Origin: Hydrogenophilales bacterium 16-61-112
GTDB taxonomy: Bacteria; Pseudomonadota; Gammaproteobacteria; Burkholderiales; Thiobacillaceae
DNA length: 64,000 nucleotides
Assembly: GCA_002257045.1 (NCBI GenBank)
Contig: NCHD01000049.1
Coordinates: 1-64,000, forward strand
Direction of reading: 5' to 3'
Shown: positions 1-64,000 of the stretch, one piece after another
Layout of the letters: each line of letters begins with the position of its first letter
How positions within the stretch are numbered: position 1 is the stretch's first letter
Program-made: the position numbers and the translations under genes
Notes under the pieces: generated by a model
The model's database searches: none
Told to the model about the DNA's origin: nothing
The model's input: the letters and a program-made list of their open reading frames with translations, nothing else

Positions 1-288
1 AAGGGCGTCAACCTGGTGTTCGTGAACGCGGACACGGTGGGTTCTGCCCTGATGGGCGGACCGAAGGCGGTTATTCCCAACTCGGTCAAGACCATGCACC
101 TCATCAAGAAGGAAAAGGGCCTGAAGTCCACCAAGATCTATGTTGCACCGAACGATGCGCTGAGCGCAGAGAGCGTGTCTACCCGTCTTGGCATTAGAGG
201 CCTGCCGACCTCGTTCCTGCTGGACGACAAAGGTGTGGTGCAGAAGGTATTCGTAGGTCCGCAAAAGTGGAAAAAGGGCGACATCTGA
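1..288 (+). CDS. Thioredoxin-like (TlpA/redoxin) protein, 3' part only
   Basis: The frame is open from base 1 and ends with TGA at 286-288, so the N-terminal part, including any CxxC motif and signal peptide, lies outside the window. The visible 95 residues read as the second half of a thioredoxin fold: a strand LVFVNAD, a helix region, then GLPTSFLLDDKG, where the Pro before Thr-Ser is the expected cis-proline, followed by a last strand and FVGPQKW, which is common in TlpA-type proteins. It sits 38 bases before the thiocyanate dehydrogenase gene in the same direction, so it probably serves as a periplasmic redox partner or copper/sulfur-handling factor for that cluster. The specific role is inference; SoxW or a ResA-like protein are alternatives. 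Confidence 0.75.
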   Translation, partial: KGVNLVFVNADTVGSALMGGPKAVIPNSVKTMHLIKKEKGLKSTKIYVAPNDALSAESVSTRLGIRGLPTSFLLDDKGVVQKVFVGPQKWKKGDI

Positions 289-326
289 ATCCATCGATTC
301 AGGTCAGAAAACTTAAGGAGAATGCA

Positions 327-1793
327 ATGAGTATTAACAGAAGGCAGTTTATGCAGGGCGCGTTCGCCGCCGGCATTGCCGGAACGACAGGTATGCTTGG
401 CTCAGGCAGCGCGTTTTCGGCTGTACACAACCCCGTTGGCGAAGCGCAGGCTGAGCTGTTCGGAAAATTCAAGGGTAACGTCGTGCTGCTGCCGAGCAAG
501 TACGGTGGCTACGTGCAGGCCATGGACTTGTCCGTGCCCGAGACCCTGGCCTGGTATTCCTATGGTCTGCATGGCATCGACATGCCGATTCCCCACCACA
601 TCGCTGCCATGCCATCGGCCGATCCCTACAAGGGCTTCGACTTCTACCAGACCATGCAGCCGCCGGCATCGCCTTACGTCAACGAGAACTCTCCGGAGTG
701 GCGCAACCGTGGCGACTTCAAGATGTTCAAGATGCGCTACGACGGCAGCGGCAAGCAGAATTCCATTTCAGTGGTCAACGACATCGGTGAAACGACGGGT
801 ATGTCGCTGGGCGTGCACGTCTCGATCGGTGTGGGCGAAAACGCCAACAAGTACGTGGCATTTGCCGATGGTCAGAAGGACATGGTCCTGATTACGGATC
901 TTGGCGACAACCCGAAGATCGTCAAGGCGTTCCGCGCTGACTATGATCCCGTCGCCCGGCAGCTCAACATTAGCCACATCTTCCCCGATGCCACCACTGG
1001 CAAGTTCGACTACGTGGGCCGCAAGGGCATGAAGACGACCCACGAGGCGATGCTGGGCGAAGAATTGATGCCGGCTGACCCCACTGCGGTGTTCGTGGAT
1101 GCCTTCACCTGGCACCCCACGCTGCCGTTCGGCGCCATCCTGATCCGCCGTCTCGGCTGCTGTGCCATCATCGATACCCGTACCTGGGAAGTCGTTGCTC
1201 TGCTGTCGACCGCCAAGGGTTCTCCGGACAACTTCCCGATGGTGAAGCAGACCGGCTTTACCTGGACCTTCGCCGTGCCTTCCGTGCTCACACCTCTGCA
1301 CGAAGCGGGTTTCATCACGAGCGGTGAATACTTTGTGGCCTGCAACAACGTGTTGCAGAACAACATCGCTGTCTACCGTTCGACGGACGAAAATCCGAAC
1401 AAGTGGAAGAAGGAGACCTTTGTCGAGGGCTTTGGCACCAAGTACCTGCCGCTGCACATGGGCAACGTGCCTGATTCCCGTTTCGTCTACTTCACCATGT
1501 GGGCGCGCAAGCCCAATAACGGCTACATCTGCAAAGTGGATGCCAAGACCTGGCAAGTGGTTGCGAAATGGGACACGGGTCCAGATCCGCACACCTGCGA
1601 CTGCACCGTGGACGGCAAGTACATGACCACGGTGTACAGCGGACACCAGGCAGGCCAGTCGGGTCTCGTGGTGATCAACGTCGCAACCGACAAGATCGAG
1701 GCGCGTCTGCCCTGCCCGGGCGGTATGCACGATCACGTCGTGGTTCCTGACAGCTGGGAAGGTTTGAAGTTTTCCCGCAGCACCTCGGTGTAA
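327..1793 (+). CDS. tcdH: Thiocyanate dehydrogenase (copper enzyme, Tat-exported)
   Basis: This 488-residue protein is expected to oxidise thiocyanate to cyanate and sulfur in the periplasm, passing two electrons on. The start at 327 follows a TAAGGAG ribosome site and gives a Tat signal (NRRQFMQG, then a hydrophobic stretch to about residue 32). The rest has the length and repetitive strand pattern of a seven-bladed propeller. Likely trinuclear copper site residues, by eye against what I recall of the Thioalkalivibrio paradoxus enzyme, are Lys58 (SKYGG), His90-His91, His164, Glu240, Asp258, His325, His377 (LPLHMGN), His422 (DPHTCDC) and His468 (GGMHDH); order and spacing fit well. A nitrous-oxide-reductase-like or SelenBP-like propeller is the alternative, but the Lys and His-His pair argue against it. 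It is followed by soxX, soxA and a soxK-like gene, which suggests that the released sulfur is fed to Sox carriers. The symbol is provisional. Confidence 0.85.
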   Translation: MSINRRQFMQGAFAAGIAGTTGMLGSGSAFSAVHNPVGEAQAELFGKFKGNVVLLPSKYGGYVQAMDLSVPETLAWYSYGLHGIDMPIPHHIAAMPSADPYKGFDFYQTMQPPASPYVNENSPEWRNRGDFKMFKMRYDGSGKQNSISVVNDIGETTGMSLGVHVSIGVGENANKYVAFADGQKDMVLITDLGDNPKIVKAFRADYDPVARQLNISHIFPDATTGKFDYVGRKGMKTTHEAMLGEELMPADPTAVFVDAFTWHPTLPFGAILIRRLGCCAIIDTRTWEVVALLSTAKGSPDNFPMVKQTGFTWTFAVPSVLTPLHEAGFITSGEYFVACNNVLQNNIAVYRSTDENPNKWKKETFVEGFGTKYLPLHMGNVPDSRFVYFTMWARKPNNGYICKVDAKTWQVVAKWDTGPDPHTCDCTVDGKYMTTVYSGHQAGQSGLVVINVATDKIEARLPCPGGMHDHVVVPDSWEGLKFSRSTSV

Positions 1794-1861
1794 GGAGGTT
1801 GTCCCGTCGGCAGCGCGTGCTGTCGACGGTTTTTCGTTGCACGTAGCAAAGGAGTATCGAA

Positions 1862-2299
1862 ATGAATTTCAGCATTCTGAATCCGAGCCATTTGGCATAT
1901 GCAACCCGACTACTGGTCGGCATATTCCTGATCGCTTTGTTTAGCCTGCCGACCTTGGCACGGGCTCACAGCAACGAGTATCTGGCAACAGTCAAAGGTG
2001 TCCATGGAGGCATGTTACGCATGGTGGAGATGTATCACTTTGAACTGGTCATGAAAGACGGCGAAGCACACGTATGGGTCACTGACCATGGTGATACGCC
2101 GCAGTCGACCAAGGGAGCAATTGCGACCCTGCGTGTCATCAATGGAAACGACGCTTTCTCGGTAACGCTGAAGCCGACCGGCAGCAACGAGCTGATGATC
2201 AGGGATGCGGGAATAAAACCACGCAAAGGAACGAGATTGGTGCTGACGGTCAGCATGAAGGGTGAAGCGTCGCTGCAGACCCGTTTTTCATTGGACTAG
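1862..2299 (+). CDS. Small periplasmic protein of unknown function
   Basis: 145 residues with a Sec signal peptide (hydrophobic segment about 17-33, probable cleavage after ARA). The mature part starts HSNEYLATVKGVHGG and carries several early His, Met and Glu residues (LRMVEMYHFEL, TDHGD), followed by a beta-rich region. The pattern resembles the small beta domains found alone or at the front of heavy-metal efflux adaptors, so copper binding or delivery to the neighbouring dehydrogenase is possible but not shown. The start is supported by an AAGGAG about 10 bases upstream. It lies 68 bases after the dehydrogenase stop and is probably in the same transcript. Confidence 0.7.
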   Translation: MNFSILNPSHLAYATRLLVGIFLIALFSLPTLARAHSNEYLATVKGVHGGMLRMVEMYHFELVMKDGEAHVWVTDHGDTPQSTKGAIATLRVINGNDAFSVTLKPTGSNELMIRDAGIKPRKGTRLVLTVSMKGEASLQTRFSLD

Positions 2300-2415
2300 C
2301 GGGATCGGCCCCGATAACCCGGATGGCTAGTGTCGTGCCAGCGAAACGGATTTGAGGCACTAGCCGATACGTTAGGGGTGGCCATTGACGAGTTGAATAC
2401 CCAGTGAATGCATTC

Positions 2416-3075
2416 ATGAAGATCCGAGCCGATTTCCTCCTGCTGCCATTGGCAATACAGGTCAGCACAATGCTTGGCTTGATGGCCGTGTTTGCAGCAT
2501 GCACGGTCTATGCTCAGCCGAGCGCAGCCCAGACAGAAAACCGGAACCGCTTGATTGCCACCAATAGTTGTGTTGCATGCGACCTGAAGGGCGTCAGTCT
2601 AGTAGGGCAAAACCTTCTAGGTGCCGATCTGCGGCAGGCGGACTTGTCGCGTGCCGATCTGCGCGGCGCATTTCTTATTGGCGCGAATCTGTCCAAGGCC
2701 CGTTTGGTTGGCGTCGACCTGAGCGGGGCCGTGATAGGCGGGTCGGTAATGAGCGGCGCGGATCTGCAGGGCAGCAATCTGTCCCGGGTGAATGCCAACC
2801 GCACGAGCTTCACTCAGGCCGACCTGGCCGGGGTTGATTTTAGCGACGCCCTGCTGGAACGCGCCGATCTGGAAGGCGCGAATCTGCATGGCGCAAATTT
2901 CAAGAATGCGGATCTATACGAGGCCCGTTTTCTGTTTGCCGGACTGGCGGATACGAATTTTTCAGGCGCGAACCTGCATGCGGCCGATTTTAGCGAGGCA
3001 GATATTTCCGGAATGCGAACCGATGCCAGCACCACCTGCCCGGACTTGAACCCGGGGCCGTGCGTTTTTCAGTAA
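2416..3075 (+). CDS. Exported pentapeptide-repeat protein
   Basis: About 219 residues. A hydrophobic leader (roughly residues 5-35) ends near AQPSAA, so the protein is probably secreted. From about residue 60 to 200 it is built of A(D/N)LxG pentapeptides (for example GADLRQADLSRADL, GANLHGANF), which fold as a right-handed four-sided beta helix. A Cys pair, CVACDL, precedes the repeats, and another Cys pair lies at the C-terminus. A GTG at 2404 in the same frame is an alternative start; neither has a strong ribosome site. Pentapeptide proteins have no single function, and its place between the dehydrogenase and soxX suggests a structural or scaffold role for the cluster, which is inference. 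Confidence 0.8.
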   Translation: MKIRADFLLLPLAIQVSTMLGLMAVFAACTVYAQPSAAQTENRNRLIATNSCVACDLKGVSLVGQNLLGADLRQADLSRADLRGAFLIGANLSKARLVGVDLSGAVIGGSVMSGADLQGSNLSRVNANRTSFTQADLAGVDFSDALLERADLEGANLHGANFKNADLYEARFLFAGLADTNFSGANLHAADFSEADISGMRTDASTTCPDLNPGPCVFQ

Positions 3076-3114
3076 CACCCGGGTGGCGACACCTGGATAC
3101 ACCAAGGAGCAGAC

Positions 3115-3438
3115 ATGTATCAATTTCCCACGAGCATCCGCGCCGCTGGCGCATGCCTGATTCTGATTGCCGGATTTGTGCAGACGGTACGCGCGGATGA
3201 ACCCAAGGCACCCACCGGGCAGGAACTGGCTTTTGACAACAGCAAGGGCAATTGCCTGGCCTGTCATGCCATGCCTGGCGATTCAAAAGCCGTCACTAAC
3301 ACCAACATCGCCCCCCCGCTGATCAGCATGAAGGAACGTTTTCCGGATCGCGCAAAGCTCTACGCCCAACTCTGGGACGCATCAAAAGCCAACGCTGACA
3401 GCCTCATGCCCCCCTTTGGCGTACGGAGAAAGAAATGA
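3115..3438 (+). CDS. soxX: SoxX, monoheme cytochrome c subunit of SoxXA (short C-terminus)
   Basis: 107 residues with a signal peptide ending near VRA. It has one c-type heme site, CLACH, preceded by the SoxX-like stretch TGQELAFDNSKGN, then IAPPLISMKERFPDRAKL and a distal Met in SLMPPFG. SoxX pairs with SoxA to form the thiosulfotransferase that attaches sulfur substrates to the SoxY carrier in the periplasm. SoxX proteins I know continue after MPPFG with about 20 more residues forming a C-terminal helix; here only VRRKK follows, encoded by the ribosome site of soxA, and the stop overlaps the soxA start (ATGA). The start at 3115 has AAGGAG upstream. Confidence 0.9.
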   Translation: MYQFPTSIRAAGACLILIAGFVQTVRADEPKAPTGQELAFDNSKGNCLACHAMPGDSKAVTNTNIAPPLISMKERFPDRAKLYAQLWDASKANADSLMPPFGVRRKK

Positions 3439-4268
3439 AGCAACTGATCTGGATCATGTCCTGCCTGGGATGGCTCGCAGTCGCCGTGAATGCACAGGCT
3501 GCACCGGAAGACCATCGTCTGAAAGTCGTGAAGGCTGTACAGAAAACATATCCCGCTATCAAATTCGAGGATTACATGCATGGCGCACTGGCGTTCAGCC
3601 CTGATGCCAAAGACCAGTACGACGCCATCATGGCTTTCCCGCCTTACGAAGCCGAAATCGAGAAAGGTGCAAAATTGTGGGGTACCCCCTTCAAGAACGG
3701 CAAGCGCTATACGGACTGCTTCCCTCGCGAAGGCAAAAATGTCGCCGGCAATTACCCGTTATTCGATGCCGCAACGAAAAAGGTGGTGACATTTGAAATG
3801 GCGCTCAACCAATGCCGAACGGCCAACGGTGAAGAGCCCTACAAGCACAGCGACATGAATACCATGGGACTATTGACGGCCTATGCCCGCACCTTGTCAG
3901 ACGGCATGAAAATGAATATCAAGGTGGAAGGCAAGGAGGCCCTGGCAGCATTCGAAGCGGGTCAGAAATTCTTTCATCAGCGCCGTGGCCAGCTGAATTT
4001 TTCCTGCGCGGGTTGCCATATCAGTAATGTCGGCAATGTCCTGCGCACCGAATATCTTTCAATGGCACCTGGCCAAGCCACGCACTGGCCGGCATTCCGT
4101 GGTGGCGACTACGCGCTATTCACCTTGCAGCGCCGTTATGCCGCGTGCAACCAGATGGTGCGCTTGGCACCGCTTGAAATCGGTGGAGAGGAATACAACA
4201 ACCTTGAGTACTACCACAGCTATCTGAGCAACGGCCTGCCACTCAAGGCTTCGGTATTCCGGAAATGA
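3435..4268 (+). CDS. soxA: SoxA, L-cysteine S-thiosulfotransferase subunit (monoheme type)
   Basis: 277 residues with a signal peptide (cleavage near AQA). It carries a single heme c motif, CAGCH, around residue 194. The first half keeps the two Cys (DCFPREGK and LNQCR) that in one-heme SoxA proteins form a disulfide in place of the second heme. The essential Cys persulfide ligand is visible in RRYAACNQMVR near residue 239. With SoxX it conjugates thiosulfate or a sulfane sulfur to the swinging-arm Cys of SoxY. It overlaps soxX by 4 bases. No soxYZ, soxB or soxCD is in the window, so the partner carrier must be elsewhere, perhaps just left of base 1. Confidence 0.92.
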   Translation: MKQLIWIMSCLGWLAVAVNAQAAPEDHRLKVVKAVQKTYPAIKFEDYMHGALAFSPDAKDQYDAIMAFPPYEAEIEKGAKLWGTPFKNGKRYTDCFPREGKNVAGNYPLFDAATKKVVTFEMALNQCRTANGEEPYKHSDMNTMGLLTAYARTLSDGMKMNIKVEGKEALAAFEAGQKFFHQRRGQLNFSCAGCHISNVGNVLRTEYLSMAPGQATHWPAFRGGDYALFTLQRRYAACNQMVRLAPLEIGGEEYNNLEYYHSYLSNGLPLKASVFRK

Positions 4269-4315
4269 TCGGGAGCGTGTGGCAAGCATGCCCACTTAAT
4301 TCAAGGAGAACAGGG

Positions 4316-4645
4316 ATGAAGGTAATTCTAAATGCAGTCCAAATGATGGCTGGAGGGATTTTCCTGCTTGGCATCACCGGCCCGGTTGCGCACGCGGCCG
4401 AGAGCGCATCCGGTGCAGCGCTAACAGTCGAAGCGACAAAGGCACTGTCGAATGCGGAATTCCTCGTCGGCATGGCAAAGAACAAGAAATCATTGTGGAC
4501 GACGGCCGCCGGTGCATTGACCCAGGCCCAGGAAGCAGCCAAGAAACAGGACAGTGAGGCCGTAACCAGGTACTCCGCCGTGGCAAGCGAACAGGCGTTT
4601 CTTGGTTTGGCGCAGAGCGGCTATCCACTGACCGGTGCGGATTGA
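4316..4645 (+). CDS. soxK: SoxK/SAXB-like SoxXA-binding protein
   Basis: 109 residues. The start at 4316 follows AAGGAGAA and gives a signal peptide ending near AHA; a longer in-frame opening at 4265 has no such site. The mature protein is short, Ala-rich and helical with the pattern ALSNAEF...LWTTAAGALTQAQEAAKK...ASEQAFLGLAQ, which matches SoxXA-binding proteins (SoxK, also called SAXB) by spacing of Trp, Ala and Gln. That protein binds SoxXA and raises its activity in several chemotrophs. It lies 47 bases after soxA, completing a soxXAK order. The N-terminal part is less typical, so the name is not certain. Confidence 0.7.
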   Translation: MKVILNAVQMMAGGIFLLGITGPVAHAAESASGAALTVEATKALSNAEFLVGMAKNKKSLWTTAAGALTQAQEAAKKQDSEAVTRYSAVASEQAFLGLAQSGYPLTGAD

Positions 4646-4869
4646 TCAGCGTCGACGTTTAACGACGCCATGAGGGTGGCTCTAGGCTGCACGGATTAAT
4701 GGGGCAGAAGGAGCCGGCGATTAGCCTGCTTTGCCAGGAACAGGGGCAGGCGGCTCAAGGTTTTATCGCCTTTAAGGCGAATGAAGATACGTATTAACAC
4801 CTGCAATTTCGATTGATGCACGCCATTTAATCGGGTGCATCTCACAGTTTTGACCCTTGTACTTAAAAA

Positions 4870-5277
4870 ATGAACCACTTGCTTGCGCTGATGCTGGCTT
4901 ACTTCCTTGTTTCCGTGGGGTCTGTCCTGCTTTCAATGAGAACCAACATCAGCTATTTTTTTGGGTTGATGTCACTACTTTATATCTTTATTGCTATTGG
5001 GCTGGTAATGCTTTTTATCAATCTGATGCTAACTATGCCTAAACCCTTGAACCAAGATTATTTTGTCCAGGCTGGAGAAACTGACGCTCTTTCAGCACGC
5101 CAAGAAGGAGGTCATGTCCTTTCTCTCTGGCGGCAATTGGTGTCACCAGACGTGCTTGTCGACTATGCCATGTTGGGGACGCTAGACGCGGAAAAGCGGG
5201 ACGCGCACAGCACGACACACAAGCCAGGATGGAAGTGGTCGCTCAACGAGAGCAGAGACAACGACTGCTCTTGCTAG
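4870..5277 (+). CDS. Hypothetical small membrane protein
   Basis: 135 residues with two hydrophobic segments (about 4-22 and 30-55) and a polar, Cys-ending tail (NDCSC). I do not recognise a family. There is no clear ribosome site before the ATG, and base composition is lower in GC than in neighbouring genes. The 224 bases between soxK and this gene contain a small hairpin (ATCGCCTTTAAGGCGA) but no run of T after it. It could be a real accessory gene or a chance opening; the two membrane segments favour a real one. Confidence 0.4.
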   Translation: MNHLLALMLAYFLVSVGSVLLSMRTNISYFFGLMSLLYIFIAIGLVMLFINLMLTMPKPLNQDYFVQAGETDALSARQEGGHVLSLWRQLVSPDVLVDYAMLGTLDAEKRDAHSTTHKPGWKWSLNESRDNDCSC

Positions 5278-5502
5278 TGCTGCGGACGCAGTAAGTTAAC
5301 AGACCAGTGTTGCCTTAGGCCGAGCAAGAGACGGCCGCCCATCCATCTGAAATTTCGTTTCTGGCCGGCAGTGTGAACCCATCCGGTCCCTCCCATTTCG
5401 GCCCTCCAAGTTGGCTGTGTCGGGTGTCCGGTTTTCGCCAGGGCGGGCGCACCGATTCATGTTCAAGGGGGTCGCGTAAACGCTGGCCAGCACAACGGTC
5501 TG

Positions 5503-5847
5503 TCAGGCCAGTTCCTGCTGGGCGATGACTGCCGGTAGTCGTTTGGGCGACTGGATGCGCAGTTGCTTGTTCACATTCATGCGACCGAAGACGACTTCGA
5601 TGTCGCTGGCGGCCACACCAAACTCTCCTGCCAGAAACCGCACCATGTGGTCGGTGGCGCGTCCGGCGCGGGGCGCTGCGGTGACGCTGACTTTGAGTTG
5701 ATGGCCATAGGGTTTGCCGATGGCGTCCTGCTTGGCGCTGGGCTTGCCGAGGATGTTGAGCACCAGGGTTTCGCCTTCCCAGTGAAAAAACGATTTCGGG
5801 GTCGCGCCAGCGTTGACCGCTGCTTGTTTGCCGGGTTTCTTCTTCAA
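5503..5847 (-). CDS. YggU/UPF0235 (DUF167) family protein
   Basis: 114 residues if translation starts at the TTG at 5847, which overlaps the stop of the upstream gene (TTGA) and suggests coupling; no ATG or GTG is available nearby. Family features are visible: KPSAKQDAIG near the start, VTAAPRAGRATDHMVRFLAGEFG, and VFGRMNVNKQLRI near the end. The family is small and soluble with no established biochemical role. It follows the YkgJ-type gene in the same operon. Bases 5278-5502 on its 3' side hold no gene that I can support. Confidence 0.8.
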   Translation of the reverse strand: MKKKPGKQAAVNAGATPKSFFHWEGETLVLNILGKPSAKQDAIGKPYGHQLKVSVTAAPRAGRATDHMVRFLAGEFGVAASDIEVVFGRMNVNKQLRIQSPKRLPAVIAQQELA

Positions 5848-6197
5848 ACCAGCACCTGCCGCGTGGCAGCGAAATAGCGCTCGATCTGCTGTTCGATGTG
5901 CGGCGCGATCATGACTGCGGGACGTTTTCCGTGTGGGCAGGCCAGTCTGGGCGTGGTGCCGAACAGGCGGCAAATCAGTGGGCGCTCGGTATAGACCTGG
6001 CAGCCTGTTTTGCCGAGGTGGGGGCAGCTGAATTCCGCAAGCGCCGCTGCATGCGCCGCGTCGCTGATGACCGGAAGCCGGGCCATTTCTTCGCTCGAGG
6101 TGGTCACCGGGCCGCAGCAGTCGTGGCAGCCGGGCACGCATTCAAACGCTGGAATGTGGCGGCGCAAAAAACGGATTTGCTGGCTGTTGGGGCTCAT
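5844..6197 (-). CDS. YkgJ-type cysteine cluster protein
   Basis: 117 residues from the ATG at 6197 (MSPNSQQIRF). Cys residues are arranged as CVPGCHDCC near residue 22, with further Cys in FSCPHLGKTGCQVY, LICRLFG and LACPHG, the layout of the YkgJ/CxxCxxCC family that is predicted to bind zinc or an iron-sulfur cluster. The molecular role is unknown in general. The 4-base overlap with the following YggU-type gene implies that the two are translated together. The open frame extends to 6368, but that part is not like the family. Confidence 0.8.
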   Translation of the reverse strand: MSPNSQQIRFLRRHIPAFECVPGCHDCCGPVTTSSEEMARLPVISDAAHAAALAEFSCPHLGKTGCQVYTERPLICRLFGTTPRLACPHGKRPAVMIAPHIEQQIERYFAATRQVLV

Positions 6198-6538
6198 GGA
6201 TGTCTCGATTCGGCCTGCTGGATGGTCGGGCATGGTACGGCCGGGCGGTTCACTCCAAGGTGCGGGTCGACCGGCATACTCGGCAACATCGTCCCCGATT
6301 TCCCGCCCATCAACAAATCGTTCAGCCTCTGCTGCCGCTTGCCCGTTCCCTTTCGCGCCGGGCCGCAAGAAAAATCACGCAAGCCAACTGACGGGGATGC
6401 GGCTGGCGCGCGTCCTCCGGGCCAGCGCGGAGGGACTCGGGCGGCAGGTTTCAGACACCGGTCGCGCTGTGCCCTGTCGGCCGGAACTTGTGTCAGGAGC
6501 GCAGGGTCGACCCCCGTGTCAATTAGAATCGCCCCATC
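6198..6538. other. Intergenic, divergent promoters expected
   Basis: 341 bases between the YkgJ-type gene (leftward) and the efflux operon (rightward). I see no convincing gene. A possible -10 box TAGAAT at about 6523-6528 precedes the efflux gene, but no good -35 goes with it. GC-rich reading frames crossing this stretch look like shadows. Confidence 0.4.
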
Positions 6539-7933
6539 TTGAAAACTTTTCTGATTGTCCTGGGGTCGTGCGTCACGCTGGGTAGCGCGACAGCCGGATC
6601 GATGCCGCTTGATCCGCCTGGACGTCCTGGCGGGTTCTGGCTCATGCCCGATGCGCTGCCGCTGCAGACTGCCACCGCGGCCCCCCAAGCCCTGCGCTTC
6701 GTCAGCCTGGCTGCGCTCACCGATCACGCGCTGCGCACCCGCGCCGAGTCGCGCGCGGCCTGGCTCGGGATCGAGGCCGAGGCGGCACGGCTCGACGCCG
6801 CGAGCGCCGCCAACTGGCCGACGCTGACCGGACAGTTCAGTTTCACCCGCAGCCAGGCGCTGTCGAGCTCCGGCGCCTCGGTGCCGGTACTGCACCGCTA
6901 CGGCCCCAGCCTCGGACTGGCCTATGTGGTGTACGACTTCGGCGCGCGCGCGGCCGGCATCGATGCCCAGCGCTATCAGCTGATCGCCGCGCTGTTGAGC
7001 AATAACCGCACGCTGCAGGACATCGTGACCGGGGTCGAGACCGCCTGGTTTGCGCTGCAGGCTGCGCAGGCGCAAGCCGACGCCCAGACGCAACAGCTGG
7101 CGGCACTCGGCGCCAGTTTCGATGCGGTGGGGGTGCGCGTGCAGAGCGGGCTGGCATCGCGCGCCGACGCCTTGCGCGCCCGCGCCGCGCTGGCCGAAGC
7201 CGAACTGGCCAGCCGTGCCGCCATACGCGACATCGCCAAGGCCGAGGCCCAGCTGAAGCAGGCCGCCGGCATCGCGCAAACGCAGTCGTTGGTGCTCGAC
7301 TGGCCGCATACGCTGCCGCCCGACCTGGATGCCGCCACCCTGCTGGCAGACCTGCTGGCGGAAGCCGAGCGCCAGCGCCCCGACCTGCACGCCCTGCGCG
7401 CCGCCGCCGCGCGCGCGAAAAGCGAGGCTGAGCGCGCACGCGCGGCGCGCTGGCCGAGCCTGTCGCTGGCCGCCAATACCGGCCGCACGCTTTTTCTCGA
7501 AGACGAGCGCTCGCCGTCCAACACCTACAACGTGGGGGTGACGCTTGCCGTTCCTCTGTTCGACGGCGGCCGGCTGGCGGCCGAGGCGCGCGCCGCCGAG
7601 CGCGACGCCGAACGCTTTGCCGCCGCGGCCGATGCGCAGCAGCAGACCGTGGCGCTGGAAGTGGTACAGGCATTTGAGGAAGTGCGTTATGCGCAATCCG
7701 CCCGCGCCGGGATCACGCTGCAGTTCGACAGCGCCGACGAATCGGCGCGCGCGGCCGAAGCGCGCTACAAGGCCGGCTTTGGCAGCCTGCTCGAATGGCT
7801 GAGCGCGCAGGCCGATTTGGCGCGTGCGCGGCAGGCCCAGGCCCAGGCAGACAGCGACTGGCTGGCAGCATTTTCCCGTTTGAATCACGCGCTCGGGCGT
7901 CTGCCCGCCGCGCTTACCGAGAGTCCCTTATGA
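6539..7933 (+). CDS. TolC-type outer membrane efflux protein
   Basis: 464 residues starting at TTG 6539, chosen because it gives a proper signal peptide (MKTFLIVLGSCVTLGSATAGS). The body is made of two related Ala-rich coiled halves with the outer membrane efflux repeat pattern (FGARAAGIDAQRYQ, NVGVTLAVPLFDGGRLAAEARAA), as expected for the trimeric exit duct. It is the first gene of a tolC-adaptor-pump operon and overlaps the next gene by 4 bases. Substrate is unknown; the pump type points to small organic molecules, not metals. Confidence 0.88.
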   Translation: MKTFLIVLGSCVTLGSATAGSMPLDPPGRPGGFWLMPDALPLQTATAAPQALRFVSLAALTDHALRTRAESRAAWLGIEAEAARLDAASAANWPTLTGQFSFTRSQALSSSGASVPVLHRYGPSLGLAYVVYDFGARAAGIDAQRYQLIAALLSNNRTLQDIVTGVETAWFALQAAQAQADAQTQQLAALGASFDAVGVRVQSGLASRADALRARAALAEAELASRAAIRDIAKAEAQLKQAAGIAQTQSLVLDWPHTLPPDLDAATLLADLLAEAERQRPDLHALRAAAARAKSEAERARAARWPSLSLAANTGRTLFLEDERSPSNTYNVGVTLAVPLFDGGRLAAEARAAERDAERFAAAADAQQQTVALEVVQAFEEVRYAQSARAGITLQFDSADESARAAEARYKAGFGSLLEWLSAQADLARARQAQAQADSDWLAAFSRLNHALGRLPAALTESPL

Positions 7934-9078
7934 AAGGTCGCATCGTCGCTGTTGTTGTCGTGCTTGCGCTGGTCGCCGGTGTCGTCTATCGGGCCCAGAC
8001 CCAGGAAGCCGGCGGCGGCTCGCGCGGCCCCGGTGGCGGCGAAGATCGCGCCATCGCGGTGAAAACCGTGGCGGTCGAGGTGCGTGATTTTCCGCGCGTG
8101 ATCGAGTTGCCGGGCACCATCGAGGCGGCGCGCCAGGCCGTCGTCTCGGCGCAGGTCGGCGGCACGCTGCTCAAGCAGTGGGTGCAGGAAGGCGACAGCG
8201 TGCGCGCCGGACAGCCCCTGTTCAGCCTCGACGCGCGCACGGCCGCCACGCGCATCGCGCAAAGCCAGGCGAATCTGGCTGCCGCAGGCGCCGAAACCGC
8301 CGACGCCGAATCCCGCTTGCAGCGCCTGAAGCCGCTGATGGCTTCCGGCTACATCAGCCAGCAGGAATTCGACGACGCAGCGCTGGTGCGCGCAGCCGCC
8401 CGCGCCAAGGCCGCCACCGCGCGCGCCGAACTCGACGCCGCGCGGCTCGACGTCGGCTACGCGACCCTCCGCGCGCCGTTTGCCGGCCGCGTCGGGCGCA
8501 TCACCGTGCGGCCGGGCGACCTGATTCCGGCGGGCGGCGCACTGACCACGCTGGTTGCCGCCGGCGGGCTCGACGTCCGCGCCAGCGTGGCGCAGCAGGA
8601 CTGGCCGGCACTGGCTGCCGCGCGTGCGCAGGGGCCGGTGGCGGCTGAAATATTTCACGATCTGGACGACACGCTGGCCGCGCGCGGCGAGCTGGTCTTT
8701 GTCGACAGCCAGCTCGATGCCGCCAGCGGCGCAGTGCCGATCAAGGTGCGGCTCGCCGACGCGCCGCCCGGGCTGCTGTCCGGCCAGGGCGTGCGCGTGC
8801 GGCTGATTCTCGGCGTCGAGCCCGCTGCGCGCGTGGTGCCGGAAGCCGCACTGCAGCATGCGCAGGACGGCAGCTACGTCTACGTGGTGCGCGGCGGCAA
8901 GGCGGTGATCCAGCCGGTGACGCTGCTGCGCGCGCTCGACGGCGAGCAGGCAGTGAGCGGCGACCTGCGCGCGGGTGAAGCGGTGCTGATCGAGATTCCG
9001 CAGCGGCTGAAAGCGGGCAGCGCGGTCAAGCTGGAAGGCGCACGCCCGAACCCGCCTGCGCGCGAATCCCGCCCATGA
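7930..9078 (+). CDS. RND efflux periplasmic adaptor (membrane fusion protein)
   Basis: 382 residues with an N-terminal membrane anchor (about 4-20). A biotinyl-lipoyl-like segment (VVSAQVGGTLLKQWVQEGDSVRAGQPLF) flanks a helical hairpin, and the beta-barrel part begins near YATLRAPFAGRVGRI. This is the order expected in AcrA/MdtA-type adaptors that connect the inner membrane pump to the TolC channel. It overlaps the genes on both sides by 4 bases, so the three products should be made together. An ORF opening at 7795 is an upstream extension in another gene. Confidence 0.9.
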   Translation: MKGRIVAVVVVLALVAGVVYRAQTQEAGGGSRGPGGGEDRAIAVKTVAVEVRDFPRVIELPGTIEAARQAVVSAQVGGTLLKQWVQEGDSVRAGQPLFSLDARTAATRIAQSQANLAAAGAETADAESRLQRLKPLMASGYISQQEFDDAALVRAAARAKAATARAELDAARLDVGYATLRAPFAGRVGRITVRPGDLIPAGGALTTLVAAGGLDVRASVAQQDWPALAAARAQGPVAAEIFHDLDDTLAARGELVFVDSQLDAASGAVPIKVRLADAPPGLLSGQGVRVRLILGVEPAARVVPEAALQHAQDGSYVYVVRGGKAVIQPVTLLRALDGEQAVSGDLRAGEAVLIEIPQRLKAGSAVKLEGARPNPPARESRP

Positions 9079-12000
9079 ACCTGTCGCGGATTTTCATCGA
9101 GCGCCCGGTCGCCACGCTGATGCTGGTGCTGGCGATTGCGCTGTTCGGCGCGCTCGCCTACCAGCAGTTGCCGGTCAACGACCTGCCGCAGGTCGATTTC
9201 CCCACGCTGCGGGTTTCCGCCAGTCTGCCTGGCGCCAATCCGGAAACCATGGCGAACACGGTCGCCACGCCGCTGGAACGCCAGCTGTCGACGGTGCAGG
9301 GCATCGAGTCGATGAGTTCGAAGTCGAGCCAGGGGTCGACCAACATCACCCTGCAATTCGAACTCGGGCGCGACATCGACGCCGCCGCGCAGGACGTGCA
9401 GACCGCCGTCGCGCAGGCGGCGCGCAATCTGCCGGACGGCATCGACCCGCCCCAGCTGCGCAAGATCAATCCGTCCGACTCGCCCATTCTGTATCTCGCC
9501 CTGTCGGCCGAGCGGCTGCCGCTCACCGAGCTCGACGCCATCGCCGATTCACACGTGGCGCAGCGTTTGTCGACGCTGTCCGGGGTGGCGCAGGTGCTGG
9601 TGTTCGGCTCGCAGAAATACGCGCTCAGGCTGTATCTCGATCCGGCCAAACTGCTGGCGCGCGGACTGACGTTTGCCGACGTCGCGGCGGCGGTGCAGGC
9701 GGCCAACGCCAATCTGCCGTCGGGCACGCTCGACGGCGCCACCCGCGCCTACACAGTGAAGGCGCCGGTCGCGCTGGCCAATGCAAAGGATTTTGGCGAC
9801 ATCGTCGTCGCCTACAAGGACGGCGCTGCGTTGCGGGTACGCGACCTCGGCCGCGCCGAAGATGGCGTCGAGGATGACAAGCGCAAGACCTGGTACAACG
9901 GCACCCGCGCCATCGTGCTGGCGGTGCAGCGCCAGCCGGGCGCTAACACGGTCGAGGTGGCCGAACGCATCCGCGCGATGCTGCCGCAGATCGAGGCCGA
10001 GCTGCCCGACGGGGTGAAGCTGGCGGTGCATTCCGACCGCTCGCGCTTCGTCAAGGATTCGCTGCACGAGGTGAATTTCACTCTGGTGCTGGCGCTGGGG
10101 CTGGTGATCCTCGTCATCTTTGCCTTCCTGCACAACGTGCGCGCCACGCTGATCGCCGCGCTGGTGCTGCCGAGTTCGCTGCTCGGCACCTTCGCCTTCA
10201 TGCACCTGCTCGGCTACAGCATCAACAACCTGTCGCTGATGGCGATCACGCTGGCGATCGGCTTCGTGGTCGACGACGCGGTGGTGGTGATCGAGAACAT
10301 CGCGCGCCATCTCGACATGGGCAAGTCGCGCCTGCAGGCCGCGCTCGACGGCGCGCAGGAAATCGGTTTCACCGTGGTGTCGATGACGCTTTCGCTCGCC
10401 GCGGTATTCCTGCCGATCCTGTTCATGGGCGGCATGATCGGCCGGCTGTTCCAGGAGTTCGCCGTTTCCATCGGCGTCGCGGTGCTTCTGTCGGGGCTGA
10501 TCGCGCTCACGCTTACGCCCATGTTGTGCGCGCGCTGGCTGAGCCACGAGCCGATCAACAATTCCGTGTCGCGCGGGTTCGACAACACCTTCAACCGCTT
10601 CCGCGACTGGTACGGCGTCACCCTGCGCGCGTCGATGCGCCATCGCGCCGGCATGCTGCTGCTGTCGCTGGCGGTGCTGGTGGCGATGGGCTGGCTGGCA
10701 GGGCAGGTCAAGCAGGGCTTCATTCCGCGCGTTGATTCCGGCATGGTTTTCGCCAGCGTGCAGTATCCCGAAGGCATCCCGTTCGACGAACTGTCGCGGC
10801 GGCAGCAGCAGCTCGCCGCCATCGTCCAGGCGCATCCGGCGGTCGAGGGCCTGATGTCGTCGGCCGGCCAGGGCGGCGGCGGCGTCAGCGGCGGCAACGT
10901 CGGCCGGCTGGTGATCCGCCTCACGCCGCGCGACACGCGCAACAGCGCCGACGAGATCATCGACGAGCTGCGTAAAACGACACGCAAGGTGAGCGGCGTG
11001 AACGTGATGCTGCAGAATCCGGCATCGATCAATGTCGGTGCGCTGGCGTCGTCGAGCGATTACCAGATCACGCTGACCTCGGGGAATTTCGCGTCCTTGA
11101 AGCAGGCATCGGCCGTGGTCGAAAAACGCCTCGGCGAGGTGCCGTTGATCGAGGACGTGAGCAGCGACCTCGAACTGCGCAATCCCGAACTGGGCGTGGT
11201 GCTCGACCCGCTCGAAGCGGCACGGCTCGGCATCGACGCGCGCCAGGTGCAGCAAACGCTGTACGACGCGCTGGGCGGCCGCCGCATCAGCGAAATCTAC
11301 GGCACCAGCGACCAGTACACGGTCAGCCTGAAGGCGCTGCCCGCGCGTCGGGCGGCCTGACGCGGCTCGATGCGGTGGCGCGCGTCGAGGCCGGCGTCGG
11401 TCCGGTCGCGGTCAACCACTATGGCCAGCAGCCTGCAGTCACGCTGTCGTTCAATCTGGCGGCCGGCGCATCGCTCAACACGGCGCTGGCGCAGGCGCTC
11501 GCCGCCGCCAACGAAGTGCTGCCTGCCGACGTCACTGCGCAGCTGGCCGGCTCGGCACAGAAATTTCAGGAATCGACCGTCACGCTGCCCCTGCTGCTGC
11601 TGTTCACCGTCCTGGTGATTTACATGGTGCTGGCGGTGCTGTACGAACACCTCGGGCATCCGCTTACCATTCTCACCGCGCTGCCGCTGGCCGGGTTCGG
11701 CGCACTGCTGGTGCTGCTGCTGGCCGACGAGGAACTCAACATCTTCAGCTTCGTCGGCATCATCCTGCTGGTCGGGCTGGTGAAGAAAAACGGCATCATG
11801 ATGATCGACTTCGCGCTGACCCGGCAGCGCGCCGGCATGAACGCCGAGGACGCCATCGTCGAGGCCAGCCTGGTGCGGCTGCGGCCGATCATGATGACCA
11901 CCTTCGCCGCCATCGTCGCCACGCTGCCGATCGCCATCGGCTTCGGCACGGGCGGCGAGGCGCGGCGTCCGCTCGGCATCGCCGTGGTCGGCGGCCTGTT

Positions 12001-12109
12001 GTTCTCGCAGTTCCTCACGCTCTACATCACGCCGACGTTCTACGTCAGCATGGCGCAGTTCGAGGGCTGGCTGGGGCGCCAGCGCGCGCGCTTCGCCCGC
12101 CCGAACTGA
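9075..12109 (+). pseudogene. RND multidrug pump (HAE1/MdtB-like), disrupted
   Basis: The product should be a proton-driven inner membrane pump of about 1,020 residues. The first frame (9075-11360) runs through the first membrane half and includes the proton-relay Asp pair (GFVVDDAVVVIENIA). A second frame (about 11345-12109) carries the last part, with the relay Lys in GLVKKNGIMMIDFA. At the junction near 11345, the first frame ends LKALPARRAA and the second picks up at RASGGLTRLDAVARVEAGVG. Related pumps have some 15 more residues here, so a short piece seems missing and the frame shifts. Either the pump is dead or the sequence has an error; the rest of the gene shows no other damage. Confidence 0.85.
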
Positions 12110-12511
12110 TCAGATCACGCTGGCCAGCACGCCGTAGCGCGCCAGCTTGCCCAGCGTCACCAGCAGCAGAAAACTGCCGACGCCGACGCGCAACACCCCA
12201 GCCACCAGACACAGCGGATCGCCCACCACCGGCAGCCAGGCCAGCAGCAGGCTGGGGCGGCCGAAGCGGGCAAACCAGCGTTCGGCCCGCGCGACCTGAC
12301 GTTCGGCTTTTTCATTGCGCCGCATCGCCTGCCGGCCAAAGCGGCCCATGGCGTAGGTGATCAGGCTGCCGAGCACGTTGCCGGCGGTGGCGGTCAGCAC
12401 GCTGGCGAGCGGGTCGGCGCCCTGATGCAGGCGGTAAAGCAGCAGCGCTTCGGAGCCGCCCGGAAACAGGGTGGACGACAGCAGCGCCGAGCCGAACAGC
12501 GTCCAGTCCAT
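12110..12511 (-). CDS. YqaA-like (SNARE-associated/DedA-related) membrane protein
   Basis: 133 residues with about four hydrophobic segments. It begins MDWTLFGSALLSSTLFPGGSEA and contains GNVLGSLITYAMGR followed by a charged loop and FGRPSLLLAWLPVVGDPLCLVAG, the pattern of YqaA-type relatives of the DedA family. DedA proteins are linked to membrane lipid balance; the function of YqaA is not settled. The stop abuts the end of the RND pump gene on the opposite strand, so the two are tail to tail. Confidence 0.8.
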   Translation of the reverse strand: MDWTLFGSALLSSTLFPGGSEALLLYRLHQGADPLASVLTATAGNVLGSLITYAMGRFGRQAMRRNEKAERQVARAERWFARFGRPSLLLAWLPVVGDPLCLVAGVLRVGVGSFLLLVTLGKLARYGVLASVI

Positions 12512-12538
12512 CAGGCGGAAGCGGCGACCGCGGGCACG

Positions 12539-15500
12539 CTACCGTCCCTCGCTGGCGGGCAGCGGCGCCAGCAGCGCGCGGATGTCGCTTTCGCCGAATT
12601 TGGCCAGCGCGGCATGGTCTTCGGTCAGCACGCTGGCGGCGAGCTCGGCTTTTTTCTCCTGCAGGGCGAGGATCTTTTCTTCGATGCTGCCCGCCACCAC
12701 CAGCTTGTAGACGAACACGTTCTTGGTCTGGCCGATGCGGTGGGCGCGGTCGGTGGCCTGGTTTTCCACAGCCGGGTTCCACCACGGATCGTAGTGGATG
12801 ACGGTATCGGCAGCGGTCAGGTTGAGGCCGACGCCGCCCGCCTTGAGGCTGATCAGAAACACCGGCACGTCGCCTTCCTGAAACGCGCGGATGACGGATT
12901 CGCGGTCAGACGTGTCGCCGGTGAGGATGACGTACTTGATCTTGCGCGCGGTCAGTTCCGGTTCGATCAGCGCGAGCATCGAGGTGAACTGCGAGAACAG
13001 CAGCACCTTGCGGCCCTCGTCGAGCAGTTCGGGCAGCATGTCCATCAGCAGGTCGAGCTTGGCGCGTTCCTTGACCGATTTTGCGCCGGCGCTTTTGAGC
13101 AGGCGCGGGTCGCAGCACACCTGACGCAGTTTCAACAGCGCGTCCAGAATCACGATCTGGCTGCGCGCAAAGCCCTTTTGCGCGATAGTTTCCAGCACCT
13201 TGGCGTCCATCGCGCTGCGCACAGTTTCGTACAGGTCGCGCTGGCCACCGACGATCTCGGCGCTGCGCACGATGATGGTTTTGGGCGGCAGTTCCTTCGC
13301 CACGTCTTCCTTGCGCCGCCGCAAAATGAACGGCGCGACACGGCGCGACAGGATCCCGGCACGGATCGCGTCGCCGTGCTTTTCGACCGGCGTGCGGAAG
13401 GTGCGGGCAAACTGTTTGCTGTCGCCCAAAAACCCCGGCAGCAGAAAATCGAACTGCGCCCATAGTTCGCCCAGATGGTTTTCCATCGGCGTGCCGGTGA
13501 TGCACAGGCGATGCCGGGTGTCGATGTCGCGCACGATTTTGGCGGCGCGGCTGCCGGCGTTTTTCACCGTTTGCGCTTCGTCCAGAATCAGCACATGCCA
13601 CTGCAGCTTGGCCAGCGTGTCGTTATCGCGCCACAGCAGCGGATAGGTGGTGAGCACGACATCGTGTTCGGCAATCAGCGCAAAGCGTTCGGCACGATCC
13701 TTGCCGTGCAGCGACAGCACGCGCAGATCCGGCGCGAAGCGCTCGGCCTCGCGTTTCCAGTTGAAGATCAGCGAGGTCGGCAACACCACCAGCGCCGGGC
13801 GGTCGAGCCGCCCGGCTTCTTTTTCCAGCAGCAGATGCGCCAGCGCCTGCGCGGTTTTGCCCAGGCCCATGTCGTCGGCGAGGATGCCGGAGAGATTTTG
13901 TTCGCGCAGATATTGCAACCAGGCCAGGCCTTCGCGCTGATACGGCCGCAGCTCCAGTTGCAGCCCCTGGGGCGGCTCGATAGCCTGAATGCCGCCGCCG
14001 TGCTGCAACTGGCGCGCCAGCGCGATGACCGCGTCTTCGCCCTTGAACTGCCAGTTCTTTTGTTGCGCCAGTTCGGCGAGGCGCGGCGCATCGAGCCGCG
14101 ACACGCGCAGCTCGGCGTCGGGCCGGGCATCGAACAGGTCGATCAGCGTGCGCGCCAGCGGCTTGATGCGCCCGGCCGGCGCAAGAAAGCGCGCGCCCTC
14201 GGGGGTGAGCAGGGTGATGGCTTCGCTGTCGGGCAGGCTGTCGAGCAGGGCGGCGTCGAGCCAGCGCGAATCGCGGCGAAACAGGTCGTGCAGCAGCGGC
14301 GCCAGCGGCAGGCGCTGGCCTTCCAGCACCACGCCCAGATCGAACGCCAGCCAGTCGTTGCCGCGCTCGGCAAATTCAGCTTCCCAGGCATCGACTTCCA
14401 GCACGTGATGACGGAAATCGGCTGGCATGTGCAGCACCCAGCCGTCGTTTTGCAGCGCGAGGCGCTCGCCGGCCATGAAGGTCGGCCACTGCGCTTCGCT
14501 CGCCAGGCCGAACGCGTGTGACGGCAGCTTGCTGCCGTAGCTGATCGTGCGCGAGGGAACCGGCTTGAAGCCGATCTGTTCGAGCTGCTTGAGGCAGGCC
14601 GCTTCGCGCTTGAAGTCGCGCTTGATGCGCACCGCCTCGCCCTGCTTGCTGGTGACGAATTCGCTTTTGTCGTTTGGCGACACGGTGAATTCGGCATAGC
14701 GAAACGCCAGCGTGGCGAAGTCGAACAGGCTGGTGCGATAGCCGCCCGGATAGTCGCGGTAGGGCCGCATGCCGAATGCGTCGAGGGAATCGAGCGTCAG
14801 GTGCGGCACCGGCGGCGCGTCGATGCAGCGCAGTTCGGCTGCGGCGTCTAGGCGCGGCAGAGCGGGCGCCAGTTCGGCCAGCGCGGTGGCGACCACCGGC
14901 ACATCCAGCGCGGACAGCGGCGGCAGCTCGAGCAGGCGCGCAATCTGGCTTGCGCTGTGCGGCGAGTCGAGCACGCCGATTTCGCCCGATTCGCCATCGA
15001 CGTACCACAGCTGCCGCAGGCAGAGCGTGCGCGTGGCGGGCGGTTCGGCGCCGAGATGGGCGCGGATGTGCTGCTGCGCGTCGGTCTGCCAGTGCAGCAG
15101 CGCGGCACGCGGATCGCCCGCCCGCAGGGGCACCGGGTTGGCCGCGTCGTAGCACAGGCGACCGCTTGCGAGCATCCGCTGCAGCGCTGTTTCGCCCTTG
15201 TCGCCCTTGAGCGTCAGGCTGGGAAGGTAGGCGTGCTTGTCGCGCATCGCCCACAGCAGCGGCAAAATCGTCATGTCCTCATCGTTGACGAAGCTGGGCG
15301 GATTGGTGAGCGCGCGCTCGACGTTCAGCCACTCGTCGCCGTTCGCCAGTTGCTCGCGGTTGCCGCCGCGCGCCTTGATGAACTGCACGCGCAAGCCCCA
15401 CGGCGCCTGCGGTGTCAGGCAATAAAACAACTGTTCGGGTTTGACGGGAGGCTTCTTCGGCCTGGCCGAGGTGGCCTCGGCACGGCGAAACGCCTCCACC

Positions 15501-15820
15501 CAGTTGAGCACCTCGGGATTGAGTTTTGCGGGTGGCTTCACCTGCGCCAGCCAGGCCAGCAAGGTCGCCGCCGCGTGTTTGCAGTGCCGGCCCACCGGAC
15601 AGGTGCAGTAAGGCTCGATCGCGACGTCGCCGGCCGTGTCAAGGCCGCACTCGATCTCGACGCGATAGGGCTTGGGTGCAGTGCCCAGCACGTAGGACCG
15701 GATCGCGCCGTGGTGGGCTTCCAGCCGGGTGATGGAGTGCAGATACGGGCGTGCTTTTTTCAGCGTGTCGGCGCCAAACCAGCGCAGCACGTCACGTTCG
15801 GTGAAATCGGGAAGGGTCAT
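12539..15820 (-). CDS. SNF2-family helicase with SWIM zinc finger
   Basis: 1,093 residues from ATG 15820 (MTLPDFTERDVLRWFG); the open frame extends further upstream but over the metR gene. A SWIM zinc finger (CTCPVGRHCKH) lies near residue 75. The C-terminal half is an SNF2 ATPase: DDMGLGKTAQAL (motif I), LDEAQTVKN (motif II), ITGTPMENHLGELW (motif III), and DPWWNPAVENQATDRAHRIGQ (motifs V-VI, 21 residues with the arginine finger near the end). Bacterial SWIM-SNF2 proteins are thought to remodel protein-DNA or RNA polymerase complexes; the exact role is unknown. It is followed after 27 bases by the YqaA-like gene. Confidence 0.92.
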   Translation of the reverse strand: MTLPDFTERDVLRWFGADTLKKARPYLHSITRLEAHHGAIRSYVLGTAPKPYRVEIECGLDTAGDVAIEPYCTCPVGRHCKHAAATLLAWLAQVKPPAKLNPEVLNWVEAFRRAEATSARPKKPPVKPEQLFYCLTPQAPWGLRVQFIKARGGNREQLANGDEWLNVERALTNPPSFVNDEDMTILPLLWAMRDKHAYLPSLTLKGDKGETALQRMLASGRLCYDAANPVPLRAGDPRAALLHWQTDAQQHIRAHLGAEPPATRTLCLRQLWYVDGESGEIGVLDSPHSASQIARLLELPPLSALDVPVVATALAELAPALPRLDAAAELRCIDAPPVPHLTLDSLDAFGMRPYRDYPGGYRTSLFDFATLAFRYAEFTVSPNDKSEFVTSKQGEAVRIKRDFKREAACLKQLEQIGFKPVPSRTISYGSKLPSHAFGLASEAQWPTFMAGERLALQNDGWVLHMPADFRHHVLEVDAWEAEFAERGNDWLAFDLGVVLEGQRLPLAPLLHDLFRRDSRWLDAALLDSLPDSEAITLLTPEGARFLAPAGRIKPLARTLIDLFDARPDAELRVSRLDAPRLAELAQQKNWQFKGEDAVIALARQLQHGGGIQAIEPPQGLQLELRPYQREGLAWLQYLREQNLSGILADDMGLGKTAQALAHLLLEKEAGRLDRPALVVLPTSLIFNWKREAERFAPDLRVLSLHGKDRAERFALIAEHDVVLTTYPLLWRDNDTLAKLQWHVLILDEAQTVKNAGSRAAKIVRDIDTRHRLCITGTPMENHLGELWAQFDFLLPGFLGDSKQFARTFRTPVEKHGDAIRAGILSRRVAPFILRRRKEDVAKELPPKTIIVRSAEIVGGQRDLYETVRSAMDAKVLETIAQKGFARSQIVILDALLKLRQVCCDPRLLKSAGAKSVKERAKLDLLMDMLPELLDEGRKVLLFSQFTSMLALIEPELTARKIKYVILTGDTSDRESVIRAFQEGDVPVFLISLKAGGVGLNLTAADTVIHYDPWWNPAVENQATDRAHRIGQTKNVFVYKLVVAGSIEEKILALQEKKAELAASVLTEDHAALAKFGESDIRALLAPLPASEGR

Positions 15821-15849
15821 GGCGATTGCGAAAAAAGAGTGGGCGGATT

Positions 15850-16788
15850 TTACCCGCTGCCCGCCAGCGGCCGGATGCCGGGCAGGCGCGCAAAGCTGTC
15901 GCGCTTCACGGTGTCGATGAAATCCGCGACGAACGCGCGCGCGGCATCGCCCGCACGCACCGCGACGTGGAGCTCGGCCCACAGGCCATGCTTGCCGATG
16001 GGGCGCGCGGCGACGTAGCCGCGTTCGAGGTAGGGCGCGACCGCCCACGCGGGCAGCGCGGCCAGCCCGCGCCGGCTGGCGACCAGTTGCAGGATGGCGA
16101 CGGTGAGCTGGGCTTCGCGGCGCGGCGGTTTGACTCCGGCGGGCGCCAGCACGCGCCGCACCAGGTCGAGGCGGTCTTCCGGCACCGGATAGGTGATCAG
16201 CGTGTGCGCGGCAAAGTCGGCCGGCTGCAGCCATTTTTTTGCGGTCAGCGCGTGGTCCGGTGGCAGCAGCGCCAGCATCTCGAATCCGAACAGCGGCGCA
16301 TAGACGATGCCGGCGCGCGGCGCGGGGTCCGAGGTGATGACCAGGTCAGCCTGCTGGTCGAGCAGCAGGCCGATCGGATCGGCTTGAAACCCGCCCAGCA
16401 GATCGAGCTCGACGCCCGGCCAGACGTCGCGATAAGCGTCCATCGCCGGCATCAGCCAGTCGTAGCAGGTGTGGCATTCGACCGCGATGCGCAGCTCGCC
16501 GGCGTCGCCATCCTTGAGCTTGGCCAGGTCGCGCAGGGCTGCATCCACCTGCGGCAGCGCGCTGTGCGCCAGCGCCAGCAGGCGGCGGCCCGCCGCGGTG
16601 AGGCCGAGCGGGCGCGCGGCGCGCTCGACCAGCGGCAGCCCGAGCGCGTCTTCCAGCGCCTTGAGTTGATGCGAGACCGCCGATTGCGTCAGGTGCAGGC
16701 GCTCGGCGGCGGCGGTCAGGCCGCCGGCTTCGGTCACCGCTTGCAGCAGGCGTAGGTGGCGCAGTTCGATATGAGCCGGGTTAGCCAT
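15850..16788 (-). CDS. metR: MetR, LysR-type activator of methionine genes
   Basis: 312 residues. An N-terminal winged helix-turn-helix ([33 protein letters not shown]) precedes the LysR effector domain with MetR-like [19 protein letters not shown]. It is divergent from metE with 94 bases between them, the classic metR-metE arrangement. MetR uses homocysteine as co-inducer to switch on metE, and a candidate site lies in the gap. The assignment rests on both sequence and context. Confidence 0.92.
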
Positions 16789-16796
16789 GAGAAATG

Positions 16797-16813
16797 TTCA
16801 TGTAATTGATGAA
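16797..16813. promoter_or_regulatory. Candidate MetR operator
   Basis: TTCATGTAATTGATGAA is an inverted repeat (TTCAT, 7 bases, ATGAA) in the AT-rich gap between metR and metE. It has the T-N11-A layout of LysR-type sites and contains the TGAA/TTCA half-sites used by MetR, though the spacer is longer than the classical TGAA-N5-TTCA box. It lies 8 bases upstream of the metR start, so it could also serve autorepression. Confidence 0.55.
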
Positions 16814-16882
16814 AACTATTCGTTTGTCTCATGTTACGCGTGCCCGCATCATGCCGTCCATCAATTAGACGAAGGAGCAGGC

Positions 16883-19183
16883 ATGGCACTGGCACACGTA
16901 CTGGGGGTTCCGCGCATCGGGCCGAACCGCGAACTGAAATTTGCGCAGGAGTCCTTCTGGCGCGGCGACATCGACGAAGCCGCGTTGCGGACGGTGGCGA
17001 GCGGCATTCGCCAGGCCAACTGGCAGCGCCAGCATGCGGCGGGGCTGGATGGCGTCACCGTGGGCGACTTTGCGTTCTACGACCCGATGCTCAACCACGT
17101 CGCCCTGCTGGGCTGCGCGCCCGCGCGCTTCGGCCTGGGCGCGTCGTTTGGCCTGGCCGACTATTTCCAGCTGGCGCGCGGCAATGCGGCGTGCCACGCG
17201 ATGGAAATGACCAAGTGGTTCGACACCAATTACCACTATCTCGTCCCCGAGCTGAAACCCGATACGCAGTTTTCGCTCGGCGTGGACTGGCTGTTCGACG
17301 AAGTGGCCGAGGCGCAAACCGCGGGCTTCAAGCCGAAGCCGGTGTTGATCGGACCGCTGACTTTTCTGCATCTGGCGAAGGAAAAATCCGCCGGTTTCAA
17401 CCGTCTCGACCTGCTCGACCGCCTGCTGCCGGTGTACGCGCAAATTTTGGCGCGGCTGAAAGCGATGGGGGTGGAATGGGTGCAGATCGACGAGCCGATC
17501 CTGGCGCTGGATCTGTCGGCCGAATGGCGCAGTGCGTTCGAGCGGGCCTATCACGCCTTGAATAGCGCAGGCATGAAGCTGTTGCTGGCGAGCTACTTTG
17601 GCCCGTTGCGCGAAAACCTGCTGGTGGCGCTGAAGCTGCCAGTGGCCGGGGTGCATGTCGACTGCGTGCGCGGCGCCGACGAACTGGCGCAGGTGATCGA
17701 CTGGTTGCCCGCCACCCGGGTGCTGTCGGTCGGCGTGGTCGACGGCCGCAATATCTGGAAGACCGATCTCGCTGCGGTGCTGGATCGGTTCGACGGCCTG
17801 CACCAGCGGCTGGGCGACCGCCTGTGGCTGGCGCCCTCGTGCTCGCTGCAGCATGTGCCGGTGAGCCTGGCGAACGAGCCGCGTCTCGACCCTGAACTGA
17901 AAAACTGGCTGGCGTACGCCGACGAAAAAATCAGCGAACTGAGCACGCTCAAAACCGCCTTCAACGGCGGGCGCCAGGCCGTGGCGGCGGAACTGGCCGC
18001 CAACGCCGCTGCGCTGGCCGCGCGGCGCGCGTCCGCCCGGGTCCACGATGCGGCGGTGGCTGCGCGCCTGGCGGCGGTCACGACGGTGCACGATGCGCGC
18101 AACAGCGGCTTTGCGCTGCGTCAGGCCGAGCAGCGCGCGCGTTTCAGGCTGCCGGCGTTTCCCACCACCACCATCGGCTCGTTCCCGCAAACGCCGGCCA
18201 TCCGCAGCGCGCGCGCCCGTTTCAAACAGGGCGAATTGAGCGCAGCCGACTACACCGCCGCGATGCAGCGCGAGATCGCGCATGCCGTTGCGCGGCAGGA
18301 CGCGCTGGGCCTCGACGTGCTGGTGCATGGCGAAGCCGAGCGCAACGACATGGTCGAATACTTCGGCGAGCAGCTGGCCGGGTTTGCGTTCTCGCAAAAC
18401 GGCTGGGTGCAAAGCTACGGCAGCCGCTGCGTCAAGCCGCCGATCATCTTCGGCGACGTGTCGCGCCCCGCCGCGATGACGGTGGCGTGGACGCGCTACG
18501 CGCAATCGCTCACCGCCAAACCGATGAAGGGCATGCTCACCGGCCCGGTGACGATCCTGCAATGGTCGTTCGTGCGCGACGACCAGCCGCGCGCGACCAC
18601 GGCGCTGCAGATTGCGCTGGCGATCCGCGACGAGGTGGTCGACCTCGAAAGCGCCGGCATCGGCATCATCCAGATCGACGAACCGGCCTACCGCGAGGGC
18701 TTGCCGCTGCGCCAGGCCGACTGGGCGCATTACCTCGATTGGGCAAGCCGCGCGTTCCGCATCAGCGCCAGCGGCGTGGCGGACGCGACGCAGATCCACA
18801 CCCACATGTGCTATTCGGAATTCAACGACATCCTGCCCGCCATCGCGGCGATGGACGCCGACGTCATCACCATCGAGACCAGCCGCTCCGACATGGAACT
18901 GCTGCGCGGCTTTGGCGACTTCAATTACCCCAACGAAATCGGACCCGGCGTTTATGACATTCACAGTCCGCGCGTGCCGGATACCGCCGACATGACGCGT
19001 CTGCTGGAAAAGGCCGCGCAGGTGATCGCGCCGCAAAACCTTTGGGTCAACCCCGACTGCGGGCTGAAGACGCGCGGCTGGGCCGAAACCGAAGCGGCGC
19101 TGGCAAACATGGTGGCGGCGGCGCGCAGCTTACGGCAACAACATGCGGCTGGGGAGTGGAAGTGCAATCGTGAAATCGTGTGA
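16883..19183 (+). CDS. metE: MetE, cobalamin-independent methionine synthase
   Basis: 766 residues, close to the usual length. It transfers a methyl group from methyl-tetrahydrofolate (polyglutamate) to homocysteine. The start at 16883 follows GAAGGAG and gives [19 protein letters not shown], typical of the family. The C-terminal barrel has the zinc ligands in [10 protein letters not shown] (His and Cys) and [11 protein letters not shown] (Cys), and the substrate loop [12 protein letters not shown]. It is divergent from metR and probably activated by it. Confidence 0.96.
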
Positions 19184-19760
19184 AAACGTGGCCTGAACGG
19201 CGGGGGAGAAACCGGGTTACCCACCCTTAAGGATTAAGGGCGGGGGCTAAACCGGCGGAGCCCTGACGGATCATGATTCATGAAACTGTCGGTCAACCAC
19301 GGATGAATCCGTGGCACCGAATCCCACTCGCCCTATGAACCGTCTCCCTCGGGCGAGGGGGATGAAACGGGAGGGGCAGGCTTGACCGCCTGCCCCGGTT
19401 GCGCGGGATCGTCTCCCGGCGCGTTCACGCACATCCTTGACCCGTGTATCCGGATCTTTTCAAAAACCTACCTGTTCGGTGCGGCAAGGGCTATACAACT
19501 TTAGTTGTAGGCAGCGGCAAGCCCCTGATTCCGCACTGATTGATTGCGTGTCTCCGGGTGCAAGCCTGCCGGGCCGGATGGGTTTCAGCCCGGTCTGCCG
19601 TTGACTCGCTTCATCCAGACAGGTATGCATGGCACATCAGTCCCGCTTGCGCCCTGTTTTGTTCCTGAAACGGGAAAATTGCACCAAAGTGAGTCTGCTT
19701 GCGCATGCGTGCTTACCCTTAAAAATATCCAAGCTACTGATTTTTAATGAATAAAGTTAT
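19184..19760. other. Long intergenic region rich in palindromes
   Basis: No gene is supported here. The left half holds several perfect inverted repeats: CCCTTAA/TTAAGGG at 19224-19240, CCACGGAT/ATCCGTGG at 19297-19314, and GGGGCAGGC/GCCTGCCCC at 19373-19396. None is followed by a T run, so none is a convincing terminator of metE. The right half, from about 19600, becomes AT-richer and leads to a sigma54 promoter. GCACCAAAGTGAGTC at 19681-19695 looks like a partial NtrC site. Confidence 0.5.
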
Positions 19761-19776
19761 TGGCACGTTGAATGCT
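19761..19776 (+). promoter_or_regulatory. Sigma54 promoter upstream of nasT
   Basis: TGGCACGTTGAATGCT has the GG and GC doublets at 19762-19763 and 19774-19775, separated by exactly 10 bases, as RpoN promoters need. Transcription would start near 19787, giving a leader of about 100 bases before nasT. A partial NtrC box about 70-80 bases upstream fits activation under nitrogen shortage. Confidence 0.7.
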
Positions 19777-19838
19777 TTAGAGGAAGTGGGACAACTGACC
19801 GCAAGGCTGGTTTGCCCAGGCAGTCTCCTCCGACTCGC

Positions 19839-19863
19839 GGCCTCTTCGGAGGCCGTCTTTTTT
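19839..19863 (+). terminator. Attenuator-type terminator in the nasT leader
   Basis: GGCCTC, loop TTCG, GAGGCC, then GTC and a run of seven T form a textbook intrinsic terminator inside the leader, 26 bases before the nasT start. The upstream segment CCTCCGA (about 19827-19833) can pair with TCGGAGG of the stem, offering an alternative structure that would undo the terminator. Confidence 0.8.
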
Positions 19864-19889
19864 GACCGGCGGAAAAACATGGACCGAAC

Positions 19890-20456
19890 ATGCGTGTACT
19901 GATTGTTGAAAACCAGCCCGACCGGCTGGCGATGCTGGTGCCTGCGCTCGAAGCGGCGGGCTGCGTGGTGATGGCCACGCTCAATTCCGCGCGCAGCCTG
20001 GATACGCAGATTCAGGCGCTGCGTCCCGACGTGGTGATCATCGCGCAAGACTCGCCCGACCGCGACACGCTGGAACACATCTGCGTGGTGAACCAGGACT
20101 GTCCGCGCCCAATCGTGATGTTCACCGACGACGGCAGCACCGAATCGATACGCGCGGCGACCCAGGCCGGCGTCACCTCGTATGTGGTGGACGGCCTCGA
20201 CCCGGCGCGGCTGCGGCCGATACTCGACGTGGCGGTGTCGCGTTTCGAAGCGCACCAGGCGCTGCACGACCAGCTCGAACAAACCCGGCTCGAACTGTCC
20301 GAGCGCAAGCTGGTCGACCAGGCCAAGGCGCACCTGATCAAACAGACCGGCGCGTCGGAAAACGAGGTGTATCGCCAGATGCGCAAGACCGCGATGGATC
20401 GCGGCATGAAGCTGGCAGACGTTGCGCGGCTGGTTTTGCAAAACCCACTTGCCTGA
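19890..20456 (+). CDS. nasT: NasT-like ANTAR response regulator
   Basis: 188 residues. A receiver-like N-terminal domain (MRVLIVENQPDRL, VVIIAQDSPDRD) lacks the standard acidic pocket, and the C-terminal ANTAR RNA-binding domain is clear (LSERKLVDQAKAHLIKQTG, ENEVYRQMRKTAMDRGMKLADVARLVL). NasT-type proteins bind paired hexaloop hairpins in leader RNA and prevent termination of nitrate or nitrite assimilation operons; the sensor NasS is often encoded beside them but is not seen here, although NrtA itself belongs to the NasS fold. Expression is likely driven by the sigma54 promoter at 19761. Confidence 0.9.
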   Translation: MRVLIVENQPDRLAMLVPALEAAGCVVMATLNSARSLDTQIQALRPDVVIIAQDSPDRDTLEHICVVNQDCPRPIVMFTDDGSTESIRAATQAGVTSYVVDGLDPARLRPILDVAVSRFEAHQALHDQLEQTRLELSERKLVDQAKAHLIKQTGASENEVYRQMRKTAMDRGMKLADVARLVLQNPLA

Positions 20457-20479
20457 ATGGTGCATGCCTGAGTCAGGCA

Positions 20480-20494
20480 GCACTGAATGGGTGC
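20480..20494. promoter_or_regulatory. Candidate NtrC binding site
   Basis: GCACTGAATGGGTGC matches the NtrC pattern GCAC(T/C)-N5-GGTGC with dyad symmetry. It lies about 115 bases upstream of the expected start of the nrtA transcript, a normal distance for an enhancer-type activator of a sigma54 promoter. A further GGTGC half-site lies just upstream at about 20459. Confidence 0.65.
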
Positions 20495-20570
20495 GCAAGC
20501 CGGCGTGCCGGACAGGCAGGATCAAGCTGAAAGCACATAAATCCCAATCAATACAATGATCTGATAAGGC

Positions 20571-20586
20571 TGGCACAGCCATTGCT
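20571..20586 (+). promoter_or_regulatory. Sigma54 promoter upstream of nrtA
   Basis: TGGCACAGCCATTGCT fits the RpoN consensus TGGCAC-N5-TTGC with GG at 20572-20573 and GC at 20584-20585, 10 bases apart. The predicted start near 20597 produces a leader that begins just before the first ANTAR hairpin. Confidence 0.8.
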
Positions 20587-20601
20587 AAACCTGAACTGAA
20601 C

Positions 20602-20665
20602 AGCTGCAACGGCGTGGCTTTCAGGATCACCGAGCAACCATTACATCAACGGACAAAGGCGTCCG
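20602..20665 (+). ncRNA. Dual-hexaloop ANTAR target RNA in the nrtA leader
   Basis: Two hairpins with six-base loops are visible. P1 is AGCTGC-loop AACGGC-GTGGCT at 20602-20619 and P2 is CGGAC-loop AAAGGC-GTCCG at 20650-20665. Both loops have A at position 1 and G at position 4, the hallmark of ANTAR protein targets. P2 shares bases with the left arm of the following terminator, so forming P2 would block termination. This is the expected target of the nasT product encoded just upstream. Confidence 0.8.
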
Positions 20666-20690
20666 CCCGCATCGGGCGACGCCTTTTTTT
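20658..20690 (+). terminator. Regulated terminator in the nrtA leader
   Basis: GGCGTCCGCCCG (20658-20669) pairs with CGGGCGACGCC (20673-20683), with one bulged C, followed by seven T. It lies 15 bases before the nrtA start. Its left arm overlaps ANTAR hairpin P2, giving a switch between terminated and read-through transcripts. Confidence 0.88.
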
Positions 20691-20704
20691 ATTTGGAGAA
20701 CACT

Positions 20705-21898
20705 GTGAGCGACACCAAGAAAATCGTGCTGGTCAACGAACCGGTCGTGCAGGACACGAGCAAGCGGGATTTCATGAAAAAAACCGTCGGCCTGTCCGCA
20801 GCCGCCGCTCTGATGACGCTGGTTGCGCCGGGCGTGCGCCAGGGCGCCTGGGCAGCGGGTTCCGACGCGCCGGAAAAACCTAATCTGAGTATCGGCTTCA
20901 TTCCCTTGACCGATTGCGCGTCGGTGGTGATGGCGTCGGTCAAGGGCTTCGACAAGAAATACGGCCTCACCATCACGCCGTCGAAAGAGGCTTCGTGGGC
21001 AGCGGTGCGCGACAAACTGGTGAGCGGCGAGCTCGACGCGGCGCATGTGCTGTACGGCCTGATCTACGGCGTGCAGCTGGGCATCGGCGGGCCGAAAAAG
21101 GATATGGCCGTGCTGGCGTCGCTCAATAACAACGGTCAGGCGATCACGCTGTCCAACCTGCTCAAGTCCAAGGGCGTGACCGACGGCGCCTCGCTCGCCA
21201 AGCAGATCAAGGCTGAGCCGAAGGAATACACCTTCGCCCAGACCTTCCCCACTGGCACCCATGCGATGTGGCTGTATTACTGGCTGGCGGCTTATGGCAT
21301 CAACCCCTTCACCCAGGCCAAGGTCATCACCGTGCCGCCGCCGCAAATGATCGCCAACATGCGCGTCGACAACATGGACGGCTTCTGCGTTGGCGAACCG
21401 TGGGGCGCGCGCGCGATCCGCGACAACATCGGCTTCACTGCCGTGACCACGCAGGAAATCTGGAAGGATCATCCGGAAAAGGTGCTGGGCACCACCGCAG
21501 CCTTTGTCGCGCAGTATCCGAATACAGCCCGCGCCATGGTGGCGGCGATTCTTGACGCGTCGAAATACATCGACACCATGAGCAACCGTTCCGAAGTCGC
21601 CAAGGTCATTTCGGCCAAGTCCTACGTCAACACCGACTTCGACTCGATCGAGGACCGCATGCTCGGCCAGTACGACAACGGCATCGGCAAGAAGTGGAAA
21701 GACCCCAACAAGGATCACCCCGACTACCTGGCGGTGGCGAAAAAAGTCAACCGCATCGACATCTACAAGCAGGCCGCCGCGATGACCAAGACGCCGTTGC
21801 CGAAGTCCGACATGCGCAGCAGCAAGCTGATCGACGGCGTGGTGTGGGACGGTTCCAATCCGAAGGCGTACGCCGACGGCTTCAAGGTCAAGGTCTGA
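20705..21898 (+). CDS. nrtA: NrtA-like nitrate/cyanate-type ABC substrate-binding protein
   Basis: 397 residues from the GTG at 20705, which follows TTGGAGA. A Tat-type leader is visible (SKRDFMKKTVGLSAAAA, ending near WAAG). The mature part belongs to the NrtA/CmpA/SsuA-like fold: LSIGFIPLTDCASVVMASVKG, FPTGTHAMWLYYWLAAYGINP and FCVGEPWGARAI, all typical of nitrate, bicarbonate or cyanate binders. It captures the anion in the periplasm for the NrtB/NrtD transporter. Which anion cannot be decided by eye; NasT and NtrC control favours nitrate/nitrite, the upstream thiocyanate enzyme makes cyanate an attractive alternative. Confidence 0.88.
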   Translation: MSDTKKIVLVNEPVVQDTSKRDFMKKTVGLSAAAALMTLVAPGVRQGAWAAGSDAPEKPNLSIGFIPLTDCASVVMASVKGFDKKYGLTITPSKEASWAAVRDKLVSGELDAAHVLYGLIYGVQLGIGGPKKDMAVLASLNNNGQAITLSNLLKSKGVTDGASLAKQIKAEPKEYTFAQTFPTGTHAMWLYYWLAAYGINPFTQAKVITVPPPQMIANMRVDNMDGFCVGEPWGARAIRDNIGFTAVTTQEIWKDHPEKVLGTTAAFVAQYPNTARAMVAAILDASKYIDTMSNRSEVAKVISAKSYVNTDFDSIEDRMLGQYDNGIGKKWKDPNKDHPDYLAVAKKVNRIDIYKQAAAMTKTPLPKSDMRSSKLIDGVVWDGSNPKAYADGFKVKV

Positions 21899-21960
21899 CC
21901 TGCACCGAGTGCAACTGATATGTGCGCCCCGGCCGTGGCCGGGGCAAAAGGAGAACTTGC

Positions 21961-22875
21961 ATGAATGCCATCACCCTGAATGACCGAAGTTTGAAAGACG
22001 TTATGGACGCCCCCGAAACCACGCCGCTGGCCGCGAGCCAGGAGGCCACGCCTGTTGCGCGACGCACCCCGCTGTTCGAGACCGAGTCCGGCAAGCGTTT
22101 CATCGAAGGTGTAGCCAACCTGTTCAAGGCCGCCTTTCCGCCACTGCTCGGCATCCTGTTTTTTGTCGCGCTGTGGGCCTTGATCGCCAACACCAACAAG
22201 TCCATCCCCGGCCCGGCCGAAACCTGGGACGCCGCGGTGGTGCTGTTTTCCGACCCGTTCTATGACAATGGCCCGAACGACAAGGGCATCGGCTGGAACA
22301 TCCTCAACTCGCTGTATCGCGTCGGCATCGGCTTCGGCCTGGCTGCTGCGGTCGGCATCCCGCTGGGCTTCATGATCGGCCGCTTCGACTTTCTCAATCG
22401 CATGCTGTCGCCGGTGATCAGCATCCTGCGTCCGGTGTCGCCGCTGGCCTGGCTGCCGATCGGCCTGCTGGTGCTGCAAAAAGCCGAACCGGCGTCGATC
22501 TGGGTGATCTTCATCTCAAGCATCTGGCCGATGGTGTTGAACACCGCCGCCGGCGTGCAGCGCATTCCGCAGGATTACCTGAACGTCGCGCGGGTGCTGA
22601 ATCTGTCCGAGTTCAAGGTGTTCAGCAAGATCCTGTTCCCGGCGGTGCTGCCCTATGTGCTGACCGGCGTGCGGCTGGCCATCGGCGTCGCCTGGCTGGT
22701 GATCGTCGCGGCCGAAATGCTCACCGGCGGCGTCGGCATCGGCTTCTGGGTGTGGGACGAGTGGAACAACCTCAACGTCGCCCACATCATCATCGCCATC
22801 TTTGTCGTCGGCATCGTCGGGCTGCTGCTCGAGCAGATGCTGATGCTGATCGCAAAACGATTCTCGTATGACTAA
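21961..22875 (+). CDS. nrtB: NrtB-like ABC transporter permease
   Basis: 304 residues from ATG 21961 with GGAGAA upstream. After a polar N-terminus of about 50 residues there are some six membrane segments, and the permease signature for coupling to the ATPase is seen near LNVARVLNLSEFKVFSKILFP. Sequence stretches such as PVSPLAWLPIGLLVL are shared with nitrate and cyanate permeases. It is preceded by nrtA and followed by nrtD, with a heptamer-repeat element in the gap. Confidence 0.9.
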   Translation: MNAITLNDRSLKDVMDAPETTPLAASQEATPVARRTPLFETESGKRFIEGVANLFKAAFPPLLGILFFVALWALIANTNKSIPGPAETWDAAVVLFSDPFYDNGPNDKGIGWNILNSLYRVGIGFGLAAAVGIPLGFMIGRFDFLNRMLSPVISILRPVSPLAWLPIGLLVLQKAEPASIWVIFISSIWPMVLNTAAGVQRIPQDYLNVARVLNLSEFKVFSKILFPAVLPYVLTGVRLAIGVAWLVIVAAEMLTGGVGIGFWVWDEWNNLNVAHIIIAIFVVGIVGLLLEQMLMLIAKRFSYD

Positions 22876-22961
22876 GCGGTAAGCAGGAAGCGGCGAGCGG
22901 AAAAGGCAGCGTGCCTTCGCTCACCGCCAACCGCTCACTGCTTACCGCTCACCGCTCACGG
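22875..22961. repeat. Inverted arms of tandem 7-base repeats
   Basis: The gap between nrtB and nrtD is built of heptamers. On the left are AGCGGTA, AGCAGGA, AGCGGCG, AGCGGAA; on the right TCGCTCA, CCGCCAA, CCGCTCA, CTGCTTA, CCGCTCA, CCGCTCA. The two arms are complementary (for example GCGGTAAGCAG at 22876-22886 with CTGCTTACCGC at 22938-22948), so the transcript would fold into a long imperfect hairpin within the operon. Confidence 0.75.
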
Positions 22962-22970
22962 AGAAAAAAC

Positions 22971-23768
22971 ATGCAAAGCTACGTTCAAATCGAAAACGCC
23001 TCGATGGTATTCAGTACCAAAAAAGGCAAGTTCACCGCGCTCACGGACATCAACCTTAACGTTAATCAGGGCGAGTTCATCGCGCTGATCGGCCACTCGG
23101 GCTGCGGCAAGTCCACCCTGCTCAATCTGGTGGCGGGCCTGCTCGACGCCACCGACGGCGTGCTGCTGCTCGCCAACAAGGAAATCAAGGGGCCGGGACC
23201 GGAACGCTCGGTGGTGTTCCAGAACCATTCGCTGCTGCCCTGGCTGACGTCGTTCGAGAACGTCTACCTCGCGGTGGAAAAAGTGTTCGGCGACAAGGAA
23301 AGCAAGGCGCAGCTGAAGGCGCGCACCACCGCCGCGCTGGAGCTGGTGGGCCTGACCCACGCGGCGGCCAAGCTGCCGGGCGAAATCTCCGGCGGCATGA
23401 AGCAGCGCGTCGGCATTGCCCGCGCGCTGGCGATGGAGCCGAAAGTGCTGCTGATGGACGAGCCCTTCGGCGCGCTCGACGCGCTGACCCGCGCCCACCT
23501 GCAGGACGAGCTGATGAAGATCGTCGCCGCGACGCAAAGCACGGTCATCATGGTGACGCACGACGTCGACGAAGCCGTGCTGCTGTCCGACCGCATCGTG
23601 ATGATGACCAACGGCCCGGCCGCCACCATCGGCGAGATACTCACGGTGGACCTGCCGCGCCCGCGCGAACGTCTGCAACTGGCGCACGATCCCGCGTATC
23701 ACGAACTGCGCAGCCAGGTGCTCGAATTTCTTTACAGCCGTCAGATGCGACCCAAGGAGGCCGCCTGA
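22971..23768 (+). CDS. nrtD: NrtD-like ABC transporter ATPase
   Basis: 265 residues. Walker A is GHSGCGKST, the Q-loop lies in VVFQNHSLLPWL, the signature is ISGGMKQRVGIARALAMEPK, Walker B is VLLMDEPFGALD and the switch His lies in VTHDVDEAV. The family match is to the NrtC/NrtD/CynD/SsuB group. It energises uptake of the anion bound by NrtA. The start follows GGAGAAAAAAC. The next gene begins 9 bases after its stop, which implies a longer operon. Confidence 0.92.
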   Translation: MQSYVQIENASMVFSTKKGKFTALTDINLNVNQGEFIALIGHSGCGKSTLLNLVAGLLDATDGVLLLANKEIKGPGPERSVVFQNHSLLPWLTSFENVYLAVEKVFGDKESKAQLKARTTAALELVGLTHAAAKLPGEISGGMKQRVGIARALAMEPKVLLMDEPFGALDALTRAHLQDELMKIVAATQSTVIMVTHDVDEAVLLSDRIVMMTNGPAATIGEILTVDLPRPRERLQLAHDPAYHELRSQVLEFLYSRQMRPKEAA

Positions 23769-23777
23769 CCCACGCCC

Positions 23778-24281
23778 ATGTCGCCTGGCCCTGATTCGCA
23801 CTGGAAGCAATATCGTGGCGACCCGGCCATTCGCGGCGGGTTGTTCGAGCAGTGTCGGGTGCGTTCGGCGATGGACGACCAGTTCAACGAGACCTTCGCC
23901 CAGGTCGAACGGTTGATGTGCGGGCACGGCGTGTTCCACGCCAAGCTGCATTTCTCCAGCAGCCGCGCCACGCTGTGGCTGTACAGCGACCCTCACCGCT
24001 ACCGGGTACTGTCGGTAGACGAATTGCTGACCGCCACGCCGTGCCCGACCTGTCCGTCGACCCATTACCCGCTCGATGCCGTGGTCGAGCCGCAGCGCAT
24101 ACGCGAGATCCTCGAGCTGTTCCGCACCCTGCGCTTTTCGGATGAACAGTTCTACCTGCGCTCGGGCTCGCTCAACCTGATCAACGGCCTGGTCGGGCTG
24201 AATTTCTCCTGCGATGGCAGCCACTACCTGCCCGCCGACGAATTTCTGGCTTCGCCGCTGGCGCGCTGGTTCAGCAAGTAA
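23778..24281 (+). CDS. Conserved-looking protein of unknown function
   Basis: 167 residues, probably soluble; no signal peptide or membrane segment. I do not recognise the family. A central CPTCPSTHYP motif could bind a metal, and CGHGVFHAKLHF near residue 48 supplies more Cys and His. It is tightly packed between nrtD (9 bases) and the next gene (8 bases) and so is probably part of the nitrogen-controlled operon. Confidence 0.7.
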   Translation: MSPGPDSHWKQYRGDPAIRGGLFEQCRVRSAMDDQFNETFAQVERLMCGHGVFHAKLHFSSSRATLWLYSDPHRYRVLSVDELLTATPCPTCPSTHYPLDAVVEPQRIREILELFRTLRFSDEQFYLRSGSLNLINGLVGLNFSCDGSHYLPADEFLASPLARWFSK

Positions 24282-24289
24282 ATTTTTTC

Positions 24290-25255
24290 ATGGCCCATCC
24301 CAGCACGCTTGCCATCATCGAGCGTTACGACGAGTACCGTCACGCGCTGGACGCGCTGATCGCCTCCATCGTCACCGGCATCGCCAGCCCGACGCTGTTC
24401 GACGACGCTGCCGCACGTGACGAAGCGGTGCACTGTGCCGGCAAGCACTATCCGTTTGTCGACCTGCTGTATCTGCTGGATGCGGACGGCGTGCAGCTGA
24501 CCCCCAACCTGCCGGTGCGCAAGGGCCATCCGGCCGCCGGGCGCGGGCAGGGTGCCCACCGCGCGCAGCGGCCTTACTTCGTGCTGGCACAGGCCCGGAC
24601 AGGCGGCGTGGCGATCACCGCGCCCTACCTGTCCAGCGCCAGCGGGCTGCTCTGCATCACCGCCATCGTGCAGATCCAGCTCGGCGCGGAAACCGGCTAT
24701 CTGGTGCTCGACATCGACCTCGCCGAGGCGGTGGCCTTCCTCATGGGTGATGGCCTGCGGAAGCGCTTCGTGCCGTTCTTCCGAGCGGTGTACAGCTTCA
24801 TCGTCGCCGGGCTGTTCGCCGTGGTGGCGCTGCTCGGCTACGCCGCGCTGGTCGAACTGAGCGAAATCTTCACCCAGGCCGAAAGCGCCGACCTGCACCT
24901 CAAACCCTTCGGCGTGATCATTTTCCTCACCCTGGGGCTGGCGGTGTTCGACCTCGGCAAGACCATCCTCGAAGAGGAAGTACTGATGCACAAGGACGTC
25001 TATCGTCACAGCTCCACCCGCCGCACCATCACCCGCTTCATGGCGGCGATCCTGATCGCGGTATCGATCGAGGGCCTGCTGCTGATGTTCAAGTCCGCCG
25101 TGGGAAACGCCGAGCGGGTGCTCGACGGCGTGTGGATGATGGCGACCGCCGTCGGGCTGCTGGTCGGGCTCGGCCTCTACGTCTACCTGGGCGCGCGCGC
25201 CGAGCAGCTGCTCTTGAGCCAAAAGCCAAAAGCAGGCACGATCAAGTCTCTCTGA
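24290..25255 (+). CDS. Membrane protein with PDC/Cache-like sensor domain
   Basis: 321 residues. The first 160 or so read as a PDC/Cache ligand-sensing domain: VDLLYLLDADGVQLTPNL, RPYFVLAQARTGGVAITAPYLSSASG and LCITAIVQI are typical phrases. Two groups of membrane segments follow (about 165-190, 205-225, 245-265, 280-305). There is no kinase, GGDEF or methyl-accepting part, so the output is unclear. It lies 8 bases after the preceding gene and 16 before anbu. It could relay an outside signal, perhaps substrate level, to its neighbours. Confidence 0.7.
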   Translation: MAHPSTLAIIERYDEYRHALDALIASIVTGIASPTLFDDAAARDEAVHCAGKHYPFVDLLYLLDADGVQLTPNLPVRKGHPAAGRGQGAHRAQRPYFVLAQARTGGVAITAPYLSSASGLLCITAIVQIQLGAETGYLVLDIDLAEAVAFLMGDGLRKRFVPFFRAVYSFIVAGLFAVVALLGYAALVELSEIFTQAESADLHLKPFGVIIFLTLGLAVFDLGKTILEEEVLMHKDVYRHSSTRRTITRFMAAILIAVSIEGLLLMFKSAVGNAERVLDGVWMMATAVGLLVGLGLYVYLGARAEQLLLSQKPKAGTIKSL

Positions 25256-25271
25256 AAGAAAGCCCCGCGCC

Positions 25272-26051
25272 ATGACTTATTGCGTCGCCATCAAGACCGA
25301 CGACGGCCTGATATTTGCGTCCGACTCGCTCACCAATGCCGGAATCGACCATGTCAGCACCTACTCCAAGATGCACAGCTTCGTGCAGCCCGGCGAGCGC
25401 ATGTTCGTGCTGCTGGCGGCGGGCAACCTCGCCACCACCCAGGCCGTGGTCAAGCGCCTGCGCGACGACTGCCGCCTCAACCACCCGGTGTGCCTGAACA
25501 CCGTCTATTCGATCAGCGACGCCGTCGATTACGTCGGCACCGTTTCCACCGAAGTCCAGCGCATTCAGGCTGCGCGCGATGCAAACACCAACTTCGAAGC
25601 CACCTTCATTTTTGGCGGCCAGATCGACGGCCAGCCGCCCGAAACCTTCCTGATCTATCCGCAGGGCAACCATATCCACGAATCCGCCACGCACCCGTTT
25701 TTGCAGATCGGCGAAACCAAATACGGCAAGCCGATTCTCGACCGCGTGATTCGCCACGACACCCCGCTCGAACAGGCCGCGCGCTGCGCGCTGGTGTCGA
25801 TCAACTCGACCATCCGTTCCAACCTCACCGTCGGCCCGCCGGTCGAACTGCTGATCTACAACACCGACGCACTCAACGGCGGCCGCCGGCTGGTGTTTTC
25901 CGAAGACCATCCCTACTACCGCTCGCTGGCCAACGCCTGGAACGAAGGCCTGCGCCAGGCGCTCAACAACCTGCCGCCGTTCGAATGGGAAAATCAGCCG
26001 CAGCCGTTGCAGGTAGTGGCGACGGGTGACAACGGGCAGATGCAGGGGTGA
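25272..26051 (+). CDS. Anbu, proteasome-like peptidase
   Basis: 259 residues. The N-terminus MTYCVAIKTDDGLIFASDS, with Thr2 as the likely nucleophile once Met is removed, followed by LTNAGIDHVSTYSKM, is characteristic of Anbu, the bacterial ancestral beta-subunit relative of HslV and the proteasome. Anbu particles assemble as open rings or helices, and the substrate is unknown. Elsewhere anbu usually sits with genes for an alpha-E protein, a transglutaminase-like protein and an ATP-grasp protein; none of those is here. Instead it closes an apparent operon with nrt genes. The betaproteobacterial BPH subunit is the alternative, but the N-terminal motif favours Anbu. Confidence 0.85.
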   Translation: MTYCVAIKTDDGLIFASDSLTNAGIDHVSTYSKMHSFVQPGERMFVLLAAGNLATTQAVVKRLRDDCRLNHPVCLNTVYSISDAVDYVGTVSTEVQRIQAARDANTNFEATFIFGGQIDGQPPETFLIYPQGNHIHESATHPFLQIGETKYGKPILDRVIRHDTPLEQAARCALVSINSTIRSNLTVGPPVELLIYNTDALNGGRRLVFSEDHPYYRSLANAWNEGLRQALNNLPPFEWENQPQPLQVVATGDNGQMQG

Positions 26052-26141
26052 GTAGGGTGGTGGGGGATACTGGAACGCTTCGTGTGGGTTCGACCGCGCG
26101 TAATTGACCTGTTAGCGCTTCCCTGATTAGTGAGCATCGAT

Positions 26142-26357
26142 TTAACTGCCTGCATCAAGTCGATTCAGTATCCTAAACGCCTGTTGCACGTCACCTTGCG
26201 CGGCCAATGTGCGAAACCGGTTTTCAGTGTCCCAAACTGCCAGTGCCTGAGCACGCATTTCTTCTACCAGCTTATTGACGCTTAAGCCCCGACTCCGAGC
26301 CAGCGATTTGAGCCGTTCTGCTGTGTTATCCGGCAAACGAACCGTCAACGTACTCAT
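26142..26357 (-). CDS. Ribbon-helix-helix antitoxin-like protein
   Basis: 71 residues. The start STLTVRLPDNTAERLKSLA, then RGLSVNKLVEEMRAQAL, is a CopG/Arc-type ribbon-helix-helix with the usual beta strand and two helices; the tail could bind a toxin. A tail of an upstream reading frame overlaps its start by an ATGA, suggesting that a toxin gene once preceded it. Confidence 0.75.
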   Translation of the reverse strand: MSTLTVRLPDNTAERLKSLARSRGLSVNKLVEEMRAQALAVWDTENRFRTLAAQGDVQQAFRILNRLDAGS

Positions 26358-26446
26358 CGTTTTTTCTCCAAATATTCTGCAGGCGTGAGCTTCCGCAATC
26401 CATTTAACAGTAGCTCGCCACGGCGAACGTCTCGAACGGTGTGGGT
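26354..26446 (-). pseudogene. Toxin-gene remnant, possibly PIN-domain C-terminus
   Basis: The frame ending at 26354 reads LLNGLRKLTPAEYLEKKR at its end, a phrase like the C-terminus of PIN-family toxins of the COG1569 type (ILTPAEFL). Its stop overlaps the start of the RHH antitoxin gene by ATGA. The rest of the toxin is missing, because an orphan brnA lies directly upstream. The assignment rests on about 18 residues only. Confidence 0.35.
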
Positions 26447-26501
26447 TGTGGCTTGTATGCTGTTTTTGTGCACGCCTGAAACGGCTGTCAGGTCAAGCCG
26501 G

Positions 26502-26795
26502 TCATTGCCGCCCAATAGGATGCTCGGCAATAAACTGGCGCAGAGCTGAATCCATACGGGTCTGCCAGCCTTCGCCCGTTGCGCGAAATTGCGTCACCAC
26601 ATCACGCGACAGGCGAATGGTGATGCGTTCCTTCGTCACTTCTGCCTTTGGGCGGCCAATACGGGCAATCGGCTTCACCTTTTTCCATTCCTCGTCGGAC
26701 ACTGAATAGGCATCAGGGTCGGCATCAATGCCTGTTTGAATACGGGCATCCTCTTGGGGCGTTGGAATGATTGTTCCGGGTTTAAGTTTGGGCAT
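26502..26795 (-). CDS. brnA: BrnA-like antitoxin, orphan copy
   Basis: 97 residues, clearly related to the second BrnA 560 bases away: both start MPKLK, share a (T/A)PxEDAxI stretch and end WQTR(M/V)(D/N)(S/A)ALRQFIAEHP. BrnA proteins repress their own promoter and neutralise the BrnT ribonuclease. No intact brnT precedes it, only a C-terminal remnant, so this copy is an orphan that may cross-regulate the intact brnTA pair. Confidence 0.8.
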   Translation of the reverse strand: MPKLKPGTIIPTPQEDARIQTGIDADPDAYSVSDEEWKKVKPIARIGRPKAEVTKERITIRLSRDVVTQFRATGEGWQTRMDSALRQFIAEHPIGRQ

Positions 26796-26820
26796 AGCGT
26801 TTCACCGCTCACTGGTTGCG
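26782..26820 (-). pseudogene. Remnant of a brnT toxin gene
   Basis: Upstream of and overlapping the orphan brnA start, the minus strand reads ATSER, then after a one-base shift VKRYAQT and a stop. This corresponds to the last residues of BrnT (compare KANKREEKRYAET in the intact copy) and overlaps brnA as in the intact pair. Everything upstream is lost. Confidence 0.5.
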
Positions 26821-27069
26821 CTACCGTCAATTCCCGGCTGTCGCCGTCGGGTGTATCCGCCCCGCCATGGGCGCTGAACCCACTGCCCCCAGTTGATTTC
26901 AGGCGCAGGCTTAGAGGGTTTTATTTTCAGGTCTTTACTCACGATCATTCGCCTTTCTAAAAGCAATGATTATGGACATGGTCGTCGGCGGGAGCGCAGA
27001 ACACCACCATCATCATGGGTGCTGACCCCGTTCCCCCCGTTTCCAGGGCGAGTACAGGGGGGAATCCGT

Positions 27070-27408
27070 TCATTTCCGCCCAACAGGATGCTCGGCAATA
27101 AACTGGCGCAGGGCAGCGTTCACGCGAGTCTGCCAACCCTTGCCTGTGGCCTTGAAGGTTTCCAGCAGGTCTGCGTCAAGGCGAATCGCGGTAAACACCT
27201 TGGTTGCGTCGGCCTTTGGGCGACCACGCGGGCGCTTAGCGACCAGCGCGGCGTACATTTCCGGCGGCAGCACCTCGCTTGCGTGCTTTGCCTTGGCAAA
27301 CCACTCCGCATCCAGCTCGCGGCTATCCGGGTCAGCCGCAATGCCAGCGTTGATGGCAGCATCCTCTTCAGGGGTAGGGCTGAGGTGCCCGACTTTAAGT
27401 TTCGGCAT
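27070..27408 (-). CDS. brnA: BrnA antitoxin
   Basis: 112 residues from ATG 27408 (MPKLKVGHLSPTPEED). The C-terminal half is the DNA-binding part: KVFTAIRLDADLLETFKATGKGWQTRVNAALRQF, a ribbon-helix-helix. It overlaps the end of brnT by 14 bases, the normal toxin-first order of this system. It is expected to bind BrnT and repress the promoter at 27669-27696. Confidence 0.88.
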   Translation of the reverse strand: MPKLKVGHLSPTPEEDAAINAGIAADPDSRELDAEWFAKAKHASEVLPPEMYAALVAKRPRGRPKADATKVFTAIRLDADLLETFKATGKGWQTRVNAALRQFIAEHPVGRK

Positions 27409-27661
27409 ATCGTTTTTCCTCTCGCTTGTTGGCCTTGCGCAGGCTGATGACGCGAACGGCATCACTGCGACGGCAGTAGATCATCACGTGCAAACGGTCG
27501 CCGATGTAGCCAGTGGCCTCGAATCGAGGTTCGGCGTACTTCATGCGTGTGTCTTCACGAACTATCGCGGTTTCCCACTCGAAGCCTTCGGCATCAGTCA
27601 GTGACAAACCGTGTTTGTCGAGGTTGCTTTCATCTTTGGCGGGATCGAATTCGTAGTTCAC
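27395..27661 (-). CDS. brnT: BrnT toxin (ribonuclease)
   Basis: 88 residues from the GTG at 27661. Family features are EFDPAKDESNLDKHGLSL near the start, a central EPRFEATGYIGDRLHVMIY and the basic end ISLRKANKREEKRYAE. BrnT is a RelE-fold mRNA-cleaving toxin that blocks translation. The open frame extends to 27706, but the extra residues cross the promoter and are not like the family. The start codon lies next to the predicted transcription start. Confidence 0.88.
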   Translation of the reverse strand: MNYEFDPAKDESNLDKHGLSLTDAEGFEWETAIVREDTRMKYAEPRFEATGYIGDRLHVMIYCRRSDAVRVISLRKANKREEKRYAET

Positions 27662-27668
27662 GCGATTT

Positions 27669-27696
27669 ATTGTATAAACAAAAATAACCGTGTCAA
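27669..27696 (-). promoter_or_regulatory. Sigma70-type promoter of brnTA
   Basis: Reading the minus strand, TTGACA (27696-27691), 16 bases and TACAAT (27674-27669) make a strong promoter. Transcription would begin at about 27662, practically on the GTG of brnT, so the message may be leaderless. A BrnA operator is expected to overlap it, but I see no clear palindrome. Confidence 0.65.
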
Positions 27697-27824
27697 GTAG
27701 CAACACTTCTGAGTGCTATTGCCCGAAACGAAGTCTGTCGCCTGACAAAATGCGGCACATCGTGACCTGAAGCGGCGGTGCAAATCCCGTTGCGCACGGC
27801 AGATTGATCGTGCGCCACGCCAGT

Positions 27825-27867
27825 CTGGCAGCGCAATTTCCATGCAGCACAAGGCTGGCAGCGTAAT
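27825..27867 (+). promoter_or_regulatory. Direct repeats upstream of the pilin promoter
   Basis: CTGGCAGCGCAATT at 27825-27838 and CTGGCAGCGTAATT at 27855-27868 are nearly identical and 30 bases apart, close to three helical turns. They lie about 60-100 bases upstream of the expected pilin transcript start, where an enhancer-binding activator such as PilR would sit. The factor is inferred from context. Confidence 0.5.
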
Positions 27868-27899
27868 TGGCTGAATTTAAGGCGGATTTGCCTAAAGTT

Positions 27900-27914
27900 G
27901 GCACGGTCGGTGCA
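27900..27914 (+). promoter_or_regulatory. Sigma54 promoter of the pilin gene
   Basis: TTGGCACGGTCGGTGCAC has GG at 27900-27901 and GC at 27912-27913, separated by 10 bases. Pilin genes in related bacteria are transcribed by RpoN with PilR, so type and position fit. The start would be near 27925, leaving a 50-base leader. Confidence 0.7.
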
Positions 27915-27974
27915 CGTTAATGTGCCAGACACAGCGAACGCGTGTTCACATTCATCAACTTAAGGAGCTTTAAA

Positions 27975-28433
27975 ATGGAAATGAAAATGATGGCGCGTAA
28001 AGCCCAACAAGGTTTCACCCTGATCGAATTGATGATCGTGGTGGCGATTATCGGTATTTTGGCGGCGATTGCGATTCCGCAGTATCAGGATTATGTGACG
28101 CGTGCCAAGTGGCAAGATGTTATTACTTCACTTGAGTCCACCAAGTTGGCGACTGCCGAATGTATGCAGCAGAACGCTGGTGATGCCACGTTGTGCGACA
28201 CCAATGGAGAGATTGGCTCGACCATGCCGACCTCTGTCCAAGGGGCTACTATCACCCGCGGTACATTCAATAATACTGGTACTGCAACGTTCAGCATGGC
28301 TGGTGGCGCACCTTTGGCAAATTGCACCGTGACCATGACGGGTAACGGCGGACCTGGTGCCGCAAATATGACCTGGGCTTTTGCTAACACTGGAACCAGC
28401 TGCGGTAAAAACAAAACCGGTGTGGGCACCTAA
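27975..28433 (+). CDS. pilA: Type IV major pilin-like protein
   Basis: 152 residues. The start at 27975 has TAAGGAG upstream and gives a short basic leader followed by the prepilin cleavage site [11 protein letters not shown], then the hydrophobic helix [16 protein letters not shown]. Glu5 of the mature protein is present. Two Cys near the C-terminus (NCTVTM and GTSCGKNK) likely form the D-region disulfide, along with an earlier pair (AECMQQ, ATLCDT). The protein ends TGVGT, and a predicted oligosaccharyltransferase gene follows, so glycosylation of the C-terminal Thr is possible. The fibre would serve twitching, adhesion or DNA uptake. Confidence 0.93.
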
Positions 28434-28459
28434 TTAAATACCGGTAACTAAAAATCAGA

Positions 28460-28483
28460 CCCCTCCTAATGGAGGGGTTTTTT
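28460..28483 (+). terminator. Terminator after the pilin gene
   Basis: CCCCTCC, loop TAA(T), GGAGGGG and six T form a strong intrinsic terminator 27 bases after the pilin stop. It would keep most transcripts monocistronic, with some read-through into the downstream transferase gene. Confidence 0.9.
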
Positions 28484-28504
28484 ATTGGGTAACGGCACTT
28501 GAAA

Positions 28505-29941
28505 ATGACGAGTCACGAAGTCTCTGCAGCTCCATGGGAGTTTAGCCCTCTGTTATTCATGACAGGACTGGCCTTGTTCGCTGGGATTGCAATCGATTTT
28601 GTGCCGGAGTTGATCTGGCACGATCAGCAGCGCATGGAACAGATCGTTCTGTTGCTGATCGCAGCATTAGCTCTCGCCACCATCTGGCGCAAGAGCTTAT
28701 TGGTCACGCTGGCTAGATTGCCAACTCCGATTCGTTTGGCACTGCCTTTAGGCTTCACACTTGGCTGTACGTCTGCCGTTCTCGCTGCCTACCCGCGCTT
28801 TGCTCTGTTGGAATGGGGGACGCTGTTGCTGCTGCTTGGCGTGGCATTCGTTCTCGCTGAGCAAACGCGGCGTGGCGGTGTGGGCTTTGACACTTGGGCA
28901 ATACGGCTGGTGGTGGCGCTGGCTGCGGTTATCGCGCTGAAAATCATGACCGGCTATGTGGCCACGATCGTGGAGGGAGCTCGGCTGAATACGCTGCAGT
29001 TATTTGAAGGCACGTTCTCCAATCGCCGGGTATTTGGACAGGTGGCTAGTATGGCCATCCCCTTGCTGGCGTATCCGCTGTTAAGTACAGAAATGCCACG
29101 AGTTCGACGCTGGAGTCTGTTTGCGTTGTTGGCGGTGTGGTGGATGCTGGTAATTGTGTCGGGTACGCGCGGCACTTGGATGGCACTGGCGGTGGCGGCT
29201 GTGGTGTTGGCTGCGGTTGCGTGGCGAGCCTCCTCGGGTTGGCTGAGAATGCAGGCATGGGCGTTCGGGGCGGGAGCGTTGCTGTTCGCAATTTTGTTTG
29301 TGGGTTTGCCCGCCTGGCTTGAGTTGGATGCGTCGCTAGAAAATCGTTTTGTTAATCCGGCGACACTGAGCGGACGTGGGGAATTATGGGCGCTAGCGTG
29401 GGGTGAAATTCAGGCCCATCCTTGGCTGGGTATTGGTCCGATGCACTTGGCGTCCATTCACAATGGCTTCGGCGCACATCCGCATAATGCAGTTTTGCAA
29501 CTGGCCGCAGAATGGGGTGTGCCCGCAGCATTGGCCTTTGTTGCGCCAGTCGCCGCAGGTTTGTTCTATCTGCTGCTGAGGATACGGCGGCAGGAAACCT
29601 CGGTTAACGCGCTGCTGATATGCCTCACTGCCAGTTTGCTGGCGGCGAGCGCGCAATCCATGGTGGATGGGGTTATTGTCATCGCTTATACACAGACTTG
29701 GCTGGTTTTAATCGCAGGTTGGGTATTGGGTGTGTATTTCCGGGATGGTGCCCGGGCGCCCGTCATTTCTGATTTCCGCATGATGCGCTTAGGTGTACCC
29801 GTTTTATCCTTGTTCGCGTTTGCCGGGTTGTTGAATGGTGTGCTCCCCGAGATTTTTAACCGTGCTGAAGTGACACAAGCTTATGCCGACGCAGGGAAGT
29901 TGATTCCGCCGAGATATTGGGGCGTGGGCTGGATTCCGTAA
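28505..29941 (+). CDS. Pilin O-oligosaccharyltransferase-like (PglL/TfpO, Wzy_C family)
   Basis: 478 residues from ATG 28505 (a TTG two codons earlier is possible) with about 11-12 membrane segments. The large periplasmic loop has the O-antigen ligase-like motif around GRGELWALAWGEIQAHPWLGIGPM and AHPHNAVLQLAAEWG; the conserved His follows a short loop as in PglL and TfpO. These enzymes move a lipid-linked glycan onto pilin. Position directly after the pilin gene is the arrangement seen for TfpO in group I Pseudomonas pili. Lower GC than neighbours may mean transfer of the pilin region as a unit. Confidence 0.85.
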   Translation: MTSHEVSAAPWEFSPLLFMTGLALFAGIAIDFVPELIWHDQQRMEQIVLLLIAALALATIWRKSLLVTLARLPTPIRLALPLGFTLGCTSAVLAAYPRFALLEWGTLLLLLGVAFVLAEQTRRGGVGFDTWAIRLVVALAAVIALKIMTGYVATIVEGARLNTLQLFEGTFSNRRVFGQVASMAIPLLAYPLLSTEMPRVRRWSLFALLAVWWMLVIVSGTRGTWMALAVAAVVLAAVAWRASSGWLRMQAWAFGAGALLFAILFVGLPAWLELDASLENRFVNPATLSGRGELWALAWGEIQAHPWLGIGPMHLASIHNGFGAHPHNAVLQLAAEWGVPAALAFVAPVAAGLFYLLLRIRRQETSVNALLICLTASLLAASAQSMVDGVIVIAYTQTWLVLIAGWVLGVYFRDGARAPVISDFRMMRLGVPVLSLFAFAGLLNGVLPEIFNRAEVTQAYADAGKLIPPRYWGVGWIP

Positions 29942-30017
29942 AAAATATGGGATAGAAACAACACCAGGCAGAGCAGTGTTTCAGGTTTCCTTCACCCTTG
30001 GTCGTTCAGCTGAGAAA

Positions 30018-30047
30018 CAACAAGGGCCGCAAATACGGCCCTTGTTG
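30018..30047. terminator. Strong hairpin between convergent genes
   Basis: CAACAAGGGCCG (30018-30029), six bases, CGGCCCTTGTTG (30036-30047) is a perfect 12-bp stem between the transferase gene and the end of the pyruvate dehydrogenase operon. It is followed only by TTT on the minus strand, so termination may be partly bidirectional. Confidence 0.6.
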
Positions 30048-30064
30048 TGGGTGCAAGCGAAGGA

Positions 30065-33012
30065 TTATTTCTTCGCCGTGCGCCGCAGGCGGTTCAACAA
30101 TCGCCGCGCCAGTTCGCCGAACAGCTCGGTCTGCGTGGGGTGCGGGAAGATGGCCTTGGCGACCTGGGTCAGCGTCATCTCGCCGGCCACCATCATCACG
30201 CCGATGCCGATCAGGGTGTCGGTGTGGTCGGCGAGGTAGTGCACGCCTTGGCGTCGATGCTCATGGGCATCTTGGCTTCCACGGCGTCGATGCCCTTGGC
30301 CTTGGCCTGCGCTACGGAGAGGCCGACGAAACCGGCCTGCGGGCGCGAGAAGGTGACGCCGCAGTCCTTGTCCTGGTCGTATTCGGAAGCGTGACCCAGC
30401 AGGTTGTCTGCGGCAACACGGCCCTGCGTGGCGGCGGTGTGGGCAAGCATGTAGCCGCCGATGACGTCGCCGACCGCGTAGATGTGCGGCACGCTGGTCT
30501 GGCCGCGCGGGTTGACCTTGATCGCGGCACCGTCGAGTTCGACCCCGAGTTTGTCGAGGTTGAGCTTGCTCGTGTCGGGACGCTTGCCGGTGGCCATCAA
30601 CACGATGTCGCAATCAAAGGTGAGCGCTTCGCCGGCTGCGTTCTTGTAGGCGACGCTCATCTTGCCCGGTGCGCCGGTCGCTCCGTCGATCGAGGCGTTG
30701 GTGACGACGCTGATTTCCTTTTCCAGCAGGCCGATCAGGGTCTTGCCGATTTCTTCCTCGATTTCGCCAAGGATGCGTTCGTGCCGTTCCAGCACCAGAA
30801 TCTCGGTGCCGAAGTCGTGGAAGATCTGCGCCATTTCGACGCCGATGACGCCGCCGCCGATGATCGCCATTTTCTTTGGCGGGGCGGTGAGGTTCCAGAT
30901 GGTGTCGGAGGTGACCACACCGCCGTTCGCCAGGTTTTCGCGCGCGCCGGGAATCGGCGGCACGAAGGCGGGGGCGCCGGTGGCGATGACGGCTGCGCCG
31001 AAGCTGACGGTGTAGGGCTCGCCTTCGATCGGAGTGATTTTCAGGGTGTGGGCGTCGACGAATTCGCCAAAGCCTTCACGCACGTCGATCTTCATGCCCT
31101 TGTCGGCCTTGAGCGCCATTTCGCCGCGGCTGGTTTGCACCCAGCGGCGGTGTTTTTCGACCTGCGCCCAGTTGAGTGCCGGGGTCTGAGTGCCGTCGAC
31201 GCCGATTTCAGCGTCGTGGCTGCGGTTGCGGATGACGTCGGCCGCCGCGCGCCAGGCCTTGGACGGAATGCAGCCGCGCCACAGGCATTCGCCGCCCGGG
31301 AAGGGTTCGTTGTTGACCATCATGACCTTGACGCCGTGGTCGGCCAGGTCGCGCGCGCAGTCTTCGCCGCCGGGGCCGCCGCCGATGACGACGACCGGGA
31401 AGTCCCAGTTACCTTCTGGGATCGGCGACAGCGGCGCGGTGTGGGTAGCTGCTGTTGCGACGGTCTCTGCTGCTCCGCTTTGCTCGCCGGCGCCTGACCC
31501 CTGAATCCAGCTGTCAGGCGCTTCAATGGTTTGCTTCAACGCATTGAGATACAGCGCCACTTCGGCACCGTTCAGCACGCGATGGTCGCAGGTGAGGGTA
31601 AACGGCGTGCCTTGCGGGCCATTGGCGGCAATCGCCAGAATCGCAGCGATGCCGGGCGTGGGAATCGCGGTGAAGTGCGACACGCCCATCATCCCCATGT
31701 TGGAAATGGTGAAGGTGGGGTTGGCGTATTCGGCCGGCGCCAGTTTGCGGATGCGGGCGCGTTCCACCAAACCTGCCCAGTCGCCTTGCAGCGTGGTCAG
31801 GGATTTCTTTTCGATGCCGTGCAGAATTGGCACCACCAGGCCGCCGTCGTTCGAGGTGACGGCCACGCCGAAGTCGTGGTTGCTGCGTTCGACCAGCTTG
31901 TCGACCGGCTGGTAGGCCCAGTTCATGCGCGGGAATTTTGCCATCGCCACCGAACAGGCCTTGGCGATCGCCACCGTGACCGAAACCTTGCTGGCCTTGG
32001 CGGCAGCGGTCAGCGCGGCGGTGCTGATGTTCATCGTGGCATTAAAAGTCGGTAGCGTGAGCGAAGCAGTCATCGCGTGGCTGACGGCCTTTTCCATCGA
32101 GGTCATGGCGCGACCCTGGCCCGGCACGTCGACCTGCGGCAGCGAGTGGGCCACTTCCTGCATCGACGGCCGCGCACGCGCAACGTCGGCTGCAACGATC
32201 ACGCCGGATGGCCCGGTGCCGGCGAGGCCGCTGAGATTGACGCCCAGCTGCGCCGCCACCTTGCGTGCATACGGGCTGGCCTGACGGCCCTGCGGCCGCG
32301 CGACGGGTGCGGCGTTACCGCTGGCGGCGATCTGCGCCGGTGCGGCTTTGGGGGTGGGGATATGCGCGGGTTTGTCGGCCGCATGAGGTGCGACCTGATG
32401 CGTGTCCTTGATCTTGTGGTCTGCGCCGAGCGTGACGCCGGTATCGTTGGACTTGGACGCGTCGTCGACGATGAAGCCCATTGGGTGGCCGACTTCGACC
32501 ACGCTGCCGACGTCGGCAATCGGGCCGGAGAGGAAGCCTTCCTGGAACACCTCGACGTCCATGATGGCCTTGTCGGTTTCCACCGTGGCGACGATGTCGC
32601 CGCGCTTGATGGCATCGCCCGGCTGTTTTTCCCAGGTAACGACGACGCCTTCGGTCATGGTGTCGGACAGTTGCGGCATCACGATCGGCGTGCCCGCGTG
32701 GTGCGGGATCATCTCGGTCTGTGCCAGTTCGGCCACCACTTCGCCGGCGGCAATCGCCACGTCGCCCGCGGTGTCGGTGATGTAGCCGAGTGGCGCGCCG
32801 ACGGCAATGGTCGCGCCGACGTCGGCCAGCGGGCCGGCCAGATAGCCGGCCTTGAAGACTTCGACGTCCATGATGGCCTTGTCGGTTTCCACCGTGGCGA
32901 CGATGTCGCCGCGCTCGACGCGGTCGCCGGCTTGCTTTTCCCAGGTGACGACAACGCCCTCGGTCATGGTGTCCGAGAGCTGCGGCATCGTTATTGCGTA
33001 GTGTTGGGACAT
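30065..33012 (-). pseudogene. Pyruvate dehydrogenase E2-E3 fusion, disrupted near the 3' end
   Basis: One reading frame encodes two lipoyl domains (Lys45 and Lys148 in ETDKAIMDVE), a subunit-binding domain (about 243-280), the acyltransferase with DHRVLNG (the usual motif is DHRVxDG, so Asp is Asn here), and from about residue 553 a lipoamide dehydrogenase with FAD site VVIGGGPGG, redox Cys pair in GGECLWRGCIPSK and NAD site IIGGGVIG. Near 30243 the frame passes from SIDAKA to an unrelated tail, while another frame continues GVHYLADHTDTLIG up to the catalytic HPTQTE and a stop at 30065. Related E3 proteins have about 30 more residues at this point. E2 should remain functional; the E3 part as read would lack its dimerisation end and catalytic His. 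Confidence 0.85.
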
Positions 33013-33036
33013 GCTTGGATCCTAAGTCTTTGTTTA

Positions 33037-33131
33037 TCCGCGAAGGACGCGAAGAGACGCGAAGAAAATCTTAATAGAAGATCTCTTCGCGATCCGTCGC
33101 GTCCTTTATGCCCTTTGGGGTATTCGCGGAC
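33037..33131. repeat. Intergenic inverted repeat with CGCGAAG units
   Basis: The 129-base gap between the pdhB and E2-E3 genes is mostly an imperfect inverted repeat. The left arm repeats CGCGAAG (CCGCGAAGGACGCGAAG, AGACGCGAAG) and the right arm has its complement (CTCTTCGCGATCCGTCGCG, TATTCGCGGA). Elements of this look are scattered between genes in many proteobacteria. It may shape the operon messenger RNA. Confidence 0.7.
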
Positions 33132-33141
33132 AAAAAGGGGT

Positions 33142-34125
33142 TTACGCTTTTCCGAACAGTTTCAGAACGGCCTTGACCACATCTTCGTGGTCGGGGATGG
33201 CCGCTTTTTCCAGCGTGTGGTTGTACGGTTGCGGCACCAGCGCCGAATGAACCCGCACCGGGGCGGCATCCAACTCAAAAAAGCATTCTTCGTTGATGAT
33301 GGCGATGATTTCGGAGCCGACGCCGACTGGCGCTTCGTCTTCTTCGGCGATCACCACGCGATGGGTCTTGCTGACCGATTGCTTGATGCCGGCGCGGTCC
33401 AGCGGGGCCAGCGAATAGAGGTCAACGACTTCAGCCGAAATGCCGTATTGCTTGTCGAGGATTTCGGCAGCCTTGAGGCACCAGTGCACCGAGATGTTAT
33501 AGCCGAACAGGGTGACGTCGGTGCCGGAGCGCGCGATGTCGGAGCCTTCGAGCGGGTGGAAATATTCGCTGTCCGGCACTTCGCCCTTCATGTTGTACAT
33601 GAGTTCGTGTTCGTTGATGAACACCGGGTCGTTGCTGCGGATTGCCGACTTCAGCAGGCCGTAAGCCTGTTTGGGGTTGGACGGCGTGACGACACGCAAA
33701 CCGGCGACGCCCATGAATACTTTTTCCATCCGCGCCGAGTGCTGCGCGCCGAGCTGGTGCGCCGCGCCGCCGGCCGAGCGGAACACGCAGGGCGCTTCGA
33801 TCTGGCCGCCCGACATGTAGCGGATTTTGGCGGCGGAGTTGAACATCTGGTCCATCGCCAGCCAGGCAAAGTTGACCGACATGATTTCAACGATCGGACG
33901 CACGCCGAGGAAGGATGCGCCGATCGCCAGGCCGGTGAAACCGCCTTCCGAAATCGGGGTGTCCATCACCCGCAACGGGCCGTATTTTTCGTACAGGCCT
34001 TTGGTGGCCTTGTAGGTGCCACCGGCCACGCCGATGTCTTCGCCCATACAGATGACCAGCGGGTCGCGCGACATTTCTTCGTCGTGGGCGCGCTGAATCG
34101 CTTCCCACAGCATGATTTGAGCCAT
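33142..34125 (-). CDS. pdhB: Pyruvate dehydrogenase E1 component, beta subunit
   Basis: 327 residues. MGEDIGVAGGTYKATKGL, DTPISEGGFTGLAIGAS, FRSAGGAAHQLGAQHS and the C-terminal transketolase-like domain (EVVDLYSLAPLD, VIAEED) are typical of heterodimeric E1 beta. With PdhA it decarboxylates pyruvate using thiamine diphosphate and passes the acetyl group to E2. It starts 9 bases after the pdhA stop on the same strand. Acetoin dehydrogenase is a close relative, but the lack of acoX and aco genes favours pyruvate. Confidence 0.9.
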   Translation of the reverse strand: MAQIMLWEAIQRAHDEEMSRDPLVICMGEDIGVAGGTYKATKGLYEKYGPLRVMDTPISEGGFTGLAIGASFLGVRPIVEIMSVNFAWLAMDQMFNSAAKIRYMSGGQIEAPCVFRSAGGAAHQLGAQHSARMEKVFMGVAGLRVVTPSNPKQAYGLLKSAIRSNDPVFINEHELMYNMKGEVPDSEYFHPLEGSDIARSGTDVTLFGYNISVHWCLKAAEILDKQYGISAEVVDLYSLAPLDRAGIKQSVSKTHRVVIAEEDEAPVGVGSEIIAIINEECFFELDAAPVRVHSALVPQPYNHTLEKAAIPDHEDVVKAVLKLFGKA

Positions 34126-34134
34126 GTTTTTTCC

Positions 34135-35136
34135 TTAAGCTGCTTTGCCGGTGAGCCAGGGCTGCTGGCTTTCACGGTCGGCGAGAACGTATTTTTCGAG
34201 GTCTTCGACACGCGGTTCGGGCGACTCTTCGGCGAACTTGATGACTTCGTTTTCGATGTAGGCGTCGATTTCCTTTTCCATGGCCTCGAAATCGGCCAGG
34301 GTGAGGGCGTCTGCCGTGATCAGGCGGTCGCGCAGCATGAAGATGGGGTCGCGCTGTTTCCATTCTTCTTCTTCTTCGCGCGAACGGTAGCCGCGCGAGT
34401 CCGACATCGAGTGGCCGCGATAGCGGTAGGTCATCAGCTCGAGAAAATAAGGACCATTGCCTGCGCGCACGTGGTCAACCGCCGTGCGTGCGTGTTGGTA
34501 CACGATGTCGATGTCCTGGCCGTCGCATTCGGCGGACGGGATGTTGTAGGCCGCCACGCGCTTGTGCTGGTGGATCACGGCGGTGGAACGCTCGATCGAG
34601 GTGCCGATGCCGTAGAGGTTGTTTTCGCACACGAACAGCACCGGCAGTTTCCACAGCGCGGCCATGTTCAGGGTTTCGTGGAACACGCCCTGGTTGTTGG
34701 CGGCGTCGCCCAGAAAGCAGATGGCGATTTCGTCGCCGCCCTTGAGCTGGATCGCCTTGGCGATACCGGCTGCCAGCGGGAACGGCCCGCCGACCAAAGC
34801 GTAGCCGCCCATGAAATGGTGTGCAGCATCGAAGATGTGCATCGAGCCGCCGCGTCCCTTGGAGGAACCGGTTTCCTTGCCGTACAACTCGGCCATGACT
34901 TCTTTCGGGTCGGCGCCGCACTTGATCGCGTGGACGTGGTCGCGGTAGCCGGTGATCACGTAATCTTGTCCGGGACGCGCGGCTTCCATCACGCCATTGC
35001 AGCAGGCTTCCTGACCCGGATAGAGGTGGAGGAAGCCGCCGATCTTGCGTTCGATATAGGCCTGGTAGCAGCGCTCTTCAAAGCGACGGTGCAATACCAT
35101 TTCGCGTAGCACGCGTTTCTTGTCTTCAATCTTCAT
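34135..35136 (-). CDS. pdhA: Pyruvate dehydrogenase E1 component, alpha subunit
   Basis: 333 residues and first gene of the operon. The thiamine diphosphate motif runs GDAANNQGVFHETLNMA to CENN, with GDA in place of the common GDG. GSSKGRGGSMH and THRYRGHSMSDS-like residues (MTYRYRGHSMSDSRGYRS) are also typical; the latter is the phosphorylation-loop region of the family. The product forms an alpha2beta2 E1 with PdhB. No regulator or promoter is evident in the 98 bases upstream. Confidence 0.9.
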   Translation of the reverse strand: MKIEDKKRVLREMVLHRRFEERCYQAYIERKIGGFLHLYPGQEACCNGVMEAARPGQDYVITGYRDHVHAIKCGADPKEVMAELYGKETGSSKGRGGSMHIFDAAHHFMGGYALVGGPFPLAAGIAKAIQLKGGDEIAICFLGDAANNQGVFHETLNMAALWKLPVLFVCENNLYGIGTSIERSTAVIHQHKRVAAYNIPSAECDGQDIDIVYQHARTAVDHVRAGNGPYFLELMTYRYRGHSMSDSRGYRSREEEEEWKQRDPIFMLRDRLITADALTLADFEAMEKEIDAYIENEVIKFAEESPEPRVEDLEKYVLADRESQQPWLTGKAA

Positions 35137-35234
35137 TCGGTTACCCTTGTGGGATGGGGTCGGAAAGGCAAACCCCGGATTATCCGGGAAACCCTGCCGG
35201 CCATCAAGAAAAACGCCACCCCCAAGGACCCCTC

Positions 35235-36652
35235 ATGCTGCCTAAACTCGCTGAAAACAAACAGGAAATCACCGAAAAATCACTGGAATCGGCGACTCAC
35301 GTCCTGATGCTGCTGCCGGTATCGAAAGCCTTGCCCGAGTTGCCGGGGAGTGCCGAACTCAAGGCGGTGATGAAGCGGCGTGACCTCAAGCCGGATGCGC
35401 TGGCCAAGTCACCGGTGGCGGTGCAACTGCCCGGCGGCACGCTGGCGGTGTACGCCATGCTCAAGACCGAAGCGAGTACGTTTGAGGCACACGAGCTGGT
35501 GCGCAAGGCGCTGGCGCTGCTGCTGGCCGAACACCCCAAGGCGCTGACGCTGGCGGTGTTTGGCGATGATCAATTCAAGGCACGCGCAGCCGATGCGGCA
35601 GTGTATTCGGCACTGGTCAATGCGGTGCGGCTGCCGTCGAGAAAGTCCAAGTCTGATGCCGTGCTTAAAGCGGTGCAGCTGTTTGGCCATCAATCGGCCG
35701 ACGGCTTTGCCCGCGTGCAGGCGCTGGCCGAAGGCAACAGCCTCACTCGCAGCCTCACGGTGCAGGGGCCGGATGAACTGACTCCGGGCGTGTATCGCAA
35801 GCGCATCAAGGCGCTGGCCAAGCAATATGGCTGGACGGTCGAGGAATACAGCTTCGACAAGCTGAAGAAAATGGGCGCGGGGGCATTCTGCGCGGTGGCG
35901 CAAGGTTCGCCGGCCCAGGATGCCGCCATCGTGCGCATCAGCTACAAAGGGCCGAAAGGCAAGGGGTCAGGAGTCAGGGGTCAGGGATCAGGGAAGACGG
36001 TAGCGTTTGTCGGCAAGGGCATCTGCTTCGACACCGGCGGCCATAATCTGAAGCCCGCCAAATACATGCAGGGCATGCACGAAGACATGAATGGTTCGGC
36101 GGTTGTGCTCGGCATTCTGGCGGCTGCGTCTAAGCTGAAACTGCCGGTCGCACTCGACGGCTGGGTCGCGCTCGCCGAAAACCATATCAGTGCCGAAGCC
36201 TATCGCCAGAATGAAGTGGTGAAGGCGCTCAACGGCACCACCATCGAAATCGTCCATACCGACGCCGAAGGCCGCATGGTGCTGGCCGATACGTTGACGC
36301 TGGCCGCGCGCGCCAAGCCGCAATTGATTGCCGACTTCGCGACCTTGACGGGTGCCATGCATTACGCGCTGGGCAGCCGCATGTCCGGCGTCTTCGCCAG
36401 CTCCAGCGTGCTCGCGCACCAGGCAGCCAGCTTGATTCGACCGTGGCCGATGTCAAGCAATGCAGCATGGAAGGCGAAGCCGACCACATTCTGGCCACGC
36501 GCTTTTTGTCGCGCTTCGTGGGCGACACCCCGTGGCTGCACATGGATCTGTCGGCGCACAGCTGCAAGGGCGGGCTGGGCGCAGTGATGAGCGATGCCAA
36601 CGGCTTTGGCGTGGCGTGGGGAATGGCGTTGCTGGACAGTTTGCAGGCATAA
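35235..36652 (+). pseudogene. pepA: Leucyl aminopeptidase family (M17), disrupted
   Basis: The N-terminal part from ATG 35235 includes the zinc-site residues VGKGICFDTGGHNLKP, HEDMNGSA and VHTDAEGRMVLAD. After SSSVLAHQAA near 36432 the frame drifts to a tail without similarity, and the true end continues in another frame as LDSTVADVKQCSMEGEADHI to DSLQA at 36652. Normally about 15-20 further residues lie between the two, so a short deletion with frame change is likely. A second oddity is an in-frame stretch of 7-base repeats at 35963-35993 encoding a Gly-rich run (GKGSGVRGQGSGK) just before the metal site. Confidence 0.82.
35963..35993 (+). repeat. Tandem 7-base repeats inside pepA
   Basis: GGGGTCA, GGAGTCA, GGGGTCA, GGGATCA, then GGG: four heptamers and a partial one within the coding frame. 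The same unit length and total pattern occur in the nrtB-nrtD gap with a different sequence. The encoded Gly/Ser/Gln run has no equivalent that I know in M17 peptidases. Confidence 0.75.
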
Positions 36653-36678
36653 GTCCTTCTACGCTGGGCGGGGCTGCG

Positions 36679-37335
36679 ATGCCGGAACCAGAGATGCCAC
36701 GCATCGAGCCGCTGTATGCCGACGCCAGCCTGCTGGTATTCGACAAGCCCAGCGGACTGCTGGCAGTGCCCGGGCGCGGTGCCGACAAGCAGGATTGCCT
36801 GAGCGCGCGGGCGCAGGCGGCTTACCCCGATGCGCTGATCGTGCACCGGCTCGACATGGCCACCTCCGGGCTGATGCTGATGGCGCGCGACGCGGCCACC
36901 CAGCGCGCCTTGAGCCGGGCTTTCGCCGCGCGCGAAGTGACCAAGCGCTACCTCGCCGTGGTGGCCGGTCGCCTCGATGCCCCGCCTGGAGACTGGGGCA
37001 TGATCGATCTGCCGATCATCGTCGACTGGCCAAACCGCCCGCTGCGCATCATCGATCACCAACTCGGCAAGCCGAGCCAGACACGCTGGCGCGTGCTGGG
37101 TCATGACGCCAGCGGCGCGACCACCCGCATCGAACTTGAACCCGTGACGGGCCGCTCGCATCAGTTGCGCGTTCATCTGCGCGCGCTGGGCTACCCGATT
37201 CTGGGCGATGGCCTGTATGCGCCGCCGGCGGTCCAGGCGCAGGCGAATCGTTTGTTGCTGCATGCGGTTTCGTTGCGCTTCACGCATCCGCTGACGGCGG
37301 CATGGATGACGTTCGAGTCGCCATCGCCGTTCTGA
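36679..37335 (+). CDS. rluA: RluA-family pseudouridine synthase
   Basis: 218 residues, the usual length of RluA itself. The catalytic Asp is in HRLDMATSGLML, with the preceding VFDKPSGLLAVPGRG and the C-terminal PVTGRSHQLRVHL and YPILGDGLYA motifs. RluA modifies U746 of 23S rRNA and U32 of several tRNAs. There is no S4 domain, which fits RluA over RluC/RluD. It begins 26 bases after pepA. Confidence 0.88.
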   Translation: MPEPEMPRIEPLYADASLLVFDKPSGLLAVPGRGADKQDCLSARAQAAYPDALIVHRLDMATSGLMLMARDAATQRALSRAFAAREVTKRYLAVVAGRLDAPPGDWGMIDLPIIVDWPNRPLRIIDHQLGKPSQTRWRVLGHDASGATTRIELEPVTGRSHQLRVHLRALGYPILGDGLYAPPAVQAQANRLLLHAVSLRFTHPLTAAWMTFESPSPF

Positions 37336-37339
37336 TCCG

Positions 37340-38698
37340 TCAAACCGGGCCTGCAGGATTAATCGTCGCGTCCGCAGCCATCCCGATCACAAAGCGGTGC
37401 TTGCCGGACTGTGTGCGCGGGATCTCATCCAGATAATTCGCGTCCAGCGTCAGCCGCGCATCGACGTCGCGATGGAGATGCGCTTGCAGCGATGCCACAG
37501 CGGCGTCGCTGAGCGGCTCGCTTGCGACCAGGTTGAGCGCGATGCGGTCGCGCGCATGCTGCACCCACTGGTATTGCCGGACCTGGGTTTGCCCCGCCAG
37601 CAGGCGGTTGAAATAGGCGGGGTGCAGGGTTTTTCCGCCCGGCGTGCGGATGTGGTCGTTGTGCCGGCACAGGTCCATTTCCATCAGCGGAAAGGGCAGG
37701 CCGCAGGCACAGTCGCTTTCGAGCAGCCGGCCGCTGTCGCCGATGTCGTAGCGGATCATCGGCATCAGGCGATTGGTCAGCGAGGTCACCAGCAAACGGT
37801 TTTCTGTGCCGCCGGTTTCATCATGCTGCGGCACCGATTCGAGACACACCATGTCGGTGAAAACATGCAGATTGCCAAGCCGGCATTCGCAGGCGATGTT
37901 GGGAATTTCGCGGCTGCCGTACTGGTTGAAGACCCGGCAGCCGAAAGCCTGCTGCATCTGCTGGCGCTGGCTGCCGGTGAGCATTTCGGCGGTGGAATAC
38001 ACGCCAATCAGGGTTGATGGCATCGGCATCTGGTGCGCGATCACCACGCGCGCGACTTCGCTCAATATCGAGGCGTAGCCCTGCAGCAGCACCGGCCGGT
38101 ATGACTGGATGAAGCGCGCCCACTCCAGCAGTGTGGCCCCGGTGTATTCGTAAGCCGAAATCGTGTGCTCGGCAGCGATGAAATCGTCGATCCGGGCAGG
38201 GATGCCGAGTTGCGCGCCGAACACGCCGCCGGGGACGATATCCTGCCGTGCACCCCAGAAGTTGAGGATTTTTTGTCCGGGCCGCCAGCCGGACAATTGG
38301 TAGCTGCGCATCATGCCGGCGCGCATCAGTTCGTGCTTGGCGTCGTTGTAATAAAAGGACAGCGGCTTGCCGGTGGAGCCGCCGGTGTGGCCGATGGGCG
38401 TCTGGCTGCGGTCGGCGGTGTCGGCGAGCAGGTCGTCCAGACGCAGGCGGACCGTGTCCTTGTGCAGGATGGGCAGGGCGCGGATATCGGGCGCGCCGTA
38501 TTGCAGTACGGGAGCCAGGCTTTCTGCGTAGTAAGGCGTGTGGGCTGCTGCGAAGTTGACGATGGCGGCGAGGTCGCGTTGCTGCTTTTCCAGCAGCGCC
38601 GCGCGGTCGAGGGTCTGGTTTTGCAGCAGCTGGTCGAGCTGCGCATAACGCTGCGGATAGCGGCGGCGATGCAGCCAGTGGCGCAGGCGGGCGATCAT
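37340..38698 (-). CDS. CapK/PaaK-like adenylate-forming ligase
   Basis: 452 residues from ATG 38698. The AMP-binding motif is GHTGGSTGKPLSFYYN, followed by YGSREIPNIACEC (the aromatic-residue motif) and RYDIGDSGRL, as in phenylacetate-CoA ligases and CapK-type proteins of capsule clusters. It would activate a carboxylic acid as acyl-adenylate or CoA ester; the substrate is unknown. The start overlaps the stop of the glycosyltransferase-like gene by 4 bases, so it is the third gene of a coupled cassette. Confidence 0.82.
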   Translation of the reverse strand: MIARLRHWLHRRRYPQRYAQLDQLLQNQTLDRAALLEKQQRDLAAIVNFAAAHTPYYAESLAPVLQYGAPDIRALPILHKDTVRLRLDDLLADTADRSQTPIGHTGGSTGKPLSFYYNDAKHELMRAGMMRSYQLSGWRPGQKILNFWGARQDIVPGGVFGAQLGIPARIDDFIAAEHTISAYEYTGATLLEWARFIQSYRPVLLQGYASILSEVARVVIAHQMPMPSTLIGVYSTAEMLTGSQRQQMQQAFGCRVFNQYGSREIPNIACECRLGNLHVFTDMVCLESVPQHDETGGTENRLLVTSLTNRLMPMIRYDIGDSGRLLESDCACGLPFPLMEMDLCRHNDHIRTPGGKTLHPAYFNRLLAGQTQVRQYQWVQHARDRIALNLVASEPLSDAAVASLQAHLHRDVDARLTLDANYLDEIPRTQSGKHRFVIGMAADATINPAGPV

Positions 38699-40443
38699 GC
38701 CGGAGGGTGATTGAGGGCGGCAAGCGCCTGGTTCCAGACGCAACGGTCGGCGGGAAGCCGGGTGAGGGCGGCGAGCTGGCGCTGGCGCCAGGCTTGCCAG
38801 TTTGCAGGCGAGGCGATGCGCGCGTGGCCGGTGGAATCCGCTCCAAAGTTGCGCTGAATGTTGTCGAGGAACATGCGGAAATGGGTGAGCGAGGCGGCCT
38901 GTTGCGGCAGCTGCCACCCATGTGTTAATTCATCCAGCAGGCGGATCAATGCAGCGAACGTGGCCACGATCTTGTCCTGTCGCGCGCGATATGTCTGCGC
39001 CATCCCGACCTGCATGGCGTCGAGCGTGGCGGCGAGGGTTTCATGGGGCAGTGCCTGCTGCGGAAAACCCAGCGCGGTCAGCTGCTCCACCGTAAACAGC
39101 ATCACGTCGCCAAAAAACTGGCGCTCGAACTCATCGGCCAGATCGATTTGATCGGCCACGGTGACGACGCCGGGGCGGAACTCGGCCGCGCCACTGGCGT
39201 CGAGCGTACGCGTGTGCAGCATCGGCAGGTTGGCGCAGACAAAACGCGGGCCCAGCCCGGCTTTCATCAGCCGCCCCAGCGTGGGGCCGGACATGCGCAG
39301 GCGCAGCGGCGCGAAGGGAATGAACCATTGCAGGGCGCGCGGGCGGAACACATAGTTTCCGGTGTAGACCGTGCGCGCGGGCAGCACACTGTCGCGCGCG
39401 GGCTGGTGGCGATACCCGGTGATGCGGGTGAGATGCTCGCCATGAAAAAAGCGTTTCAGCCGCCGCGCAAAGTCGGCGAAGCAATCAGCATTGCTGGGCT
39501 CGCCCGGCAGGCGGCACCGGTAGCGGTAGGCGTCGGCTGAATGCTCGAAGCCGAACAGCCCGGCCATGTCGTGATACGCGGCATCGGCTTTGGGGTTGGC
39601 CGCCTCCCGGCGGTAGGGCTGCGCCGGATTGCTGGCCGCCATTTCCTGCAGGAAAGCGGCGACGTCGTCGAGGAAGGTGCCGGCCATCACGGCGGGTGAT
39701 ACGGGCGGGTCGCCGACCACTTTTCCGGTCAGCACCTCGGCATCGGTTGTGCTGAAAATCGCGTCGAGCTGGGCGAAAAAGTTGATTGCGCAGACGTCGC
39801 TGTCGCCTTCGGCCGTGTCGACCTTTACCTTGAACTGCTGGTCGGCGTCGAGCGTGTAGATCAGCGTTCGGTCATCGTCCTTTATTCGCTGCGCCAGATG
39901 CAGCCAGGCGATGTTGCGCATGATCGCCTGCCCCTTGCGGCCGAAGGCCTCGCGCGGCGCGTTGCCGATGATGTGGCCGAGTTCGGGGCTGTCGAGGCGA
40001 TCGAGCAGGGCGAGCTGTTCGCTCAAGCCGAAATACTCGATGGTCAGGCCTTTGGCGTCGAAATCACACGCCAGCGTCCGATGGGCGGCGATGCCTTCCG
40101 GCGTGTGGCTGTCATCGGCCAGCAGCACCGCAATCTTGCTGAAATAGCCGTCCTGCATGCCGCCGTAGGCAAACGCGCGGCAAAGTTCGAGCAGGCTGTC
40201 GAGGCAGCGCTGCAGCTGCACCGGGCTGTCGGCCACCGGGATGACGAGGATAAAACGGTGGCGTGGGTCGTTGCGTTTGGCGAGCAGGGTTTCGAGCCGC
40301 CGCCAGGCCGATTGATACGATGGCAGCAACGCCGCATTGAAGCCGTTTTCCCACAGCGCCGTTTCAAACCGGGCAATGGCGGCGTGTTGCGCCGCGATCT
40401 GTTCGTCGAGGCTAGCGAGCCGACAGGTAGCGGGGGAAGGCAT
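38695..40443 (-). CDS. Large glycosyltransferase-like protein
   Basis: 582 residues if started at ATG 40443. The section RHRFILVIPVADSPVQLQRC, VLLADDSHT and the Asp motif in LIYTLDADQQFKV suggests a GT-A fold with nucleotide-sugar binding (DxD). The second half (GNYVFRPRALQWFIPFAPLRLRMSGP) also resembles processive transferases, and an all-helical C-terminal tail follows. No membrane segments are evident. It overlaps the upstream ThDP-enzyme gene by 32 bases and the downstream ligase by 4. Acceptor and sugar are unknown. Confidence 0.65.
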   Translation of the reverse strand: MPSPATCRLASLDEQIAAQHAAIARFETALWENGFNAALLPSYQSAWRRLETLLAKRNDPRHRFILVIPVADSPVQLQRCLDSLLELCRAFAYGGMQDGYFSKIAVLLADDSHTPEGIAAHRTLACDFDAKGLTIEYFGLSEQLALLDRLDSPELGHIIGNAPREAFGRKGQAIMRNIAWLHLAQRIKDDDRTLIYTLDADQQFKVKVDTAEGDSDVCAINFFAQLDAIFSTTDAEVLTGKVVGDPPVSPAVMAGTFLDDVAAFLQEMAASNPAQPYRREAANPKADAAYHDMAGLFGFEHSADAYRYRCRLPGEPSNADCFADFARRLKRFFHGEHLTRITGYRHQPARDSVLPARTVYTGNYVFRPRALQWFIPFAPLRLRMSGPTLGRLMKAGLGPRFVCANLPMLHTRTLDASGAAEFRPGVVTVADQIDLADEFERQFFGDVMLFTVEQLTALGFPQQALPHETLAATLDAMQVGMAQTYRARQDKIVATFAALIRLLDELTHGWQLPQQAASLTHFRMFLDNIQRNFGADSTGHARIASPANWQAWRQRQLAALTRLPADRCVWNQALAALNHPPA

Positions 40444-42070
40444 GTTTGTCGAGCAGGATTTCGATGAGATTGATGCCGCCGGTGAGGTCGGCGCGCGCAA
40501 ACAGCGAGTCGATTTCGGCCTCGGTTTCGATACGGTAGTGCGGAATGCCAAACGACTGCGCCAGCAGGCCAAAGTCGGGGTTCACGAAGTCGCAGTCGAT
40601 GTAGCGTTCGTCGTAGAGCTGGAACTGGTTCTTGCGGATCAGGCTCAGGGTGCCGTTGTTGATGACGACGACATTGAGCGGGATGCCGTAGTTCACCGCC
40701 GTCATGATTTCCATGCAGCACATCTGGAAACCGCCGTCGCCGAGGATGGCGAAGGTGGGGCTGTCCTTGGCAAAGCAGCGTGCGCCGATGGCCGCCGGGA
40801 TCGCGTGGCCGAGCGAGGAAATGCCGGTGTTGGGAAAGTAATGGTTGCGGTCGGAGACATCGAACCCGCTTTGCGCAAACACGATGTTGTCGTCGAACAC
40901 CAGCGCGTTGTGCGGGAAGCGTTGTGCGAGTTGGCGGTAAAAGCGCTGCATCAGGCGGAACGCCGGGTTCGCGCCGTCATCGCTGGCGGGTTGTGCCGCG
41001 CTGGCCTGATGGCCGTCGAGCCGCGCGCGCGCTTTGGGCGGTGTGGCGTCGGCTTGCAGCGCAGCGAACACGTCTTCCATCACCGCGCGAATGTCGTCGC
41101 AGATCGCCACGTCCGGCTGGAACACGCGGCCGAGTTGTGCAGCGTCGCGATCGACCTGGGCGATTTTTTTGCCGGCCAGCAGTTTGGCGTCCCACAGATA
41201 ACTGGTGCGTTCATTGAAGCCGGCGCCCAGAAAAACCAGCAGGTCGGCGTGGTCGACCAGGTAGCGATAGGCGTCGCCATTGGAGGTGACGCCGAGGCAG
41301 CCGAGCGATAGCGGCGTGCCTTCGGCCACCACGCCCTTGGCCTTGAGGCTGGTGGTGACCGGAATGTTGAAGGTGTCGGACAGCGCCGCAACGATGTCGC
41401 GCGCGCCCGCCTGGATGCAGCCGTGGCCGGCGATGATCACCGGCGAATGCGCCGCCCGCAGCAGGTCGACGAGTTCCGCCGTCGAGGTGCAGTGGCGGGA
41501 AGCCGCGCGGCTGGGAATATGCACCGCGTCGAGCACGCTGTCGTCGACCCGCTCTTTTTGCACGTTGTAGGGGATCGACAGTAGCACCGGTCCCGGCTCT
41601 CGCCCCAGCAGGGCTTGCGTCGCCTGGTTCAACACCTGACCCAGATAGTCGGTGCGCTCGATCAGTTTGTGATAGCGCGTGATGCTGGCGAACAGCGCGC
41701 CCTGATTGATGGCGCCGCCTTCGCCCGAGCTTTCCTGCAGGCCGCCCTTGCCGAAAATATAGGTCGAGGTCTCACCGGTGATCGCCAGCACCGGCAGCCG
41801 CTCGGCGTAGGCATTGGCGATCCCGGTAATCAGGTTGGTCGCGCCCGGACCGGCGGTGGCGATGCAGGCCGACGGCTGGTGCGACACGCGCGCATAGCCG
41901 CCCGCCATGAAGGCTGCGCCCTGCTCGTGCTTGACCAGCACGCTCTTCACGCGGGAATCGTGCAGGCAATCGTAGATCGGCAGCACGTGCGCGCCGGGCA
42001 TGCCGAAAAGGGTGTCGATGCCCAGGCGTTGCAGATACCGGACGATCAGTTCACTGACAGAAATTTCCAT
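40412..42070 (-). CDS. Acetolactate-synthase-like ThDP enzyme
   Basis: 552 residues, length typical of the family. Catalytic Glu is in LVKHEQGAAFMAGGYAR, the cofactor motif runs GDGGFQMCCMEIMTAVN to INNG, and the central domain is present. The relative order of blocks resembles IlvB/AlsS, but the regulatory partner IlvN is not encoded nearby and the gene heads a cassette with a glycosyltransferase-like and a CapK-like protein, so it probably makes a special 2-hydroxy-ketone or aldehyde precursor instead of branched-chain amino acids. That role is inference. Confidence 0.82.
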   Translation of the reverse strand: MEISVSELIVRYLQRLGIDTLFGMPGAHVLPIYDCLHDSRVKSVLVKHEQGAAFMAGGYARVSHQPSACIATAGPGATNLITGIANAYAERLPVLAITGETSTYIFGKGGLQESSGEGGAINQGALFASITRYHKLIERTDYLGQVLNQATQALLGREPGPVLLSIPYNVQKERVDDSVLDAVHIPSRAASRHCTSTAELVDLLRAAHSPVIIAGHGCIQAGARDIVAALSDTFNIPVTTSLKAKGVVAEGTPLSLGCLGVTSNGDAYRYLVDHADLLVFLGAGFNERTSYLWDAKLLAGKKIAQVDRDAAQLGRVFQPDVAICDDIRAVMEDVFAALQADATPPKARARLDGHQASAAQPASDDGANPAFRLMQRFYRQLAQRFPHNALVFDDNIVFAQSGFDVSDRNHYFPNTGISSLGHAIPAAIGARCFAKDSPTFAILGDGGFQMCCMEIMTAVNYGIPLNVVVINNGTLSLIRKNQFQLYDERYIDCDFVNPDFGLLAQSFGIPHYRIETEAEIDSLFARADLTGGINLIEILLDKHAFPRYLSAR

Positions 42071-42212
42071 GCTGGTTTTTGATTCCTTGCTGTCTCGCTC
42101 CAATCCGGCGGCTCTGCGGCGCGCTCGGAGGCACTGGATTGGAGCACAAGACGCGGCGCAGGGAAACCGCGCCGACGCTGTATTGCCACCCTGTTTGCAA
42201 ACCGGGCAGGCG

Positions 42213-42851
42213 TCACAGCCGTGTCGGTGGATCGCCGGGTTGCCAGGGATCGAGCCTGGGCATGATCGAAACAAACAGCGCGGAGTGCGTCCAGGCGTCC
42301 AGCCAGCGACGCAAGGCGGGGAAGGGCGCAGCCAGGAACCCGTCCGGATCGACGCCGGCAAACTGGCGGATGAACGGCACGATCGCCAGGTCGGCCAGGG
42401 CCGGCGCCTCGCCCAGCAGGTTTCGCGTCTGGGCGAGACGCCGGTTCAACGGTGCGACGAACAGTTCGACGGCAGCGTCCCGCGCGTGTCCGGCCGATTG
42501 CGCCGATGACGGAGAAGCGTATTTATAGCCGTCGAGCAACTGCTTGAACGCGCCGTCGTTCAGCGCAATCAGCGCCTGCCCGGTTGCGTCATCCATGCGC
42601 CAGGTTGCCGCATCAGCCTGGCCGAGTGCCCAGCGCATGATGTCGAGGCTTTGTTCCAGCACGCGGCCATCGGGCAGGTGCAACACCGGCACCGTGCCTT
42701 TGGGCGACAGCGCCAGCATGGCGTCGGGCTTGTCGCGCAGGGCAATTTCGCGCACGTCGACCGCGATTCCGGCGAGTTTCAGCGCCAGCCGGGCGCGGAT
42801 GGCATAGGGACAGCGGCGAAAGCTGTAGAGCACCGGTAGCGGATGATTCAT
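42213..42851 (-). CDS. Glutathione S-transferase-like protein
   Basis: 212 residues. The thioredoxin-like N-terminus has the site SFRRCPYAIRARLALK (Cys-Pro-Tyr, as in omega-type enzymes and GrxB) and the cis-Pro in KGTVPVLHLPDG; the helical C-terminal domain follows. Such enzymes reduce or conjugate electrophiles using glutathione. It is last in a leftward group with frmA, fghA, nemA and a nitroreductase gene, which fits stress detoxification. Confidence 0.85.
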   Translation of the reverse strand: MNHPLPVLYSFRRCPYAIRARLALKLAGIAVDVREIALRDKPDAMLALSPKGTVPVLHLPDGRVLEQSLDIMRWALGQADAATWRMDDATGQALIALNDGAFKQLLDGYKYASPSSAQSAGHARDAAVELFVAPLNRRLAQTRNLLGEAPALADLAIVPFIRQFAGVDPDGFLAAPFPALRRWLDAWTHSALFVSIMPRLDPWQPGDPPTRL

Positions 42852-42917
42852 TTGCCGCGTGTGCGCTGTTGGCGTGGCGCGCGTGCGATCCGCAGCCGGC
42901 GGACTTTCATCCCGCGC

Positions 42918-43523
42918 TCAGGCGAAGGTGTTTTCGACCAGGACCTGATCCAGCGACAACTGACCGCCACGCGGCCAGGCCGGCGCGGTGGCTTTGCCGA
43001 TTGCCAGCATCAGGGCAATGACGTGATCGTCGGGCAGGCGGATGAGTGTGCCGACCGCGTCGAAGTCGAACCCGTCCATCGGACAGGAGTCGTAGCCCAG
43101 GCTCTTGGCGCCGAGCATCAGCGTCTGCGCGAGGATGCCGCACGAACGCATGGCTTCGTCGCGTTGTACCTGCGCATGGTCGCGGTAATAGGCATCGATG
43201 GCCGGCACCATGAAATCGCGCACGCCGTCGGACGCGTTGCGCCAGTAACGCGCAGGCTCCCTTTCCCAGCTCTTGAGGTCGGCGCACAGCACCAGCAGCA
43301 AGGATGCGTCGGTGACCTGCGCCTGGTCCCAGGCATGGGCGCGAATCTGCTGCCGCAGCGCGGGGTCGCGCACGGCGACCAGCCGCCAGTTCTGGATGTT
43401 GAATGCCGTGGGGGAGAGCAGGGCTGCCGACAGCAGGCGCGCTTCCTCCGCTTCGCTCAGGCGATGGTCGGGGTCGAATTGCTTGATTGCGCGGCGTTGT
43501 TCAATGGCGTCAAAAGTTTGCAT
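42918..43523 (-). CDS. Nitroreductase-family flavoprotein
   Basis: 201 residues with FMN-binding features IEQRRAIKQFDPDHRLSEAE, SPTAFNIQNWRLVAV and GYDSCPMDGFD. It belongs to the NfsB/NAD(P)H-dependent oxidoreductase family, which reduces quinones and nitro compounds and can act on aldehyde-type stressors. It follows the nemA-like gene by 38 bases. Confidence 0.88.
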   Translation of the reverse strand: MQTFDAIEQRRAIKQFDPDHRLSEAEEARLLSAALLSPTAFNIQNWRLVAVRDPALRQQIRAHAWDQAQVTDASLLLVLCADLKSWEREPARYWRNASDGVRDFMVPAIDAYYRDHAQVQRDEAMRSCGILAQTLMLGAKSLGYDSCPMDGFDFDAVGTLIRLPDDHVIALMLAIGKATAPAWPRGGQLSLDQVLVENTFA

Positions 43524-43561
43524 GAGGTGTCCGTGGTGTAAGGGTTTGGGGGAAGACGGCG

Positions 43562-44650
43562 TTAAGCCGGCGCCAGACTGGGGTAGTCGGTGTAGCCGTG
43601 CGCGTCGCCGCCGTAAAAAGTGGCCGGGTCGGGCGTGTTGAGCGGCGCGTTCGCCTGCAGTCGCGCCGGCAGGTCGGGGTTGGCGATGAACAGCTTGCCG
43701 AACGCCACCAGGTCGGCGTGACCGTCGGCGATGGCCGCACGCGCCTTGGCGCCGTCGTAGCCGTCGCAGACCAGCAGCGTGCCATCGAACAGGGGGCGGA
43801 ATTCGCGGCTCGGCACGCAGATCGCGCCGTGATCCAGGTCGGCCTGGTTGGGTTCGATCAGGTGCAGGTAGGCCAGTTTATGGTGGTTGAGGCTGCTGAT
43901 GATTTCGCTGAAATGGGCGCGCGGGTCGGAATCGCGCATGTCGTTGAACGTGGTCGAGGGCGACAAGCGCAGGCCGACCTGGTTCGACGGCCATACGGTA
44001 CACACCGCGTCGAGCACCTCGTGCAGCAGGCGCGCGCGGTTGGCGACGCTGCCGCCGTAGGCGTCGGAGCGCAGGTTGGTGCCGTCGCGCAGAAATTCGT
44101 CGATCAGGTAGCCGTTGGCGCCGTGCACCTCGACGCCGTCGAAGCCGGCTTTCAGGGCGTTTTCGGCAGCGCGGCGGTAGTCGGCGACGAGACCGGGAAT
44201 CTCCTGCGTGTCGAGCGCGCGCGGAGTGACGTAGCGCTGCATGCCCTGGTAGGTGACGGCCTCACCTTTGGGCTGGATCGCGCTCGGCGCAACCGGCAGC
44301 GCGCCCTCGGGCTGCAGGCTGGGGTGAGAGATGCGGCCGACGTGCCACAGCTGCAAAAAAATGCGCCCGCCTGCGTCGTGCACGGCGTCGGTGACGCCGC
44401 GCCAGCCGGCGACCTGTTCATCGCTGTGGATGCCCGGCGTCAGCGGATAACCGACGCCCTGCGGCGAAATCTGCGTTGCCTCGGTGAGGATCAGTCCGGC
44501 GCTGGCGCGCTGCACGTAGTACTCGATGTTCAGGGGGCCCGGCACGTTGCCGGCACTGGCGCGGTTGCGCGTGAGCGGCGCCATGACGATGCGGTTGGGC
44601 AGCAGAAGCGGGCCCAGCTGGAAGGAGTCGAACAGATTGGGATGGGGCAT
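43562..44650 (-). CDS. nemA: Old yellow enzyme, N-ethylmaleimide reductase type
   Basis: 362 residues from ATG 44650. Family motifs include NRIVMAPLTRNRA, GRIFLQLWHVGRISHP, the substrate His/Asn pair in GVEVHGANGYLIDEF, and DLVAFGKLFIANPDLP for FMN phosphate binding. It uses NAD(P)H to reduce activated C=C bonds of maleimides, quinones or related electrophiles. It lies 25 bases after the fghA stop in the same direction. Confidence 0.9.
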   Translation of the reverse strand: MPHPNLFDSFQLGPLLLPNRIVMAPLTRNRASAGNVPGPLNIEYYVQRASAGLILTEATQISPQGVGYPLTPGIHSDEQVAGWRGVTDAVHDAGGRIFLQLWHVGRISHPSLQPEGALPVAPSAIQPKGEAVTYQGMQRYVTPRALDTQEIPGLVADYRRAAENALKAGFDGVEVHGANGYLIDEFLRDGTNLRSDAYGGSVANRARLLHEVLDAVCTVWPSNQVGLRLSPSTTFNDMRDSDPRAHFSEIISSLNHHKLAYLHLIEPNQADLDHGAICVPSREFRPLFDGTLLVCDGYDGAKARAAIADGHADLVAFGKLFIANPDLPARLQANAPLNTPDPATFYGGDAHGYTDYPSLAPA

Positions 44651-44675
44651 GGACGGGTCTCGAATAAAAAGGGGC

Positions 44676-45515
44676 TTAGCGGGCCGACAGCGCGCGGGCA
44701 TGAAACGCCAGATGCTCGCCGATGAAGGTTGCGATGAAGTGGTAGCTGTGGTCGTAGCCGTCCTGCCTTCGCAAGGTCAGCAGAATGTCGCGCGCGGCGC
44801 AGGCCGCCTGCAGCTTGTGTGGGAACAGCTGACCGGCGAGAAATTCGTCGGCGGTGCCATGGTCGATCAGCGCCGGCGGCAGCGGTGCGCCGGACTGGAC
44901 CAGGCAGGTGGCGTCCCAGGCTTCCCAGGCCTTTTTGTCGTCGCCGAGATAGGCGCTGAAACAGCCTTGCCCCCACGGGCTTTCCATCGGGTTGCAGATC
45001 GGCGCGAAGGCCGATACCGAGGCGTACAGGCCGGGATTCTTCAGCGCGCAGATCAGGGCGCCGTGGCCGCCCATGGAATGGCCGCTGATACTCGCCTTTC
45101 CCGGTACGACAGGGAAATTGGCCTCGACCAGCGCCGGCAGTTCCTGTGTGACGTAGTCGTACATCCGGTAATGCGTCGCCCACGGCGGCTGCGTGGCGTT
45201 GACGTAGAAGCCGGCGCCCTTGCCAAGGTCGTAGCGTTCGGGCCGATCGGGCACATCGTCGCCGCGCGGGCTGGTGTCGGGCATCACCAGAATCAGCCCG
45301 AGTTCGGCGGCGTAGCGTTGCGCCCCGGCTTTGGTCCGCACATTGTCGTCGGTGCAGGTGAGGCCGGACAGCCAGTACACCACCGGGCAGTTCTGTGTGG
45401 CGGCCTGCGGCGGCAGGTAGACCGAAAACGTCATCGTGCAATGACAACTCGCCGATTCGTGTTGCCAGCGTTCGAGCCAGCCGCCGAATTCCTTGATTCT
45501 TTCGATTTGTTTCAT
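44676..45515 (-). CDS. fghA: S-formylglutathione hydrolase
   Basis: 279 residues from ATG 45515. Serine hydrolase nucleophile in [21 protein letters not shown] near the start; the acid in DHGTADEF and His in GYDHSYHF complete the triad. It releases formate and glutathione, finishing glutathione-dependent formaldehyde oxidation begun by FrmA, whose gene ends 8 bases upstream. Confidence 0.95.
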
Positions 45516-45523
45516 CGCCGGCC

Positions 45524-46633
45524 TTAGAAAATGATGACCGAGCGGATGCTCTTGCCTTCGTGCATCAGGTCGAATGCACGGTTGATGTCTTCGAGCGGCA
45601 TGGTATGGGTCACCAGTTTGTCGAGTTCGATCTTGCCGTTCATGTAACTCTCGACGTAGCCAGGGAGTTGCGAGCGACCCTTGACGCCGCCGAACGCGGT
45701 GCCTTTCCAGGTGCGGCCGACCACCAGGTTGAACGGCCGGGTGCAGATTTCCTTGCCGGCGCCGGCGACGCCGATCACGGTGGAGACGCCCCAGCCCATG
45801 TGGGTACACTCGAGCGCATCGCGCATGACGTTGACATTGCCGATGCACTCGAACGAGTAATCGACGCCGCCGTTGAAATGGTCGCGGATGGTTTCGGAAA
45901 CCGAGCCGTTGACGTCTTTCGGATTGAGGAAGTCGGTTGCGCCGAGCAGCTTTGCCATCTCGAACTTGTCGGGATTGAGATCGATCGCCAGGATGCGCCC
46001 GGCGCCCGCCATCACCGCGCCCTGGATGCACGACAGGCCGATGCCGCCGAGGCCGAACACCGCGACGGTCGAACCGGGCTCGACCTTGGCGGTGTTGAGC
46101 ACCGCGCCGATGCCAGTGGTGACGCCGCAGCCGAGCAGGCAGACCTTGTCCAGCGGCGCGGCGGGGTTGATCTTGGCGAGCGCGATTTCCGGCACCACGG
46201 TGTATTCGGAGAAGGTCGAGCAGCCCATGTAGTGAAAAATCGGCTTGCCGTTCTTGGAGAAGCGGCGGGTGCCGTCGGGCATGTAGCCGGTCCACACGGT
46301 GGACGCAATCGACTGGCACAGGTTGGTCTTGGGCGAGGCGCAATATTCGCAGTGGCCGCATTCGGGGATGTAGAGCGGAATGACGTGGTCGCCCGGCTTC
46401 AGGGTGGTGACCCCGGGGCCGCACTCGACGACGATGCAGCCGCCTTCGTGGCCAAGGATGCAGGGAAAGGCGCCTTCGGGGTCGTCGCCCGACAACGTGA
46501 AGGCGTCGGTGTGACAGACGCCCGATGCGACAACCTGCAACAGGACCTCGCCCTCGCGTGGGCCCTCGACATCAACTTCTTCAATGGTCAGCGGTTTTTT
46601 GGGTTCCCAGGCGACGGCGGCGCGTGCTTTCAT
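45524..46633 (-). CDS. frmA: S-(hydroxymethyl)glutathione dehydrogenase (class III ADH)
   Basis: 369 residues. Catalytic zinc ligands are in [12 protein letters not shown] and LGHEGG, the structural zinc Cys are in [15 protein letters not shown], and the NAD fold is FGLGGIGLS. It oxidises the glutathione adduct of formaldehyde to S-formylglutathione. It heads the detoxification gene group. In a thiosulfur oxidiser it could also serve methanethiol- or methanol-derived formaldehyde. Confidence 0.95.
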
Positions 46634-46728
46634 GGATGGCTTCCTTATTCAATAGATAGAGGGTTGGGCGTGAGGCCTGGGCCGGCTTGTTTGGGTCTCG
46701 ACTCCCGCAGGGAACGGCATATCGTGGC

Positions 46729-47735
46729 TCAGGCGGCTTGCTGCAACAGTTTCTGGAACGCGGCCTCGAAGGACTCGACGCCTTCTCCCTGCAGGGTCAG
46801 GCCGACCTGTTCCATGTCGATGCCGAGTCGCGCCAGCGCAGCCAGTTGCGCAGTGGACTCGGCCACCCCGGACGCCACCTGCAAGGCCGGCTGGCCGTGT
46901 TCGGCCAGCGCAGCCAGGGTTTTGTCGGGCAGGGTATTGATGGTCTCCGGGCCGATCAGCGGTTCGACATACAGCAGGTCGGAATAGTCCGGGTTCTTGA
47001 CCCCGGTGCTGGCCCACAGCAGCCATTGCGGCATGGCGCCGTGCTGCGCCAGCGCGGCAAACGGCTCGCCGTGAAAAATGGCCAGATAGCGCTGGTAGGC
47101 CTGTTTGGCCATCGCCACTGCTGCGTGGCCGCGCAACGCCAGTGCCTCGGGCGTGCCGATGGCCGTCAACTGCTTGTCGACCAGCGTGTCGACGCGCGAC
47201 AGGAACAGGCTCGCCACCGCGTGGCTGGCGCGCACGTCGGCGCCGGCCTGCACGCGCGTGCCGAGACCGCGGATATAGGCGTTGAACACGGCCTCGGTCT
47301 GCGCCACCGAAAACAGCAGGGTGACGTTGACGTTGATGCCGAGCGCCGTGAGCGCTTCGAACGCCTGCACGCCTTGCGGCGTGCCTGGCACTTTCACCAG
47401 CAGGTTGCGGCGGCTGACGGCAGCCGACAGCCGCTTGGCTTCTTCCACCGTGGTTGCCGTGTCGTAGGCCCACTTCGGCGCGACTTCGAGGCTGACGTAG
47501 CCGTCGCGACCGCCGCTGGTCTCGAAGGTGGGCAGCAGCAAATCGCAGGCGGCCTGGATGTCGGGAATCACCAGCGCCTCGTAGCGGCGCTCGGGTTCCG
47601 GTTCGCTGGCGCGCAGCCTGGCCAGGTCGTCGGCGTAGTAGGGGCTGCTGGCCAGCGCGTTCTGGAAAATCGACGGGTTCGAGGTCACGCCCGATACGCT
47701 GTTCTCGGCAATGTGGCGCGCCAGCGTGCCGTCAT
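46729..47735 (-). pseudogene. tal: Transaldolase, N-terminus lost
   Basis: The protein frame reads HDGTLARHIAENSVSGVTSNPSIF, RDGYVSLEVAPKWAYDT, NLLVKVPGTPQG (catalytic Lys), and FLSRVDTLVDKQL, a typical transaldolase to its end at 46729. However, there is no start codon in this frame upstream. A perfect ribosome site (AAGGAG at 47746-47741) with ATG at 47735 is present, but that ATG is out of frame by one base. Normal proteins have about 25 residues before HDGTL, so the first codons after ATG seem deleted. Either the gene is dead or the sequence is faulty; this pentose-phosphate enzyme would be important for a CO2-fixing cell. Confidence 0.85.
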
Positions 47736-47893
47736 GGTGACTCCTTATATGACGGATGGTGAAGCATAGCGGGAAGCGTCGTGCGCCGGTGTGACAGCGT
47801 ACGCCCCGGAAAGTGCCCCTGCGGCGGCAGGCCGATGCAGCGCCTATGCTAGACTCCGATGCCTTATTTGTGCCATTTTTCCGGGTTATTTCC

Positions 47894-48994
47894 ATGTCTG
47901 GCAGCACTCTCGGCAAGCTCTTTTGTGTCACCGTTTTCGGCGAATCGCACGGCCCGGCCATCGGCTGTGTGGTCGACGGTTGTCCCCCCGGCTTGGCGCT
48001 TGGCGAGGCCGAAATCCAGCATGATCTCGACCGCCGCAAGCCCGGCACCTCACGCCACGTCACCCAGCGCCGCGAGTCCGATACGGTGGAAATTCTCTCC
48101 GGCCTGTATGAAGGCAAAACCACCGGCACGCCGATTGCGCTGCTGATCCGCAATGAAGACCAGCGCAGCAAGGACTACGGCAATATTGGCGAGACCTTCC
48201 GCCCCGGCCACGCCGACTACACCTATACGCAGAAATACGGCTTTCGCGACCCGCGCGGCGGCGGGCGTTCTTCCGCACGGTTGACCGCACCCATTGTCGG
48301 CGCCGGCGCCATCGCCAAAAAATGGCTGGCGGAACATCATGGCATCGTGATCCGTGGCTATATGAGCGCGCTGGGGCCGTTCGACATCCCGTTCGAGTCG
48401 TGGGACGAAATCGAGCACAATGCCTTCTTTTCGCCCAACGCTGCCATGGTGCCGCAGCTCGAAGCCTACATGGATGCGCTGCGCAAATCGGGTGACTCGG
48501 TCGGCGCGAAGATCAGCGTGGTGGCCGACAATGTGCCACCGGGCTGGGGCGAGCCGCTGTACGACAAGCTCGACGCCGACCTCGCGCATGCGCTGATGGG
48601 ACTCAACGCCGTCAAGGGCGTAGAAATCGGCGACGGCATGGACGCCGCCCGGCAACTGGGCACCGAGCACCGCGATGAAATCACCCCTGAAGGTTTCCTC
48701 AGCAATCATGCCGGCGGCGTGCTTGGCGGCATTTCATCGGGTCAGGCCATCGTCGCCCACATTGCAATCAAGCCCACCTCGTCGATGCGCCTGCCGGGCC
48801 GCTCGATCGACCTGCATGGCCAGCCGATCGAGGTCGTTACCCACGGCCGCCACGATCCCTGCGTCGGCATTCGCGCCACCCCGATCGCCGAGGCGCTGAT
48901 GGCGATCGTGCTGATGGATCACGCGTTGCGCCATCGCGCGCAGTGCGGCCATGTGTTGCGCGGGACGCCGGTCATTGCGGGCAAGGCTGTCTAA
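47894..48994 (+). CDS. aroC: Chorismate synthase
   Basis: 366 residues from ATG 47894 ([19 protein letters not shown]), with the three family signatures [36 protein letters not shown]-type stretch, and [28 protein letters not shown] split over the N-terminal half. It makes chorismate from EPSP with reduced FMN, the last step of the shikimate pathway. Length is normal and nothing is disrupted. Confidence 0.96.
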
Positions 48995-49015
48995 TTTCAA
49001 AGGCAAGACATCGAG

Positions 49016-49477
49016 ATGGCAGAAATTATCGGTCAATGTTCTTGTGGGGCAATTGGCTTTAAGTTCTCCGCGGATTCGTTGCAGGCTTATCAATGCCACT
49101 GCTCAACTTGCAGGAAAGCGACTGGCTCAGCATTTAGCACCACGCTAATGGCTCCAGAAAGTGGATTTGAATGGATTCGCGGTGAAAAATTGGTGTCGTC
49201 GTACGCCAAAGAAGATGGGTACAACGTATGTTTCTGCTCGCATTGCGGCAGCCCGGTCCCAAACAAATTTAGACACTTTCCGCTATATAGCGTCCCTGTT
49301 GGAAGCATTGACGATCCGAAGGATGTAACTGTGGTGGTTAAGTTACATCTGGATTCGAGGGCACAATGGGATCAGGATAAATTTGATGGGAGGCGGTTTC
49401 CTGAAATGCCAGCGCTGAATGAAATGCTGGCGTTTTTGCATGTATGGAAAAGCTCTCAAGAAACACCCATCAAGTGA
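49016..49477 (+). CDS. GFA/CENP-V-type zinc protein
   Basis: 153 residues. Zinc Cys are in GQCSCGAIGF, QCHCSTCRKATGSAF and CFCSHCGSPV, the arrangement of glutathione-dependent formaldehyde-activating enzymes. Most members have unknown activity. It follows aroC by 21 bases. Base composition is lower in GC than in aroC, which hints at separate acquisition, and a defective IS110 element starts just beyond its stop. Confidence 0.85.
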   Translation: MAEIIGQCSCGAIGFKFSADSLQAYQCHCSTCRKATGSAFSTTLMAPESGFEWIRGEKLVSSYAKEDGYNVCFCSHCGSPVPNKFRHFPLYSVPVGSIDDPKDVTVVVKLHLDSRAQWDQDKFDGRRFPEMPALNEMLAFLHVWKSSQETPIK

Positions 49478-49497
49478 TTGATTTGTAAGGTTGCTTT

Positions 49498-50802
49498 TCA
49501 GGCTGCATTTTCAGACACGACGAGTTTCATCCCCATTTTTTCAGCGCGTGCGGCCAGTTGCCGTAACACCCGTTCACGGTAGCGCTCTTCGTAATAGTCC
49601 TGGCCTTGATCGGTATATTCCTCGCCCTTGGTGAGCATGGTGTAGATCAGACGCGCCAATTTGTGCGCGGCAGCGGTCGCCGCGCGGTTAGCGACCCGTT
49701 TGGTCTTGCCGCTCATCACCTTGCCGCCGGTAATCCTGGTGCCGGGGCACAGTCCCAGCCAGCTTGCGAAGTGGCCGACGGTGGGAAACCGCGTCATGTC
49801 CGCACCGGTCTCGGAGACGACCGCCAGCGCAGTGGTCACGTCAATGCCGTCGATGCGCGTGAGGTCTACTCCGCACATCCTGCACAGTTGGGTGCGCAGA
49901 TCAAACTTGGGGGCGTTCCTGGGGCGGCTGCGTTTCTTGCCCTTGGCCGGTTCGCCGTCGTGCGTTTGCAGGCTTTGCATCTGCTGCTCAATTTCCTGGT
50001 CGCATTCGGCCAGTTGGGTGCCGATGAAGTCAAACATGGCCAGCGCCTGCTTCAACGCAAACAGATGCTCGGCACGCCAGTTGCCTTGCAGGCTCTTGGC
50101 GATCTCGTCCTGACTGGCGCGGATGCGCACATTTTTCATCGCAGCCAGCACCTGCCCGTCGCGCTCGCCGGCGACGATGGCGCGCAGGATCTTCTGGCCG
50201 GTCTCGCCCACTACGTCGGAGATGACGTTGGCGAGCTGGATGTTCATTTGCGTGAGCGCCTTTTGCATGTGCTGCACATGCCGGCCCTGGCTCTTCAGCA
50301 GCATGCCGCGTTGACGCCACAGCGCACGCAGCACGCATACGGCATCCGGCGGACGGAACGCACCACTGAGCAGACCGTAGGTCATGAGCTGTTGCAGCCA
50401 CTGGCAGTCGAGCACGTCGGACTTGCGGCCGGAGACGTTTATGTCCCGTAGGGACGGTATCCTTTAGGGCTTGACGTGGCGGGCATTGACCAGCAGAACG
50501 GTGAAGCCGCGCGACTCCAGCAGCTCGAACAGGGGTATCCAGTAGACGCCGGTGGATTCCATGGCGACGGTGTCGACACCGCAGGCGGTGAGCCAGTCGG
50601 CCAGGGCATGGAGGTCGACGGTGAAGCTGGGAAACTCACGTACCGGTTCGTCATCGCGATCGGGCGGCACGGCGACAAAGTGGCTGGCCGAGCCGATGTC
50701 GATGCCGGCGGCGTTGGGGTGGGTGATGGCGAGGGCGGCTCGGGACTTGCCCGGCTTGGGGAGGCCTTTTGCGTTGCGTCTGGACATGGCTTGCTCCATC
50801 AT
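49498..50802 (-). pseudogene. IS110-family transposase, interrupted
   Basis: The N-terminal RuvC-like half (50802-50464) has AGIDIGSASHFVAVP and MESTGVYWIPL; the rest (50415-49498) has the second Asp pair in GRKSDVLDCQW and the C-terminal helix-hairpin part GIDVTTALAVVSETG, FPTVGHFASWLGLCPGTRITGGK, as in DEDD recombinases. Both halves are in one frame, but a 30-base insertion at 50440-50469 brings a TAA stop right after the HVK residues. IS110 elements move by RNA-guided recombination and lack ordinary inverted ends, so the element limits are not certain. Confidence 0.88.
50440..50469. repeat. 30-base insertion with hairpin in the transposase gene
   Basis: Removing bases 50440-50469 would restore the usual HVKNVSGRKSDV sequence. 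The inserted piece contains GTCCCGTAGGGAC (50443-50455), a five-pair hairpin with GTA loop, and supplies the TAA stop at 50464-50466. It looks like a footprint or remnant of a small mobile element; its origin is not known. Confidence 0.6.
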
Positions 50803-51072
50803 TCAAGTTGGAATGTGGCGCTGCATCGGGTACGTCGTCTTGCTCACTCTCTCAAACGGGATATCGGCTCGGTGGCTGCGAACCACCAGGACGATTCACC
50901 AATGTCGATGACGTCACCCAGGACCACGCTAACCCGCGGGCAATAATGCACCATTGCTACATCGGTCTTCCGCAGCACCGCATTCCACTTTGCCACAACG
51001 GGAGTACCGCATGTTTCTTCGGCGCGATTTGCGGCATAAAGCCGATTACTTCACTAACCCTGCACAACACGC
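50803..51072 (-). other. Noncoding end of the IS110 element, candidate guide RNA region
   Basis: 270 bases between the transposase start and the next gene contain no coding sequence that I can support. In IS110-group elements this side of the recombinase gene encodes the bridge RNA that pairs with donor and target DNA. I cannot define its fold by eye; the boundaries of the element are also unclear. Confidence 0.4.
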
Positions 51073-52575
51073 ATGAAAACAGGCAGGCTTAAACATTTCA
51101 TCGCTTTTGCCCTGCTGGGTATCTGTGCGTGGCAGCCGCTTCACGCCGCAGCCGCGCCGTCGCCGATGGCGATCATCGACACCCAGATCGCCGCGCATCC
51201 CGGGCAAACCGGCGCCTACATTCTCGATACCGGCAAAGAAGCACTTCTGGCCCGTGCCTGGCTTGCCGACCATGCAGAACGGTCGATCGAGGTGCAGTAC
51301 TTCATCTGGAGCAGCGACAACATCGGCATCCTTGCCACCGAGGCCTTGCTGCGCGCAGCCGGGCGCGGGGTGAAGGTGCGCGTCATCGTCGACGACATCC
51401 TGATCGATGCGCCCGACAAGTTCTTGCTGGCGCTGGACCGGCATCCCAGCGTCGATATCCGCATCTACAACCCCAAGCATCAGGTCGGCACGCCGTTCTA
51501 CACCCGTGCGCTCAACGTGGTGGCCGATTTTCGCGGCGCCAATCAGCGCATGCACGACAAGACCTTCATCGTCGACGGCAAGGTGGCGATCACCGGTGGC
51601 CGCAACATGGCGGACGAGTATTTCGACTACGACCGCGAGTACACCTTCCGCGACCGTGATGCGCTGGTGGTGGGCGACGCGGCGCAGGCGATGCGGACGA
51701 GTTTCGACGCCTTCTGGGCCAGTACGCTTTCCGTGCCGGTGGAGTCGCTCTACGACGGCTGGGGCCTGATGCAGAAGAACATCAAGGTGGGCGAAGCCGA
51801 GGTGCTGGAAATTTACCGTGAGCTGCATGCCTATGCCGGCAAGCCGGAGAATTTTGCGCCGGAAGTGCGTGCCGCAATCGCGGCCACGCCTGGCACGTTC
51901 GATCGGCTGGCGCGCGAGATGGCCTGGGGCCCGGTCGAGTTCATCCATGACGATCCCGGCAAGAACGGCTATCGCTGGAGTCTGGGTGGCGGCGGAAAAA
52001 GCTCGGCGGCGCTGGCGCGGCTGGTTGCCGGTGCGCGCGAATCGATTGTCATCCAGTCGCCCTATCTGGTGATGTCGGACAAGGCGAAAGCCTTGTTCAG
52101 GCAAGCGGTATCGCGCGGGGTCAAGGTGCGCATCCTCACCAATTCGCTCGCCTCTACCGACAACCTGCAGGCCTTCTCCGGCTATCGCAGCCAGCGCAAG
52201 CAGCTGCTGAAAATGGGCCTCGATATCCGCGAGTACAAGCCCGATCCGGCGAACCGCGTGCAGTTGATGTCGCGAGCCAATCCGCCCGTCGAGCCACCGG
52301 TGTTCGCGCTGCACGCCAAGAGCCTGGTGGTGGATGGCAGGATCGCCTACATCGGCACCTTCAATTTCGATCCGCGTTCGGAGAATCTCAATACCGAAGT
52401 CGGCGTGGTCGTGCATCACGCCGGCCTGGCGCAGCGGCTGCAGGCGTTGATGGAAGCCGACATGCGCCCGGAAAACAGCTGGAATGCCCTGGACGAACCC
52501 GATCAGTACGTGCCCCTGACCAAGCGCGGTCATGTACGGCTGTGGCAGTTGCTACCGCTGAAGCCGCTGCTGTAA
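51073..52575 (+). CDS. Phospholipase D-family protein (ClsC-like)
   Basis: 500 residues with a signal peptide (cleavage near AAAA, residue 28). Two HKD motifs are present: MHDKTFIVDGKVAITGGRN near 160 and LHAKSLVVDGRIAYIGTFN near 412, as needed for a two-step phosphatidyl transfer. The closest layout is that of ClsC-type cardiolipin synthases. It would act on the periplasmic face of the inner membrane. The adjacent IS110 element may have separated it from an earlier neighbour. Confidence 0.85.
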   Translation: MKTGRLKHFIAFALLGICAWQPLHAAAAPSPMAIIDTQIAAHPGQTGAYILDTGKEALLARAWLADHAERSIEVQYFIWSSDNIGILATEALLRAAGRGVKVRVIVDDILIDAPDKFLLALDRHPSVDIRIYNPKHQVGTPFYTRALNVVADFRGANQRMHDKTFIVDGKVAITGGRNMADEYFDYDREYTFRDRDALVVGDAAQAMRTSFDAFWASTLSVPVESLYDGWGLMQKNIKVGEAEVLEIYRELHAYAGKPENFAPEVRAAIAATPGTFDRLAREMAWGPVEFIHDDPGKNGYRWSLGGGGKSSAALARLVAGARESIVIQSPYLVMSDKAKALFRQAVSRGVKVRILTNSLASTDNLQAFSGYRSQRKQLLKMGLDIREYKPDPANRVQLMSRANPPVEPPVFALHAKSLVVDGRIAYIGTFNFDPRSENLNTEVGVVVHHAGLAQRLQALMEADMRPENSWNALDEPDQYVPLTKRGHVRLWQLLPLKPLL

Positions 52576-52654
52576 AACACGTTCACGCGTCCGAGGTTTG
52601 TAGAATCGGCGGCGTGCGCTAGGGTTCAAATTCCTGTGTTCCGTGGACTGCCCC

Positions 52655-54364
52655 ATGCGACTTCCCATCAGCCTCAAAATATTCAGCATCACCACTGCCT
52701 TGCTGGTGCTGATGGTGGTGGTGACCTGGCTGTCGGTGCTCAACTTCCACCAGCTCAACAACCAAGTACGCGCGCTCGCCGACTATTACCTGCCGCTGCA
52801 GCAGCAGGTGGCCAGCGTGGAAATCCTCATCCGCCAGCAGATCGTGCACATGGAGCGGGTGATGGCGAGGCCCGACCCCGAATTCCTCGCCAGCGAATCG
52901 AACGGCTTCGACATGCGCGGGGTCAATGCCGACCAGATCGTCGATTCCTCGCTGCGCATGCTGGGCGAGGCCGAGACGCAAAAGGACATCAAGCTCGACC
53001 GCGTGACGCTTGCCGTGCTGGGCAAGCAGCTGCCCGCGATCCAGACCGCACGCCAGCACTTTCACATGAGCTTCCGCCTGTTCCAGATCGAGGCGCAGGA
53101 AGGTACACCACGTTCGCAAAAAATTGTCCGTGACACCCTGCTGCGCGAGAAGGACAGCGTCGACGTCGAAATCGGCAAGACCATCGATATCCTCAACAGA
53201 TTGACCCAGGACACCGCTATCCAGGCCAAGAAGGAGGAGAAACGTGCCACCACCCTCAACTGGATCGTCACAGCCATCGCCACCGCGCTCGGGCTGATCT
53301 TTGCCGGCTTTGTCACGCGCTCGCTGGTCGACCCCGTCAAGCGCCTGGTGGGCGGCACGCGCGCGGTTGAGGCGGGTGATCTCGACGTGGAAATCCTGGT
53401 GCACACCCACGACGAACTGGCCACGCTGGCCACCTCGTTCAACAACATGGTTGTCGGGCTGCGCGAGAAGGAACGCATCCGCGATACCTTCGGCCAGTAC
53501 GTCGATCCGCGCATCGTGAAGAGCCTGCTGGAAAACCGCATGCCGTCCGATGGTGGCGAACGCCAGGTGATGACGGTGTTTTTCTCCGACCTGCAGGATT
53601 TCACCCGCCTGTGCGAAGGCTTGCCGCCAGACGACGCGGTGCGTTTCCTCAACCGCTACTTTTCGCTGATGTCCGAGGTGATCCGGACCCGGCAGGGCAT
53701 CGTCGACAAATACATCGGCGACTCGGTCATGGCGTTCTGGGGCCCGCCTTTCACCGACGCCGCCGACCACGCCACCCTGTGCTGCCTCGCCGCCCTGGAA
53801 CAAATGGCCCGCATGGAAGCCTTCCGCGCATGGCTGCCCGAGATGTTCGGCGTCGCCCACGGCCTGCCCGTGGTCAACGTCCGCATGGGCATCGCCAGCG
53901 GCGAGGTGACGGTGGGCAACATCGGCTCCGAAACCTCGCGTGGCTACACCGTCATCGGCGACACCGTGAACCTCGCTTCACGGCTGGAACAGGCCAACAA
54001 GTTCTACGGCACGCGCATCCTGGTCAGCGAAGCGACGCGGAATCTGGCGGGCGACACACTGGCCTTCCGCGAAATCGACAGCCTGCGCGTCGCCGGCAAG
54101 CTGGAAACGGTACGGGTATACGAGTTGCTGGGGCTTGCCACCGAATTAAGCGAGAGCGACAGGCAGCTGGCGCAGTCCTACGAGGCCGGGCTGGCGCGCT
54201 ACCGCGCGCAGGATTGGGATGCGGCTGAAGCGGCGTTCAGCGAATGCCTTGAGATCGAACCGAAGGATCAGCCCAGTCAGGTCATGCTGAGGCGGATTGC
54301 GACGTTTCGGCAGACGCCGCCTGAGGCGGGGTGGGATGGGGTTTGGGTGGCGTTGAGCAAGTAG
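52655..54364 (+). CDS. Membrane adenylate/guanylate cyclase with HAMP domain
   Basis: 569 residues from ATG 52655 (a GTG four codons upstream is possible). A membrane helix (about 9-30), a four-helix periplasmic sensor region, a second helix (about 210-230), a HAMP linker (RSLVDPVKRLVGGTRAVEAGD) and a class III cyclase domain follow. Metal-binding Asp are in FFSDLQDFTRL and in KYIGDSVMAFWGPP, and the transition-state Asn/Arg lie in TVNLASRLEQANK. The product is most likely cAMP. The C-terminus has a TPR-like tail (ELSESDRQLAQSYEAGL). It is probably an independent sensor gene. Confidence 0.88.
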   Translation: MRLPISLKIFSITTALLVLMVVVTWLSVLNFHQLNNQVRALADYYLPLQQQVASVEILIRQQIVHMERVMARPDPEFLASESNGFDMRGVNADQIVDSSLRMLGEAETQKDIKLDRVTLAVLGKQLPAIQTARQHFHMSFRLFQIEAQEGTPRSQKIVRDTLLREKDSVDVEIGKTIDILNRLTQDTAIQAKKEEKRATTLNWIVTAIATALGLIFAGFVTRSLVDPVKRLVGGTRAVEAGDLDVEILVHTHDELATLATSFNNMVVGLREKERIRDTFGQYVDPRIVKSLLENRMPSDGGERQVMTVFFSDLQDFTRLCEGLPPDDAVRFLNRYFSLMSEVIRTRQGIVDKYIGDSVMAFWGPPFTDAADHATLCCLAALEQMARMEAFRAWLPEMFGVAHGLPVVNVRMGIASGEVTVGNIGSETSRGYTVIGDTVNLASRLEQANKFYGTRILVSEATRNLAGDTLAFREIDSLRVAGKLETVRVYELLGLATELSESDRQLAQSYEAGLARYRAQDWDAAEAAFSECLEIEPKDQPSQVMLRRIATFRQTPPEAGWDGVWVALSK

Positions 54365-54425
54365 CGGCAGCAAGCCGGATTCGCTTTGCACGGCTCGGCT
54401 CGAAAAGCCTGGTCGCGCGCTTGAA

Positions 54426-54767
54426 TCAGGGGCTCAGCAACAACCAGCCGCCGATGAGCAGCACGGCGAGCATGATCCAGAAAATCCCGTTCAGAAACTC
54501 GTAGTTGCGTGCGTCTTCAAACTGGAACAGCGCATTCAGGACATTCCCCACGAAGGTGCCGAGATGGCGGCCGAACAGAAGCCCCAGAAGCGCAAACGCC
54601 AGTGCTCCGAGGCCCAGCCAGGTCGCGACATCGGGGTGAAGTTTGCCGACTCCCAGGGTTTGTGAAAAAACGCCTAAAAGCCACGCAAGAGCCAGCCCGA
54701 TGAAGGCGCCAAACAGGCCGCCCAGGATGGCGGACGTGAGTCTTTCGCCCGGCGGGATGTTCAGCAT
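54426..54767 (-). CDS. Small hydrophobic membrane protein of unknown function
   Basis: 113 residues with three membrane segments (about 12-33, 47-65, 92-112). The Gly-rich first helix (LGGLFGAFIGLALAWLLG) and the phrase FEDARNYEFLNGIFW are the most distinctive. I do not recognise a family. It lies 60 bases after the cyclase stop, facing it. Confidence 0.6.
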   Translation of the reverse strand: MLNIPPGERLTSAILGGLFGAFIGLALAWLLGVFSQTLGVGKLHPDVATWLGLGALAFALLGLLFGRHLGTFVGNVLNALFQFEDARNYEFLNGIFWIMLAVLLIGGWLLLSP

Positions 54768-54862
54768 GGTCCGAATGAGGCGTCAAGCCCGGACGGGTCT
54801 GCCTGGCAGGGTTTGGGCATAAGCCGCATCAGGCTGCCCGCATGTCTGGCTTTTTCATCGGA

Positions 54863-55159
54863 TTACTCAGCAACGCCTTCGTCGCCATGGCAGGTACACC
54901 CCGGCTCCTTGCTGGTGGAGTTGTCGCAGCACACGATCTTGCCGGCGCGGCAGCCGCAGATGCCTTTGTGGGCCTTGCAGCAGGCAGTCTGGATCTGGGC
55001 GAGTTGCATGCCCTTGGCATTCGCGATACAGGCCTCGGGTGAAATTGATGTCTCCTGCGCGGCGGCAGGCGGGGTGTCTGCGCCTGAATCGGCGGCGGCC
55101 GGGAGTGCGAAGCCGGCGGCGACGACTGCAAGCGTGGCGAGCAAAGATGAGATACGCAT
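54863..55159 (-). CDS. Exported cysteine-rich small protein
   Basis: 98 residues from ATG 55159 with a signal peptide (cleavage near PAAA). The mature part holds nine Cys in the order CIANAKG, CCKAHKGICGC, KIVCCDN, CTCHGDE. The spacing is like metal- or disulfide-rich periplasmic proteins, but I cannot place it in a family. The start has GGAGACTG upstream. It is a stand-alone gene. Confidence 0.7.
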   Translation of the reverse strand: MRISSLLATLAVVAAGFALPAAADSGADTPPAAAQETSISPEACIANAKGMQLAQIQTACCKAHKGICGCRAGKIVCCDNSTSKEPGCTCHGDEGVAE

Positions 55160-55210
55160 GACAGTCTCCTTGGGAGAAATAGGCTGCCTCACTATAGCCG
55201 ATCAGGGGCG

Positions 55211-56371
55211 TCAGGCATCGCGCAGCAGCAGCCCCAGCATCAGCGCAGCCGCCACCAGAATTGCCGCCAGCAGGGTGAAGGCGCTGCCGTAGCCGGCGAC
55301 GCCGACCATGAAGCCGGTGAGCACCGGGCCGATCGACTGGCCGATGTCCATCACGGTGCGCAGCACGCCCATCGACGAGCCGTAACGGCCGTCCTTTGTG
55401 AGGTCGGCGACGAGCGCGGCGGTGGACGAGGTGACGGTGGCGAAGCTGAGGCCGAACAACAGGCTCAGCACCGACAGGCCGAAGACGTTGGGAAAATAGG
55501 GCAGCAGCACGACGCTCGCCGCGCCGAGCAGCAGACCAGGCAGGATGACGCGGCGGCGCCCTACGCGGTCTGACACTTTGCCCATTAGCGGCTTTGCGAA
55601 CACGATGCTGAGGAGCTGCACGCCAAGAATGATGCCGATCTGCCACGCGGGGATGCCGAGCGAGGCGGCGAACAAGGCGAGGAAGGCTTCTATCGCGCCG
55701 AACACCAGGTACTGCGCGGCCTCGACCAGACTTGCCAGCATGATGCCGCGGTCGCCCAGCACGATTTTCAGGTTCGCCCAGAAATGCGGCAATTCTAGTT
55801 TTTTCTTCGGGCGTGGCTCGTGATCACGCAGCAACAGGCCGGCCGCCAGCGCCAGCACGCCGCTGATCGCACAGGCGATAAACACCGCGTCGAAACTTGC
55901 CAGCGAAATCAGGGTGCCGCCGAGAAACGGCGCGATGGAGCGCCCGACAATGGTGACCGAGGAATAGGTGGAGAGCTGCGCCGCGCGGTCGGCGGTGTAG
56001 CGCTCGGCGATGGCCGCGCTCGCCACGGTGCCGAAGATCGCGGTAGCGAAGCCGTGATAGAAGCGCACCGCCATCAGCTGCCAGGCGGTTTCGATCAGCA
56101 GATACAGGAAGGGCGCGGTGGCAAACACGACCAGCGACGCCAGCAGCAGGCGCCGCTGGCCCAGATGGTCGGACAGCGCGCCGGCGGGGTAGCTGACGAG
56201 GATGCCGGGAATCGTCGAGGCCATGACGATCCAGCCGATTTCCGCCGGCGTGGCGTGGAGCGACAGCGCGAACAGCGGCAGCACCGGCGTCTTCGACAGG
56301 GTGGAACTGAAAATGGCCAGCCCACCGATGAACGCAATGAGGATGAAAAAAGAGGGTTGGGCAGGTTTCAT
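55211..56371 (-). CDS. MFS transporter
   Basis: 386 residues from ATG 56371 with 12 predicted membrane segments. The loop 2-3 signature is PAGALSDHLGQRRLLL and the related C-half motif is PLMGKVSDRVGRRRVIL. It resembles drug-type exporters and sugar-related members; substrate is unknown. It is 51 bases upstream of the cysteine-rich gene and may share its transcript. Confidence 0.85.
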   Translation of the reverse strand: MKPAQPSFFILIAFIGGLAIFSSTLSKTPVLPLFALSLHATPAEIGWIVMASTIPGILVSYPAGALSDHLGQRRLLLASLVVFATAPFLYLLIETAWQLMAVRFYHGFATAIFGTVASAAIAERYTADRAAQLSTYSSVTIVGRSIAPFLGGTLISLASFDAVFIACAISGVLALAAGLLLRDHEPRPKKKLELPHFWANLKIVLGDRGIMLASLVEAAQYLVFGAIEAFLALFAASLGIPAWQIGIILGVQLLSIVFAKPLMGKVSDRVGRRRVILPGLLLGAASVVLLPYFPNVFGLSVLSLLFGLSFATVTSSTAALVADLTKDGRYGSSMGVLRTVMDIGQSIGPVLTGFMVGVAGYGSAFTLLAAILVAAALMLGLLLRDA

Positions 56372-56679
56372 CGGTAGCAGGCGTTGGATCTTTGCGGTCG
56401 GGCTTTTCCCACACTGTAGTGCGAAACAGTGGAGTGTGTGCCTGGCGGATAGCGCCATGAGCCTGCGATCGTTTACTGGATGGTGCGCGTTTTAAGTCAG
56501 AACAGAAGAGTGGGCGCATACCCCAAAGCGGGTGAGCTACCGAAATGGCGGCTGGGCTGCATCGGCGAGTATTCTCAGGTACAGTCCGCGCCAGTGCTTT
56601 AAGCGTGTCGGGGCTGCCTTTCGATGCGTGGATAACGCGCATTTTGACATTGGAATCAACGATTTTAAGTGGACGCTCG

Positions 56680-57408
56680 ATGGAGTCACCCCTGCCTGAT
56701 CGCCTCAAGAAAACCCATATTCTGCTGGCGGACGACGATGAGTTTATTCGTCGCGTGGTCCGGCATGTTTTGTTGGGACTGGGTTTTGAACACATCAGGG
56801 AAGTGGAGGATGGCGACGGCGTCAAGACGCTGCTGGGCACCATCCCCTTCGATCTGCTGATCTCCGATGTGCAAATGCCGGGGATCAATGGCGTTGAGCT
56901 ATTGCGCCAGATTCGCTGCGGCCAGACCGATGCCCCAGCGGATCTTCCGGTCATCATCCTGACGTCTTTTTCCAACACGGATGTGTTGACTGCCGCCCTG
57001 AAACTGGATGTGAATGGCTTTCTGGTCAAGCCGATGAAGCCTGCCACGGTTCACGCAAAAATCATTCAGGCACTCGGCGAACGGGTTCCGCTACGCCCCG
57101 CCCAGACTTACGAGGCTGTCGATACGCAGCTTGCCAGTTTGTCCAGCAATCAGCCCTCCAGCCAGCCTGTGGCCAGTATTTCCCGGCCGGTTCCCAAGAT
57201 GGTGGGCCCGGACGACTCTGTTGAGATACATATTCGCGACCTGACTCCCGGCATGGTACTGGCCAGAGCGGTGTATTTGAACGATGGGACATTGCTGCTT
57301 GCCGGCAGCCATGCGTTGGGCAATATCACGATCAACCGCCTTCAAGAAATGCGGGAAGTGCTCAAGGGCGATACGTGTTGGGTGGTGCGGGGCAAGACAT
57401 CCACTTAG
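56680..57408 (+). CDS. Response regulator with unassigned output domain
   Basis: 242 residues from ATG 56680. Receiver domain with acidic pair in LLADDDEF, phospho-Asp in LLISDVQMPG, Thr in VIILTSFS and Lys in FLVKPMKP. After a Ser/Pro-rich linker (about 145-175) a small domain has VEIHIRDLTPGMVLARAVYLNDG, seen elsewhere beside HD-GYP or PilZ-type proteins. No DNA-binding part is visible. Its stop is 9 bases from the stop of the hybrid kinase gene on the other strand, so the two may form a pair. Confidence 0.82.
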   Translation: MESPLPDRLKKTHILLADDDEFIRRVVRHVLLGLGFEHIREVEDGDGVKTLLGTIPFDLLISDVQMPGINGVELLRQIRCGQTDAPADLPVIILTSFSNTDVLTAALKLDVNGFLVKPMKPATVHAKIIQALGERVPLRPAQTYEAVDTQLASLSSNQPSSQPVASISRPVPKMVGPDDSVEIHIRDLTPGMVLARAVYLNDGTLLLAGSHALGNITINRLQEMREVLKGDTCWVVRGKTST

Positions 57409-57417
57409 CACCCCTGT

Positions 57418-60400
57418 TTATCCCGCTATCGATTGTGAATAGCGGGTGATCCAGCTGCGAACCTCGGAAAAGAGCGCTGGAAATGCGTGCATCTGGGTAT
57501 CAATGTCAGACATGTCAGCCATCTTGCCCGCTTGTTCCAGAGCCAGACAGCAATCCGCCAAGGCGTGTGCACCGACCGTGCGGGCCGATGATTTCAGACG
57601 ATGCGCCAGCCGCCCGATGTCTTCGCTGTTGCCATCCTGATAGGCCTGCTGCATCTCGGCTACGGTGGGCTCCCCGGTGCGCAGAAAATCCCGGTAAAAA
57701 TCAGCCAGCATGGCCGGGTCGTCCATGCCCAGCACCTCGATCAGGGACTGCACATCCACTACTGCCGTGTCATCGTCTGAGTCGGTTTCAACCGATGGTT
57801 CGGGTCGTGATACCCCGGCGGGTTCGGCGAGTTCGCCTGCCCCGGCTGTGGTGGCCACAGGCATCCACTTGAGTATTTTCTCCCTGAGCAGTTCCAGCTG
57901 GATGGGTTTGCTGAGGTAATCATCCATCCCGGCTTCAAGGCATTGTTTGTCGGTTCCTTTCAGGGCATCCGCCGTGACCGCAACGATAGGCAGGTGCTGA
58001 CCGTCACCTTCTGCAATGCGAATGGCGCGTGACAGTTCATAGCCGTCCATTTCAGGCATATGACAGTCTGTCAGCAACAGGCCATAACGGCCGCCCCGCC
58101 ATTTCTCCAGGGCAATTCGCCCATTTCCGGCAATCTCGGCTGCGTAGCCCAGCACGCCCAGCTGGTGCAGCAAAACCTTCTGGTTCGTTTCGTTGTCTTC
58201 CGCGATCAGAATCAGTTGCCCATGCGCCTCGGCTTCGTCTACCGTCATCGGTGTGCGGCGGGTTTCGGCTGCTTGCGCGGGGTGTTCCGCTTCGAGGGGA
58301 ATGCGACCCGAAGCGGCGGCAACAGCGAGGAGAAAATTTCCCCGATGCAGCACATCCAGATCGATTGCCAGATCGTCGGCGCCATTGGGACGGGGATAGC
58401 GCCGCTGGCCGCGCTCCATGAAAACGAAGCGGACCGGGATGCCGGGTAAATCTTCGACGACACACTTTCTCATCAGCTGTCTAATACGTTCGTCGCCCAT
58501 TGTGTCGATGACGATGACCTGTACCGCATGGCTGGCAGCCAGTTCTTGCACCCGGAGTGACAAGGCTTCCGAGTCCGGAACGGGCCAGACCGCTGCACCT
58601 GCATGGGTCAGATAACGCGCAAGGAAACCGGCAACGGCCTGGTCGGGACATAACAGGGGAACGGACAATCCCGTCAGGTCGTATCGAGGCTGTTCCTGTT
58701 CCCGGGGAACGGTTTCAAGCTCCAGGAACACGCTGAAAATGGAACCTTTTCCTTCAGTACTCTGGAATTCTATTTGCCCGCCCATCATGTCGGCCAGACG
58801 CCGGCAAATGGTGAGCCCCAGACCGGTGCCGCCATATCGCCGCGTCGTGGAACTCTCGGCCTGGCTAAACGGGCGGAAGAGTTTGGTTTGCCCCTCAGGG
58901 CTGATTCCGATCCCGTTATCGGCAACCTGCATTTCAACGCGGATGCGCCCGGGCACCGGGGATGGCCCGGCTTCAATCCGCATCTCGACGCGCCCGGTCA
59001 CTGCGGCGTCGTTGCCGGTGAATTTGGCCGCGTTGCCCCCCAGGTTGAACAAAATCTGGCGCAGGCGAACGGGGTCGCCGTAGACCCCGGGCAGGGCGGG
59101 GTCGCAATAGATGAACAGTTGAATTTTTTTCCGTGCCGCGAGCGGGTACAGGGTATCGCCTACCCCTTCGAGAACGGCGCTCAGATCGACCGGAAGATGC
59201 TCGATCTCGAGGCGTCCGGCTTCGATTTTCGAGAAATCAAGAATGTCGTCAATGATGCCCAGCAGTCCGAAAGCGGATTCGCGTATGGTCTTGATGATAT
59301 CTTTCTGCTCGCCATTCAGCGGGGTGTGGCCCAACACATCGATCATGCCGACTACGCCATTCATCGGTGTGCGGATTTCATGGCTCATTGCAGCGAGAAA
59401 TGAAGATTTTGCCTGGTTGGCAATTTCTGCATTTTCCTTGGCATTGCGCAGCGCGATCTCGGTGTCTTTTTCGGCTGTCACATCGAAATTGAGTCCATAG
59501 GCTGCGAGCGGCGCATCCTCCTGATCCCGTTCGATATTGGCTGTCACGTGTAGATGCCGTAAGGTTTGGTCGGGACGGACGATGCGATAGTCCCAGACGA
59601 AATGGCTGGTTTGCTCGTCACTCATGGCGTCCATCAGTGCGCCCTGGGTCCACGGAAAATCATCCGGATGGATCAGGTTTGTCCAGTCTGCATAGCGGCC
59701 GCCAAATGTATCTTTGTCGAGGCCCAGCATGGCCATGGCATGATCGTCAAACGTGAGGGTGCCCGACGCAAAATCCAGGTACCAGTAGCCCGCGCCCGCG
59801 CCGAGGAGCGAAAGCTCGATGACTCGTTCTTTCTGTTTCAATTCGGCAAGGGTCTGTTCGGCATGATCCCGGGCCTGGCTCAGATCTGACTCAGCCAGAA
59901 GCCGACGGGTGATGTCGTGTAGCGAGCAGACGACATGATCCTTGGCTTGAGGGATCGCACTGATGGTGAGGTGAATTGGGAAATGCGTGCCATCTGACCG
60001 ACGGGCATCCATTTGTGCTGTCAATGGCGTGACGGACGGGTTGGGTGTTTCAAGGATGTTGTGCAATAAATTCGCAATCTGGCTGCGGCCCTGCTCGGAA
60101 ACGAGCATGCTGATGTCCTGGTTCAGCAGGCTGGTGCTGTCATGGCCAAACAGTCTGACTGCGGCATGGTTGATGGATACGATGCGGGCCTGGCGATCCA
60201 GGACCACAATGCTTTCCGCAACAGCGTTGATGATGGATTCGCACCGTTGTTCGGAGGCGAGCATCAGGTTGACCCGGGAGAGGTAAAGCCAAATAAGCGC
60301 AGTCCAAATCCCGACGCTGAGCAAAATGCCAGCCACGCGATAGAGCGGGTCAAGTGGCATCGCGATGCAGGCAAGGAACAGTCCGCAAGCGGCGCTGGCC

Positions 60401-60477
60401 AATACCAGGATGCCAGGCAGTCTGGCCGGGCTCACTGAATAGCGTTCGTTGTCGCCAGCTCTATGCATATCGGGCAC
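57418..60477 (-). CDS. Hybrid sensor histidine kinase (PAS, HK, REC, Hpt)
   Basis: 1,019 residues. Two membrane helices (about 25-65) come first, then two PAS domains (about 80-340), the HisKA site [16 protein letters not shown], the ATPase with [13 protein letters not shown] and [15 protein letters not shown], a degenerate receiver ([13 protein letters not shown]), a standard receiver with phospho-Asp in [13 protein letters not shown], and an Hpt domain with His in [14 protein letters not shown]. All relay steps can occur in one protein. The facing response regulator gene is the likely target or a parallel output. A second start codon four codons in is possible. Confidence 0.9.
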
Positions 60478-60651
60478 TTTGAAGATGCCGATGGGCCGGC
60501 GGAATCACTGTCATGCGGGGGCAGTATACGGGCCGCAACAACGGCCTTCAATTTTGCTGCAATACGATGATAGTGCTGTTGCTTCAGTTGCCAGCAATGG
60601 GTAGAAGGAGATGCGTCGGCTGTCTTCAGTTTTCAGTGGAGTCATGTGCGA

Positions 60652-61758
60652 ATGAAACTACCCGCCAAGCATTCGCTGACCCTGTTTGGCGCTTTTGACC
60701 GCCACAACTTTGGCGACCTGCTGTTTCCGCATGTGATGACCGCGCTGTCACCACGGCGGTCGTTCGGGTTCGCCGGACTGGCCGCGCGCGACCATCGCCC
60801 GCCAGTCTGATCCATGCAGGCGGTGAGTTGCTGACCTGTAGTGCATGGCAGGCCGCGGTGATATTGCTCGACCCGGCCGATGCCGCATCGGCCATCGCGC
60901 GCTACGACGGCGATCCGGTTGCTGCAGCCGAGTGGGCCGCCCGGCAGCTTGGCATGTCACGGGCCATTCCGTATGTGGTGGGGCGTGATGTGCTTGCATT
61001 ATCAGGACGGCGGATATTCAACGCCGTGGGCGGAGTGGAGTGGCCATATCTGACTGCTGCCCAGCGTGTGCGATCACGTCACGCAGGAAGCGTTGCGGGC
61101 AGAAGGACTCGATTTTCCGCTGTGCCCCGACCCGGCTGTGATGGTGGCGGAATGTTTCGGCGATGTGATCGGGCAACACCTGCAGCAGGGCGCGGTATAC
61201 GCCATGCGGGATGCGTTTCCACGAGGCTAACTGGCGTGCCAGTTCAGTGCGGATTTCGCTGACGACGCCAGCCTCGATGCCCAGGCGCAGGGCTTGTCGC
61301 GGGCGGCAGCCGCAACCGGATTGGGCTGGCGCCATTCCGGGTCGGTGCGCGCCGTGGCACGACGATTCCGCGCTGGTTGAAAGCTGCTGCGCCGGCTGCC
61401 GTCCGGCTCGGCGCCTCTTTTTCCATCCCTGCATCTGTGGGACATCTGCGCCCTCATCGCCTCCAGTAGCGGCGTGGTTGGCAGCAGCCTGCACGGCCGC
61501 ATCGTCGCGCTGGCCCAGGGCTTGCCGCGGGCCAGCCTGATTCCGCCCCAGCAGGGTTTGCATCCCGATAAACGAACAGCCTTTGCCGAAACCTGGGAGC
61601 CAGCATCGGTACCGCGCTGCGTGGCCGCCAGCCAGATCGAGCGTGCCGTGATGCAGACGCTGGCTGTGCCCGCCGGCGTGTTGCAGGAAAACGCAGCCTG
61701 CTTGCGCGAGCGCTACCGGCAAAGTCAGGCGCAATGGGCCGGCCTGCACACGCCATGA
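60652..61758 (+). pseudogene. Polysaccharide pyruvyltransferase-like gene, decayed
   Basis: Pieces of one protein can be followed through at least four frame changes: SLTLFGAFDRHNFGDLLFPH from 60652, LIHAGGELLTCSAWQAAV from about 60815, IFNAVGGVEWPYLTAAQ to 61070, LCPDPAVMVAECFGDVIG, and at the end LFPSLHLWDICALIASSSGV with SSLHGRIVALAQGLPRASLI to a stop at 61758. The motif FGDLLFP and SSLHGRI are typical of the pyruvyltransferase fold (CsaB/EpsO). Between pieces, short stretches appear lost. The activity, adding pyruvate ketal groups to surface sugars, is presumably gone. Confidence 0.7.
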
Positions 61759-61822
61759 ATCAGATCGACCAAGCGGTCTTGCGCAATAATCTACGGTCCC
61801 TACACAGGCCTGAACCCACACC

Positions 61823-64000
61823 ATGCCGATTGCTGCACTGCTCCCCGCCGACCTGCGCCTGACCATCGATCCCGCTTCACTGGGGTTTGCCGATACCTCT
61901 GAATTGCAGCAGGAACCGTTGCCGTGGATCGGCCAGGAACGCGCCCAGGCGGCTGCGCGTTTCGGCCTGGGGATGGATCAGCCCAACTACAACCTGTTTG
62001 TGCTGGGCGAGGTCGGCAGCGGCCGCTCGTCGCTGCTCAAGCAGGCGATGCGCGAGGTGGCCGCGAGTAAACGGGTGCCCCCTGATCTCTGTTATCTGCA
62101 TAACTTCGACTCGCCAGAACAGCCGCTGGCACTGCGCCTGCCGGCCGGCGAAGGGCGGTTGCTGCGCCAGTTGCTGGCGCATGCGGTGAAAACGCTGCAA
62201 GCAGAAATTCCGCAGCGGCTGGAAGGGCAGGACTACAAGGCCGAGAGCGAGCGTATCGAGCAAGCCTGGAAAGACGATGTCGCGGGCCACTATGCCAAGC
62301 TGACGGCGTTTGCCGAGGCCCGCAGCTTTTCGCTGCATCGCGACGCCGGGCGCATGGTGTTCACCCTCACCGGCAAAAAAGTACAGGCACTCACCGAGGA
62401 CGAGGTGCTGGCACTGCCGAAAGCGCGCCGGACCGAGGTGGAGCAGGCCGAGCAGGAACTGCGCGCCGAGATCACCCGCTACATCGAAAAAACCCAGCCG
62501 CTGGAGCGCGCAATGAACGAGGCGCTGGCGGCGCTGCGGCGGCAGGTGGTGAAGCCGCTGCAGGAGCGCGAAAAACAGGTGATCCGCGCCGGGTTGAAAA
62601 AGCAGATCAAGGACGCAGCCAAGCTCAACGCCTGGCTCGATGCAATTGGCCAGGATGTGTTCGACAACCTGGATCTTTTTCACGGTGGAGATGAGGTGGA
62701 CGGCCAGCAGGAGGCTCTGCAGAGCGTGCTGGCGCGCTACCGCGTCAATCTGGTGGTGGACAACAGTAGCCTCACTGGCGCGCCGGTGATCGTTGAGGAT
62801 AATCCCCTGTTCCGCGCCTTGTTCGGCAGCATCGAGTACCAGTCCGAAAATGACGTGCTGGTGACCGATTTTTCACGCATCCGCGCGGGCAGCTTGCTGC
62901 AGGCGCACGGTGGCTTTCTGATGCTGCATCTGCGCGACGTGCTGGCCGATCCGCTGGTGTGGGAAAAGCTGCGGCGCTTCCTGCGCAGCGGCAGGCTGCA
63001 GGTCGAGGAGCCGGGCGTGGCGTTTTCGCCCATCGCGGCGGTCTCGCTGGTGCCGGAGGCGGTCGACGTCGAGGTCAAGCTGGTGCTGGTCGGTTCACGC
63101 GAGCAGTATTACCTGCTGCAGGAAGCCGCGCCGGAAATCGCCCGTTATTTTCGTGCCAAGGTGGACTTTGCCGACACTTTTGTGGCCAGCGCGGAGACGC
63201 ATCGCGCCTCGTCGATTTTTGTCGCGCATGCCTGCCGGGAACATGGCCTGCCGCACTTTACCGCGGCGGCGGTGGCGCGCCTGCTTGAGGAATCGCACCG
63301 CGAGGCGGGCGATCAGACGCGTGAAAGCGCGGTCTTTGCCCGTACCGAAGCGCTGGTGATGGAGAGTGCCGCCATTTGCCAGGCGCGCGGATTCGATCGG
63401 GTGACTGCAGCCGATGTCGAGGCCGCGCTGCAGGCGCACGCCGCGCGTCACGATTACCCGGAGCAACAGCTGCATGAAGACATCGCCAACGGCGATCTGA
63501 TGATCGCCTTGCAGGGCGAGCGCGTCGGGCAGATCAACGGCCTCACCCAGATCGACCTCGGCGATTATCGTTTCGGCCTGCCAGTGCGGCTGACCGCCCA
63601 TACCTACGCGGGCGAAGACGGCCTGCTCAATATCGAGCGCGAGGTGGAACTGTCGGGCCCGATCCACGACAAGGGCGTGTTCATCCTGCAGAACTATCTG
63701 GCAGCGCTGTTTGCCCACCTCGCACCGCTGTCGCTCAATGCGTCGATCGTGTTCGAGCAGCAATACCATGGCGTGGAAGGCGATTCTGCTTCGTGCGCCG
63801 AACTCTATGTCGTGTTGTCGGCCTTGTCAGGCCTGCCGCTCAAGCAGGGCATTGCCGTGACCGGCGCAGTCAACCAGCACGGCGAAGTGCTGCCAGTGGG
63901 CGGACTCAACGAAAAAATTGAAGGTTGGTTCCGCGTCTGCGAGAACGCCGGGCTGGACGGCAGCCACGGCGTGCTGATTCCGCGACGCAATCAGCGCCAT
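61823..64000 (+). CDS. Lon-type ATP-dependent protease, 5' part
   Basis: The frame starts at ATG 61823 (MPIAALLPADLRLTIDPAS) and stays open to the end of the window, giving 726 residues of an incomplete protein. An AAA+ part has Walker A in LFVLGEVGSGRSSLLKQ, split from the rest by a long coiled insertion (about residues 130-280) as in the YcbZ/LonB-like group. The proteolytic domain begins near residue 590; the catalytic Ser is in HGVEGDSASCAELY and the Lys partner in PLKQGIAVTGAVN. It would degrade selected proteins in the cytoplasm. Confidence 0.9.
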   Translation, partial: MPIAALLPADLRLTIDPASLGFADTSELQQEPLPWIGQERAQAAARFGLGMDQPNYNLFVLGEVGSGRSSLLKQAMREVAASKRVPPDLCYLHNFDSPEQPLALRLPAGEGRLLRQLLAHAVKTLQAEIPQRLEGQDYKAESERIEQAWKDDVAGHYAKLTAFAEARSFSLHRDAGRMVFTLTGKKVQALTEDEVLALPKARRTEVEQAEQELRAEITRYIEKTQPLERAMNEALAALRRQVVKPLQEREKQVIRAGLKKQIKDAAKLNAWLDAIGQDVFDNLDLFHGGDEVDGQQEALQSVLARYRVNLVVDNSSLTGAPVIVEDNPLFRALFGSIEYQSENDVLVTDFSRIRAGSLLQAHGGFLMLHLRDVLADPLVWEKLRRFLRSGRLQVEEPGVAFSPIAAVSLVPEAVDVEVKLVLVGSREQYYLLQEAAPEIARYFRAKVDFADTFVASAETHRASSIFVAHACREHGLPHFTAAAVARLLEESHREAGDQTRESAVFARTEALVMESAAICQARGFDRVTAADVEAALQAHAARHDYPEQQLHEDIANGDLMIALQGERVGQINGLTQIDLGDYRFGLPVRLTAHTYAGEDGLLNIEREVELSGPIHDKGVFILQNYLAALFAHLAPLSLNASIVFEQQYHGVEGDSASCAELYVVLSALSGLPLKQGIAVTGAVNQHGEVLPVGGLNEKIEGWFRVCENAGLDGSHGVLIPRRNQRH

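Follow-up and report, generated by a model that had tools for sequence, protein, structure and literature searches.

Results

A seven-gene block joins thiocyanate dehydrogenase to a second SoxXA

The window, by which we mean the whole 64,000-nucleotide stretch of the Thiobacillus-type Hydrogenophilales bacterium 16-61-112 analysed here, begins with seven co-directional genes (1–4645; all features below lie on the + strand). A redoxin gene comes first, then that of thiocyanate dehydrogenase (TcDH), a copper enzyme that degrades the pollutant thiocyanate; genes for a small periplasmic protein and a pentapeptide protein follow, and soxX, soxA and a SoxK-like gene close the series. In our preferred reading, to which we give about even chances, this is a thiocyanate-oxidation operon of a neutrophilic TcDH clade, in which SoxXA passes TcDH sulfur to SoxYZ of the main sox cluster; that the block forms a functional unit we consider very likely. 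The block had been outlined in an earlier note on this DNA, and gene calls, together with a gene order kept across the genus, confirmed it. Intergenic gaps of 38, 68, 104 and 39 bp are followed by two 4-bp overlaps (soxX/soxA and soxA/SoxK-like), and downstream, in part of the genus, gene calls and genus comparison place a small membrane-type protein (4870–5277).

The TcDH gene (327–1793) encodes 488 residues with a putative Tat-type N-terminus, in which an RR is seen by eye, the Tat signal model PF10518 scoring 15.3 bits against a cut-off of 22.7. The protein matched pmTcDH and tpTcDH in phmmer searches (5.2e-81 and 1.2e-69, respectively), and its alignment to the Thioalkalivibrio paradoxus enzyme placed 13/13 of the active-site residues listed in one figure legend of PMC6504805 (K58, H90, H91, Q111, H164, E240, D258, H325, H377, H422, H468, D469 and R484), including the Lys58, His pair and later His that had been put forward as copper-site residues; Lys58 of the window enzyme corresponds to Lys103 in T. 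paradoxus. An AlphaFold (AF2) model, whose underlying alignment included a Thioalkalivibrio TcDH, is predicted to adopt a seven-bladed propeller as in 5F75, and the top 20 Foldseek rows were all TcDH chains (TMq 0.84–0.86, TMt 0.87–0.90), with a TM of at most 0.56 for the other 30 of the 50 rows shown. In our tree, the enzyme falls in a clade with those of Thiohalobacter, Guyparkeria SCN-R1, Paracoccus thiocyanatus and Afipia (~80% identical), and the Thioalkalivibrio enzymes form a separate clade (33–34% identity); loci L092, L098 and L108 are in the tree but outside the residue scoring, L090 (interrupted TcDH frame) is absent from the tree, and L091 (partial) from both. Sequence matches, active-site residues, grouping with thiocyanate oxidizers and structural match thus make a strong case for the proposed TcDH identity, and from sequence and predicted fold we are highly confident that the protein oxidizes thiocyanate.

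Of 56 genus genomes, 13 keep the block, among them that of T. thioparus DSM 505 and one the size of T. denitrificans, and gene order is identical in all 13 genomes with a full-length TcDH (one split over two contig ends), which argues that the arrangement is not due to chance. These 13 genomes carry the linked SoxA type (at least 74% identity), a 54-aa fragment of which occurs in 1 of the remaining 43, and all other SoxA are at most 62% identical to it. This SoxA type is nearly confined to the TcDH genomes of the genus, upholding the suggested link of TcDH to a SoxXA of its own. Where 14 copies are counted, a second, partial TcDH of genome G061 (198 aa, at a contig end) is excluded. Cyanase, considered as a TcDH companion, was rejected for want of a clear association (9/13 TcDH genomes versus 23/43 others). 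NHase_alpha (PF02979), the ScnC-type subunit of thiocyanate hydrolase, had no match in the bacterium's own genome assembly (94% complete), nor was it found in the T. denitrificans-size genome or in P. thiocyanatus.

The linked SoxA is distinct from the main SoxA of the genus

The soxA product (3435–4268), with one CxxCH haem site, passed its family model (TIGR04484, 205.1 bits versus a cut-off of 110) and carries the motifs CAGCH and QRRYAAC, the cysteine of the QRRYxxC motif being the active-site cysteine of SoxA. This cysteine and the haem sites are kept in 14/14 linked copies. SoxX (3115–3438), a monoheme cytochrome, scored 60.6 bits against a cut-off of 61 (TIGR04485) with its C-terminus missing: relative to L058, a near-identical strain, 86 bp are deleted at 3420/3421, and the last 20 residues are lost in this assembly. 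CxxCH motifs in the seven-gene block are confined to SoxX and SoxA. The last gene (4265–4645) encodes a protein that matches the SoxK/SAXB family (NF052674) at 17.9 bits, below the cut-off of 95, with a match at the equivalent place in 14/14 copies; we call it SoxK-like only, a name based on gene position and conservation.

The soxYZB genes are not in the block, and a separate soxXYZAB cluster lies on contig C165 of the same genome, making the block's SoxXA a second copy. The earlier note had held that its reading would fail if a second complete sox cluster made this soxXA redundant and it were not induced by thiocyanate; the C165 cluster bears out half of this, and the linked soxXA may be redundant. 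In a SoxA tree, the linked proteins form one clade of 14 rows outside the 27 rows of the genus's main SoxA, which include two main genes present twice; the tree omits five SoxA-family loci of the genus (L018–L022) with no tblastn match to the linked SoxA at 1e-20. On this basis, we rejected the linked soxA as a recent duplicate of the genus's own soxA. The block genes are under purifying selection (dN/dS 0.04–0.29 in three strain pairs, with one soxX value saturated).

Accessory proteins and regulation of the block

Window base 1 is base 1 of contig C184, an edge at which the 5' end of the redoxin gene is lost, leaving the C-terminal 95 residues of a thioredoxin-fold protein (1–288) whose full-length L049 copy matches Redoxin at 4e-11. 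In the homologues read, some of them truncated at contig edges, the redoxin domain lacks cysteine; any cysteines lie in the N-terminal signal region, and that of L084 is near the likely cleavage point. A role for the redoxin as persulfide carrier was therefore rejected.

The small periplasmic protein (1862–2299) has a predicted Ig-like fold (model pLDDT 94) and an N-terminal histidine after predicted signal cleavage in 22/22 homologues, the cleavage point having been picked by an A-H pattern. Its model lies nearest to CrdA (VIA-align Z 10.9) among the copper-binding proteins CrdA/FetP/P19 (Z 10.9–8.9, rmsd 2.4–2.7, 93–96 residues, 5–10% identity), with a DUF4426 protein scoring 9.9, and all Foldseek matches, CrdA/FetP/P19 included, had E above 0.001. 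The metal-handling role raised earlier for this protein is thus consistent with its fold. The secreted pentapeptide-repeat protein (2404–3075; PF00805, 1.2e-37) has a CxxC near its N-terminus and two C-terminal cysteines, all four conserved in 20/20 homologues. Its gene accompanies TcDH in gamma- and alphaproteobacteria lacking adjacent soxXAK, so the protein goes with TcDH and not with SoxXA, and the scaffold role once proposed for it found no support.

A terminator-like hairpin with a T tail (1804–1829; 11-bp stem, −20.2 kcal/mol) lies between the TcDH and small-protein genes; it may partly separate TcDH from the downstream genes and could lower their transcription. Within 1–6500, terminator-like sites (6 found versus 6.9 in shuffles) showed no excess, and 2 sigma-70-like sites were found versus 2.4 in shuffles. 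Upstream of the redoxin gene, at −106 to −173, 14 of 21 testable loci carry a sigma-54-like site, 9/9 in Thiobacillus; in Thiohalobacter L074 and its relative L075 the regulator is present but no such site passed the threshold. Read from relatives, since the region lies beyond the contig edge here, a sigma-54-like promoter and an upstream histidine kinase/sigma-54 regulator pair probably control the block.

TcDH loci outside the genus

A neighbourhood search of other genomes, as the earlier note had suggested, showed that 9 of 15 other clade loci have sox genes no more than 20 kb from TcDH, extending the association to some other lineages. P. thiocyanatus has a soxXA pair near TcDH, without soxYZ nearby, and soxYZ carrier genes stand beside TcDH in L076, Rhodoplanes and Amaricoccus; the thiocyanate oxidizers Thiohalobacter and Guyparkeria have no sox genes near TcDH. 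One scan of viral contigs yielded no relative, and plasmid matches were two Methylocella tundrae records (33% identity), the one opened having no gene annotated as sox within 12 kb.

Discussion

We infer activity, copper delivery, sulfur transfer and regulation by thiocyanate as follows. TcDH would oxidize thiocyanate to cyanate and sulfur at a three-copper centre, with the small protein handling copper through its N-terminal histidine end and helping to supply the TcDH centre. The second SoxXA and its SoxK-like partner would take sulfur via the SoxA active-site cysteine and haems and conjugate it to SoxYZ, which, like SoxB, would be supplied by the separate soxXYZAB cluster; the cytochrome c pool would receive the electrons released by TcDH and by conjugation, and the block would be regulated by thiocyanate. 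For sulfur loading by the linked SoxXAK, the balance is roughly equal. The linked SoxXA may be redundant, since a soxXYZAB cluster exists. Also to be set against our preferred reading are the truncation of soxX in the assembly, the hairpin after TcDH, the SoxK score below cut-off, the sox-free Thiohalobacter and Guyparkeria loci, and a promoter and regulator read from relatives, of which L074 and L075 lack the promoter site. More tentatively still, as a possibility we rather doubt, the linked SoxXAK could be a distinct type that acts on sulfane sulfur set free by TcDH (as persulfide or bound S0) and not on thiosulfate, loading SoxYZ directly with no free intermediate; such coupling would have arisen more than once, P. 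thiocyanatus having its own soxXA pair, and the four-cysteine pentapeptide protein, not the cysteine-free redoxin, could be an intermediate sulfur acceptor.

A different substrate for the TcDH-like protein, which might for example be a copper enzyme resembling nitrous oxide reductase, is very improbable, as the weak NCBIfam match to clade III lactonase-type N2O reductase (NF052460, 12.7 bits versus a cut-off of 700) is opposed by the presence of all 13 TcDH residues, by the tree grouping with thiocyanate oxidizers and by TM values of 0.84–0.90 to TcDH versus 0.43 for the one chain of an N2O reductase in the 50 Foldseek rows shown; on score and TM, a clade III N2O reductase identity was rejected. 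The linked SoxXA might instead serve mainly as electron acceptor of TcDH, two electrons passing to the SoxX/SoxA haems and sulfur leaving otherwise. The restriction of CxxCH to these two proteins agrees with this, as do PMC5744179, where flavocytochrome c genes of the Thioalkalivibrio cluster are proposed as TcDH acceptors, and PMC9456337, where cytochrome c552 is reported as the Thioalkalivibrio acceptor. We find it unlikely, however, because an electron carrier would not need the SoxA cysteine kept in all 14 copies, soxYZ carrier genes also adjoin TcDH elsewhere (the three loci above), and clade members without nearby sox genes require a different acceptor.

The second SoxXAK could also be an ordinary thiosulfate system under shared control, acting on secondary thiosulfate formed from sulfur and sulfite while thiocyanate is oxidized. 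The linked SoxA does match the thiosulfate SoxA model, and according to PMC6934394, TcDH and SoxYZA were abundant, with SoxX not found, in the proteome of Thiohalobacter FOKN1 on thiocyanate, the authors suggesting thiosulfate formation. The same paper reports that free thiosulfate was not detected as an intermediate and that purified FOKN1 TcDH was inactive. The abundance of TcDH and SoxYZA there also suits our preferred reading, against which the missing SoxX and the inactive enzyme count. We judge a thiosulfate role unlikely, given that undetected intermediate, a main soxXYZAB cluster that could already do the task, and a SoxA type almost limited to TcDH genomes that it leaves unexplained.

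Both T. denitrificans and P. thiocyanatus grow with thiocyanate as electron donor, according to PMC5328954. Thiocyanate hydrolase fails to explain this use, because its subunit type is absent from the T. denitrificans-size genome and from P. thiocyanatus; the TcDH clade described here could supply the enzyme, and its linked SoxXA a destination for thiocyanate sulfur. For reactors that degrade thiocyanate, the clade also provides a marker. In PMC6172326, a metatranscriptome in which T. denitrificans-like cells dominated had cyanase transcripts and no TcDH reads, perhaps because the clade went unrecognised there.

Among known systems, the loci of Thiohalobacter thiocyanaticus HRh1 and Guyparkeria SCN-R1 (PMC6504805) encode TcDH 80–81% identical to that of the window and share a redoxin directly before TcDH, a small protein and pentapeptide gene after it, and, as in the window's relatives, a histidine kinase and sigma-54 regulator upstream, but they lack soxXAK. 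That paper proposed the redoxin as sulfur acceptor, whereas the redoxin domain here has no cysteine. The cluster of Thioalkalivibrio paradoxus and T. thiocyanoxidans (5F75; PMC5744179 and PMC5328954) is alike in active-site residues and fold and has in common the kinase, the sigma-54 regulator, and genes for BNR-repeat and outer-membrane receptor proteins, with copCD and flavocytochrome c where the window has soxXAK. PMC8061750 describes the thiocyanate desulfurase of Afipia_64_1782 as a 489-aa protein of the TcDH type, with 5F75 as modelling template; the window's TcDH clade includes another Afipia (L082), whose soxXYZA set is 11.8 kb off and not adjacent. With the SoxXA(K) of thiosulfate oxidation, the linked proteins share haem sites, the SoxA cysteine and the SoxA family score, differing in that the linked SoxA forms a separate clade and the SoxK-like protein falls below its family cut-off.

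Identity of the thiocyanate dehydrogenase

Seven co-directional genes on the forward strand, separated by short gaps or joined by 4-bp overlaps, extend to position 4645 of the window (1-64000 of the 74,503-bp contig C184, in a 2.9-Mb host assembly of 206 contigs that is 94% complete). The redoxin gene (1-288, +) is incomplete because the left end of the window is the contig edge; it is followed by the thiocyanate dehydrogenase (TcDH) gene, genes for a small periplasmic protein and a pentapeptide protein, soxX, soxA and a SoxK-like gene. Family searches of the block identified the pentapeptide-repeat protein, SoxA and, slightly below its cut-off, SoxX, and the TcDH gene reached no family model at its cut-off.

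The window enzyme is a member of the TcDH family. It matches the sequences of the TcDH structures from P. methylotrophicum (5.2e-81) and T. paradoxus (1.2e-69), and the first 20 structure matches of its AlphaFold2 model (mean pLDDT 85.6) are all TcDH chains (TM 0.84-0.90), with other propellers at 0.56 or below among the 50 matches listed. The earlier note had claimed an intact copper site, and alignment located 13/13 of the active-site residues listed in a published figure legend (PMC6504805), the lysine numbered 58 in that note being Lys103.

From a pattern-based scan, the best 80 of 105 relatives were retained and 79 aligned; the interrupted L090 sequence is incomplete and three further rows were unscored. 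Within the window's clade (L065-L089), each of the 25 members that could be scored has all 13 residues, as do 8 relatives outside it, including Thioalkalivibrio (L097). Gln occupies the His482 place in 42/79, mostly from Reyranella and Xanthobacteraceae-type alphaproteobacteria (L096, L100-L107, L109-L113, L115-L118 and L121-L144); the identical change at this copper-site histidine is found in the solved mutants 6sji and 8yu5. In a tree built by a quick method without bootstrap, which raised a long-branch warning, the window belongs to a clade of 26 rows (SH-aLRT 100) that also holds Thiohalobacter, Guyparkeria SCN-R1, Paracoccus thiocyanatus, Rhodoplanes and Afipia, among others, and is separate from the Thioalkalivibrio/Pelomicrobium clade.

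A second, TcDH-linked SoxXA in Thiobacillus

Full-length TcDH was found in 13 of the 117 genomes of the family, all belonging to Thiobacillus (56 genomes), with weak partial matches in two further genomes. The block described in the earlier note recurs across the genus: all 14 full-length copies, among them that of T. thioparus DSM 505 (L072), share the order TcDH, small protein, pentapeptide protein, soxX, soxA and SoxK-like gene, one of these blocks being divided across two contigs, at their ends. The SoxA encoded beside TcDH (at least 74% identity) is confined to the same 13 genomes, aside from the incomplete genome G076, one of the other 43, which has a 54-aa fragment matching the SoxA of the window exactly. 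All other full-length SoxA in the genus show at most 62% identity to this linked type. Order-wide, among 399 evenly drawn genomes searched at 1e-60, the linked type occurred only in Thiobacillus, other SoxA reaching at most 64% and a single fragment 69%. The linked copies form a single 14-row clade in the SoxA tree, outside the 27 main SoxA rows.

The CxxCH motif and the QRRYxxC cysteine of linked SoxA are kept in 14/14 copies, as is CxxCH of linked SoxX, and comparison of three strain pairs shows purifying selection on the genes of the block, with dN/dS of 0.04-0.06 for TcDH, 0.07-0.10 for soxA, 0.13-0.16 for soxX (where one of the three values is saturated) and 0.15-0.29 for the remaining genes. 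The window's own soxX lacks 86 bp near the gene end relative to the near-identical strain L058, so that the final 20 residues are exchanged for five different ones and a stop; the 13 other linked copies reach the normal end, and the absence is either an assembly error or a real deletion.

The main SoxA of the same genome (218.5 bits) lies on contig C165, adjoined by soxX, soxY, soxZ and soxB, named from reading their translations; as queries, its soxY, soxZ and soxB matched sox genes in other genomes. Carrier and hydrolase are therefore available in trans to the TcDH-linked SoxXA. In Thiobacillus Sulfur_bin.2, a soxY match (L057, 1-282) lies at the contig edge, 3' of linked soxXAK.

Sox linkage outside Thiobacillus

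Of 15 non-Thiobacillus loci in the window's clade (L074-L087, L090), nine carry sox genes within 20 kb of TcDH on the same contig. In L076, the small-protein gene is followed immediately by soxX, soxY and soxZ, and no pentapeptide gene intervenes. Divergent soxXYZA lies 1.4 kb away in Rhodoplanes, soxX 6.7 kb away at a contig end in Pseudaminobacter, soxXYZAB 10.5 kb away in Amaricoccus, soxXYZA 11.8 kb away in Afipia and a close relative, and sox genes about 15.6 kb away in the metagenome-assembled genome L086. P. thiocyanatus has soxXA only, 8.3 kb off; a different contig encodes a further SoxA and the SoxY that exceeds its cut-off. In Paracoccus sp. S-4012, sox genes lie ~18 kb from an interrupted TcDH frame (L090, 10001-11456), and soxA is partial and soxB interrupted, suggesting pathway decay. 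No sox genes were found within 20 kb of TcDH in Thiohalobacter (0.6 Mb apart), in Guyparkeria and L078 (other contigs) or in L083, where no SoxY was found either; the contigs of L075 and L085 (<10 kb) are too short for this test.

With the same queries, the fetched stretches of 53 loci from other TcDH clades (L092-L144) gave no sox match, against 4/15 in the window's clade over the same flank. This contrast, drawn from the fetched stretches alone and with Afipia and its relative representing a single lineage, is only suggestive.

Accessory proteins of the block

Genes for the redoxin, small protein and pentapeptide protein also accompany TcDH in gamma- and alphaproteobacteria, with exceptions among the clade loci (no pentapeptide gene was found at L076, L083, L085, L086 or L090); the common core is therefore redoxin-TcDH-small protein-pentapeptide, and soxXAK is a Thiobacillus addition. 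All 22 small-protein homologues have an N-terminal His after the predicted signal, a partly circular count since the cleavage point was picked via an A-H pattern, which every homologue contains. The small-protein model is an Ig-like sandwich (pLDDT 94). Its closest structural matches are chiefly periplasmic proteins that bind copper (CrdA, Z 10.9; FetP, P19 and FtrA, 10.5-8.9), along with one DUF4426 protein at Z 9.9; unrelated rows score lower, at ~8. Foldseek alone gave no match below 0.001. The pentapeptide protein keeps the same four cysteines in 20/20 homologues, and the redoxin domain has no cysteine in the homologues read, which together bear on the published proposal that the redoxin is a sulfur acceptor (PMC6504805).

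Regulation

Upstream of the block in T. denitrificans-like L049 and in strain L058, near-identical to the window, are genes for a histidine kinase, a sigma-54 regulator, DUF302, a Cu/Zn superoxide dismutase, a BNR protein, a second redoxin, and a transport set of TonB receptor, TonB, ExbB and ExbD; these were mostly scored in L049, with the kinase and second redoxin scored in L058 and ExbD named by sequence only. The T. thioparus group (L072, L073, L088, L089) has the kinase, regulator, DUF302 and dismutase upstream, with the TonB set unmatched. At 14/21 testable loci, including 9/9 in Thiobacillus, a sigma-54-like site that fits at least 8 of the 10 consensus bases, with GG and GC fixed, is located 106-173 bases 5' of the redoxin gene; simple shuffles lead one to expect 0.01-0.21 per region. 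Thiohalobacter L074 and its relative L075 carry the regulator and no such site at this threshold. T. thiocyanoxidans is reported to raise expression of its TcDH cluster, which includes a kinase and a sigma-54 regulator, on thiocyanate (PMC5744179).

In the window, TcDH is immediately followed by a hairpin of 11 bp that ends in a T tail, and transcription of the genes beyond it may therefore be lower than that of TcDH. A strong hairpin occupies the same place at 10/24 loci checked, including Thiohalobacter and Guyparkeria (Thiobacillus 5/12); the terminator scan overall gave no excess (6 found vs 6.9 in shuffles).

Other features of the window

An RND efflux gene (9075-11360, +) aligns with the ACR_tran model (1021 positions) over 2-766 only, so the C-terminal quarter is missing from its frame; an outer-membrane efflux gene (6539-7933) and an adaptor-like frame lie 5' of it. 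Two small overlapping frames (27070-27706, -) resemble a BrnT/BrnA toxin-antitoxin pair. A region of lower G+C (27942-29941, +) holds a type IV pilin-like gene, recognised by eye, and then an O-antigen ligase (Wzy_C) family protein. The 933-aa frame at 30211-33012 (-), by eye dihydrolipoyl acyltransferase plus dihydrolipoamide dehydrogenase with an irregular-looking end, is a possible fusion protein.

Metabolic setting and comparison with described systems

NHase_alpha, a model of the ScnC type that also covers nitrile hydratases, was found in 13/56 Thiobacillus genomes and 4/13 TcDH genomes, and was absent from the 94%-complete assembly of the window's own genome. Among the 14 genomes behind other loci it occurred in two, T. 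thioparus and Pseudaminobacter, and was not found in P. thiocyanatus, Thiohalobacter or Guyparkeria. Cyanase is present in 32/56 genomes of the genus, including the window's own. The coupling proposed in the earlier note, a sulfur hand-over from TcDH to the linked SoxXA, is the likely, inferred meaning of the arrangement.

TcDH-linked soxXAK is undescribed in the literature covered on TcDH, on Thiobacillus and thiocyanate and on SoxXA (mostly the main text of openly available papers). One study mentions cus genes for T. thioparus and T. denitrificans (PMC6504805), and the consulted portion of the T. thioparus genome paper describes only a soxXYZAB operon (PMC5248467). Set beside these accounts, the gene arrangement reported here is a variant that they lack, with TcDH accompanied by a second SoxXA specific to the clade.
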